Shown here: positions 1 through 45,944 of the stretch, piece after piece | Position numbering within the stretch: the first letter of the stretch is position 1 | Layout of the letters: each line of letters starts with the position of its first letter | DNA from: Candidatus Omnitrophota bacterium | GTDB lineage: Bacteria > Omnitrophota > Omnitrophia > Omnitrophales > JACQQS01 | Reading direction: 5' to 3' | DNA length: 45,944 bases | NCBI GenBank assembly: GCA_016206925.1 | Contig: JACQQS010000010.1 | Location: forward strand, 1-45,944 | Translations under genes and position numbers: made by a program | The notes under the pieces: generated by a model | Database searches by the model: none | Told to the model about the DNA's origin: nothing | What the model saw: only the letters and a program-made list of their open reading frames with translations

Positions 1-14
1 ACGTTTTCTTCCCG

Positions 15-998
15 TCAATTTTTCGAAGCAGGCAATTTTTCAGAAAGCGGAAAACGGCTTAATACGCTGCCGCGAAACTTGGCGATCGTGCTAAAAAATC
101 CGTTGCTTCGTTCTTTGATAAACGTAAGGCCGGCTTCGTTGGCTTTCTTCAGGAAGAGAAGGTGCTCGCCAAAGGAAAATATCGCGGCCCGCACCGGGTT
201 TTGGCTAAGGCTAACGGTTTCGGCTTTCATTCCTCTCGGAACCAGAATCTGAACGTTTCGGAACTGCGCATGCGATGACGAATCCGTATTATCCGAATCG
301 CTCATAATACCCACCGCATGCAGAGAACTTGAAGGTTTCCTGCCAAAAAGCATTTCGTAATCCTTGAAGATATCTCTGGTTTCCTTAGCCCACCCGTCAC
401 CTTGCGGCAATCCGCTTCGCACAACGAGAAGTTTTATGTGACCAGCCGCTGGACTCGCTCGATGCGTACCCGCCGGGAAATGATCGTCCCAGATATATTG
501 AATCGTTTCCGATGTGAACGGCGTTAAACCTTTAAATATGGCGTAAACACGCGCCCCGTAATCGCTGTCCCGCTTGACCCCGAACTCTTTGTTCTCTTTC
601 TCCGCCGGAAATGCCAATACCTTCCACTCCCAAGTTAGATGTGGTCTATTCAACATGGATACATTGGCCTCTTTCAGAAGAAGGGAGGATGTGCCCGAAC
701 TCTCTACATCCAGAACCAGCATCTCGTCTTCCCTGATCATTTCCGCCCTCGACTGGCCTTCAAACCGGTGCACTTTCCATAAACCCAAATCGCTTGCGTC
801 ACGAAAGCCTATGTCTTGCAATAGTTCCAGCTCTGCATAATCGAACTCGGATTCGATGCCATCCGTAAATCGTGAAACAGTTCTCCCTTCCCCCCTTTTA
901 AAGAAATAGGAAACGAAACCTGCCATGGCAAGAATGCTGCCGAAGATAAGCAAAATTACAAATGATTTCTTTTGTAACGGGAGAGCAAGACGCATCAT
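15..998 (-). CDS. DUF3047-like membrane-anchored protein
   Basis: The encoded protein is about 327 aa. It starts with a short basic segment and one hydrophobic helix (about residues 12-30), so it is probably anchored in the inner membrane with the bulk outside the cytoplasm. The remainder resembles the DUF3047 family: a WEWKV motif, a segment with DYGARVYAIF, then YIWDDHFPAGT and a late GIMSDSDNTDSSSHAQF motif like the conserved MTDTDNT region of that family. No enzymatic role is known. I chose the ATG at 998 because the longer TTG start at 1049 would overlap the stop of the yceI gene by 26 bp; neither has a strong ribosome-binding site. It is the last gene of a three-gene minus-strand group of envelope proteins. 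Confidence 0.7.
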   Translation of the reverse strand: MMRLALPLQKKSFVILLIFGSILAMAGFVSYFFKRGEGRTVSRFTDGIESEFDYAELELLQDIGFRDASDLGLWKVHRFEGQSRAEMIREDEMLVLDVESSGTSSLLLKEANVSMLNRPHLTWEWKVLAFPAEKENKEFGVKRDSDYGARVYAIFKGLTPFTSETIQYIWDDHFPAGTHRASPAAGHIKLLVVRSGLPQGDGWAKETRDIFKDYEMLFGRKPSSSLHAVGIMSDSDNTDSSSHAQFRNVQILVPRGMKAETVSLSQNPVRAAIFSFGEHLLFLKKANEAGLTFIKERSNGFFSTIAKFRGSVLSRFPLSEKLPASKN

Positions 999-1023
999 CA
1001 ATCCGGAAAGGTAATGCCCAACA

Positions 1024-1608
1024 TCACTGTAATAATCCTTCCACCTCAATGGTGATGAAAACTTCTTCGCCTACCAGAACCTGCCCAGTCTCAAGAAGTT
1101 CATTCCAGTTCAAACCAAAATCTTTTCGATTGATCTTAACCGATGCGGTAAATCCCGCGCGTGTGTTTCCCCAGGGATCCTTGCCCACGCCATGAATTTG
1201 AAGATCGAGAACAACGGGCTTCTCGACTCCGTGAATGCTTAAAAGCCCGTTCACCTTTGCGACTTCGGCCGTCGCGTCGGTAATCTGAGTGCTCTTGAAC
1301 GTGATTGTCGGATATGTTTCCACCGCAAAGAAATCAGCGGACCTTAGGTGTTTGTCGCGCTGTTCTACCCGTGTATCAATACTGGCCGCTTGAATAGCGG
1401 CTTCGGTTTTCCAGGTTTCGGGATGTTCGGGATCATAGTCAAACGTGCCTTCAAACTCATTAAACGTCCCTTGTACCCACGAAAAAAGATGCCTAATCTT
1501 AAATCCTACGGTTGTATGAGTCGTGTCCAGCTTGTATGTTACAGCCCATACCGGATGGACTCCGAAGAACGCCAAGATGAATAGAACAAATAAAGTTTTC
1601 CTTATCAT
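1024..1608 (-). CDS. yceI: YceI family periplasmic lipid-binding protein
   Basis: The 194-aa product has a clear signal peptide (MIRKTLFVLFILAFFGVHPVWA) followed by a full-length YceI domain: YKLDTTHTTVGFKIRHLFSWVQG, the FDYDPEHPE segment, SIDTRVEQRDKHLRS and FPTITFKST-like strands. YceI proteins form a lipocalin-like barrel that binds a polyisoprenoid or similar long lipid in the periplasm; their physiological role is still uncertain. A good GAGGAG ribosome-binding site lies about 9 bases before the ATG at 1608. Length matches the family (about 190 aa). The neighbouring lipoprotein and DUF3047 genes are on the same strand, so [15 protein letters not shown] is likely. Confidence 0.92.
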   Translation of the reverse strand: MIRKTLFVLFILAFFGVHPVWAVTYKLDTTHTTVGFKIRHLFSWVQGTFNEFEGTFDYDPEHPETWKTEAAIQAASIDTRVEQRDKHLRSADFFAVETYPTITFKSTQITDATAEVAKVNGLLSIHGVEKPVVLDLQIHGVGKDPWGNTRAGFTASVKINRKDFGLNWNELLETGQVLVGEEVFITIEVEGLLQ

Positions 1609-1646
1609 GTAAAAGCTCCTCTCTTGCTGAAAAAATTAGGGAATAG

Positions 1647-2303
1647 TTAACCGCCAAAGGAGGCGGAATTCAAGACAAATTTCAAAAGACTTTCAGCCCA
1701 ATCTTTAAAAGCTCCCTGCGCATGCGTAAACTTCGTGTAATTTCCGATCGCCAGAGATTTCACATCTTTTACCCCGCCTCCACCGGATCTCTTTTCAGCG
1801 AATTCTGCCAGCAGTTTTCCCGACGCTCCGTCCGTCAACTTGATCTCGCATGCCGCAAAACCTTTGGAAATTGAAAAATTGAAAAACCAGGCTGTGGCCG
1901 CATTGATGGCCCGTTCCGGAGCTGCCACATAAAGGAGAGCCGGCGAAACAACGAATGTTGCTGCATCAGGCTTTTCCGCAGCGCCGAGTACCTGAAAATT
2001 CTTTCCGAGCTCCGATGCAAAATTCTCTTTAAACGATCCAGCCAGTCTTTCAATCTCCTCCGGGGAATGCCTGCTCACTGAATTATCAAAATAGGAAAGA
2101 TTTACTTCATTTACCTTAACTTTAGTGTACTTAGAAAATCGAGCATCTTTAGAAACCCATTCCTGCCGAAAATAACTGCCCTTTTTCAACTCCGCGCTGC
2201 GCGCCAAAAATCCGGAAGACTTAAAGGCAGACGCGCAGGCGGAAATAATTATGAAAGATAAAAGTATGCTTACACTAAATAAGCCGCTTTTTTGCCGAAT
2301 CAT
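1647..2303 (-). CDS. DUF3313-like lipoprotein
   Basis: The 218-aa product begins with a lipoprotein signal: a hydrophobic stretch ending in IIISAC, with Cys at about residue 23 as the predicted lipidation site. Immediately after it comes a short SGFL motif and a WVSKDARFSKYTKVKVNEV stretch similar to the DUF3313 family of outer-membrane-directed lipoproteins, whose function is unknown. Later parts (PALLYVAAPERAINAATAWFF, then a Gly-rich GGGGVKDV loop) are in line with that family but divergent, so the assignment is tentative. GGAGGG lies just before the ATG. It is the first gene of the minus-strand group reading towards position 15. Confidence 0.65.
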   Translation of the reverse strand: MIRQKSGLFSVSILLSFIIISACASAFKSSGFLARSAELKKGSYFRQEWVSKDARFSKYTKVKVNEVNLSYFDNSVSRHSPEEIERLAGSFKENFASELGKNFQVLGAAEKPDAATFVVSPALLYVAAPERAINAATAWFFNFSISKGFAACEIKLTDGASGKLLAEFAEKRSGGGGVKDVKSLAIGNYTKFTHAQGAFKDWAESLLKFVLNSASFGG

Positions 2304-2355
2304 GCTCCCTCCAGTTTCGTAATACGTGTAACCTGTTTTGTTAAAATGGGTTACT

Positions 2356-2381
2356 CCAAAGTAGTGCCGGCACTATTTTGG
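2356..2381. repeat. 26-bp near-perfect palindrome
   Basis: The halves CCAAAGTAGTGCC and GGCACTATTTTGG pair with a single mismatch. It lies in the 359-base gap (2304-2662) between the minus-strand lipoprotein gene and gspI, which contains no convincing gene. It could be an operator, a terminator-like hairpin or one unit of a dispersed palindromic repeat; nothing in the sequence decides between these. Confidence 0.6.
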
Positions 2382-2538
2382 CGGTTCAGCCCGTAAACTC
2401 CCGCGCCAGTTTTGCCATCCGCTCAAAAAGCCGGCGCGGCGCTTTTCCTCCGTGCAAAGGCAGATGTGCTACGCCCGTCCGCATGTGAGCATTATAATCG
2501 CAGACGAGAGAAATGCTAGAAGCGGTTTCATAAGCTTG

Positions 2539-2656
2539 TCGCCCCCGCGCAAGCGGGGGCCCAGTCCTCTGGATTCCCACTTCCACGCCGTTTGATCAAG
2601 CAGCCGGTCGAGCGCTTGGTCCGACGGCACCGCGCGGTCGGCGCGGCGGGGATGAC
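2539..2656. repeat. Composite hairpin repeat upstream of gspI
   Basis: This block starts with a perfect hairpin (GCCCCCGC, GCAA loop, GCGGGGGC at 2541-2560), followed by CCAGTC..TGGATTCCC and, at the far end, GGGGATGAC. That is the layout of the common GTCATCCCCGC..GCGGGGATGAC bacterial interspersed palindromic repeat. The right arm is separated from the rest by the 62-bp element at 2586-2647, so one repeat appears nested in another. It fills the region just before the gspI start. Confidence 0.65.
2586..2647 (+). repeat. 62-bp interspersed element, copy 1
   Basis: This GC-rich element begins CGCCGTTTGATCAAGC and ends CACCGCGCGGTCGGCGCGGC. A second copy at 9440-9500 shares both ends exactly and is about 90% identical by hand alignment; a third, more diverged, inverted copy is at 11513-11575. 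It contains small dyads (TTGATCAA, ACCGCGCGGT). Here it lies between the arms of another repeat and directly upstream of gspI. Read in the gspI frame it would encode PFDQAAGRALGPTAPRG, resembling the peptide encoded by copy 2. Confidence 0.75.
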
Positions 2657-2662
2657 AGGTAT

Positions 2663-3016
2663 GTGGGGTTCACATTAATTGAAACGCTGGTGGCCATGAC
2701 CATTTTCGCGATCGGCGCTGTTGCGATGTTTGTTGTATTTCCTGCGTCGTCGATGGCTTTGCGCCAGGCAAAAGAATACACCGATATCGGTCTTTTGCTT
2801 GACTCACATCTGAGCCTGGTCAAGGCCATTCCTTTTGATCAATTGGCGAACTCTTCCGTTACTGAAAACCTGCCGGCCTATGTCCAGAAGATTGATCGCG
2901 TGGTTTCACAAGATGCAGCCCTGCCCGACTTAAAGCACGTGAAGATCATCACTTCCTACATATCCAAAGGCAGAATTCGCACGGATTCGGTGACTACGTA
3001 TGTGGTTAAAACCTAA
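2663..3016 (+). CDS. gspI: Type II secretion minor pseudopilin, GspI-like
   Basis: The product (117 aa) opens with a class III prepilin signature, GFTLIETLVAMTIFAIGAVAMFV, in which cleavage falls between G and F and Glu5 is present. The small size, the Q-K-E-rich helix and the C-terminal strand region ending in TTYVVKT fit GspI/PulI-type minor pseudopilins, which sit at the tip of the secretion pseudopilus. The only start in this frame is GTG at 2663, which leaves just Met-Gly before the cleavage site. That is far shorter than a normal leader. The frame is open upstream to 2534 through the repeat block but has no ATG, GTG or TTG. The leader may therefore have been damaged or replaced by repeat insertion. 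It overlaps gspJ by 17 bp. Confidence 0.75.
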   Translation: MGFTLIETLVAMTIFAIGAVAMFVVFPASSMALRQAKEYTDIGLLLDSHLSLVKAIPFDQLANSSVTENLPAYVQKIDRVVSQDAALPDLKHVKIITSYISKGRIRTDSVTTYVVKT

Positions 3017-3746
3017 AAATACGAAATCCGAATATCGAAATCCGAAACAATTGTCAAATTTCAAATTTCAAATTTCAAATTTGTTTCGGATTTCGGATTT
3101 GGAGCTTCGGATTTTTAAGACCGGCGGTGTTACGCTTATCGAAATGCTGACCGTCATCGGTTTGCTTGCGCTTCTCGGGACAGTGCTGGCATTCATGTTT
3201 GGTTCCATGGACCAATCGTACCGGAATGTCAAAGCCTCACTCGATGTCTATCAAAATGCGCGCGTAACGCTTGCGCGCATGAACCGGGAAATTTCGACAG
3301 CTGTTTTCGATAATTCCGGAGCCGCGGCGCTTGGGCTAAGAGGCAGTTCAAACAATCTAAGTTTCCACGCCATTTACGACGCGGACTCTTACTCGGCGGA
3401 CGATACCAGCTCGGATGTAGCGGCCATCCGGTACGCGTTTCTGCCGGAGGATGGAACCGTGACCCGCTTTATTGACAGCTCCGATGAATCAACGTTTCCC
3501 GCAATTCCTGTTGAAAATGCGAGCGGCAGCGAATTAGCCGAAAACATTGCGGGCCTCTCCTTTGAATATTTTGAGTCCGCCGCCGATTTCGAAGGCGGCA
3601 CGGGCCGGGGGAATTGGGATTCCGCCCCCGGCGCCGAGGATGGACTTCCTTCGCTTTTACGCATCCGCTTGACGGTCAAAGATTCCAAGGGGCTCATCCA
3701 GCCGAAAGTTTTTGAAACCGTCGTCCGCCTCAGGAATGCGATATGA
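3000..3746 (+). CDS. gspJ: Type II secretion minor pseudopilin, GspJ-like
   Basis: The 248-aa product has an internal prepilin motif, GGVTLIEMLTVIGLLALLGTVLAF, starting at about residue 42, then a GspJ-type body (helical ARVTLARMNREIS, a NNLSFHAIYD strand, IRYAFLPEDGTV, ending LRIRLTVKDSKG..FETVVRLRNAI). GspJ forms the pseudopilus tip complex with GspI and GspK. The ATG at 3000 overlaps the end of gspI. Residues of about 6-38 are encoded by an inverted repeat (3018-3115), so the unusually long leader is probably repeat-derived. The stop overlaps the next ATG (ATGA), implying translational coupling to the GspK-like gene. Confidence 0.82.
   Translation: MWLKPKNTKSEYRNPKQLSNFKFQISNLFRISDLELRIFKTGGVTLIEMLTVIGLLALLGTVLAFMFGSMDQSYRNVKASLDVYQNARVTLARMNREISTAVFDNSGAAALGLRGSSNNLSFHAIYDADSYSADDTSSDVAAIRYAFLPEDGTVTRFIDSSDESTFPAIPVENASGSELAENIAGLSFEYFESAADFEGGTGRGNWDSAPGAEDGLPSLLRIRLTVKDSKGLIQPKVFETVVRLRNAI
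3018..3115. repeat. AT-rich inverted repeat inside gspJ leader
   Basis: CGAAATCCGAAACAA (3036-3050) is the exact reverse complement of TTGTTTCGGATTTCG (3081-3095), and outer AAATCCGAA / TTCGGATTT units extend the palindrome. The middle holds three tandem TTTCAAA units. The whole element lies in frame in the leader-coding part of gspJ, between its ATG and the conserved prepilin cleavage motif. Confidence 0.75.
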
Positions 3747-6547
3747 AAAACTTGTCACGGAGCGGAGTAGCGCTAGTTCTCGCACTAACGGTTTTGTCTG
3801 TGCTTGTGGGTATCGCCGGATATTTCAGCGTCAACATTGGTTTGGAATTGCAAGGATCCAAGGGGTACCTGGCGGGCGTTAGAGCTGCCGCGCTTGCGGA
3901 AGCAGGATTGGCCCACACGATCGCGCGAATTAAAAAAGATGTACGGTCTGTGAGAATGTTTGATCCGGATATTCTTGATAAAGATAAGACTCCGAATCCA
4001 AGCAAATTTCCCGATTTGGTTCATAAAAAATATTCTACTCGTGCGGAGCCTAGCGAGGGCGTTTGGGGTGATGATGTGGATTCCGATAGCGACGGTAAAA
4101 CTGCGACCGACATCGACGAGATGGTTACGGTGAATGATAAAGGGACGCCGGCCAGCCTTACGGATGATGACGGATATTACGTGCTTGTGCGCGATGCCAA
4201 CGCGCGGGTGGATTTGAATGCGCTGACATCGGCGTCCGTAGGCCTTTTGGCTCAGTTTCCTTCTATCCGGGCAGAAAGTTTAAATTCAAATGATGCGGTA
4301 GCTGCCGGTTCCATCGCCGACCGCATTATTACGGGCCGCGCCTCGCTTCCGAACGGGAAATACACAACGGTTGATCAGCTGCGCAGTGTTTTGGGTAAAG
4401 AGGATTTCCAAGCCATTAAACCTGAGATTGACCGGAACGTTGCGGTAGCTGGTTCGAGCATGATTGTAAGCGGTGGATTGGTTGCGCGCTATTACGGCTT
4501 AGACAGAAGCGGTTCGGTTCCGAAAATAAATTACGACGACTTTAAAGGAATGGTTATTGATCACGGCACTAATGCGGCGCGCGAATACGGTGAGAATGTT
4601 TTTAGTTTTAATAGTGCTGTTGATTTTGCCTTTAAAACGGAAACGAACGACCAAGGCGTTGATCCGGTTGCGCCTTCGCTGAATGCCACGCAAGATTTTG
4701 CCGTGATTTGGACCGGATATGTTTTTATTCCGAATACAACACCCATCACGTTTCTTATCGATTACAAAGGCGGTCTTAGAATGCGCATTCGCGATATCGT
4801 TTTAGCAAAAACAAACTCGCATTGGAACCCGGGAAATTCAGGGGAAGTGGTGGTCAGCGTGAGCCTTCCGGCCGGCTGGCATCCCGTGCTCATCGAATAT
4901 TACAGCACGGGCAGTCCCCACATCAGCATTCATTGGAACGGCGGATATCATTACATCGATCCCAATACGGGTAGTAATACACCGTCCGACCCCGATGTCG
5001 ATTTAAGAACAAGCGGAGGGCCGCAAGGAGATACACGAATGCCGATGGCTTCGTTTGGTTTTAAATCCGGCGGAATTTATGAAATTACTTCTACCGGAAT
5101 CGTGCGCGATAAACAAGGCAGAATACAGGCTCAAAAAACCATTACTTCCGTAGTTCGCATTTGGGATTACATTCACGAATCCACCACTGAAGATTTCTCA
5201 CGTGAGGGTGCGCTGGTTTCTCATGTTACTTTTGACGATAGCTGCCCCTTGCATCCCATTGGAGATACGTCCAAAGATTGGTCGTTAGAATTCAATCCGA
5301 CAACGAAGCTTCGAAAATATGACACTATCTACAACGCCATTAAGCTTGGCTATTGGGAAAACTTTGATGACCCCGACTTCATTGGTAGTTCCAATCCGCT
5401 AGAAGCTGGCGTTTATCCCTTTTACGATGCGGAGGGACTCCGGTCTGCGTGGAAAGGCCGGGAGACCACGGTAATTAAATTCCTGGATGCGGATGGGGAT
5501 GGAGACCGTGAGCTTGTGATTACTTCCAACGCCGATGCGAGCACCGTCGAACCTCGATATTATGCAGATCTTGTTGGTAAGGACGGGAATTATCTCGCCC
5601 CAATCTCGGATTATACATTTACAAACATTTGGTATCGGTTCGACGAAGACGATAACCGCGGTCCGCTTGATCGGGAAAATTACGAAGACCAATCATTAGG
5701 TCTCTCACCCTCGACAGACTTTGATGGCCAGTATCACAATGCTCCACGCGATCCCGAAGGCTTTAGTCTGGAAGATCACAACAGAGATGGCGATTTCGAA
5801 GGCGATAACGAGCCTGGACAATGGTGGGTGGGCTGGGGCAATCTAAGATTCAATAACACCGATAATCATTTTGGAATCAAACAAGAAGGATTCGGCCCCG
5901 GTGAAGATCCAAACGACACAAATACAAGCGGAGGCCATGAATTTGAAACCCGTGTGAATGGAGTAATTGAGCCCCACACGAAAGATATTGGTTACACGTA
6001 TAAGAAAACTTTTGCTATCGCTGCTCATGAAGACGATCTCTACTATTACAAGCGGACGCCTTATGACAGTCCCGTTGTGGGTTTTCCTCCCTCAAATACA
6101 ATCATTCGCTCGAACGAGCCTAGCGTCACCGGTCCGAAAACAGTTGGATTTTATTCTTGGGGCAATGAATCCGCCCGGCCGAGGCATATTGACAATGTGC
6201 GCATCATTCCAGTAAGTCCGTCGATAGGTACATTTACTTCCGCGCCAAGCGCGGTCGATGAATTGAAAGAATGGGGTACGGTTAATTTTACAACTTATCA
6301 AGATGCGGGAAGTCAAGTCACACTTACCGTGGGGCCCGAGGGTAATCCTACCGCAAGCAGTGTTACAAATGGAGCTTTGTTAACGAGTCTCGGCGACGCG
6401 TCGAGTATTCAGTACAGCGTAAGCCTTTCCATGGATCTCAAGAATGCGTCCGGCAATGTTGAGTTAAATTATCGCCAGCCGGTATTCGCCGACATCACCA
6501 TGACCTACCTTGTGGAGCCTGATACAATCTATTACCGCGAAGAATAA
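3743..6547 (+). CDS. GspK-like pseudopilin with embedded PA14-like domain
   Basis: This 934-aa protein starts with a basic tip and hydrophobic helix (SGVALVLALTVLSVLVGIAG), then AAALAEAGLAHTIARI, the typical N-terminus of GspK/PilX-type proteins. GspK features follow: YVLVRDANARVDLNALTS (about 147-165) and a helix-hairpin segment LPNGKYTTVDQLRSVLG (about 203-220). Ordinary GspK is about 300 aa. From about 242 to 398 there is a PA14-like domain (GLVARYYG, FAVIWTGYVFIP, ITFLIDYKGGLRMRI, LPAGWHPVLIEYY, ISIHW), a fold that often binds carbohydrate. The remaining 500 residues are rich in Asp/Gly, with a calcium-loop-like DADGDGD. Glu5 of the pilin motif is absent, as in GspK. It is translationally coupled to gspJ and probably forms a large cap at the pseudopilus tip. 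Confidence 0.75.
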   Translation: MKNLSRSGVALVLALTVLSVLVGIAGYFSVNIGLELQGSKGYLAGVRAAALAEAGLAHTIARIKKDVRSVRMFDPDILDKDKTPNPSKFPDLVHKKYSTRAEPSEGVWGDDVDSDSDGKTATDIDEMVTVNDKGTPASLTDDDGYYVLVRDANARVDLNALTSASVGLLAQFPSIRAESLNSNDAVAAGSIADRIITGRASLPNGKYTTVDQLRSVLGKEDFQAIKPEIDRNVAVAGSSMIVSGGLVARYYGLDRSGSVPKINYDDFKGMVIDHGTNAAREYGENVFSFNSAVDFAFKTETNDQGVDPVAPSLNATQDFAVIWTGYVFIPNTTPITFLIDYKGGLRMRIRDIVLAKTNSHWNPGNSGEVVVSVSLPAGWHPVLIEYYSTGSPHISIHWNGGYHYIDPNTGSNTPSDPDVDLRTSGGPQGDTRMPMASFGFKSGGIYEITSTGIVRDKQGRIQAQKTITSVVRIWDYIHESTTEDFSREGALVSHVTFDDSCPLHPIGDTSKDWSLEFNPTTKLRKYDTIYNAIKLGYWENFDDPDFIGSSNPLEAGVYPFYDAEGLRSAWKGRETTVIKFLDADGDGDRELVITSNADASTVEPRYYADLVGKDGNYLAPISDYTFTNIWYRFDEDDNRGPLDRENYEDQSLGLSPSTDFDGQYHNAPRDPEGFSLEDHNRDGDFEGDNEPGQWWVGWGNLRFNNTDNHFGIKQEGFGPGEDPNDTNTSGGHEFETRVNGVIEPHTKDIGYTYKKTFAIAAHEDDLYYYKRTPYDSPVVGFPPSNTIIRSNEPSVTGPKTVGFYSWGNESARPRHIDNVRIIPVSPSIGTFTSAPSAVDELKEWGTVNFTTYQDAGSQVTLTVGPEGNPTASSVTNGALLTSLGDASSIQYSVSLSMDLKNASGNVELNYRQPVFADITMTYLVEPDTIYYREE

Positions 6548-6668
6548 TCTCCCCGCTAGTACATTTGATTTATTTCTGAAGCGTGCTGAAAATAACACGT
6601 TTCGGAAATGAAACAGCCGCGATTTTCGAAGGATAGCTCTTTCAGCGATTTAAGCCTCAGATTAATTG

Positions 6669-6697
6669 TTGAAATTTCGTCAATTGTATTGCATAAT
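6669..6697 (+). promoter_or_regulatory. Candidate sigma70-type promoter
   Basis: TTGAAA (6669-6674) and CATAAT (6692-6697) are separated by exactly 17 bases. The predicted [13 protein letters not shown] start (about 6704) is only a few bases before the ATG at 6707, which has no Shine-Dalgarno sequence, so the ATPase mRNA may be leaderless. Confidence 0.45.
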
Positions 6698-6706
6698 TTC
6701 CGCATT

Positions 6707-7888
6707 ATGTGGATCGAGCGGGATATTTCCAAGGCCTTAATCCTTGAATCAAAGCAGCGCCCTGTGTTGCTTTTAACAGGCGCCAGGCAGACAGGGAAGA
6801 CAAGTCTAGCAAGAGAAACATTCAAGAATTACGGGTTTGTTTCTCTTGATCTGCCGCGGCTTGCGGAGGAAGCGGAGGAATCAGGGGAGCAGTTCCTTGC
6901 CAAGTACAAAACTCCATTGATTATTGACGAAGTGCAGTACGCGCCCGCTCTTTTTCGGTATTTAAAGAGTGTTGTCGACAGCCGCCGAAACGAAACGGGC
7001 CTTTACATCCTTACCGGTTCACAAAAATTCAGCTTAATGGCGGGTGTGGGCGAAAGCCTTGCCGGCAGAGTCGGGATTTTTGATCTTCACTCACTTTCGC
7101 TGGAGGAGCTTGAACGTTTCGGCAAGAAGAAAGCGGAGGGCAAACAACTACTTGAATGGATGTTGCGAGGCGGTTATCCGGAACTCAATGCAAAAAGTTT
7201 GGATGCAGACCGCTTTTATTCGGATTACGTAACGACTTATCTTGAGCGGGACGTTCGCCAAGTACTTCAAATCAGAAGTCTCCGCGACTTCGACCGGTTC
7301 CTTAGGCTCGCAGCTCTCCGCACTTCGCAGATTTTATCTTTGAATTCACTTGCTTCGGATGTAGGTGTAAGTCCGAACACCATTAAAAGCTGGCTATCGA
7401 TTCTAGAAGCTTCCCAGATCGTCTATCTGCTTGAGCCGTATTATCAAAATCTCGGCAAGCGGCTGGTGAAAACACCCAAGCTTTATTTTCTTGATACGGG
7501 ACTTGCCTGTTTTCTGGCCGGTCTTAGGACGGCCGAAGATATAGAGAAAAGTGCCCTGTTGGGCGCGCTTTATGAAACGCTTGCACTTGGTCAGATTATA
7601 CGCTGGCATGCGAATAGGGGGAAACAAGCAAAAGTTTATTTTTACCGCGACCACTCCGGATTGGAAATGGATTTTGTCATTCCGGTGGGTGATCGGCTTA
7701 AGCTTTACGAATGCAAATGGGCCGAGCAGCCGGGCGAAGTAAAGGGTTTTCGCGATTTGACAGAGCTGATAGGTGAAAAAAAAGTTCTTTCAAAGAGTAT
7801 TATTTCGCCTGTGCGGGGAATAAGAAAAAGAAGCGACGGCGTTCTAATCGAAGACTGTGTTAAAATGGAATCTCTCGGGAAGAGTTAA
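6707..7888 (+). CDS. AAA ATPase with DUF4143 domain
   Basis: From the ATG at 6707 the product is 393 aa. It has the full layout of the ATPase/DUF4143 family: Walker A LLTGARQTGKTSLAR (about residues 19-33), a Walker B-like PLIIDEVQYAP, sensor YILTGSQKFSLM, then GGYPEL, YVTTYLERDV, an inserted winged-helix-like LASDVGVSPNTIKSWLSIL, and the C-terminal DUF4143 part (KLYFLDTGLACFL, FYRDHSGLEMDFVI, ECKWAE) that resembles a nuclease-like fold. Its cellular role is unknown; such genes are common accessory genes. The ATG at 6608 would add 33 residues, but a good promoter sits between the two ATGs. It interrupts the secretion operon, lying between the GspK-like and PilM-like genes with the same orientation. 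Confidence 0.88.
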   Translation: MWIERDISKALILESKQRPVLLLTGARQTGKTSLARETFKNYGFVSLDLPRLAEEAEESGEQFLAKYKTPLIIDEVQYAPALFRYLKSVVDSRRNETGLYILTGSQKFSLMAGVGESLAGRVGIFDLHSLSLEELERFGKKKAEGKQLLEWMLRGGYPELNAKSLDADRFYSDYVTTYLERDVRQVLQIRSLRDFDRFLRLAALRTSQILSLNSLASDVGVSPNTIKSWLSILEASQIVYLLEPYYQNLGKRLVKTPKLYFLDTGLACFLAGLRTAEDIEKSALLGALYETLALGQIIRWHANRGKQAKVYFYRDHSGLEMDFVIPVGDRLKLYECKWAEQPGEVKGFRDLTELIGEKKVLSKSIISPVRGIRKRSDGVLIEDCVKMESLGKS

Positions 7889-7917
7889 CAAAATAGGAAC
7901 CGGAAAGCGTTCATTAA

Positions 7918-15238: not shown

Positions 15239-17902
15239 ATGAAAGAAAAAGTTTACTTATTGGATGGGAACGCGTTCTGTTATCGCGCTTATTATGCGAT
15301 TCAGCATTTGTCCAACTCCAAGGGGGAGGCCACAAACGCGGTTTACGGGTTCATGATGATGCTAAGACGGATTATTCAGGAACAGCAGCCCACACATGTG
15401 GCGGTTTGTTTTGACCTGGCCGGGCCGACATTTCGCGATGAGTTGTACGAAAAATACAAGGCTACCCGTAAACCCATGCCGGGTGACTTGGTCGAGCAGA
15501 TTCCCGTTATTAAGGAAATGATTTCGGCTTACCGGATTCCTATCTACGAGCAGGAAGGTTTTGAAGCTGACGATGTGCTCGGAACGCTGGCAAGACGGTT
15601 AGCGAAAGGCGATCGTGAGATTTATATTGCCACGGGCGACAAGGATATATTGCAGCTAGTGAATTCCAACATAAAGGTATTCAGTATCCATAAGGAAGGC
15701 CTTATTTATGATGCCGAGAAGGTCCGCGAGCGTTTTGAGGGGCTCGGTCCGGATAAAATTGTCGATGTCATGGCGCTGATGGGCGATAGTTCGGACAATA
15801 TTCCCGGCGTGCCCGGCGTCGGTCCGAAAACAGCCGTTAACCTCATCAAGGAATTTGGTTCGCTGGATAATTTGTTGAAGAATGCGGAGAAAATTAAGAG
15901 CAAGTCTGTGAAAGAGAAAATAGTTGAAAATAAGGATATGGCGCTCCAGTCAAGGAAACTCGCCGAGATTCACTGTGAAGTTCCGATCAAAGCTGAGTTA
16001 AGCGATCTGGCGCTTGCCGAGCCGGACGGGAAAAAGCTGCTCGAACTTTTTAAGCGTCTCGAGTTTCGTTCGCTGATTAAGGAATTTTCGGAGGAAACGT
16101 CCGAAGAGCGGTCGTACCGCATCATTAAAACTGAAAAAGAGTTTCACGATTTTCTGGGGAAGCTGTCTAAATTAAAAGCATTTGCGGTAGATACGGAAAC
16201 AACTTCCGAAGACCCTCTTCTGGCCAAGCTGGTCGGCATCAGCTTTTCATGGAAGGCGCACGAAGCCTATTACATTCCGGTTTCCGGCGATCATGCGGGA
16301 GTTGGTCTGCCCACCGGTAAAGTTTTAAGGGAGCTCAAGCCTATTCTCGAAGATTCCGCGGTCGAAAAGTATGGACAAAATATTAAGTACGATCTGAACG
16401 TGCTCCACCGCCACGGCGTTCGGCTCGCCGGAGCGGCTTTCGACACCATGATCGCTTCTTATCTTCTGAACGCATCAAAGCTGAATCATAATTTGGATGA
16501 TCTTTCGCTTGAGCACCTTGGCGTGAAAAAGATCACCACCGAATCGCTCATCGGGTCGGGCAAAAAAGCCATCACCATGGATCAGGTGCCTGTCGAAAAA
16601 GTGGGGGAATATTCCTGTGAGGATTCGGATTGCGTTTGGCGGCTGGTAGATGTTTTTAAGCCGCGGCTTACGGAAGACGGGCTTCGGAATCTTTTTGAAA
16701 GAGTCGAAATGCCGCTTCTTGAAGTACTTGCTGCCATGGAACGCACGGGCGTCAAGATCGACGTTAAGATTCTCGGAGAGCTTTCCAAACAATGCGATAA
16801 GGAATTGGCTGCGCTCGCGCGCGATATTTACGGTGAAGCCGGTGAGGAATTCAATATCAACTCCACCAAACAGCTTGCCGGGATTCTCTTTGAAAAAATG
16901 AACTTGCCGAAAATAAAGCGTACGAAGACCGGATTTTCAACCGATACCAGCGTGCTTGAGAAGTTAAGCGAGACGCATTCACTGCCGAGACTTTTGCTTG
17001 AATACCGGGAAAAATCAAAACTGAAGTCTACCTATATGGATGCTCTGCCGGAGTTGGTAAATCCGGAAACGGGTTTGGTCCATACGTCTTTTAATCAGAC
17101 AACGACTTCGACCGGCCGTTTGAGTTCGACGGATCCCAACGTGCAGAACATTCCCATCCGCTCTGAACTGGGCCGGCAGATTCGAAAGGCATTTATCCCG
17201 CGCGCGAAGGGCCGGAAAATTCTCTCCGCTGATTATTCGCAGATCGAGCTTCGAATTCTAGCGCACTTTACGGAAGACAAGACACTCATGAAAGCTTACC
17301 AGGAAGGGCTGGATATTCATGTTTTGACGGCCTGCACACTTTACGGAGTGAAGGAAAAGGAGGTCACCTCCGAGATGCGGCAGGCAGCCAAGACCGTTAA
17401 TTTCAGCCTTATTTACGGCAAGACCGCTTTCGGGCTTTCGAAAGACCTCCAGATTTCGGTGGGGGATGCCGATAATTTCATCAAATCCTACTTTAAGCAG
17501 TTTCCCCGCGTGCTTGAGTTTATGGAATCCCAGAAAGAACGCGCGCGCAGGGAAGGTTTTCTAACCACTATTTTGGGCCGCCGAGCGTATTTCCCGGAAA
17601 TTAATTCCAGCAATGCCAATATCCGTAATTTCTCGGAACGTGCCGCTATCAACGCACCTATTCAAGGTTCCGCCGCTGATTTGATTAAACGGGCTATGAT
17701 CGATATTTACCATGATTTGCTCAAAGAAAAGTATGAAACGCTGCTGATGCTTCAAGTTCATGACGAACTGGTTTTTGATGTTCCTGACCGGGAACTTAAA
17801 GACGTATCCGAACTGGTGCGCAGGAAAATGGAAAACGCTTTGAAGTTCAACGTGCCCCTTAAGGTAGACATACATGTTGGAGAAAGCTGGTACAAGGGGT
17901 GA
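15239..17902 (+). CDS. polA: DNA polymerase I
   Basis: The 887-aa protein is a full-length DNA polymerase I used in Okazaki-fragment maturation and repair. It has an N-terminal 5'-3' exonuclease domain (LLDGNAFCYRAYYAI, VCFDLAGPTFRDELYEKYKA, EADDVLGTLA, GDKDILQLV, GDSSDNIPGVPGVGPKTA), a 3'-5' proofreading domain with its acidic residues intact (AVDTETTSEDP at about 316, KYGQNIKYDLNVL, YSCEDSDCVWRL) and a C-terminal polymerase domain (motif A ADYSQIELRILAHF at about 664, motif B RQAAKTVNFSLIYGK, motif C LQVHDELVFDV at about 837). The ATG at 15239 gives the expected N-terminus; there is no obvious Shine-Dalgarno sequence. The TGA stop is followed in the same frame, with no other stop, by coaE. 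Confidence 0.98.
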   Translation: MKEKVYLLDGNAFCYRAYYAIQHLSNSKGEATNAVYGFMMMLRRIIQEQQPTHVAVCFDLAGPTFRDELYEKYKATRKPMPGDLVEQIPVIKEMISAYRIPIYEQEGFEADDVLGTLARRLAKGDREIYIATGDKDILQLVNSNIKVFSIHKEGLIYDAEKVRERFEGLGPDKIVDVMALMGDSSDNIPGVPGVGPKTAVNLIKEFGSLDNLLKNAEKIKSKSVKEKIVENKDMALQSRKLAEIHCEVPIKAELSDLALAEPDGKKLLELFKRLEFRSLIKEFSEETSEERSYRIIKTEKEFHDFLGKLSKLKAFAVDTETTSEDPLLAKLVGISFSWKAHEAYYIPVSGDHAGVGLPTGKVLRELKPILEDSAVEKYGQNIKYDLNVLHRHGVRLAGAAFDTMIASYLLNASKLNHNLDDLSLEHLGVKKITTESLIGSGKKAITMDQVPVEKVGEYSCEDSDCVWRLVDVFKPRLTEDGLRNLFERVEMPLLEVLAAMERTGVKIDVKILGELSKQCDKELAALARDIYGEAGEEFNINSTKQLAGILFEKMNLPKIKRTKTGFSTDTSVLEKLSETHSLPRLLLEYREKSKLKSTYMDALPELVNPETGLVHTSFNQTTTSTGRLSSTDPNVQNIPIRSELGRQIRKAFIPRAKGRKILSADYSQIELRILAHFTEDKTLMKAYQEGLDIHVLTACTLYGVKEKEVTSEMRQAAKTVNFSLIYGKTAFGLSKDLQISVGDADNFIKSYFKQFPRVLEFMESQKERARREGFLTTILGRRAYFPEINSSNANIRNFSERAAINAPIQGSAADLIKRAMIDIYHDLLKEKYETLLMLQVHDELVFDVPDRELKDVSELVRRKMENALKFNVPLKVDIHVGESWYKG

Positions 17903-17906
17903 GTTA

Positions 17907-17941
17907 CGAAAAGGCGAAAAGGCGAATCGGCGAAAGGGCGA
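17907..17941 (+). repeat. Short tandem repeat between polA and coaE
   Basis: Four imperfect copies of a GGCGAAA-type unit (AAGGCGAA, AAGGCGAA, TCGGCGAA, AGGGCGA) fill the 39 bases between the polA stop and the coaE start. The purine-rich tract may double as the ribosome-binding region for coaE. Confidence 0.6.
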
Positions 17942-18535
17942 GTGGTTGGTCTTACGGGCACGTTTGGGAGCGGCAAGTCCACCGTGGCGCGCTTTTTCCG
18001 GAAATGGGGCGCTCATGTTATCAGCACGGATCGGTTAGTCCATGGGGCGCTTCAAAAATCCGGGGGATCATATCGTAAAGTTGTCAAGATGTTTGGCCGG
18101 TCAATTTTACAAAACGGCGGCACTGTCGACCGGGAAAAACTAGCGCGGATTGTTTTCGCACATGCCGCGGAGCGGAAACAGCTCGAACGCATTATTCACC
18201 CCTATGTTTTTAGGGGGATCCGGCAGGAATTAGCGCGGACTCGCCGCGCCATCATGGTTATTGAGATTCCGCTTCTTTTTGAAACGGGCTTTCATCGGCA
18301 GGTAGATTGGACTGTTGTCGTTGCTGCGTCCAAGAAAAAAATTCTTGAGCGATTGCGGTTGAAGCGCGGCTGGACAAAGCGCGAAATAGATTTAAGGATG
18401 AAGGCGCAGATGCCTTTGGCATTAAAGATAAAACGCAGCGATTTTGTAATTGATAATTCGAACGGGCTATCCAAAACCGCTCGGCAGGCGAAACGGGTTT
18501 GGGCCCAAATTAACCAAATCAAAGAAAGAGGTTAA
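17942..18535 (+). CDS. coaE: Dephospho-CoA kinase
   Basis: The 197-aa product catalyses the last step of coenzyme A synthesis, ATP-dependent phosphorylation of the 3'-hydroxyl of dephospho-CoA. The P-loop [15 protein letters not shown] lies at the very N-terminus, which fixes the start at or close to the GTG at 17942. Further family features are [15 protein letters not shown], the dimer or substrate segment [20 protein letters not shown], and [12 protein letters not shown] followed by the lid region [20 protein letters not shown]. Length is typical. The gene follows polA by 39 bases in the same frame, after a tandem repeat, and is 4 bases before the rho start, so the three probably share a [10 protein letters not shown]. 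Confidence 0.95.
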
Positions 18536-18539
18536 GAAC

Positions 18540-19970
18540 ATGACATCAAGACCTGAGCAAAGAGAACATCACCGCGGCCCGCGCATGCGGCCGGAAAGAC
18601 GGCACGATATGGGCGGACCGCCGCGCCGTGATTTTGAAAATAACAACTACCATCCGCCCAAGGAAAACGGCAACAACAACCGTCCGTCCGCGACCATTGA
18701 CGGACTGGATATTGAGTCTCTTCGCAAAATGAAGGTGACCCAGCTCCAGGAACTCGCCAAGAAGTACAACATTACCGAGGGTGTTTCCGGGCTGAAGAAG
18801 CAGGATTTGATCTTTAAGATCCTCCAGTCCCGGACGGAATCCGAAGGCGTCATGTATGGGCAGGGTGTACTTGAAATTCTACAGGACGGTTTTGGTTTCC
18901 TGCGCTCGCCGAATTATAACTACCTGCCGTGCCCGGATGACATTTACGTGAGTCCTTCGCAGATCCGGAAGTTCGGTTTAAGAACCGGCGACACCGTGAG
19001 CGGGCAAATCCGTCCTCCCAAGGAGGGCGAGCGTTACATGGCGCTGCTCAAGGTTGAAAAGGTGAATTTTGAAGATCCCGAGCAGGTTAAGAATAAGACG
19101 AATTTCGATAACCTCACCCCGCTTTATCCCCAAAGCCGTCTGAGGCTTGAAACCGAGCCGGATAAGATCTCAACGCGTATCATGGAAATTCTTACGCCCA
19201 TCGGTATGGGTCAGCGCGGCCTTATCGTGGCGCCGCCTTACAGCGGTAAAACCATTCTGCTGCAGCAGATCGCGCACGGAATCACGGCAAACCATCCCGA
19301 TGTCATCCTCATCGTGCTTTTGATTGATGAGCGGCCGGAGGAAGTTACGGACATGCAGCGTTCGGTAAAGGGCGAAGTGGTCAGCTCCACTTTTGACGAG
19401 CCGGCAGAACGTCACGTGCAGGTTGCGGAAATGGTTCTTGAAAAGGCAAAGCGGCTGGTTGAACACAGGCGCGACGTCGTGATTCTGCTCGACAGCATCA
19501 CGCGTCTGGCCCGCGCTTACAATACGGTTGTTCCGCATTCGGGAAAAATTCTCTCCGGCGGTGTGGACTCAAGCGCGCTGCATCGTCCCAAGCGGTTTTT
19601 CGGCGCTGCCCGTAATATCGAGGAAGGCGGAAGTCTTACGATCCTGGCAACGGCCCTGATCGATACCGGATCGCGCATGGACGAAGTGATTTTCGAGGAA
19701 TTCAAAGGCACGGGCAACATGGAACTCCAGCTCGATCGGACGCTTTTCCAGAAGCGCATTTATCCGGCCATCGATATCAAAAAGTCGAATACGCGCAAGG
19801 AAGAACTGCTCATGCATCCCGATGAGCTTCAGCGCGTATGGCTGCTTCGGAAGGTTTTAAACGAACTGAACCAAACGGAAGCCATGGAGCTTCTCATCGA
19901 GCGCATCAAGAAGACTAAGAGCAATGCGGAATTCCTGCTGAGCATGAGCAAACTTGAAAACAAAAAGTAG
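18540..19970 (+). CDS. rho: [13 protein letters not shown] termination factor Rho
   Basis: The 476-aa product is the hexameric RNA helicase that ends [13 protein letters not shown]. From the ATG at 18540, which has AAAGAGG before it, about 55 Arg/His/Asn-rich residues precede the Rho N-terminal helical domain ([18 protein letters not shown]). The cold-shock-like RNA-binding domain follows ([38 protein letters not shown]). The ATPase core has Walker [17 protein letters not shown] (about 228), Walker [18 protein letters not shown] (about 312), and the Q/R-loop and arginine-finger regions. The basic N-terminal extension is common outside Proteobacteria. The stop codon TAG is part of a TAGCCAGTAGCCAG repeat. 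Confidence 0.98.
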
Positions 19971-19996
19971 CCAGTAGCCAGAGGCAAGTAGCAAGC
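19968..19996 (+). repeat. CCAGTAGCCAG repeat after rho
   Basis: TAGCCAGTAGCCAGAGGC and then AAGTAGCAAGC form imperfect tandem units directly after the rho coding region. A very similar string, CCAGTAGCCAGGGGC, begins the hairpin repeat at 21235-21293, so related repeats bracket the PIN/antitoxin-rpmE segment. Confidence 0.6.
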
Positions 19997-20057
19997 AAAA
20001 ATGGGAAAAAGGTTGCGGAGAAACGCGTGCGCATTACTCCGGATACGCAAGGCCAGC

Positions 20058-20086
20058 TTGGGTCAAATGAGAACCTCTGATATTTT
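20058..20086 (+). promoter_or_regulatory. Candidate promoter of the PIN/antitoxin pair
   Basis: TTGGGT (20058-20063) and TATTTT (20081-20086) are separated by 17 bases. The -10 box ends only nine bases before the ATG at 20096, and no Shine-Dalgarno sequence is present, so the [13 protein letters not shown] be leaderless. Confidence 0.35.
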
Positions 20087-20095
20087 TTGAAAAAA

Positions 20096-20581
20096 ATGCC
20101 TGAATTCTTTAAGCGGCCATTTAAGTTATATCTCGATACTTCAGTGCCGAATCACCTGTTTGCACCCGACACACCTGAAAAGCAAAGAATCACGCAGTCT
20201 TTATTTGATCATCAAATTCGGTCTCAATATGAGTTTTATGTTTCCGTTGTCGTCATCCGCGAGATCGAAAGAGCTCTGCTTCAAAAACGGGAAGAGTTGA
20301 AGGAACGAATTATTAATATTCCTGTTTTGGAACTCACAAAAGATGCTGATTTATTGGCGGAGGCTTATATCCGGTCTGGAGTGCTTCCGCCGTCTTCTTT
20401 GGAAGATGCACAGCATGTTGCTATTGCTACCATTAATAATTTGGATGCAGTCGTGAGCTGGAACTACAAAGATTTAGTCAATCTGCGTCGTATCAAGTTA
20501 ATCAACCTTGTAAATGAGGAAATGGGCTATAAACACATTGAAATTATTTCTCCTCGGGAGGTCATCGGTTATGAAATATAA
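20096..20581 (+). CDS. PIN-domain protein, probable VapC-type toxin
   Basis: The product (161 aa from ATG 20096, or 164 from TTG 20087) has a PIN-domain layout: KLYLDTSVPN with the first catalytic Asp (about residue 14), VVVIREIERALL with a Glu, SSLEDAQHVAIATINNLDAVVSWN with the later Asp residues, and DLVNLRRIKLINLVN. PIN domains are magnesium-dependent RNases, often the toxin of a type II toxin-antitoxin pair. The overlapping small downstream gene supports this. The pair splits rho from rpmE, genes that are usually adjacent, and is bracketed by similar short repeats, both of which suggest a later insertion. Confidence 0.8.
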   Translation: MPEFFKRPFKLYLDTSVPNHLFAPDTPEKQRITQSLFDHQIRSQYEFYVSVVVIREIERALLQKREELKERIINIPVLELTKDADLLAEAYIRSGVLPPSSLEDAQHVAIATINNLDAVVSWNYKDLVNLRRIKLINLVNEEMGYKHIEIISPREVIGYEI

Positions 20582-20726
20582 AGAAAAAGAATCCAAGGCA
20601 ATGCTCGAAGTCAGGCGGTGGAAAAGAGAAGTCGCAAAGGAAGCCAGTAAGCTTCACGGCCAGGCGCGTTTGGATTTTTACAATAAGGGGATTGTTCCCG
20701 GCAAAAGAAATAGAAAGGCAGCTTAA
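20571..20726 (+). CDS. Small basic protein, probable antitoxin partner of the PIN protein
   Basis: From the ATG at 20571 the product is 51 aa: MKYKEKESKAMLEVRRWKRE, then helices KEASKLHGQARLDFYNKGI and a basic tail. It overlaps the end of the PIN gene by 11 bp and has GGGAGG at an ideal distance, so the two are translationally coupled. The pattern (a helix with EVRRWK, then a second helix with ARLDFYN) resembles small proteins often encoded next to PIN toxins. I do not recognise a named antitoxin family, so the role is inferred from position. Order here is toxin first, antitoxin second. Confidence 0.65.
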   Translation: MKYKEKESKAMLEVRRWKREVAKEASKLHGQARLDFYNKGIVPGKRNRKAA

Positions 20727-20803
20727 TTCGACCGCTAACATGGGCTCATTGGGATGTACGAAAAGAGAAATCCGAACAATTGGAAATGTGAGGTAACATC
20801 ATT

Positions 20804-21202
20804 ATGAAACCCAATATTCATCCTGCGTACGGGACGGCTGTGATTCGGTGCGCCTGTGGAAATGTTATTGAAACCAGGAGCACCCGCGAAAGTATTTCGG
20901 TGGATGTCTGCTCCGCCTGCCACCCGTTTTTTACGGGCCAGCAAAAGCTGCTGGATACGGCGGGCCGGATAGACAAGTTCCAAAAGCGTTTTGAAGGCCG
21001 CGTGACCACCGGTAAGAAAGTGAAAAAATCAAGACAAACTATTTCTTTTTCTCCAACCATACAAAACGCACCCGAGCCTCCGAAATCGGCACGCTCAGGC
21101 GGAGGAGCACCCGCCTCCGCCGAAAGATTGGTGGGCGGATCCGCCTCTGGTGGAAAGGGCGGCAAGAAAAAGCCTGCCGAGCAGCCTGCCCAGAAGAAAT
21201 AG
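20804..21202 (+). CDS. rpmE: 50S ribosomal protein L31 with C-terminal extension
   Basis: Residues 1-68 are a zinc-type L31: [10 protein letters not shown], the four cysteines C16, C18, C36 and C39 (RCACG and [11 protein letters not shown]), then [20 protein letters not shown]31 binds at the interface between the ribosomal subunits. Normal L31 stops near residue 70. Here about 60 more residues follow: basic KKVKKSRQ, a Ser/Pro stretch, and a Gly/Ala/Ser-rich tail ending [14 protein letters not shown]. Part of the tail DNA (about 21079-21156) is rich in dyads such as GGCGGATCCGCC and may be a repeat inserted in frame. GAGG stands 10 bases before the ATG. Confidence 0.92.
21079..21156. repeat. 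Dyad-rich segment in the rpmE extension
   Basis: CCTCCG pairs with CGGAGG around an 18-base spacer, GGCGGAG pairs with CTCCGCC, and GGCGGATCCGCC is a perfect 12-base palindrome. The segment stays in frame and encodes the Gly/Ser/Ala-rich part of the L31 tail. No second copy was found in the window, so calling it an inserted element is a guess. Confidence 0.35.
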
Positions 21203-21234
21203 TACAGGCGATCATAAATTCGTGCGCAGTTTTG

Positions 21235-21293
21235 AGAAACCAGTAGCCAGGGGCCAGTAACCAGATTTTCTGGTATCTGGTAACGGGTTTCTG
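21235..21293. repeat. Hairpin repeat before prfA
   Basis: The left part AGAAACCAGTAGCCAG pairs imperfectly with CTGGTAACGGGTTTCT on the right; the inner part ACCAGA/TCTGGT adds a second stem. It shares CCAGTAGCCAG with the repeat after rho (19968-19996). It lies in the 135-base gap between rpmE and prfA and could end or attenuate [13 protein letters not shown], but has no T tract. Confidence 0.55.
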
Positions 21294-21337
21294 ATTTCAA
21301 AACCCGGTTAAGAACTTATGAAACAGAGTAATAGATA

Positions 21338-22420
21338 GTGTACGAAAGACTGGATGCGATTGAACAACGCTACAGGGAGTTGGAAGAGAAACTCTCGGCC
21401 CGCGAAACCGCCAAGGATACCTCTCAGTTCCAGGCTTTGGCCAAGGAGATGGCCGGTCTTCAGGAAATCGTTGAGACGTACAGAACCTTAAAGAAGACAA
21501 AGCTCGAGCATGAGGAAGTCAAACGACTTTCCGCGGAGGCTTCGGATCGGGATATGATCAAACTTTATGAGGAAGAAGCGGCAGTTTTGGCGGGGAAACA
21601 ATCTGCCTTTGAACAGAAGCTTGAAAACCTGCTCCTTATGGAAAGCGACCAAGGCATGACGGATAAGGCCGTTTTGGTTGAGATACGGGCGGGCACGGGG
21701 GGTGAAGAGGCCGCTCTCTTTGCCGCCGATTTATTTAGAATGTATACCCGATATGCCAATCGCCTGGGGCTAGACGTTGACATCATGAGTTCCAATCCAA
21801 CTGAACTGGGCGGATTCAAAGAGGTTATATTCGAAGTCTCGGGCTGCGCAGCTTTCGGCAAGTTTAGGTTTGAAAGCGGTGTCCACCGCGTCCAGCGCGT
21901 TCCTAACACGGAAGCCAGCGGACGGATTCATACTTCGGCTGTAACCGTGGCTGTTTTGCCGGAAGCTGACGAAGTGGAGGTCAATATCGACCCCAAAGAC
22001 ATACGCATCGACGTTTTTAGATCGGGAGGGCCGGGCGGTCAGAGCGTGAATACCACGGATTCTGCCGTACGGGTTACGCATCTGCCTACCGGTATGATGG
22101 TTAGCTGCCAGGATGAGAAAAGTCAGCATAAGAACAAAGCCAAGGCGTTGAAAATCTTGAGAACCCGTCTTTTCGATTACTACCGGACTAAACAGCAAGC
22201 CGAGCGCGCCAGCTCAAGACGGGAACAGGTGAAGACCGGCGATCGGTCGGAAAAAATACGAACTTACAACTTTCCTGATCGACGTGTGACTGACCATCGG
22301 ATAAAATTAACCGTGCATAATCTGGAGGAAGTTTTAGAGGGTGAACTTGCGGTGATTGTCGAAGCGCTGGAGAACGCTGATCGGAAAGAGCGCCTCAGCA
22401 AAAAGGAGCCGGCGGCGTGA
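21338..22420 (+). CDS. prfA: Peptide chain release factor 1
   Basis: The 360-aa protein is RF1, which reads UAA and UAG and triggers peptide release. It has the catalytic loop RSGGPGGQSVNTTDSAVRVTH (GGQ near residue 234), the class-typical VPNTEASGRIHTSAVTVAVLPE with the codon-recognition PxT-type tripeptide, and the RF1 signature QVKTGDRSEKIRTYNFPDRRVTDHRI. The gene starts with GTG at 21338 without a clear ribosome-binding site. Its last codon overlaps the GTG of prmC (GTGA), so the factor and its methyltransferase are translationally coupled. Confidence 0.97.
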   Translation: MYERLDAIEQRYRELEEKLSARETAKDTSQFQALAKEMAGLQEIVETYRTLKKTKLEHEEVKRLSAEASDRDMIKLYEEEAAVLAGKQSAFEQKLENLLLMESDQGMTDKAVLVEIRAGTGGEEAALFAADLFRMYTRYANRLGLDVDIMSSNPTELGGFKEVIFEVSGCAAFGKFRFESGVHRVQRVPNTEASGRIHTSAVTVAVLPEADEVEVNIDPKDIRIDVFRSGGPGGQSVNTTDSAVRVTHLPTGMMVSCQDEKSQHKNKAKALKILRTRLFDYYRTKQQAERASSRREQVKTGDRSEKIRTYNFPDRRVTDHRIKLTVHNLEEVLEGELAVIVEALENADRKERLSKKEPAA

Positions 22421-23340
22421 AGGCCAGCGTGATCAACCTCATTAATGCCGGCGACCGTTACTTGAAACAGTCGGGGGTCATCACACATCGATTGACCAGC
22501 GAGAGATTGCTAGAGTACGTGCTCAAAGGTTCCGGAGTGTTCGTGCCGGCAAGAAATACTGCCGCATTGGGCATTGCCGGGCTTTATTTGGAGCGTTCTT
22601 TAGTGGTGGAACGCGCGCGCCGGAAAAGATTTTTTTCTCTGGTGCGGGAGCGCGCCAAACGGTTTCCGCTCCAATATTTGATCAGGGAAGCTAATTTCAT
22701 GGATTTCCCTTTTCTGGTTAATCAGTCATGCTTGATTCCACGGCCGGAGACGGAGCTTCTTGTCGAAAATGTTCTCGGTGAGATTAGAAGAAAGATACCG
22801 AGTGGAGAAGTGCGTATTATTGATTTGGGCACCGGCTGCGGAAATATCGCTTTGAGTTTGGCACGTTATCTTCCTTTCGCCCAAGTTTGGGCTTCGGATT
22901 TTTCCCGTGAAACCCTTTCTCTTGCTGAGAAAAATGCAGAGCGTTTGGGGTTGCGTATGCAAGACCGGTTCATTCTCTCGAACCTGTTTGAAAAAGTTCC
23001 GGCCATGCGTTTTGAATGCATCGTTTCAAATCCGCCGTATCTTTCCGGAGCCGATATGAAAGCACTCGAAGGTGAAGTTGTGTTTGAGCCGCGCGAAGCT
23101 TTGTTTGGAGGATCGGAAGGAACGGAGACCATCATAAGGATTGCGGATGAGGCGAGGAATTTTCTCGCGCGGGACGGATTGCTGGCGCTTGAGATAGGCA
23201 TGGGCCAGGCCGAGAAAATCCGGCCGGTCTTTAAAAGTTTAGGATACTCGCATATTCGCATGATGGCCGATTATGCCGGCGTTCGGAGAATAGCTCTGGC
23301 CCGCTACCGGGCCAGCAGGGCAAACTCCTATTTTTCGTAA
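22417..23340 (+). CDS. prmC: Release factor glutamine methyltransferase
   Basis: The 307-aa product methylates the glutamine of the GGQ loop of release factors using S-adenosylmethionine. The N-terminal helical domain (VINLINAGDRYLKQSGV, ERLLEYVL, RFPLQYLI) is followed by the methyltransferase core: LIPRPETELLVE, the AdoMet motif VRIIDLGTGCGNIALSLA and the catalytic IVSNPPYL (NPPY near residue 205), then EPREALFGG. It is slightly longer at its N-terminus than the E. coli enzyme (277 aa). The GTG start overlaps the prfA stop, and the gene is followed after 24 bases by murA. Confidence 0.95.
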   Translation: MKASVINLINAGDRYLKQSGVITHRLTSERLLEYVLKGSGVFVPARNTAALGIAGLYLERSLVVERARRKRFFSLVRERAKRFPLQYLIREANFMDFPFLVNQSCLIPRPETELLVENVLGEIRRKIPSGEVRIIDLGTGCGNIALSLARYLPFAQVWASDFSRETLSLAEKNAERLGLRMQDRFILSNLFEKVPAMRFECIVSNPPYLSGADMKALEGEVVFEPREALFGGSEGTETIIRIADEARNFLARDGLLALEIGMGQAEKIRPVFKSLGYSHIRMMADYAGVRRIALARYRASRANSYFS

Positions 23341-23364
23341 GCTTTTACATTTTAAGGACATACA

Positions 23365-24624
23365 ATGGATAAAATTGTTATAGAGGGCGGAAAGCCTCTT
23401 AACGGAAGTATTGAGATCTCGGGATCGAAAAACGCAACGCTTCCGATCTTGGCAGCCACATTGATGACCGAAGACGCGTCCGTTATTCACGGCGTGCCGG
23501 ACTTGCAAGATGTGGCAACCATGATTAAGATATTGCGCTCCTTGGGCGCAAGCGCTACGTTCGCCGAAGGCTCCGTTCATGTCAAACCCGGGCGTCATAT
23601 CGAAGCCCACGCTCCGTGGAAATTAGTGAGCACCATGCGCGCTTCTATCTGCGTGTTGGGCCCGCTTCTGGCCCGGCTCGGCCGCGCAGACGTTTCGATG
23701 CCGGGCGGATGTATCATCGGTCCCCGGCCGATCGATCTTCATTTGAAAGGGCTTGCGGCGCTGAACGCCGATATTTCCATCGAACACGGCTACGTAAAGG
23801 CACGGGCGAAGAAATTGCGGGGCGCTGAGGTTTATCTGGGCGGCGCTTATGGTTCTTCGGTTCTGGCCACCGCAAATGTGATGATGGCCGCCGTTTTAGC
23901 CGAAGGCGAGACTACCATCATTAATGCTGCATGCGAGCCGGAGGTTGAGGATTTAGCGCGCTTTTTGAATGCGATGGGTGCGTCCGTTCAAGGCGCCGGA
24001 ACGCATATGATCCGTATTCTGGGCGTTCGAAAGTTAAGAGGGGCTGAACATCGCGTGATTAGCGATCGTATCGAAGCCGGAACGTTCATGGCTGCGGCGG
24101 CCATCACCGGCGGTCATTTGCTGATCAAAGGTTCTGATCCGTCTCACAATACGGCGCTGATCGACAAATTGCGCCAATCGGGCGTGAGCATTGCTACACA
24201 TAACGGTTTTGTGGATGTTCGCGGAAAGGCCGTCCAACCGGTGAAGATTACGACACTTCCGTATCCGGGTTTCCCGACGGATTTACAAGCCCAGATTACC
24301 GCGCTGATGTCCGTTACGAAGGGCATCAGCGTTGTCACGGAAAAGATTTATCCGGAGCGCTTTATTCATATCAGCGAGCTGGGCCGCATGGGTGCGCAGA
24401 TTTTTCTTGAGGGCGGCAGCGCTATTGTGCATGGCGTAAAGAAGTTGAGCGGGGCGCCGGTGATGGCTTCGGATTTGCGCGCGTCAGCCGCCCTGGTTTT
24501 GGCGGGGCTTGCTGCAGAGGGAAGAACCGAGGTATATCGCGTGTATCATTTGGACCGCGGCTACGAGAAGGTTGAAAAAAAGCTGGAGAAAATCGGCGCG
24601 CGCATCTGGCGGGAGAAAGCTTGA
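23365..24624 (+). CDS. murA: UDP-N-acetylglucosamine 1-carboxyvinyltransferase
   Basis: The 419-aa enzyme carries out the first committed step of peptidoglycan synthesis, transfer of enolpyruvate from PEP to UDP-GlcNAc. Visible features are KIVIEGGKPLNGSIEISGSKNA at the N-terminus, MRASICVLGPLLARLGRADV, the active-site loop PGGCIIGPRP with the catalytic cysteine at residue 116 (the residue attacked by fosfomycin), EAGTFMAAAAITGG, and FPTDLQAQITALM. The cysteine is present, so the enzyme should be fosfomycin-sensitive. The start is ATG at 23365, preceded by AAGGACATACA. Murein synthesis fits a Gram-negative cell wall. Confidence 0.97.
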   Translation: MDKIVIEGGKPLNGSIEISGSKNATLPILAATLMTEDASVIHGVPDLQDVATMIKILRSLGASATFAEGSVHVKPGRHIEAHAPWKLVSTMRASICVLGPLLARLGRADVSMPGGCIIGPRPIDLHLKGLAALNADISIEHGYVKARAKKLRGAEVYLGGAYGSSVLATANVMMAAVLAEGETTIINAACEPEVEDLARFLNAMGASVQGAGTHMIRILGVRKLRGAEHRVISDRIEAGTFMAAAAITGGHLLIKGSDPSHNTALIDKLRQSGVSIATHNGFVDVRGKAVQPVKITTLPYPGFPTDLQAQITALMSVTKGISVVTEKIYPERFIHISELGRMGAQIFLEGGSAIVHGVKKLSGAPVMASDLRASAALVLAGLAAEGRTEVYRVYHLDRGYEKVEKKLEKIGARIWREKA

Positions 24625-24658
24625 ACAATTGAATATCAAAAATTGATTAGGAGGATCC

Positions 24659-24898
24659 GTGGCGGTAAAGATTAGATTGAAGAGAACAGGAACTACCAAA
24701 AAAGCCAAGTGGCGGGTTGTCGTTACCGACGCTAAAAGCCCGCGCGAAGGGCGTTTTATAGAAGAAATCGGATATTACGATCCGGGCAAAACTCCGGCCG
24801 GGATCACGATAAAATTGGATCGATATAAGTACTGGGTTGGCGTGGGCGCCAAGCCATCGGATACCGTAAAAAGTCTGGTCGGGAAAACAAGCCGTTAG
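24659..24898 (+). CDS. rpsP: 30S ribosomal protein S16
   Basis: The 79-aa product is a full-length S16: AVKIRLKRTGTTKKAKWRVVV, then DAKSPREGRFIEEIGYYDPG and the DRYKYWVGVGAKPSDTVKSL end, in the usual order. It binds 16S rRNA early in small-subunit assembly. The GTG start at 24659 has a strong AGGAGG five bases upstream. It heads the rpsP-trmD-rplS group; the KH-domain and rimM genes usually found between rpsP and trmD are absent. Confidence 0.97.
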   Translation: MAVKIRLKRTGTTKKAKWRVVVTDAKSPREGRFIEEIGYYDPGKTPAGITIKLDRYKYWVGVGAKPSDTVKSLVGKTSR

Positions 24899-24954
24899 TC
24901 TGCAGGCTGTCCCGTTCGCAAGGAACGCGGCCGGCGGCAGCGCAAAATTTAGCG

Positions 24955-24973
24955 GGCGGGCTTCGAGCCCGCC
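24955..24973. other. GC-rich hairpin between rpsP and trmD
   Basis: GGCGGGCT and AGCCCGCC pair perfectly around a TCG loop. A second small dyad, CGTTC/GAACG, lies at about 24912-24927. No T tract follows, so it is more likely an mRNA-processing or attenuating structure, or a repeat unit, than an intrinsic terminator. Confidence 0.5.
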
Positions 24974-25003
24974 TGAGTGGTCTTTAGGGGTTCAATAATT
25001 TTT

Positions 25004-25705
25004 ATGAGTGAGAACAAGAGGAAAACAAATCCGCGTCTAAGCATAGACGTGCTGACTTTATTTCCGGGAATGTTTAAAGGGCCTCTTGAGGAATCCATTC
25101 TAAAAATTGCCGAGAAAAAGGGTCTGGTGCGTATCCGGATTCATGATATTAGAGCTTACACAACCGATCGTCACAAGAAGGCAGACGACAAGCCTTTCGG
25201 AGGCGGTCCAGGCATGGTGATGAAGGCGGAACCTATTTTCCGGGCCATTGAGGATATTTGCGACGGGCCCTCGAGAAAGATTTACCTTACACCCGACGGA
25301 AAGCCTTTTACGCAGTCCGTTGCCAAACGGCTGTCGGAAGAGCCCAGAATTCTTTTGCTTTGCGGGCACTACGAAGGCGTTGATCAGCGGGTGCGTGAGC
25401 ATTTGATGGATGAAGAGATTTCAATCGGAGGTTTTGTAATGACAGGGGGCGAAATTCCCGCTCTCTGCGTTATCGACGCCTTAGTACGTCTGGTACCCGG
25501 CGTTTTGGGAAACGTCGCATCGCTTGATCATGAGTCATTTAATGATGGGCTCCTGGATTATCCGCATTATACACGGCCGCGTGCATTCAGAGGGCATGCA
25601 GTTCCCGAAGTTTTAATTTCGGGGAATCATGAGGAAGTCGAGAAGTGGCGCAGGAAACAGGCTTTGCAGCGGACAAAAAATCGTAGGCCCGATTTATTAT
25701 CGTGA
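25004..25705 (+). CDS. trmD: tRNA (guanine-N1)-methyltransferase
   Basis: The product (233 aa from ATG 25004) methylates G37 of tRNAs that read CNN codons, preventing frameshifting. The SPOUT/TrmD features are complete: IDVLTLFPGMFKGPLEESIL, IHDIRAYTTDRHKKADDKPFGGGPGMVMK, the knot region LLLCGHYEGVDQRV, SIGGFVMTGGEIPALCVIDA and HYTRPRAFRGHAVPEVLISGNH. GTG at 24977 would add nine residues; the ATG gives a more usual N-terminus but has only a distant AGGGG. It is followed by rplS after 21 bases. Confidence 0.96.
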   Translation: MSENKRKTNPRLSIDVLTLFPGMFKGPLEESILKIAEKKGLVRIRIHDIRAYTTDRHKKADDKPFGGGPGMVMKAEPIFRAIEDICDGPSRKIYLTPDGKPFTQSVAKRLSEEPRILLLCGHYEGVDQRVREHLMDEEISIGGFVMTGGEIPALCVIDALVRLVPGVLGNVASLDHESFNDGLLDYPHYTRPRAFRGHAVPEVLISGNHEEVEKWRRKQALQRTKNRRPDLLS

Positions 25706-25726
25706 TAAAAGACAGAGAGGTTCGGT

Positions 25727-26053
25727 ATGAATAGAAAAATTGCACTTGTCGAAAAAAAGTACATGAAGGAAAAAACGCCCGCGTTTCGCGTGGGTGATCA
25801 GGTCAAGGTTCATACGCGAGTTCACGAAGGGGACAAGACGCGCACGCAGATCTTCGAAGGTATGGTCATCCGCCGCCACGGTTCGGGCCTGCGTGAATCT
25901 TTTACCGTGCTTAGAACCGAGCGGGGCGATCAGATTGAAAAGATATTTCCGCTTCATTCGCCTACGGTGGAAAAAGTTGTTGTTGAAAAGGCTGGTGATG
26001 TACGCAAAAGCCGCCTCTATCATCTCCGCGAAAAGAAGCAGGTTGTTAATTAG
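25727..26053 (+). CDS. rplS: 50S ribosomal protein L19
   Basis: The 108-aa product is an L19 with the expected features: FRVGDQVKVHTRVHEGDKTRTQIFEGMVIRR, SGLRESFTVLR, IEKIFPLHSPTVEKV and RKSRLYHLREK. L19 lies at the ribosomal subunit interface. GAGAGGTTCGGT precedes the ATG at 25727. It is the last ribosomal gene of the group and is followed after 15 bases by the yraN homologue. Confidence 0.97.
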   Translation: MNRKIALVEKKYMKEKTPAFRVGDQVKVHTRVHEGDKTRTQIFEGMVIRRHGSGLRESFTVLRTERGDQIEKIFPLHSPTVEKVVVEKAGDVRKSRLYHLREKKQVVN

Positions 26054-26068
26054 CATAGGGGGGCTGCT

Positions 26069-26437
26069 TTGGCTTTAAATTACGAGATTGGGCGGCGCGG
26101 AGAGATTTGGGCGCAAAAGTTTCTGATCGAAAATGGCTACAAAATACTTGAAGCTAATTTCCGCTGTCCGGTCGGAGAATTGGATTTCGTTTGCGAAGAA
26201 GGGAATGCCATTGTATTCGTGGAGGTGAAGACGCGCTCTCACACGGAAACCGGAATGCCGGAGGAAGCCGTCACGTTTCGAAAACAACGGCAGCTTTACC
26301 GCGTTGCACAATGGTATCTCAATGCGATCAACTATCGTGAAGATCGTCCAGTTCGTTTCGATGTATTGAGCATTCTCACCGTTTCCGATTCTGAAGATCC
26401 TTCCATAGAATTATTCCGCAACGCTTTATGCCTTTGA
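26069..26437 (+). CDS. YraN/UPF0102 family endonuclease-like protein
   Basis: The 122-aa product belongs to the UPF0102/YraN family, which has a restriction-endonuclease-like fold. Seen features are IGRRGEIWAQKFLIENGYKILEANFR, then the catalytic-site-like GELDFVCEEGNAIVFVEVKTRSH (the E-D-ExK arrangement) and a C-terminal helix with RKQRQLYRVAQWYL. A role in DNA processing has been proposed for the family but not settled. The start is TTG at 26069, supported by AGGGGGG five bases upstream. The position next to rplS is common, though rnhB is missing between them. Confidence 0.93.
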   Translation: MALNYEIGRRGEIWAQKFLIENGYKILEANFRCPVGELDFVCEEGNAIVFVEVKTRSHTETGMPEEAVTFRKQRQLYRVAQWYLNAINYREDRPVRFDVLSILTVSDSEDPSIELFRNALCL

Positions 26438-26490
26438 ATTTGTCAGCACCAACGTTCACATCTTTCCGTCTTCTCGAAACCATTTATAAC

Positions 26491-26519
26491 TTGATTGTGT
26501 TTATCCCCTCTTCTATACT
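26491..26519 (+). promoter_or_regulatory. Strong candidate sigma70 promoter before the carrier gene
   Basis: TTGATT (26491-26496), a 17-base spacer and TATACT (26514-26519) lie in the 151-base gap between yraN and the ATP/ADP-carrier-like gene. The predicted [15 protein letters not shown] begin near 26526, giving a leader of about 60 bases. No other structure is evident in the gap. Confidence 0.55.
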
Positions 26520-26588
26520 TAATCACCTGTTTAGAGAAATATCCGAGTAAGTTTACCGTTAGCTGATTATCCTTCGGACGCGGACAAA

Positions 26589-29300
26589 ATGCCCGTACAG
26601 TTCCTAAAAAGCGTTCTTTCCCCCATCCTGAGAGTCAAGAAAAACGAATGGCCTCAGGCCCTTCTCACATTTGCTTACTTTTTTTTGGTCATTACAGCTC
26701 TCTACATTATCAAACCGGTCCGGGACTCGCTTTTTATCGGTCAGCACGGCGCTAAAGACCTTCCATTTGCTAAAATTTTAACGCCCATCGTGTTGGTGGC
26801 CATGGTCTGGTTCATGGTGGGGCTTGTGCGCTTCCTTAAGAAAAATGTTTATCTGTCCTCCTGCGTGGCTTTTTCCGTAATCGTGCTGCTGGCGTTTTGG
26901 TGGCAGGCTGGACAGCCGCGGTTCTGGATTGCCTACACATTTTACGTCTGGGTAGGAATTTATTCGGTGCTGAACGTAACGCTTTTTTGGACTGCTGCCA
27001 ACGATATTTTCGACGTGCGCGAGGCGAAAAGGCTTTTCGGATTTGTCGGAAGCGGGGGAATCCTCGGCGGGATTGTCGGCTCGTCCATTACGGCGAAGCT
27101 CGCGACCGTTGTCGGAACGAGATCGCTCTTGCTGATCGCGGCGTTTCTTCTGCTTTTTTGTATCCCTATCATTAACGTTCTGTGGGTAATCAAACGGCGC
27201 GAAGGGACTGCATCTGCAAGTTCCGAAGAAGAGGGGAGGACTCAATTCCGGGTGGGGGAGGCCCAGCGGAGTTTTGGGGATTTTCTTAAAGCGCTTGTGG
27301 AGGTATTTCGCAATCGATACCTTTTTATCGTGTTGATCTTGATTTCATTCGCGAAAATCGCGTCTTCCGTTATCGATTATCAATTTAAGAATATTGTGGA
27401 GGTTCTTGAGCAGGATCAGCTCACCGCTTCCTTCGGCACTTATTATCTTTACGCCAACACGGTTTCGCTCATCATTCAATTTTTCTTTACAAGTTTTATT
27501 CTCCGGAAGTTGGGCGTCGTGGCCGCCTTGTTCCTGTTGCCCGTCGGTGTCGCTACGGGGTCTCTCGGAATTTTGATTCACCCGGAGCTTTGGATCGGAC
27601 TCATGACCTGGATTTACGACAAAGGAATGAATTACTCTTTAAATCAAACAACCAAGGAGGTGTTGTATCTGCCTGTTGACCGGGAAACGCGCTATCGCGT
27701 AAAGCCCGTTATCGATATGGTCGGATACCGCGCTGCGGATATGCTTGGAAATGTGCTGATCATCGCTTTCTCCGAAGCCGGAGATTTCGGTGTCCGCAAA
27801 CTCAGTTTGGTTACGTTGGCGATCACCGGTATGTGGATTCTCATGGTCGTTATCATGAAAGGAGATTACCGCAACCGCCTTCGTACCTATTTGGCTCGGG
27901 GTCCTATTGTGCAGAAAGGGAATTTGGTGAGCCGCTCCATGGTTTTGCTTTTTGGCTCACTGCTCGAAGCCATGGGAAAGCATCATCAAGAAGAGCAGCT
28001 TTTTTTGATGCGCGGTTTGAATGTCGCAAAGAACCTTGAAAGCGCGGAAGCATTTAAATGGCGGATCCAGCAAGTCAAGACCGACGAGCCCGTTTCCATC
28101 GTAAAAATGCTGGAAGAAGAACGGAAAGCCAGGCAGCGTGATCAAGAGATCCAGGATATTCTGGAAAAGGGAACGGTTGAAGAATCCGGCGAACGCGTTC
28201 TCTATGTGGCCAGGTATCGGACGAGATCTGCACAGCGTATCGCGTCGCTCATGCAGAAGTCTTCATTTTCTTCCATCCGCTTAGGCGGCACCATAGCGGA
28301 ATGCGCTTATTACACTTCCGTGGATTACTTAAGGGATAACATCGGCCGTCTTATCGAAGACGCGCGTGCTGAACGGGAAAAGGAACGCGAGATCATGCTG
28401 GATGTAGCGAGGCGCCGTGCTCCATCTGAAGCCGAGTCCAGCGCTTTCGTAGCCGTCATGAAATCACAGAAGAAAGAAGATCTGGAAACCCATGCACCGT
28501 GGCTGCGTAAAGGCGGCTGGGTGGTGGATTGTGTCGTAGATTGCATTAATGAACAGCGCCTTGGCATGGAGTGGCGCTATGGACTCCCTCTCATGCTGAC
28601 GCTTATGCCGAAGAACGAAGCGGTTGATGTGCTTCAGGAACTGTTGAGTCACAGGAACACCACGGTCCGTTTTAACGCATTGAAAGCACTCAACAAAATG
28701 CGCGCGGCCAACGGCGATCTTTCTCTGGACCAGCCGCTCTTGGAATATGAAATTTCCCAGTCGGTCGAGCGCTGGCATCACGCCAGTAAATTAAAAGCAG
28801 CTTTCCACATATATTGTCTTAAGCGAAATGTGCATGAATTGCCCGATGACCGGTTTCTCGAGGCGCAGGAAAACCGCATGGATGACTTGGAAGAACGGAT
28901 TTTCCGGCTGTTCGGACTTTTTTGCGGGTGCGAGGAATCGTTTCAAATCTATAATGCGCTCCAGCAGACAGATGCGCAGCTCCAGGCCAATGCCATGGAG
29001 CTTTTGGACGAAATCCTTCCGCCGCGCCTGAAAAAGCCGCTTCTGGACATTCTGGATGAGGATGCCAGCGAGTTTAACGGGGCCGGGACATTTGAAGAAA
29101 AACAAGCCGGGGCTTATCTTAGTAAAATATTGTCCGACGGCACGCGCTGGAACACACTCAGCGCCATAACGCTGATCGTGCGGTTTGAACTGGACGGTTT
29201 TGATGAAGATATCAAGAAACTTACAGACGCCCGGGATCCGTTGATCCGGAATGTTGCGAAGGCAGTGGTAGAGGAACTCATCTACGCCGATGACCGCTAG
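26589..29300 (+). CDS. ATP/ADP translocase-like carrier with soluble C-terminal region
   Basis: The 903-aa product has an N-terminal carrier domain of about 440 residues with 11-12 membrane helices similar to the nucleotide transporter (TLC, Npt/NTT) family: FFLVITALYIIKPVRDSLFIG, YVWVGIYSVLNVTLFWTAANDIFDVREAKRLFGFVGSGGILGG, FGTYYLYANTVSLIIQFFF, and NQTTKEVLYLPVDRETRYRVKPVIDMVGYRAADMLG. Classic members exchange ATP and ADP in obligate intracellular bacteria and plastids, but many free-living bacteria carry relatives with unknown substrates. The remaining 460 residues are soluble and helical with HEAT-like units (VDVLQELLSHRNTTVRFNALKALNKM). That tail is not part of classic carriers. It overlaps the following glycosyltransferase gene by 11 bp. 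Confidence 0.82.
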   Translation: MPVQFLKSVLSPILRVKKNEWPQALLTFAYFFLVITALYIIKPVRDSLFIGQHGAKDLPFAKILTPIVLVAMVWFMVGLVRFLKKNVYLSSCVAFSVIVLLAFWWQAGQPRFWIAYTFYVWVGIYSVLNVTLFWTAANDIFDVREAKRLFGFVGSGGILGGIVGSSITAKLATVVGTRSLLLIAAFLLLFCIPIINVLWVIKRREGTASASSEEEGRTQFRVGEAQRSFGDFLKALVEVFRNRYLFIVLILISFAKIASSVIDYQFKNIVEVLEQDQLTASFGTYYLYANTVSLIIQFFFTSFILRKLGVVAALFLLPVGVATGSLGILIHPELWIGLMTWIYDKGMNYSLNQTTKEVLYLPVDRETRYRVKPVIDMVGYRAADMLGNVLIIAFSEAGDFGVRKLSLVTLAITGMWILMVVIMKGDYRNRLRTYLARGPIVQKGNLVSRSMVLLFGSLLEAMGKHHQEEQLFLMRGLNVAKNLESAEAFKWRIQQVKTDEPVSIVKMLEEERKARQRDQEIQDILEKGTVEESGERVLYVARYRTRSAQRIASLMQKSSFSSIRLGGTIAECAYYTSVDYLRDNIGRLIEDARAEREKEREIMLDVARRRAPSEAESSAFVAVMKSQKKEDLETHAPWLRKGGWVVDCVVDCINEQRLGMEWRYGLPLMLTLMPKNEAVDVLQELLSHRNTTVRFNALKALNKMRAANGDLSLDQPLLEYEISQSVERWHHASKLKAAFHIYCLKRNVHELPDDRFLEAQENRMDDLEERIFRLFGLFCGCEESFQIYNALQQTDAQLQANAMELLDEILPPRLKKPLLDILDEDASEFNGAGTFEEKQAGAYLSKILSDGTRWNTLSAITLIVRFELDGFDEDIKKLTDARDPLIRNVAKAVVEELIYADDR

Positions 29301-30108
29301 CAGAACTTCCATAGAACTTGCTCCGCTCAGCGTCACGATCGTCACCAAAAATGAGGAGAAGCGTATACGCGAGTGTATTGAAAGCGTGCGTTGGGCGGAA
29401 GATATTTTGCTGATCGATGACGGCAGTACGGACGGCACTGTTCCGATGGCTAAGTTGCTTGGGGCCCGGGTGATCGCGCGGGAAGGGGAAAAGATCAACG
29501 AAGGGAAGTTTCGCAACTGGACGCTTGAAAAAGTCCGGTTTGATTGGGTGCTGAAACTTGATGCGGACGAACGGGTGACTCCGGAGCTGGCGGAGGAAAT
29601 CAAGCAGCTATTGAAGATGGGGCCTCAGTACCGCGGTTACGCCATTCCGCGGCAAAATTACATCGGGGATTATTGGGTGAAATTCGGCGGGTGGTATCCG
29701 GCCCGCCAGCTTGTTCTTTTTAACCGGCAGTACTTTCGCTGGGAAGAGGTTGAAGTCCATCCCCGGGTTTTCCTCGACGGGCCCTCTGGCCGGCTGAAAC
29801 ACGATATCATTCATTTCTCCTACAGGGATTTCAGCCATTTTTTCGAGAAGTCAAACCAGCAGACAACCTGGGAAGCACAGAAATGGCTGAAAGAGCGGCG
29901 TAAAATTGGGCCGTTTCTCTGTGCCCGGAAGATGGTGGACCGGTTTTTGAAGACCTACGTTCTGAAGCAGGGATTCCGGGACGGATTTGTCGGATTTGCC
30001 GTGGCGGTTTTTAACGGGCTTTATCAGTTTGCGAGCTACGCGAAGTATTGGGAATTATTGCGCAGAGAAAAGAAAGAAGAAGAGCGCCGGAATTCCTCAG
30101 ACGTTTGA
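29290..30108 (+). CDS. Family 2 glycosyltransferase, WaaE-like
   Basis: The 272-aa product is a GT-A fold glycosyltransferase. The nucleotide-binding part has VTIVTKNEEKRIRECIESV and ILLIDDGSTDGT; the metal-binding motif is LKLDADERVTPEL. The second half (GYAIPRQNYIGDYWVKFGGWYPARQLVLFNR, HPRVFLDGPSGRLKHDIIHFSY, FFEKSNQQTTWEAQKWL) follows the LPS core beta-glucosyltransferase/WaaE subgroup that acts at the inner membrane on lipid A-core. Acceptor and donor cannot be read from sequence. The ATG lies inside the end of the carrier gene, and the end overlaps the convergent SDR gene by 12 bp. Confidence 0.88.
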   Translation: MTASRTSIELAPLSVTIVTKNEEKRIRECIESVRWAEDILLIDDGSTDGTVPMAKLLGARVIAREGEKINEGKFRNWTLEKVRFDWVLKLDADERVTPELAEEIKQLLKMGPQYRGYAIPRQNYIGDYWVKFGGWYPARQLVLFNRQYFRWEEVEVHPRVFLDGPSGRLKHDIIHFSYRDFSHFFEKSNQQTTWEAQKWLKERRKIGPFLCARKMVDRFLKTYVLKQGFRDGFVGFAVAVFNGLYQFASYAKYWELLRREKKEEERRNSSDV

Positions 30109-31032
30109 ATACCGCGAATTCCGGATCATCGTATAGCCCTTGATTAATTCCACAATGCCGTCGTCCAGCGAGAATATGGGCTTGAATCCGGTTTTCTCGA
30201 TTTTTTCGTTCGAGACAATGTAATTCCGCTTGTCGACATCTTCTCCGTATGCCGCTTCGTGTATGACAAAGGGAAGATGTTTCTTAATCCGCACGCAAAG
30301 TTCCTTCTTGGACAAGTTTGCGTCAGAAAGCCCCACGTTGTAGGCCCCGCCGCACATTTGTGAAAACCGGTCTAAGCCGTGTAAAAATACGCGCGCCACG
30401 TCCCGGATATGAATATAATTTCTCTTCGCGTGCCCTTCAAAAAGCACGATGAACCGGTCGTGCATGGCGCGGTACGTGAAATCATTCACTAAAAGATCGA
30501 TCCGCATGCGTGGCGACATGCCGAATACCGTTGCCAGCCGGAAACTAATGGAGTTTTTCCGCCTGAGCACGGCTTCCTCCGCTTCCACTTTTAACCGCCC
30601 GTAAAGCGAAACGGGCCGAAGCGGTGTTTTCTCCGTGCAATATCTTCCCTTCTGACCGACCCCATATCCGCTGTTGGTTGTCGGAAAGAGAATCTGCTGT
30701 TCCCGGCCCATGTGTTTAGTCATCATCATAATGGCATCGCGGTTGGTAGTCGTTGCCGCGATTTGATCTTGGTTACAGAGCGGCGCGCCTACCCATGCCG
30801 CAAGCGGAATAATGGCATCTGATTTCTTGAGAAGCGGTTTTATCGTGGATTCCGAGCGTACATCGCCGCGCACAATTTTAAAATGAGGATGATAACAGAC
30901 ATGAGCCAGACTGTTCTGGCCATACATGAAATTATCGAGTACGGTTACGGAATGTTCTGCCTCAAGCAAGGCCGGCACCAAGATCGATCCAATGTATCCC
31001 GCTCCCCCTGTAACTAAAATATTCTGTCCCAC
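30097..31032 (-). CDS. NAD-dependent epimerase/dehydratase (SDR), operon distal
   Basis: The 311-aa protein is an extended short-chain dehydrogenase acting on nucleotide sugars. The Rossmann motif is VTGGAGYIGS at the N-terminus; active-site elements are TTNSGYG (118-124) and the YGRLK pair with Tyr144 and Lys148, all intact. A late RNYIHIRDVARVFLHGL and GGAYNVGL complete the family pattern. It is similar to UDP-glucose 4-epimerase or related 4-reductases, but the substrate is not predictable. As the last gene of the minus-strand sugar operon it could set the final stereochemistry. A 24-bp perfect palindrome separates it from the preceding gene. Confidence 0.88.
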   Translation of the reverse strand: MGQNILVTGGAGYIGSILVPALLEAEHSVTVLDNFMYGQNSLAHVCYHPHFKIVRGDVRSESTIKPLLKKSDAIIPLAAWVGAPLCNQDQIAATTTNRDAIMMMTKHMGREQQILFPTTNSGYGVGQKGRYCTEKTPLRPVSLYGRLKVEAEEAVLRRKNSISFRLATVFGMSPRMRIDLLVNDFTYRAMHDRFIVLFEGHAKRNYIHIRDVARVFLHGLDRFSQMCGGAYNVGLSDANLSKKELCVRIKKHLPFVIHEAAYGEDVDKRNYIVSNEKIEKTGFKPIFSLDDGIVELIKGYTMIRNSRYSNV

Positions 31033-31052
31033 ATCATCACCTCTTGGATGGC

Positions 31053-31076
31053 AATTTTGGCCACGTGGCCAAAATT
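31053..31076. repeat. Perfect 24-bp palindrome between two SDR genes
   Basis: AATTTTGGCCAC is followed directly by its exact reverse complement. It fills the centre of the 47-base gap between the last two genes of the sugar operon. As RNA it would form a 12-bp stem without a loop; as DNA it could be a protein-binding site or one unit of a dispersed palindrome. It includes the E-box-like CACGTG. Confidence 0.75.
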
Positions 31077-31079
31077 AAC

Positions 31080-32054
31080 CTACACCGTTGTTTTTATTCG
31101 AGTTTCTTCATACCATGCCAATGTTTTTACAATTCCCTCATCGAGCGAAACCTTCGGAGACCAGCCGAAGATGTTCTTCGCCCGGTCAATATTTAACGAA
31201 AGCTTGAAGTTAATGCTTGGCTTTGATTTGTCGTATTCAACCTTAAGATTCTTGCCGGAAATTTCTATGATCTTTCGTACGAGCTCGTGAACGGATATCG
31301 ATTTTCCGAGCCCCACATTGACCAGTTCAAACGGGGCCATTTGTTTCTGGAGGGCGCAATTCACAAAAGAGATCAAGTCGTCCACGTGCAGCAAATCGCG
31401 TTCTTCCGATCCGTCTCCCCACACCGTTATCTTTCCGTCCGCCGCCTTCATTACTTTGGTCACGGTTGCCCCGAACACATGCGACCGTTCCAGATCGAAT
31501 TTATCGTGCGGGCCGTAGATATTGGAATGCCGGATGGCTGTGTATTTGGTCTGACCGATGCGTGCGTAAAATTCACATAACTTTTCAATGTAAACCTTAG
31601 TCCATCCGACGCCAAAGTATTTGTCGATGATGCGGTAGTCGAAGTCAGTTTCCTTGACCGGCCGGGGTTGTTCCGAATACATCGTTGTGCAACTGAAGAA
31701 AATCACGTGTTTTACTTGCTGCTCATGGCAGGCGCGGAATAGGAGCGAATTCATGACGGCGTTGTCGGTTACATGGTAATACGGCTTTGAAACGATATCT
31801 TTCGCTCCGGACGTGGTGGCTGCCGCCTGTATGACGATGTCTTTTCCTTTGATGACATCATTTACCTCGGTTTTGTCCGTTAAATCTGCCTTGAGCAGCT
31901 TTACGCGAGAAGGAATTTGCGCATTCGGCGGCAAGGGATTCTTCAAATATGTTCCCCAAACTTCAAACTCGGGTTTTGAGGCATAGTAGCTGAGGAGATT
32001 CCGGCCTATGAATCCGGAAGCGCCTAAAATCAGTAATTTCTTCGGAGACGCCAT
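31080..32054 (-). CDS. SDR nucleotide-sugar enzyme, GDP-fucose synthase-like
   Basis: The 324-aa product has an N-terminal LILGASGFIGRNLLSYY Rossmann motif, FFSCTTMYSE with the Ser/Thr of the active site, and a C-terminal region IRHSNIYGPHDKFD, then KITVWGDGSEERDLLHVDDLISFV and LVNVGLGKSISVHELV, all close to GDP-L-fucose synthase and similar epimerase-reductases. The normal YxxxK pair is altered: the lysine is in GVGWTK, but the residue four before it is Val, not Tyr (the nucleotide sequence was checked). Tyr and Phe lie a little further upstream (DKYFGVGWTK), so the loop may be shifted. It may reduce a 4-keto intermediate made by the operon. Confidence 0.85.
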   Translation of the reverse strand: MASPKKLLILGASGFIGRNLLSYYASKPEFEVWGTYLKNPLPPNAQIPSRVKLLKADLTDKTEVNDVIKGKDIVIQAAATTSGAKDIVSKPYYHVTDNAVMNSLLFRACHEQQVKHVIFFSCTTMYSEQPRPVKETDFDYRIIDKYFGVGWTKVYIEKLCEFYARIGQTKYTAIRHSNIYGPHDKFDLERSHVFGATVTKVMKAADGKITVWGDGSEERDLLHVDDLISFVNCALQKQMAPFELVNVGLGKSISVHELVRKIIEISGKNLKVEYDKSKPSINFKLSLNIDRAKNIFGWSPKVSLDEGIVKTLAWYEETRIKTTV

Positions 32055-32073
32055 GTATGAATCAAACCTAATT

Positions 32074-32745
32074 TTAGCGGTGAATAAGTTCCGCGGCGAT
32101 AAGCCTCAAAATATCCAGGCCGTTTAAAAGTGGGTTCATCTTTCGAATGCCGCCGATGCGTTTAGGCTCGCTGGCCGGAATTTCTGTCACCTTTAATTTC
32201 TGTTTGGCGGCGCGGATCGAAAGAATCGGTTCCATGCCGGCCCGCGGCACGTCGATATGCAATTTCTTCACGATATCTTTCTTGAAAGCGCGGAGCATGA
32301 CGAGTGAATCCGTGTAATGCCCGCCGAAGCAGATATTGATGAGTGTAGTGAACATCCAATTGCCAAATGCCGTTACGGGGTCATCATCCTCGCTCTTTGC
32401 GCCTTTTAGGTATCGCGATGCAATGACCATGTCGTAGCCTTCTTTCATTTTGTCGATAAGCGCCGGGATGACTTCAGGCAAAGAATTCCCGTCCGGACTG
32501 AAGGAAACGATGATGTCCCCCCGCGCAGTCTCCATAGCCTCACGGTACGCATTGGTAATTCCTTTCGATCTTTGCATGACCAGACGGTAACCCATCTTTT
32601 TGGCGTATTCAATCGTACCGTCCGTTGAATGCCCGTCCAGCACCAGAATCTCATCCGCCCATTCCCGCTTGATGCGCGGCATGATGGCTTTCATGCCTTC
32701 AATTTCATTTAAGGTAGGGACAAAAAGCGTTGTTTTCATTGACAT
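32074..32745 (-). CDS. Family 2 glycosyltransferase
   Basis: The 223-aa protein is a compact GT-A glycosyltransferase related to polyprenyl-phosphate sugar transferases (DPM1-like): TLFVPTLNEIEGMKAIMPRI, ILVLDGHSTDGTIEYAKKMG, RGDIIVSFSPDGNSLPEVIPALI, and VIASRYLKGAKSEDDD. The C-terminal part lacks the membrane helices seen in some relatives, although a short hydrophobic stretch (AFGNWMFTTLINICFGG) is present. It could load the sugar made here onto a lipid carrier or chain. It follows the GDP-mannose-dehydratase-like gene after an 80-base gap containing a strong hairpin. Confidence 0.87.
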   Translation of the reverse strand: MSMKTTLFVPTLNEIEGMKAIMPRIKREWADEILVLDGHSTDGTIEYAKKMGYRLVMQRSKGITNAYREAMETARGDIIVSFSPDGNSLPEVIPALIDKMKEGYDMVIASRYLKGAKSEDDDPVTAFGNWMFTTLINICFGGHYTDSLVMLRAFKKDIVKKLHIDVPRAGMEPILSIRAAKQKLKVTEIPASEPKRIGGIRKMNPLLNGLDILRLIAAELIHR

Positions 32746-32754
32746 TTGTCAGAT

Positions 32755-32813
32755 TTCCGCGTGCGCGGAATGACGACGGCGAACATTTCCGCGCTGGCGC
32801 GGAAATGTTCGCC
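32755..32813. repeat. Double palindromic repeat between GT2 and Gmd-like genes
   Basis: TTCCGCG-TG-CGCGGAA (32755-32770) is followed by a 16-bp perfect stem, GGCGAACATTTCCGCG paired with CGCGGAAATGTTCGCC around CTGG (32778-32813). It occupies most of the only sizeable gap inside the sugar operon. The stem could stall Rho or RNases and thus lower expression of downstream genes, or simply be an interspersed repeat; no T tract follows on either strand. Confidence 0.75.
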
Positions 32814-32825
32814 GCTACGCTTGTT

Positions 32826-33815
32826 TTATTTTCTTTCTTTAGCGATACGTTCACGCCAGTATTCCAAAAGGTGTTTGACGCTGTCTTCGAATTTGTGTTT
32901 TGGTTTCCAGCCGGTTTCCTTTGTAAATTTATCGACACAGGGGATCTGGAGCGTGACATCGGAAGGGCGGAGGAGAGCGGGATCGACCCTGCTTTTAACG
33001 GGTACACGGCTTTGTTTCTTGAGGAGTTCCAGAAATTCGCCGACCGTCAACGATCGATTTCCGCCGATATTGTAGGCTTCGCCGGGTTTACAGCGAATGA
33101 CAGCGACCCAATAGGCCTCCATAGCGTCACGAACGTCAATCATGGTTCGAACCGAGTCAAGATTCCCGTGAAGCAGTTCTTTCTCAAGGCCCGCTTCTAT
33201 TCGGGCGATCTGCTTGGCAAAGGAGGTGGCAAAGAGGTCGTCACGACGCGGATTGATGTAAGCAAACATGCGCGTTCGGATAATTTTCATGTTGTAGCTT
33301 CGGAAATAAGTAAATCCCAGAAGGTCCTGCGCTGCTTTAGAAACAGCGTAGGGGCTTAGAGGTCGTAGGGGACAATCTTCGCGAATAGGCACATTTTTTG
33401 GGTCTACTTGACCGTATACTTCGGAGGTGCTGCAAAGCTGAATCATTGGATCAATACCACCGAGCCGGATGGCTTCGAAAAGATTGCACGTACCCAGAAT
33501 ATTATTGCTGAGCACGGCTTGGGGATTGTCGAAGGAACTTCTTACGTTGGCATGTGAAGCGAGGTGAAAGACGCCGTCCGGTTTTACATTCCGGATGACG
33601 GAAAATACGGCCCCAAAATCGTTTAAATCACAGTCGTGCAGCTTAATTTTATCTTTGATCGCACTCAGGTTATTCAGCGATGTGGTGCTGTGCCAGCGGA
33701 CAATACCATGGACCTCTACCTGCGGCTGGTGCTTCACGATATATTCGGCGAGATAACTTCCGCCCGAGCCGGCTGCACCGGTAATTAGCGCTTTCCGAAT
33801 ATTTTTCTCCGTCAC
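32826..33815 (-). CDS. GDP-mannose 4,6-dehydratase-like SDR
   Basis: The 329-aa protein matches the GDP-mannose 4,6-dehydratase group: RKALITGAAGSGGSYLAEYI at the N-terminus, VEVHGIVRWHS (NADP-binding arginine region), the catalytic Thr-Ser-Glu in CSTSEVYG (129-135) and Tyr156/Lys160 in LSPYAVSK. The stretch GNLDSVRTMIDVRDAMEAYW is also seen in the reductase Rmd, so a 4-reductase role cannot be excluded. The expected reaction converts GDP-mannose, or GDP-D-glycero-D-manno-heptose, to the 4-keto-6-deoxy derivative. This would be the entry step of the pathway in this operon. It overlaps the preceding SDR gene by 4 bp. Confidence 0.88.
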   Translation of the reverse strand: MTEKNIRKALITGAAGSGGSYLAEYIVKHQPQVEVHGIVRWHSTTSLNNLSAIKDKIKLHDCDLNDFGAVFSVIRNVKPDGVFHLASHANVRSSFDNPQAVLSNNILGTCNLFEAIRLGGIDPMIQLCSTSEVYGQVDPKNVPIREDCPLRPLSPYAVSKAAQDLLGFTYFRSYNMKIIRTRMFAYINPRRDDLFATSFAKQIARIEAGLEKELLHGNLDSVRTMIDVRDAMEAYWVAVIRCKPGEAYNIGGNRSLTVGEFLELLKKQSRVPVKSRVDPALLRPSDVTLQIPCVDKFTKETGWKPKHKFEDSVKHLLEYWRERIAKERK

Positions 33816-34618
33816 GATGTTTTCACCTTCTGTTGCTGCGATTTTCTTTTCGGTAAGTCCTCCCTCAGGAATTGATCGATCATTTCTTCGGAGGTTTGTT
33901 TAAAGACGGGGAAGACCGAACTGATTTTCCTATTGACCATGTTTCCGGTTGAGTAACGGAACGTCCCGAAATTAACTTTTTTCCTGAGCATCTCCGCAAC
34001 CTTAAGCAGGCTGATATTCTCTCGCGAGCAGACATTGTATATGCCTTGAAGATTGCTTCCGACGGAAAATTTAATGAAATCGGCTACTTGGCTGTGCCGG
34101 ATGTAATTCATGACGGAATCCGCGCTCAAAGTGAGCGTGGGGCGGTCCTCCTCCGCGATTTTGATTAAGGAGTTTGGGCGCGCGTGGACGCCAAGCAGAG
34201 CGGCACAGCGGAGAATAAGGTAATTCCGGCATTTTTGCTTCACGAGCGCTTCGGAAATCAGTTTACAGACGGCGTAGAAATCGGGAGCCTTTTCGAGAGG
34301 AATATCTTCTTCCTCATGATGGGGATCCACGGTTTTCGGGTAAACACCGATAGAAGAAATGCATATGAATTTCTTATGCGGAATCTGAATCATCCGGTCC
34401 GTTAGAAAGATATTATCGTCGATGAACGGGAAGAGCGCGTCCGACTTCACCGCCTGCGGCCGGCGGGCTGCGCAGTGAATAATAATGTCAACACCTTCCT
34501 GCCGGAGGCGACCCATTTCTTCAAGCGGAGTATTGCGGCCGAGTCCTCTTCCGCCGAAGCACTCCTTTAAATGCTTTCCGAGGCCGCTTTCGTGTCCGCT
34601 AATTAGATAGGTCGCCAT
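33812..34618 (-). CDS. SDR (NAD-dependent epimerase/dehydratase-like) protein
   Basis: The 268-aa product is a short extended-SDR protein: TYLISGHESGLGKHLKECF stands in place of the usual Gly-rich motif, followed by IIIHCAARRP, FICISSIGVYP and YAVCKLISEALV, which supplies a YxxxK pair (Tyr and Lys both present). LILRCAALLGVHARPNSLI and IYNVCSRENISLLKVAEML continue the pattern. The N-terminal nucleotide-binding motif is atypical (GHESGLG), so cofactor preference is open. It is likely a reductase or epimerase on the pathway. It starts six bases after the next upstream gene and overlaps the Gmd-like gene. Confidence 0.8.
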   Translation of the reverse strand: MATYLISGHESGLGKHLKECFGGRGLGRNTPLEEMGRLRQEGVDIIIHCAARRPQAVKSDALFPFIDDNIFLTDRMIQIPHKKFICISSIGVYPKTVDPHHEEEDIPLEKAPDFYAVCKLISEALVKQKCRNYLILRCAALLGVHARPNSLIKIAEEDRPTLTLSADSVMNYIRHSQVADFIKFSVGSNLQGIYNVCSRENISLLKVAEMLRKKVNFGTFRYSTGNMVNRKISSVFPVFKQTSEEMIDQFLREDLPKRKSQQQKVKTS

Positions 34619-34624
34619 TTTCGC

Positions 34625-35617
34625 CTAAAAGAATTTTGCTTCCTTAAAAACGTTGTAGCGTTTATGAACGGCATCTTTGTTTTTCTTGTACCACTCCATG
34701 GTTTCGCGAATCCCTTCCTCAATGGAAATCTGGGGCTGAAATCCTAAGGCATGCGCTCTTGCCATATCCATCAACCGTAACTTATCACCGGAGGGTTTTG
34801 CCGTGTCCCAGATAACATCCGGCTTCTTGTCTAAATTCCGCACAATGATTTCCACGATGTTCCGGATTGTGGCGCCGTTTCCGGAGCCAAGATTGACGGG
34901 TTTTCCGGGCAACTTCTCCATGACCAGGAGCATTCCCTGCGCAACGTCCTTTGCGTGAATAAAGTCCCTGATGGCGGAACCGTCGCCCCAAACGGTGAGC
35001 GGATCTTCTCCGTCAAACGCTCTCCGTATGAGCGACGGGATGACCATGGCATTCTCGGGATCAAAATTATCGTAGGGGCCATAAACATTGGCCGGCCGCA
35101 CAATCGCAATGTCTTTCCAGCCGTATTCAATGGCATAAGCCTCGGCTTGCAGTTCGCCCATGCGTTTGGCCCACCCGGCAAAGCGGTCGTTTTCAGAGGG
35201 AAGCGTTTTCCATACATCATCCTCTTTGAAAATCTCGGCCGGCGCATAAACGCCAATCGTGCTCGTAAATAGATAACGCTTTACGCCCCTAACGCGGGCC
35301 GCTTCCATCATATTTGTGTTAAAAGTGATCGTTGGAACAAAAAAGCTGGCCGGCTTTTTAGCGGTCATGGCCGGCGAACCTTTGATTCCCGCCAAGTGAA
35401 AAACAAAATCAATCCCTTCGCAGGCGTCCAGGCAGTTTTCAAGTTTCATGAGGTTTGCTTGCTTAAATTCGGCCTTGGCGTGAGCGCGGGAAGGATCATC
35501 CAGCGAAGCGATTCGAACCCGCGCGCCTTTGTCGATGAGCATTTCGACCAGCGGCCGGCCGATCAATCCCGTGCCCCCGGTTACGAGAATTTTTTTACCA
35601 TGGAAAAAGTTCATCAT
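34625..35617 (-). CDS. SDR nucleotide-sugar enzyme, GDP-fucose synthase-like (second)
   Basis: The 330-aa protein has KKILVTGGTGLIGRPLVEML, VFHLAGIKGSP, LFTSTIGVYAPAEIF and the downstream VRPANVYGPYDNFDPENAMVIPSL and PLTVWGDGSAIRDFIHAKDVAQGM typical of GDP-fucose synthase-type reductase-epimerases. As in the gene at 31080-32054, the YxxxK tyrosine is not in place: DRFAGWAKRMGE has Ala four residues before the Lys (checked on the nucleotide sequence). Related enzymes normally read YGWAK. It is separated from the E1 beta gene by two bases. Confidence 0.86.
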   Translation of the reverse strand: MMNFFHGKKILVTGGTGLIGRPLVEMLIDKGARVRIASLDDPSRAHAKAEFKQANLMKLENCLDACEGIDFVFHLAGIKGSPAMTAKKPASFFVPTITFNTNMMEAARVRGVKRYLFTSTIGVYAPAEIFKEDDVWKTLPSENDRFAGWAKRMGELQAEAYAIEYGWKDIAIVRPANVYGPYDNFDPENAMVIPSLIRRAFDGEDPLTVWGDGSAIRDFIHAKDVAQGMLLVMEKLPGKPVNLGSGNGATIRNIVEIIVRNLDKKPDVIWDTAKPSGDKLRLMDMARAHALGFQPQISIEEGIRETMEWYKKNKDAVHKRYNVFKEAKFF

Positions 35618-35619
35618 TG

Positions 35620-36660
35620 CTAAAACGGCCCTTTAAATTTTTCTTCCCATGAGTAAAACGTTTCGCCTGACAGGTCTGTTTCCTCTAGGCCCAGCATTTT
35701 CTCAATCGTGCGTATGATGGTGACGGCGGAAGGATAAAATACATTCTCAAGCGGACGGGTTGTCGGACAGGGCGTATGCGCGAATCCGATGCGTTCAACC
35801 GGATTCTTTAATTTCCCGAAGCATGCCTTTGATACTTGCGCGGCTACTTCGGCGCTGAAGCCGCAGAAAATCCAATCGTAGTCGGCAACGATACAACGCC
35901 CCGTTTTCTTTACGGACTGAATGATCGTTTCGCCGTCCAAAGGATATATTGTCCTGGCATCGACCACTTCAAGCGATACCTTTCTTTTTGCGAGAATCTC
36001 GGCGGCTTTCATGGCTTCCACATTCATCCACGAGGTGGAAACAATGGTTACATCTTTCCCCTCGCGGTGAATTTTAGCCCGGCCCAGGGGGATTTTTGTC
36101 TCTAATTCCACTTCTCCCGACGCGTCGTAGAGCCAGCGGTGCTCAAGAAATATGACGGGATTATCGTCGCGGATAGATGAACGCAATAGGCCATAAGCAT
36201 CCTGCGGAGACGAGGGCATGACCACTTTTAAGCCGGGGATATGCGCGAAAACGCTTTGGAGCGATTTGCTGTGCTGAGCGCCCTGTCCCCAGCCCCGGCC
36301 GATGACGGCGCGGATAACCAACGGGACCTTTAATTGGCCTGCCGTGAGGTAATGCGCGTTGGCCACCATATTCACGATTTGATTCATGGCAAGTATCATG
36401 AAATCGACACGAATGTGCGTGTGAACGGGCCTCAGGCCGCTTATGGCCGCGCCGAGCGCAACGCCGGTCATGGCGTCTTCCGAAAGCGGGGTTCCAAAAC
36501 AGCGTTTGGGCCCGAACTTTTCCAGGAGACCCGCCGTGCTTCCAAAAATGCGTTTGTGATCAGGTACGTCAAGGCCGAAAACAAAGACATTTTCATCGGC
36601 GGCCATCTCGTCAGAGAGCGCATGATTTATAGCCTGTCTAAATGTCAGGGTTTCTTTCAT
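35620..36660 (-). CDS. ThDP-dependent E1 beta subunit (transketolase C-like)
   Basis: The 346-aa product is the beta chain of an alpha2-beta2 thiamine-diphosphate enzyme of the pyruvate/2-oxoacid dehydrogenase E1 type: LTFRQAINHALSDEMAADENVFVFG, the cofactor-activating glutamate in GTPLSEDAMTGVALGAAISG (Glu60 or nearby), FMILAMNQIVNMVANAHYLTAG, GWGQGAQHSKSLQSVFAHIPGLKVVMP and the C-terminal VSLEVVDARTIYPLD. The alpha chain is encoded two genes upstream, with the DegT gene in between. No lipoyl E2 or E3 gene is near, so oxidative decarboxylation is unlikely; a C2-transfer (acyloin-type) reaction is inferred. Its ATG overlaps the stop of the DegT gene by one base. Confidence 0.9.
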   Translation of the reverse strand: MKETLTFRQAINHALSDEMAADENVFVFGLDVPDHKRIFGSTAGLLEKFGPKRCFGTPLSEDAMTGVALGAAISGLRPVHTHIRVDFMILAMNQIVNMVANAHYLTAGQLKVPLVIRAVIGRGWGQGAQHSKSLQSVFAHIPGLKVVMPSSPQDAYGLLRSSIRDDNPVIFLEHRWLYDASGEVELETKIPLGRAKIHREGKDVTIVSTSWMNVEAMKAAEILAKRKVSLEVVDARTIYPLDGETIIQSVKKTGRCIVADYDWIFCGFSAEVAAQVSKACFGKLKNPVERIGFAHTPCPTTRPLENVFYPSAVTIIRTIEKMLGLEETDLSGETFYSWEEKFKGPF

Positions 36661-37856
36661 CAGAGACCATTCAATACTTCGCAGAGCCGCTTAATTTTTT
36701 CAAGCGGCAGACCGGGATAATTTCCGATGTAAAATCCGTAAAAGTGAATATGCTCTGTGTTGGGAAATTTTTTATGCTCTCTGTTGCCAAGCAATCGCCG
36801 CAAATAAGGCTGGCGCAATTGATTGCCTCCGCCGGACGTGCCGCGGCGGTACTCTACACTGCACCGGTCAAGCGCCGCCGTGACTTTTCGGGAAAATTGG
36901 GGATCCGGTTCTCTCAGCACGAGTGTAAATGCGTAATTACTTGCGCCGTCCAGCGCAAAATCGGTCCGGTACCGGGACACATCAAGATGCGTTAAAAAGA
37001 ATCTCAGATTTCTGTTTCGTTTTTTGATTTCCCCGTCCAGACGTTTCAAGTGGCTGCGGCCGATTACGGCGTTAATTTCGGCGCTGCGGACATTATATGC
37101 CGGAAACGCAAATATGAATTCCGGATTCAAATCGGGGAATTTTTTTCGATAGGAAGATTTTAATTTATCCGAGGCGGATTCCCGGACAAGGCCATGCGAC
37201 CGGAGCATGCGCACCGTTTCATATATTTTTCTGTCGTTGGTCGAGACCATGCCTCCTTCGATGGTGGTCAGATGGTGCGCGTAATAAAAGGAGAAATTCG
37301 AAGCGTGGCCAAAAGAGCCCACCTTTTTCCCCCTGAATGCGGCGCCGTGGGACTCGCAGGCATCTTCGATGAGAAGCACGTTGGCTTTCTTGATTCCGTC
37401 GAGCAATTTCTGACTGAGAGCATTGTAGCCCAATATGTGCGTGAGAAATACCGCCTTGGTTCGCTTGGTGATTTTCTCTAAGACCTCTGATTCATCCAAT
37501 CCCAGCGTGCGCGGATTAATGTCGGCAAAAACGGGTTTAAATCCGCATTGGATGACCGAAGCGATATCCGAAACCCATGTGAGGGGAGGAACGATAATTT
37601 CTCCCGTTCCGAAAATCTCGCGCAGGGCGGCCATGGTCACCAGGTTTGCGGATGAACCGGAATTTACCATGACGCTGTATTTCACGCCGAGCCATTTCGA
37701 CCACTCCCGCTCAAATGCGCCAACATTTTCAGACTGCGTTAACACAGGGTTCGTCTTCAAAAATTTGACGGCGGCATCCAAATCGGATGCCGAGATGTTG
37801 TTTTGCATCAGGGGCCAATTCAGTCCGCGGGGTTTAGCCATTTGCGCTAAAGACAT
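36660..37856 (-). CDS. DegT-family PLP enzyme with Lys-to-His change, ColD-like 3-dehydratase
   Basis: The 398-aa protein has the fold of sugar aminotransferases (NSGSSANLVTMAAL, PPLTWVSDIASVIQCGFKPVFAD, LLIEDACESHGA with the pyridine-binding Asp165). The Schiff-base lysine expected in SFYATKN-type motifs is replaced: SFYYAHHLTTIEGG has His194 at that position. The same substitution defines the 3-dehydratases ColD and E1/RfbH, which remove the C3 hydroxyl of 4-keto-6-deoxy sugars. The [2Fe-2S] cysteine cluster of RfbH-type E1 is absent, favouring the ColD type (GDP-linked substrate). GTSGGGNQLRQPYLRRL near the end agrees. It overlaps E1 alpha by 23 bp (or 8 bp if ATG 37841 is used) and touches E1 beta. 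Confidence 0.9.
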   Translation of the reverse strand: MSLAQMAKPRGLNWPLMQNNISASDLDAAVKFLKTNPVLTQSENVGAFEREWSKWLGVKYSVMVNSGSSANLVTMAALREIFGTGEIIVPPLTWVSDIASVIQCGFKPVFADINPRTLGLDESEVLEKITKRTKAVFLTHILGYNALSQKLLDGIKKANVLLIEDACESHGAAFRGKKVGSFGHASNFSFYYAHHLTTIEGGMVSTNDRKIYETVRMLRSHGLVRESASDKLKSSYRKKFPDLNPEFIFAFPAYNVRSAEINAVIGRSHLKRLDGEIKKRNRNLRFFLTHLDVSRYRTDFALDGASNYAFTLVLREPDPQFSRKVTAALDRCSVEYRRGTSGGGNQLRQPYLRRLLGNREHKKFPNTEHIHFYGFYIGNYPGLPLEKIKRLCEVLNGL

Positions 37857-38826
37857 GTTCGAAAAGCATGCTGGGGGACGGGAAAGGAGCGGATTTGGCT
37901 TTTTCTATGCTTTGCTTTATTTGCGCATCGACGGTACGGTTCACATTTGTTATTTCCTCTTCTCCCAAACCTTGCGACCGAGCCCAAATCCCGGCATGGG
38001 TCAGCGGATCTTTTTCCCGCAGGGTTTTTTCGTCCGGTCTTGAGCGGTATCCGGCGGCGAAATCTTCGTGCACACCCACGTGTTCCAGGTATCGGAAATA
38101 GTCAAAGCTGAGAAATGCCGGTTTGGGATCGCCGGCCATTTTTTCAATAACCGATCGCGCTGCTCCCATGATCCTTTGCGGCAGGTGGCCCGGCGCTTCG
38201 GCGGCGTGGCAGTCAAAGGCGCTTACGGTAGAAAGCGCCGACCTGGAACTTTGGCGGTCACGGACATGCGCGTGAATGGCGAGCTCGTTATTTTCACAAA
38301 CGAATAGGATGCGAAGTTTTTTGAGGCAGGCGAAGTTAAGGCTTTCCCAGAATGCGCCTTCCTCTAATGCGCCGTCGCCAAAAAAAACCGCCGTGTAGTT
38401 TCCGCTGTTCCTATACCAGTCTGCAAATGAAGCGCCCACCGCAGGGGGAATGGTCGTTCCCACCACGGCCGATGTAAGGAAAAGGCCGCTTTCCGGCGCG
38501 GTCAGATGCATGGATCCCGCAAGCCCGGAAGCACAGCCCGTTACGCGGCCATAAAGCTCGCCAAAAAAGCGGTCCGTGTTTTCGGTGACGGCCAAAAAAA
38601 GACTATGATTGCGGTACGTTCCGAATGTTTTTGTAGTTTCGGCCAGGCAGGCCAGCACGCACGCCGGGATGGCTTCGGCGCCGTTGGAAAGATGTACGGG
38701 CGTTTTCATTTGATCTTTCGCGTATTCGGACCGAATGGCCTCCTCGCACTTTCGCGCAAGATAAATCTTTCGATAAATACCCAGCGCTTTCTCTTTGGAG
38801 ATGGAAACGGAATGGGTTTGCTTCAT
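37834..38826 (-). CDS. ThDP-dependent E1 alpha subunit
   Basis: The 330-aa product is the alpha chain of a 2-oxoacid dehydrogenase E1-type enzyme. The thiamine-diphosphate motif is complete: GDG at 150-152 in VFFGDGALEEGAFWESLNFA and the closing NN at 179-180 in LFVCENNELAI. TYRNHSLFLA, GSMHLTAPESGLFLTSAVVGT and VGASFADWYRNSG follow the family. The C-terminal phosphorylation-loop region is present but atypical (HAHVRDRQSSRSALS). It pairs with the beta chain at 35620-36660. The DegT-type dehydratase gene is sandwiched between the two, with overlaps at both ends, so the three proteins are probably made in fixed proportion and act on one substrate. Confidence 0.9.
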   Translation of the reverse strand: MKQTHSVSISKEKALGIYRKIYLARKCEEAIRSEYAKDQMKTPVHLSNGAEAIPACVLACLAETTKTFGTYRNHSLFLAVTENTDRFFGELYGRVTGCASGLAGSMHLTAPESGLFLTSAVVGTTIPPAVGASFADWYRNSGNYTAVFFGDGALEEGAFWESLNFACLKKLRILFVCENNELAIHAHVRDRQSSRSALSTVSAFDCHAAEAPGHLPQRIMGAARSVIEKMAGDPKPAFLSFDYFRYLEHVGVHEDFAAGYRSRPDEKTLREKDPLTHAGIWARSQGLGEEEITNVNRTVDAQIKQSIEKAKSAPFPSPSMLFEHVFSANG

Positions 38827-38847
38827 AGGGTCAATGCGCGGAGGGTT

Positions 38848-39846
38848 TTAGGAAAAGTTATCGGATTCGTAGAGGACAATCTTGCTCCCTCCCGTTTCAA
38901 ACCGAAAGGTCACATGAATGAGATGTTTCAATTTTTCCTTAATGCGCGGCTGATCTTCGGGTTTTGCAAAGAAGAGCATGAATCCGCCGCCGCCCGCGCC
39001 TAAAAGCTTGCCGCCCAGAGCGCCGGAATCCCTGGCGGCCTGATAGATCTCATCAATAGCCGGTGTGGACACCGCATCCGCAAGGCTTCTTTTGTATTGC
39101 CAAGTTTCGTGCAGAAGTTTTCCGAACTCATCAAGTTTCGCTGTTTTGCCGCTTAATATGGAAAGCGCCTGATCCACCATTTCCAGCATACGCTTGAGCT
39201 CTTGTTTTTTCTTTTCCATATTGGCTATCTGGGCTTTTGCCACTTCAGCGGCGTAGCGAGAAAATCCCGTGAAAAAGAGCATGAGGTTATCTTGAAGCTG
39301 TTGCAATTTATCTGCTTTCATCACGACCGGCGTTGCCTCAAACGTATCGTCTGGATTTAGCTGGATTTTCCTGAAACCCCCGTAAGCGGCGATAATGGAA
39401 TCCTGCGTACCCACGCATTCTTTGAGGACTTGGTGTTCTATATGCAGCGCGCTTTTTGCCAGGTCCGATTTGGATATAATTTCGCCCCGAAGAGCCTTTA
39501 TGGCATTCACCATTCCGACCGTAAATGTGGAGCTGGTGCCGAGGCCGGAGCGGGCGGGAAGATCGCCGTCGTGATGAATTTCAAGTCCTTTATCTGCCCC
39601 CAGCGTTTGAAGTACGGCCCGAACCGAGGGATGTTGAATTTCTGATAATTCATTTACACTTTCAACTTTTGAATAAACGATTCTGTGCTTATAGCCGAAG
39701 AAAGGAGGGAGATGACGGACGCTAATATAGCAATATTTGTCTATGGCCGTTGACAGGACAGCGCCGCCATGCTGCCGGTACCAGTCCGGGTAATCGGTTC
39801 CGCCGCCGAAAAACGAAATGCGAAAAGGTGTCCTGCTAATGATCAT
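38848..39846 (-). CDS. GHMP kinase, D-glycero-alpha-D-manno-heptose-7-phosphate kinase-like
   Basis: The 332-aa product is a GHMP-fold sugar kinase close to HddA: MIISRTPFRISFFGGGTDYPDWY at the N-terminus, the ATP-binding loop LPARSGLGTSSTFTVGMVNAI (97-117), HIEHQVLKECVGTQDSIIAAYGGFRKI and GALGGKLLGAGGGGFMLFF. HddA phosphorylates heptose 7-phosphate at C1 on the route to GDP-D-glycero-alpha-D-manno-heptose. The isomerase GmhA, phosphatase GmhB and guanylyltransferase HddC are not in this window. It is the promoter-proximal gene of the ten-gene minus-strand operon, with a TATAAT-containing promoter directly before the ATG and no Shine-Dalgarno sequence. Confidence 0.88.
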   Translation of the reverse strand: MIISRTPFRISFFGGGTDYPDWYRQHGGAVLSTAIDKYCYISVRHLPPFFGYKHRIVYSKVESVNELSEIQHPSVRAVLQTLGADKGLEIHHDGDLPARSGLGTSSTFTVGMVNAIKALRGEIISKSDLAKSALHIEHQVLKECVGTQDSIIAAYGGFRKIQLNPDDTFEATPVVMKADKLQQLQDNLMLFFTGFSRYAAEVAKAQIANMEKKKQELKRMLEMVDQALSILSGKTAKLDEFGKLLHETWQYKRSLADAVSTPAIDEIYQAARDSGALGGKLLGAGGGGFMLFFAKPEDQPRIKEKLKHLIHVTFRFETGGSKIVLYESDNFS

Positions 39847-39858
39847 AAGGTGAACGGT

Positions 39859-39887
39859 ATTATATCGGTGCTTATTGTTGAGCGTAA
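39859..39887 (-). promoter_or_regulatory. Candidate promoter of the sugar operon
   Basis: On the minus strand TTACGC (39887-39882), 17 bases and a perfect TATAAT (39864-39859) precede the kinase ATG at 39846. The predicted start site is about 6 bases before the ATG, so translation may begin without a leader. It is the only good promoter I see for the ten genes downstream. Confidence 0.5.
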
Positions 39888-39930
39888 GAATTTTCTATTG
39901 TGGACACCACCGCGACTTAAATTGGCTGGT

Positions 39931-39961
39931 TTGCGTAAAAACAGCTTCTGCGCCCTATAAT
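39931..39961 (+). promoter_or_regulatory. Candidate promoter of the GT-C gene
   Basis: TTGCGT (39931-39936) and a perfect TATAAT (39956-39961) are 19 bases apart, a wide spacing. The -10 box overlaps the possible TTG start at 39961, which supports the ATG at 39997 as the true start. The site is divergent from the sugar-operon promoter, in a shared 150-base region. Confidence 0.4.
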
Positions 39962-39996
39962 TGTATGGTGAACGACTCTCCCATTTCATATCTAAA

Positions 39997-41712
39997 ATGG
40001 CCAATTTGCGATCACAGAATCTAAGAAACATAACAGCATTTCTTTTTGTAACTGCCGCGAGCATCATTTTAAGCGTGCATTTTCACGATCGACCATTCTG
40101 GTCGTACGACGACGGATTTAAAGCGCATGTTGCGGAACGTGTGCTTGAGGGCGAAGTTTTACACCGTGATGTTCAAGAGATGCATGGCGGGTATAGTAAT
40201 TTTGTGAACGCATTGGCTTTGAAATTATTTGGAAGGCGGATCGTAAGTCTCCGTTATCCGGTTGTAATTCTCACGGTACTCGAAACCGGGCTCCTTTTCC
40301 TGTTATTCCTGCCGAAAGGCCTTTGTCTTGCTGTAGTCTCCGCATTCATGATAACTGTTTTCAGCTTTATTCAATTTTCGTGCCCCATGCCTCACTGGTA
40401 TTGTCTTTTTTTAACGCTCGTACTGATCTGTATTCTCCAATGGCTGCCTTTGGGGATGAAAAGAATATTTTATGCGGGTGTTCTCATCGGGCTAATTTAC
40501 TTTTTCAGGCAGCTGACGGGGATTTTTATTGCAATGGCCACACTCAGCATCTTCCTTCTGGAAGGCCCCCTTCCCCAAAAATCCGGCAGAAGCCTTTTCG
40601 CGAAGTTTACTGCCGCAGTGATGATGGGCGGTTTGGCTTTCTATCTATGGATAACCACTGATTGGATCGGATTTATTTTATTTGGAGCTTGGCCGCTTTT
40701 ATTATCGGTAAAGATATTTTTTCTTGCAAATAAGGATGCCGGCCAAGTCAATAGAACCATCGGGCTGCTCTTGGCGGGTTTTGTAGCGTCGGCCCTCCCG
40801 CTGATCATTTACCATGCGTCACATCATTCAATCGGCGATTGGTTGCGCGATACTTTGTTTGAGGTTTTGCACGACACAACGCATCTGCACCTGAAATTTT
40901 GGAGTTTCGGATATCTCTTGCTTGGCGGCGGATACCAGTTATCGGTTGCCGGATTAGATGTCTATGCTTTGGCAAACGGTTTCTATTGGTTGGCACTTCC
41001 GCTGGCCGCTCTTTGTAACGGAGTATTCACAGTCTTTTTATTTGGGGAAGATAAAGTCAATGGCTCTAGACAGTTCACATTACCCATCATGGCATGCTTT
41101 CATGCGTTGGTCTCTTTGTTTAACCAAAGCCCCATATATCTTTACTTCACGGTGGGATTGTCGCTGATTTCTTGGCTATGGATCTTGCGAGAAAAATACC
41201 GCGGACAGGTCTTTGCCGCGCTCGTGTTTTGTTTGGTTCTATTGGTGGTTGCCGTGGGCGGGCATGCCGGACAGCCTACGGCAAGGGAAGTGCGCGATTT
41301 TTTTGGAGGCAGGAGATACGCGCTTGTTAAAAGTGAAGCCTTGCCGCGAAGCGGATTACGAATGAAGGAAGAAGAGCTTGCGTCGTACCGGAAACTTGTG
41401 GAACTCATTCACCAAGAAACTCAGGCCGGAGAACCCATTTTTGTATTTCCGAATAATGCGGAAGTTTATTTTTTGAGCGAGCGGAAAAATCCTTTCCGTT
41501 TTTATAACACGGCTTTGGGATTGCTTCGTCCGGCCGACACGGAAAAAGCGCTGGAGTATCTTGCCTCACATCCGCCAAAATTGATCGTTTACCATGAAGG
41601 GGACAATTATGAGACCACTTTGGCGAAGCCCGTTGTGGAATACGTGCGCGATCATTACGAATTAATCGAAACCATTTCTTTTTTTCAAATCTATCGTTAC
41701 CGCGCAACGTGA
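39997..41712 (+). CDS. Polytopic membrane glycosyltransferase, GT-C-like
   Basis: The product (571 aa from ATG 39997) has about 10-12 hydrophobic segments and looks like a polyprenyl-phosphate-sugar-dependent GT-C enzyme (mannosyl/arabinosyltransferase type). After the first helix, the first periplasmic loop reads RPFWSYDDGFKAHVAERVLEGEVLHRDVQEMHGGYSNFVNALALKLFG, with the acidic Asp-Asp pair and the pattern of this superfamily. The last 140 residues form a soluble domain (ELVELIHQETQAGEPIFVFPNN, then PPKLIVYHEGDNYE). Such enzymes act on the outer face of the inner membrane, for example on glycans or lipid A. It is transcribed divergently from the sugar operon and ends one base before the convergent GGDEF gene. 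Confidence 0.72.
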   Translation: MANLRSQNLRNITAFLFVTAASIILSVHFHDRPFWSYDDGFKAHVAERVLEGEVLHRDVQEMHGGYSNFVNALALKLFGRRIVSLRYPVVILTVLETGLLFLLFLPKGLCLAVVSAFMITVFSFIQFSCPMPHWYCLFLTLVLICILQWLPLGMKRIFYAGVLIGLIYFFRQLTGIFIAMATLSIFLLEGPLPQKSGRSLFAKFTAAVMMGGLAFYLWITTDWIGFILFGAWPLLLSVKIFFLANKDAGQVNRTIGLLLAGFVASALPLIIYHASHHSIGDWLRDTLFEVLHDTTHLHLKFWSFGYLLLGGGYQLSVAGLDVYALANGFYWLALPLAALCNGVFTVFLFGEDKVNGSRQFTLPIMACFHALVSLFNQSPIYLYFTVGLSLISWLWILREKYRGQVFAALVFCLVLLVVAVGGHAGQPTAREVRDFFGGRRYALVKSEALPRSGLRMKEEELASYRKLVELIHQETQAGEPIFVFPNNAEVYFLSERKNPFRFYNTALGLLRPADTEKALEYLASHPPKLIVYHEGDNYETTLAKPVVEYVRDHYELIETISFFQIYRYRAT

Positions 41713-41713
41713 C

Positions 41714-42778
41714 TCACAAATATGGACAGGACAGGAACAAGCGGTTGCGGCCTGCCCGTTTGGCGGCATAGAGCAGATCGTCCGCTTCCCGCAGATGCTC
41801 CTCAATTTTTGGCTCCTGCGTTCCCGTTTCCCAGAAGCTGAGACCTATGCTTATGGTGACGCCGATCTCGGCGGATTCCATCCGGATCAAGTTCTCACCG
41901 ATGTTTTGCCGCAACCGTTCCGCGAGTTCATGAACGGTAGTGAAGAATTGAGTCGACCGGCCTTCAACGGCTGTACCGTCGCGTTTCACGAGATCGCGGA
42001 ATAAAATGCAAAATTCTTCGCCGCCATATCGAAAGCACAGATCTTCCTTTCTCACATTTCTGCGGATCTTTTCCGAGACGATCTTAAGAATCTGATCGCC
42101 GGCCGGATGCCCGTAGGTGTCGTTAATTTTCTTGAAGTAATCAACGTCAAGCAGTGCAATGGCCATACGCCCTCCGGCGCCTGTTTCGGTAAGCTTTAGA
42201 ATCGTATCGTCAAGATGCTTTCTGTTGAATAATCCCGTCAGTGGATCCTGTATCGAGTTGTGATAATACGTTTCTTTCTCAACCTCCACAGCGATATCAT
42301 TGCTGAGCGTGTGAAAGAAAGCGACGGTATCCGGTTCGTAGGAGAGTCCGTTTAAGCGCGGACCTACGGCCAGCATTCCGATGAGGAGGTGTTTGTGATG
42401 GCTAAATATAGGGAAACAGATCTCTATGTGCAGACAATTTAATTCGTTTTGAGAAAACGTAGAGAGGTGAAGGGGATCGGTATGATCTCTTAGCTCTTTA
42501 ACAATACAGCTTCGCGGTTCAAGTTTAATGAGTGAAGGCGGTAATTTGGTTATCCCCGCCGACATCGCGATTTCAAATCCTTTTGCGGGGCCTTTGTCAA
42601 CCAGCACGGCGATATGCGATGCGCCAAACGAGGAAGTCAAGCAGCGGCCGAGAAGTCTTAAAAATTTCTCCGTCGCGGTTAAACGCAAGAGCCAGCTGCT
42701 CGCATTTTCCAGAATCTGCTGCCGGACAAGCGACTCTTGATATGGGTCCTTCAAATCCTCGTTGTGAGGCTCGTCCAT
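41714..42778 (-). CDS. GAF-GGDEF diguanylate cyclase
   Basis: The 354-aa protein has a GAF-like sensor domain (about residues 25-165: LGRCLTSSFGASHIAVLVD, EICFPIFSHHKHLLIGMLAVG) and a C-terminal GGDEF domain starting at DPLTGLFNRKHLD. The active site is intact (YGGEEF, 251-256), as are LLDVDYFKKINDTYGHPAGDQIL and TISIGLSFWE. A product-inhibition RxxD site lies at 243-246 (RKED), with the usual spacing. It should make cyclic di-GMP. No membrane segment is present, so it senses a cytoplasmic signal. Neighbouring secretion and glycan genes are typical cyclic di-GMP outputs, but a direct link is not shown. Confidence 0.93.
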   Translation of the reverse strand: MDEPHNEDLKDPYQESLVRQQILENASSWLLRLTATEKFLRLLGRCLTSSFGASHIAVLVDKGPAKGFEIAMSAGITKLPPSLIKLEPRSCIVKELRDHTDPLHLSTFSQNELNCLHIEICFPIFSHHKHLLIGMLAVGPRLNGLSYEPDTVAFFHTLSNDIAVEVEKETYYHNSIQDPLTGLFNRKHLDDTILKLTETGAGGRMAIALLDVDYFKKINDTYGHPAGDQILKIVSEKIRRNVRKEDLCFRYGGEEFCILFRDLVKRDGTAVEGRSTQFFTTVHELAERLRQNIGENLIRMESAEIGVTISIGLSFWETGTQEPKIEEHLREADDLLYAAKRAGRNRLFLSCPYL

Positions 42779-42886
42779 AGGTGCCGGGGATTTCAGACCG
42801 GTTTTGTTGGTCTCCTCGTATGCGTTTTCCGGCCCTTCCCCCTCCTAGTTAAATCTTAGCCTCGAACGGTCTCATAAGGCAAGTTT

Positions 42887-43570
42887 TCACAGACGTTTAT
42901 GGAAAATTTTTTTATGAGGCATGCAAAATTTTTTTCCTGGCAAAGCAATAAGCAGGGAAATCAGCAGGATTCCGCCCGGTTCGGGCACTTCTAGCGAGCT
43001 GCTATGCAAGTTTCCCTCCACATCCGTGCCCGGTGAAAATGCCAGTCCGGCCTTTGAAACGGCAAGGTGTTTGGCGAATAATCCTCGGCCTTCCGGAAAA
43101 CGGGTCAGCGACTGGTCGAATGCCGCTTCGTTGCCGTAAATGACTTCATCCATTACCTGCTGAAGAGCATCGGCCAGCGTAATTCGATCTGCCGTATTGT
43201 TCAAATGAAGAAGCCCGTTCGAGGCTGTTATGGCTTCATAGGGAAACATATCCAAAAGTCCCCCGCCGAATATGACAAGCCTTCCCCCAGCCGGCAGGGA
43301 ACTTTCTTCGCGGAACAGATGCCTTACCCGCACGGAATCGGATAATGTCCAATTCGAAATGTCGATATCGGTACTGCCCGTGTTGAATATTTCGATGAAT
43401 TCGTCGTCGGAAGCATCCCTCACGCCGTCGCGGTTAGCGTCTCCGGCGGTGCCGGAAGGCGGATCCGCCAGGAATTCGTTTATGAAAACCGCCGCATAAA
43501 GATTCGCGTTTGCCGTGAGGAACAAACCTGAAACAATTACAGCAATACACAACAACATTTTCTTGTTCAT
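42887..43570 (-). CDS. Lamin-tail-domain PEP-CTERM exported protein
   Basis: The 227-aa product begins with a signal peptide (MLLCIAVIVSGLFLTANANLYA), followed by a lamin-tail-like (LTD) domain: VFINEFLADPP, a DANRDGVRDASDDEFIEIFN segment, IDISNWTLSD and LPAGGRLVIFGGG. The C-terminus has the PEP-CTERM pattern: VPEPGG, a hydrophobic stretch ILLISLLIALP and a basic end. The tail after the hydrophobic part is longer than usual (about 15 residues). PEP-CTERM proteins are substrates of exosortase and are sent to the cell surface or matrix; no exosortase gene is in the window. A strong GAGGAGGAG precedes the ATG at 43570. The 108 bases between it and the GGDEF gene hold nothing clear. Confidence 0.82.
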   Translation of the reverse strand: MNKKMLLCIAVIVSGLFLTANANLYAAVFINEFLADPPSGTAGDANRDGVRDASDDEFIEIFNTGSTDIDISNWTLSDSVRVRHLFREESSLPAGGRLVIFGGGLLDMFPYEAITASNGLLHLNNTADRITLADALQQVMDEVIYGNEAAFDQSLTRFPEGRGLFAKHLAVSKAGLAFSPGTDVEGNLHSSSLEVPEPGGILLISLLIALPGKKFCMPHKKIFHKRL

Positions 43571-43593
43571 CTAATTCTCCTCCTCTTTGGTTT

Positions 43594-44144
43594 TTAATTT
43601 TTTCCGGCGGTTTCGGAGCCAAATCGCGCGTTAAATCCGATTTCCCGCCTTGGTTTTTCAGATGCTCGAATCAATTGTTTTATGGCTTTGAAAACGATGC
43701 GGAACTGCCCGTCGTATTTCCTCTCCATTTCTTCGATTCTCCGCTTTAAAGCTTTATGGGCAGAAAGCATTTCCCGGAATTTTGCAAATGTTCGCATGAT
43801 TTGAACGTTGACTCGAATTGCTCGTTCACTATTGAGGACGCTAGAAAGCATCGCAACGCCTTCTTGTGTGAAGGCATAGGGTAAATAGCGAATTCCACCT
43901 GCTGATTTGAGATGCCAAATTGGCATCTCAAATGTTCGAGTTCCTTTTGAGTCAACCGGAACATAAAATCCGCAGGGAAGCGCCCAAGATTTCTTTTAAC
44001 AGCCCGATTTAGAGCGCCTGTTTCAACGCCGTATAGTTCAGCCAAATGGCGATCGATCATGACTTTCTTGCCCTGGACCAGGAAAATTTTCCTTTCAATC
44101 AGTTCTTCGGGAATGCTAATTTCTGATTTCGGTCTTTTCTGCAT
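43594..44144 (-). pseudogene. ORF6N-domain gene interrupted by a frameshift
   Basis: The first part (from ATG 44144) reads SIPEELIERKIFLVQGKKVMIDRHLAELYGVETGALNRAVKRN, then FPADFMFRLTQKELEHLRCQFGIS, the usual ORF6N domain of phage-type and DNA-binding accessory proteins. The frame then changes, and the rest of the protein is in another frame: AGGIRYLPYAFTQEGVAMLSSVLNSERAIRVNVQIMRTF and the coiled-coil end. The lesion maps to the short A run (T run on the plus strand, 43906-43908): one extra base there would join the frames as ISKSAGGIRYLPYAF. It lies at the edge of a perfect palindrome. It may be a true lesion, a phase-variation site or an assembly error. Confidence 0.8.
43906..43932. repeat. 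27-bp perfect palindrome at the ORF6N frameshift
   Basis: TTTGAGATGCCAA and TTGGCATCTCAAA are exact reverse complements with a single central base. It lies inside the broken ORF6N gene, and its first bases coincide with the inferred frameshift. Confidence 0.75.
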
Positions 44145-44145
44145 T

Positions 44146-45672
44146 TCATCCAAACCAGTTTCTGTCCAGCGTCCGGTACTGTATCGCTTCGGCGATGTGC
44201 TCTTCCTGGATGGTTTCGGACTCAGCGAGATCGGCGATCGTGCGCGCAACTTTTAAGATACGGTGAAATGCACGCGCAGACAGATGAAGACCCTGCATGG
44301 CGTGGTCCAGCAGTTTGAGCGTGCTCTCCGAAGCCCGGCAGTATGTTTGAATCAGTCTTGCGGGCAGAGCGCCGTTCGTGAGGAAGGATTTCCCTTTATA
44401 CCGGTCTCTTTGAATCTGTCTGGTGTGTACGACACGCTGACGAATAGAATTTGAACTCTCCGCTTCAGTGGTCGAGCGGATTTCCTCATATCCAATGGCC
44501 GGAATTTCCAGGTGGATGTCGATTCTGTCGAGAATCGGCCCGCTGATCCGGCTGTGGTAGCGCCGTATTTCGCCCATGGAGCACCGGCATTTTTTCCGCC
44601 TGTCAAAAAGATATCCGCACGGACAGGGATTCATGGCGGCAACCAGCAAAAATCGGGCCGGCAGCCAGACCCCGGCCCGCGCTCTTGAAATTTGGATGTG
44701 CCCGTCTTCAAGCGGTCCTCGAAGTGCTTCGAGCGTGTCCCGGCGATACTCGGCGAGCTCATCCAGGAAAAGCACTCCGGAATGGGCCAGGCTGATTTCG
44801 CCCGGACGGGGAAAGGACCCTCCTCCAACCAGACCGGCCGTAGAGATGGAATGATGAGGCGCGCGGAAGGGGCGTTTCCCGAGACGAAGGTTGTTTATTT
44901 GAGCGCTGTACGTAATGCTGTAGATGCGAATGGTCGTGAGCAATTCTTCGAGCGTAGCCGGGGGCAATATGGAAGGAAGGCACTTGGCCATAAGCGTTTT
45001 CCCCGCGCCGGGGCTGCCGATCAAAAGGAGGTTGTGCCCGCCGCTTGCGGCGACCTCAAACGCCCGCTTGGCCAGTTTTTGCCCCCGCACGTCCTTCCAA
45101 TCATTTTCATAGGCGCCGTCGGCTTCAATCCGGGGTGCTTTATATCGAACGCGTTCGAGCGCTCGTTTGCCGTTTAACCGGTCAACGGCATCTTTGAGTG
45201 ATGCTGCGCATTCGACGGATGAGCCTTCAGCCAGGGATGCTTCTTCGCAATTTTCCTTTGGAATAATGAGCGTGCGCGGCGTTTCGCGGAACAAAAGAGC
45301 GGCTGCCAGGATGCCTTTGGTCGGCTTGAGGGATCCGTCAAGAGCCAGCTCTCCCAGAAAGGCGAATTGTTCAAGCGCGTTTCTCTGAATATAACCGGAT
45401 GCGGCAAGCCAGCCAATGGCTATGGGTAAATCAAAGAGCGGCCCCTCTTTCTTTGTATCGGCCGGCGCAAGGTTAATCGTCACGCGCTGTGACGGGATTT
45501 CATATCCGCTGTTTCGGATCGCAGCGCGGACACGTTCCTTGCTTTCTTTCACCACTTGATCCGGCAAACCGACGATGGTGATCTGGGGCAGACCATGGGC
45601 GACATCAACTTCTATGGTTACCGGGTAGGCATCAATGCCCAGAAAAGAGGCGCTATTAATCTTAGCCAGCAT
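44146..45672 (-). CDS. comM: ComM/YifB family Mg-chelatase-like AAA ATPase
   Basis: The 508-aa protein is a ComM (YifB) ATPase: N-terminal Lon-like part (INSASFLGIDAYPVTIEVDVAHGLPQ, IVGLPDQVVKESKERVRAAI, INLAPADTKKEG, FLGELALDGSLKPTKG), Walker A LLLIGSPGAGKTLMAKCLP, Walker B LAHSGVLFLDELAEYRRDTL, a zinc-like segment AAMNPCPCGYLFDRRKKCRCS and sensor regions RISGPILDRIDIHLEI. ComM is a hexameric helicase that promotes branch migration during natural transformation. Length and motifs are complete. Its stop overlaps the start region of the ORF6N gene by one or two bases. A dyad at 45731-45749 lies upstream. Confidence 0.95.
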   Translation of the reverse strand: MLAKINSASFLGIDAYPVTIEVDVAHGLPQITIVGLPDQVVKESKERVRAAIRNSGYEIPSQRVTINLAPADTKKEGPLFDLPIAIGWLAASGYIQRNALEQFAFLGELALDGSLKPTKGILAAALLFRETPRTLIIPKENCEEASLAEGSSVECAASLKDAVDRLNGKRALERVRYKAPRIEADGAYENDWKDVRGQKLAKRAFEVAASGGHNLLLIGSPGAGKTLMAKCLPSILPPATLEELLTTIRIYSITYSAQINNLRLGKRPFRAPHHSISTAGLVGGGSFPRPGEISLAHSGVLFLDELAEYRRDTLEALRGPLEDGHIQISRARAGVWLPARFLLVAAMNPCPCGYLFDRRKKCRCSMGEIRRYHSRISGPILDRIDIHLEIPAIGYEEIRSTTEAESSNSIRQRVVHTRQIQRDRYKGKSFLTNGALPARLIQTYCRASESTLKLLDHAMQGLHLSARAFHRILKVARTIADLAESETIQEEHIAEAIQYRTLDRNWFG

Positions 45673-45730
45673 GGCACGTGGTTTCTTGGAAATAATACAG
45701 TGAGGGGTGATTGAAAATTAACTAATTTTT

Positions 45731-45749
45731 GGAATATTATCAATATTCC
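45731..45749. promoter_or_regulatory. Inverted repeat upstream of comM
   Basis: GGAATATT and AATATTCC are perfect arms around ATC, 59 bases before the comM ATG. The size and symmetry suggest a binding site for a dimeric regulator. A possible -10 (TATTAT, minus strand, 45697-45692) lies between it and the gene. The rest of the 272 bases up to the window end has no gene that I can support. Confidence 0.4.
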
Positions 45750-45944
45750 CGAGGCTCGTCAAGGATGTTTTCCTGATACGGTAAGTACGTGGAAATGGGC
45801 GACGAAAACGGGAAGAGCCCGTTGACTCATAATAAAAGGTAACCCTAGGAGGACGGGGTTTTTGTGGGGTAAGATGAATGAAAAATAGCCGTAGTCATTT
45901 CTTTCTTTTTGCTCCTTTTTCTTTCTTTGTTAACACTGTGGATA

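What the first reader, a model, noticed from the sequence alone, without database searches (positions are those of the whole stretch)
30097..39846. Ten-gene operon that may build a GDP-linked branched 3,6-dideoxy sugar
Seen: a GHMP kinase (HddA-like), a Gmd-like 4,6-dehydratase, a DegT-family enzyme with the ColD-type Lys-to-His change, a two-subunit ThDP E1-like enzyme without E2 or E3, four other SDR proteins and a GT2 enzyme, in tight gene order. Known: Gmd makes 4-keto-6-deoxy GDP sugars; ColD-type enzymes then remove the C3 hydroxyl; in the yersiniose pathway a ThDP enzyme (YerE) adds a two-carbon unit from pyruvate to a 4-keto-3,6-dideoxy sugar; an E1 alpha/beta-like pair (AviB1/AviB2, from memory) has been linked to a similar two-carbon branch in avilamycin. 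Inferred: this operon joins these steps on a GDP sugar, with E1 alpha/beta replacing YerE. I do not know of a described pathway with this set.
Basis: partly seen in the sequence, partly recalled or inferred. Interest (0 to 1): 0.78.

Follow-up and report, generated by a model that had tools for sequence, protein, structure and literature searches.

The report
GDP-heptose branching operon with E1 enzyme
An uncultured bacterium carries a ten-gene operon that probably builds a rare nine-carbon branched sugar for its surface, using an enzyme borrowed from central metabolism to add two carbons; related gene sets turn up in many distant microbes whose surface sugars are unknown.

Summary
The operon is real: ten tightly packed minus-strand genes at 30097-39846. 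The DegT protein is closest to ColD, with His in place of Lys. The E1 alpha/beta pair keeps its catalytic residues and has no E2/E3 partner; the genome's only detected E2 sits in a separate AceE-type pyruvate dehydrogenase operon.

Comparison supports, and shifts, the interpretation. Of 104 loci with related E1 genes, 65 also hold a His-type DegT, and none holds E2 or E3 in the DNA read. The 65 usually carry GDP-heptose-type genes: HddA-like kinase 57, homologue of a Campylobacter GDP-heptose C4-dehydrogenase 52, HddC-like nucleotidyltransferase 39. This operon's last gene is such a homologue (52% identity). So the sugar is more likely a heptose than mannose, and the 6-deoxy step is uncertain. 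The same DegT family occurs without a ThDP enzyme nearby, or with a split transketolase instead.

E1-type sugar branching is known from antibiotics, GDP-3,6-dideoxyheptoses from Campylobacter; my searches of open-licence papers found no description of the combination. No activity is shown. Weak points: no HddC found in this 86%-complete genome, and several matches are below curated cut-offs.

The parts
38848..39846 (-). GHMP-family sugar kinase, HddA-like (D-glycero-D-manno-heptose-7-phosphate kinase like)
   Evidence: PF00288/PF08544; best NCBIfam model HddA, 131.7 bits, below the cut-off of 600; best PDB hits 3k85 (heptose kinase), 4usm (putative sugar kinase), 4n3o (putative HddA)
37834..38826 (-). 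ThDP-dependent E1 alpha-like subunit (proposed C2-transferring carboligase)
   Evidence: PF00676 1.8e-37; ThDP motif and loop His conserved; the only other E1_dh hit in the genome is weak, 23.5 bits, cut-off 22
36660..37856 (-). DegT-family PLP/PMP enzyme, ColD/C3-dehydratase type with Lys-to-His change
   Evidence: best PDB hits ColD type, E 1.5e-51, His aligned with the ColD His; interleaved alpha-DegT-beta order in 6 of 104 E1 loci
35620..36660 (-). ThDP-dependent E1 beta-like subunit
   Evidence: Transket_pyr/Transketolase_C; active-site Glu and His in all 44 rows, the window counted twice
34625..35617 (-). extended SDR, GDP-L-fucose-synthase-like; proposed reductase of the branch or C4 carbonyl
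   Evidence: NCBIfam Fcl 155.9 bits, cut-off 500; PDB GDP-fucose synthetase 6e-36
33812..34618 (-). short SDR, RmlD/epimerase-like, function unknown
   Evidence: PF01370 3.9e-9; its relative in L035 is part of a 582-residue protein with two epimerase stretches
32826..33815 (-). GDP-mannose-dehydratase-family SDR; closer to a GDP-heptose 4,6-dehydratase and to RMD than to GMD
   Evidence: RW loop shared with the heptose dehydratase; clade of 12 different proteins (14 rows) with (T/S)SEVYG and NPRR motifs
32074..32745 (-). GT2, polyprenyl/dolichyl-phosphate sugar synthase-like (AglJ-like)
   Evidence: PF00535; best NCBIfam AglJ 113.9 bits, cut-off 325
31080..32054 (-). extended SDR, GDP-L-fucose-synthase-like; proposed reductase
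   Evidence: NCBIfam Fcl 136 bits, cut-off 500; PDB GDP-fucose synthetase 7e-26
30097..31032 (-). Cj1427-like SDR, proposed GDP-heptose C4-dehydrogenase
   Evidence: PDB 6vo6 E 2e-106 (recalled to be Cj1427); 162 of 310 identical; S, Y and YxxxK in all 49 rows, the window counted twice
39961..41712 (+). divergent multi-span membrane protein, possibly a GT-C glycosyltransferase that uses the lipid-linked sugar (inference)
   Evidence: 10 predicted membrane spans by hydropathy; no Pfam match

Best explanation
The operon makes a GDP-activated, C3-deoxygenated, C4-branched heptose. [quoted passage not shown] (2) a 4-keto group is made by the Cj1427-like C4-dehydrogenase, or by the Gmd-like protein with loss of the C6 hydroxyl; (3) the His-type DegT enzyme removes the C3 hydroxyl with PMP and glutamate; (4) the E1 alpha/beta pair decarboxylates a 2-oxoacid, most likely pyruvate, and adds the two-carbon unit to the C4 ketone, with no E2 or E3; (5) Fcl-like SDRs reduce the new carbonyl; (6) the GT2 moves the nine-carbon sugar to a polyprenyl phosphate for transfer across the membrane.
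For: Catalytic residues kept in DegT and E1. E2/E3 in 0 of 104 E1 loci, in the 3-21 kb held of each (46 kb for the window); the genome's E2 is in its own AceE-type operon. 65 of 104 E1 loci hold a His-type DegT; of these, HddA-like 57, Cj1427-like 52, HddC-like 39, and 58 have the Cj1427-like or the Gmd-like gene. DegT within 1.5 kb of E1: 41 His, 3 Lys, 1 gap; 50 other DegT of the order: 48 Lys, 1 His, 1 Asn. The window's DegT family also occurs with no ThDP gene nearby (L098, L099) and with a split transketolase (L100, L101); these genomes (G005, G058, G091, G026) gave no E1 alpha match at E <= 1e-30. A plasmid of Solidesulfovibrio magneticus RS-1 has E1 pair, His-DegT, Cj1427-like, HddA-, HddC/ManC- and GmhA-like genes and L-2-hydroxyglutarate oxidase together. 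C. jejuni converts GDP-heptose by a 4,6-dehydratase and a PLP C3-dehydratase (PMC10440746 abstract and passages), and Cj1427 plus that C3-dehydratase gives GDP-3-deoxy-4-keto-heptose in vitro (PMC10680097 passages).
Against: No step has been tested. No HddC-like gene was found in the operon or the held genome, which is 86% complete; ManC is present. Of 7 HddC-like relatives tested, 4 score best to the HddC model and 3 to a mannose-1-phosphate guanylyltransferase model, all below the HddC cut-off of 300. HddA, Fcl, Gmd and GT2 matches are below NCBIfam cut-offs. 39 of 104 E1 loci show no His-type DegT in the DNA held, so the E1 pair is not tied to it. The operon has both Cj1427-like and Gmd-like genes, so the source of the 4-keto group is ambiguous. 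Pyruvate as donor rests on precedent only. No antibiotic-type E1 sequences (AviB1/2, KbDH) were at hand for a tree.
Confidence: 0.63

Rival explanations
1. Same chemistry on a hexose: GDP-mannose to GDP-4-keto-6-deoxymannose, ColD-type C3 deoxygenation, E1-catalysed acetyl transfer, giving a GDP-linked yersiniose-like octose.
For: DegT closest to ColD, which acts on the mannose derivative; ManB- and ManC-like genes present in the genome, HddC not found; 3 of 7 nucleotidyltransferases of relatives score best to a mannose model.
Against: A HddA-like anomeric kinase has no known role in GDP-mannose synthesis; the Cj1427-like gene and, in relatives, HddC-, GmhA- and GmhB-like genes point to heptose; the Gmd-like protein scores higher to a heptose dehydratase and to RMD than to GMD.
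Confidence: 0.17
2. The ThDP pair acts on the keto sugar but with another donor or position, for instance a hydroxyacetyl or longer 2-oxoacid donor, or before C3 deoxygenation.
For: Split transketolase in place of E1 beside the same DegT family (L100, L101); 39 of 104 E1 loci show no His-DegT; YerE-like ErwE uses longer donors and E1-type enzymes can branch at C3 (PMC12247030 passages).
Against: The review states that the E1-type products it lists all have a C2 branch (PMC12247030 section 2.2).
Confidence: 0.15
3. The E1 pair is an ordinary 2-oxoacid dehydrogenase E1 working with a distant E2, and its place in the operon is incidental.
For: E1 beta exceeds an NCBIfam PDH beta subfamily cut-off (332.5 against 321); the genome does hold an E2.
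Against: That E2 has its own AceE-type E1 and an E3-type flavoprotein beside it; 0 of 104 related E1 loci show E2 or E3; interleaving with DegT in 6 loci.
Confidence: 0.03

Closest known systems
GDP-3,6-dideoxyheptose pathway of Campylobacter jejuni HS:5/HS:11 and the Cj1427 branch of HS:2 (PMC10440746 abstract and passages; PMC10680097 passages)
   Same: HddA-like kinase, Gmd-family SDR, ColD-like C3-dehydratase, Fcl-like SDRs, Cj1427-like SDR
   Different: No ThDP enzyme is mentioned there; HddC and GmhA are not in this operon; a C3/C5 epimerase was not looked for here
E1-type (alpha-KADH2) sugar-branching enzymes: AviB1/AviB2, Pau11/Pau12, KbDH-alpha/beta, EvdU5/EvdS3 (PMC12247030, PMC4425429, PMC10338323; section 2.2 of the first read whole, otherwise passages)
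   Same: Two-subunit PDH-E1-like enzyme in a deoxysugar gene set
   Different: Those serve antibiotic sugars, and no ColD-type DegT is mentioned in what I read; direct sequence relation not tested
Yersiniose A pathway (YerE with CDP-4-keto-3,6-dideoxyglucose; PMC12247030 and PMC4753412 passages)
   Same: C3-deoxy 4-keto sugar, then ThDP C2 addition at C4; envelope sugar
   Different: YerE is a single-chain decarboxylase-family enzyme and the carrier is CDP
ColD / GDP-colitose pathway (structures; pathway recalled)
   Same: His-type DegT on a GDP 4-keto sugar
   Different: No branching; hexose; no HddA-like kinase (recalled)

Membership tests
E1-type sugar-branching ThDP enzymes (alpha-KADH2) | two-subunit E1 fold with ThDP motif and catalytic Glu/His residues | tested here: met
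   ThDP motif and loop His in all 42 rows; beta Glu and His in all 44 rows; the window counted twice in each
E1-type sugar-branching ThDP enzymes (alpha-KADH2) | no E2/E3 partner; encoded with deoxysugar genes | tested here: met
   E2/E3 in 0 of 104 loci as held; genome E2 beside AceE
E1-type sugar-branching ThDP enzymes (alpha-KADH2) | acetyl transfer from pyruvate to a keto sugar | not testable with these tools
   needs enzymology
E1-type sugar-branching ThDP enzymes (alpha-KADH2) | common clade with AviB1/2, Pau11/12, KbDH | not tested
ColD / RfbH-type C3-dehydratase | His in place of the PLP-binding Lys | tested here: met
   alignment to ColD-type entries
ColD / RfbH-type C3-dehydratase | PMP/glutamate-dependent C3 deoxygenation | not testable with these tools
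   needs enzymology
GDP-heptose pathway | HddA kinase | tested here: inconclusive
   best model and best-named PDB hits are HddA type, but 131.7 bits against a cut-off of 600
GDP-heptose pathway | HddC guanylyltransferase in operon or genome | tested here: not met
   not found in G000, 86% complete; HddC-like in 39 of 65 related loci
GDP-heptose pathway | GmhA isomerase in the genome | tested here: inconclusive
   C80, 196 aa; best models are phosphoheptose isomerases, just under cut-off (213.7 against 276; 201.6 against 209.45)
GDP-heptose pathway | Cj1427-type C4-dehydrogenase | tested here: met
   52% identity to PDB 6vo6 (recalled to be Cj1427), SDR active-site residues conserved; activity untested
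GDP-heptose pathway | GDP-heptose 4,6-dehydratase | tested here: inconclusive
   similar scores to a heptose dehydratase (188.4) and to a reductase, RMD (194.5)
GDP-heptose pathway | C3/C5 epimerase | not tested
   no search made
Yersiniose (YerE) pathway | YerE-type single-chain ThDP enzyme | tested here: not met
   no TPP_enzyme domains in the ten proteins at E <= 0.001
2-oxoacid dehydrogenase complex E1 | E2 and E3 partner genes alongside | tested here: not met

The most novel reading that the evidence does not exclude
A widespread but undescribed pathway for nine-carbon branched GDP-heptoses: Cj1427-type C4-oxidation or 4,6-dehydration, ColD-type C3 deoxygenation and E1-type two-carbon addition, spread over many bacterial phyla and reaching archaea, with an interchangeable ThDP module (E1 pair, fused E1, split transketolase, or none) that sets the branch.
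Probability: 0.54. Interest if true: 0.78.

Novelty: new variant of a known kind. Interest (0 to 1): 0.66.

Why it matters
It would move E1-type sugar branching from antibiotic sugars into what look like cell-envelope glycans of many phyla, join it to the GDP-heptose pathway, and predict a class of envelope sugars (C3-deoxy, C4-branched heptoses) that I did not meet in my searches. It gives named, cultured carriers (Solidesulfovibrio magneticus RS-1, Azospirillum lipoferum 4B) in which the sugar can be sought, and a set of ThDP enzymes that may make chiral tertiary alcohols on sugar nucleotides. The same DegT family with no ThDP enzyme, an E1 pair or a split transketolase is a natural experiment in branch chemistry.

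Tried and rejected
Ordinary PDH/BCKDH E1: rejected because the only detected E2 has its own AceE and E3-type gene and no related locus shows E2/E3. Gmd-like protein as a true GMD: not supported; it scores higher to a heptose dehydratase and to RMD, and the residues at the T/S-x-E motif do not separate dehydratase from reductase. First neighbourhood counts used a greedy ORF caller that loses genes under long antisense ORFs in GC-rich DNA; the family counts given come from the six-frame survey (recounted). Rows dropped before those counts: ten loci that repeat an earlier locus, L106 (same contig as L035; it holds the Cj1427-like gene, so L035, counted as 'Gmd-like only', has both on its contig), and three plasmid loci counted apart. 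The loci are those nearest to the window's E1 alpha, not a random sample: 33 stretches taken for the 84 places that one search lists outside the window, and the 80 loci kept of 90. In the DegT control, 50 of the 109 places were read (30 returned as best-scoring, 20 picked by me along the list); 11 rows already known as ColD-like were left out beforehand. Of those 11, 6 lie next to E1 genes and 5 do not as far as held (G005, G058, G026, G062, G088). With all 11 added to the His side of the control the contrast still gives p 1e-14 (related sequences, so not a strict probability). Confirming that 6vo6 is Cj1427 in print failed: two papers do not name the entry (the second cites a structural analysis of Cj1427) and the third is not held. 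Literature: searches (open-licence papers only); none listed this combination.
Full report
What is there. Ten ORFs lie on the minus strand between 39846 and 30097, in the order GHMP kinase, E1 alpha, DegT, E1 beta, SDR, SDR, Gmd-like SDR, GT2, SDR, SDR. The divergent neighbour at 39961-41712 is a protein with about ten membrane spans and no Pfam match. The genome (G000) is 2.01 Mb in 87 contigs and 86% complete. Two genomes of its order (G020, G035) turn up in the named collection as Candidatus Omnitrophota/Omnitrophica (loci found identical, titles).

The DegT protein. Its four best solved relatives are the ColD-type GDP enzyme (E 1.5e-51 to 7e-50). Lys-type aminotransferases come next (4e-39, 4e-38) and the CDP enzyme after them (4e-34). 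The window has His in the column where the printed ColD-type entries show His, Asn or Lys (I recall it as H188 and the other two as mutants). As a control I read 50 of 109 other DegT places in 30 genomes of the order: 48 Lys, 1 His, 1 Asn; 11 further rows were already known to be ColD-like. So about 12 of 61 places known are His-type, and 6 of the 11 lie next to E1 genes.

The E1 pair. Alpha has the ThDP motif and the loop His in all 42 rows, beta the active-site Glu and His in all 44 rows (window counted twice). NCBIfam gives PDH models, alpha far below its cut-off (213.5 against 393.85), beta just above a subfamily cut-off (332.5 against 321). The genome holds one other, weak E1_dh hit (23.5 bits) and one E2; that E2 lies between an AceE-type E1 (1297.6 bits, cut-off 859.9) and an E3-type flavoprotein.

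Survey. E1 alpha homologues at E <= 1e-30 occur in 72 of 285 genomes of the phylum, the window's included. A scan of one genome per species with the seven-sequence alignment A1 found 90 relatives and returned 80 loci, whose titles name Omnitrophota, Deltaproteobacteria, Nitrospira, Elusimicrobia, Bdellovibrio-type bacteria, Verrucomicrobia, Planctomycetes, Chloroflexi, Simkania, Heliobacterium and archaea, among others. After removal of repeats I read 104 E1 loci in six frames, 3.3 to 21 kb each, the window 46 kb. 65 hold a His-type DegT, one of them archaeal (L135; the three other archaeal loci show none). Of these 65: HddA-like kinase 57, Cj1427-like SDR 52, B12-radical-SAM protein 46, HddC-like 39, AglJ-like GT2 25, Gmd-like 14, Cj1427-like or Gmd-like 58. 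Among the other 39: HddA-like 10, Cj1427-like 6, HddC-like 6, Gmd-like 12, split transketolase 8. E2 and E3: 0 of 104. Within 1.5 kb of E1, DegT residues are 41 His, 3 Lys, 1 gap; farther away 24 His, 13 Lys, 1 Asn. The interleaved alpha-DegT-beta order of the window is seen in 6 of 104 loci; in 57 the two E1 genes and a His-DegT follow each other in another order; 2 others hold His-DegT and 39 do not. In L037, L049 and L050 alpha and beta are one polypeptide.

Swaps. Searching with the DegT instead found relatives of 55-69% identity in 11 other genomes of the phylum. Five of these (G005, G058, G091, G026, G088) are not among the 72 genomes with an E1 alpha match. G091 and G026 have a split transketolase near the DegT; G005 and G058 have kinase, nucleotidyltransferase and DegT, G058 also Gmd-like and Cj1427-like genes, with no E1, transketolase or acetolactate-synthase-type match in the 16-20 kb read; G088 is a 5-kb contig. 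This is what one expects if the ThDP enzyme adds an optional branch to a common deoxy-keto sugar. It is comparative, not biochemical, evidence.

Which sugar. The last gene, 30097-31032, is 52% identical (162 of 310) to PDB 6vo6, listed there as a putative sugar-nucleotide epimerase/dehydratase. I recall this entry as Cj1427 of C. jejuni; I could not confirm the entry name in print. [quoted passage not shown] Eight of the loci read, one of them a plasmid, hold an L-2-hydroxyglutarate oxidase homologue (three tested exceed the NCBIfam cut-off), and 7 of these 8 also hold the Cj1427-like gene. The window's own genome has one such protein below the cut-off (229 against 299). On plasmid pDMC1 of Solidesulfovibrio magneticus RS-1 one run of genes holds AglJ-like GT2, radical SAM, HddA-like kinase, E1 alpha, E1 beta, a GDP-fucose-synthase-annotated SDR, His-type DegT, Cj1427-like SDR, an HddC/ManC-type nucleotidyltransferase (best model the mannose one), a glycosyltransferase annotated as lipid-carrier-dependent, the oxidase and a GmhA-like isomerase. 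On AZO_p6 of Azospirillum lipoferum 4B a nucleotidyltransferase fused to a GmhB-like phosphatase lies beside the Cj1427-like, E1 and His-DegT genes. These point to GDP-heptose. Against this, 3 of 7 such nucleotidyltransferases tested score best to a mannose model and none reaches the HddC cut-off, and the window's own genome shows no HddC-like gene: its four NTP_transferase hits look like RmlA, GlgC, ManC and GlmU (ManC by model, GlgC and GlmU by Pfam domains, RmlA by my reading). It has a GmhA-like gene just under cut-off. A GDP-mannose substrate stays open at about one in six.

6-deoxy or not. The Gmd-like protein scores 194.5 bits to a reductase (RMD), 188.4 to a GDP-heptose 4,6-dehydratase and 133.2 to GMD. 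It shares the RW loop with the heptose dehydratase and belongs to a clade of 12 different proteins (14 rows) that all come from loci with His-type DegT, three of them without E1; three Gmd-like proteins of His-DegT loci (L054, L056, L135) fall outside this clade. Of the 65 His-DegT loci 44 have the Cj1427-like gene and no Gmd-like one, 8 have both, 6 only Gmd-like, 7 neither. The common theme is a 3-deoxy-4-keto heptose; the window may add 6-deoxygenation. PMC10680097 (passages) made GDP-3-deoxy-4-keto-heptose in vitro from Cj1427 and the HS:5 C3-dehydratase, so the chemistry is feasible.

What is known. PMC12247030 (section 2.2 read whole, other passages by search) reviews E1-type 'alpha-KADH2' enzymes that put C2 branches on antibiotic sugars; KbDH-alpha/beta does so in vitro with pyruvate and ketones, including sugar analogues. 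PMC4425429 and PMC10338323 (passages) describe Pau11/Pau12, AviB1/AviB2 and EvdU5/EvdS3, whose reactions are proposed there; PMC4753412 (passages) notes that Gram-negative yersiniose uses the single flavoprotein YerE instead. PMC10440746 (abstract and passages) shows the PLP C3-dehydratase of C. jejuni (62-67% identical to the E. coli O55 and Y. pseudotuberculosis enzymes) acting on GDP-6-deoxy-4-keto-heptose. I found no paper that joins E1-type branching to GDP-heptose or to a ColD-type enzyme (searches; open-licence papers only, listings and passages seen).

Verdict. The operon is best read as a new combination of two known pathways: GDP-3-deoxy (or 3,6-dideoxy) heptose synthesis and E1-type C2 branching. 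The families are shown by sequence; the association is shown by comparison; substrate, donor, order of steps and destination are inferred.

Noticed in passing
L039, L049, L050, L108, L119, L146, L168, L245: L-2-hydroxyglutarate oxidase (LhgO) genes in E1 loci; 7 of the 8 also hold the Cj1427-like gene. They may recycle the L-2-hydroxyglutarate made by that dehydrogenase; one search showed no report of the pairing.
   Followed up: partly
L035-L067 and L107-L186: A B12-binding radical SAM protein (a member in L101 scores best to HpnJ and BchE, below cut-off) accompanies 46 of 65 E1 plus His-DegT loci but is absent from the window operon.
   Followed up: no
L044, L045, L048: Loci that carry E1 alpha/beta, a split transketolase, an acetolactate-synthase-type ThDP enzyme and a class I aminotransferase close together: three kinds of ThDP enzyme in one gene set.
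   Followed up: no
L036:1787-4341: A second, divergent E1-like pair whose alpha part has a weak mannose-6-phosphate-isomerase-like match at its N-terminus.
   Followed up: no
L037:15274-16800: HldE-like protein with its two domains in reversed order (adenylyltransferase first, then kinase); relatives in 8 of 104 E1 loci.
   Followed up: no
window 39961-41712: Divergently transcribed membrane protein with about ten spans and no Pfam match, possibly the GT-C enzyme that uses the lipid-linked sugar.
   Followed up: partly
window 26589-29300: 903-residue protein matching the TLC ATP/ADP transporter family (7.7e-18), with a long C-terminal extension; such carriers are known from intracellular bacteria (recalled).
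   Followed up: no
window 43746-44249: ORF whose reading resembles an ORF6N/KilA-type domain protein (by eye, recalled) overlapping the end of a ComM/YifB-like gene.
   Followed up: no
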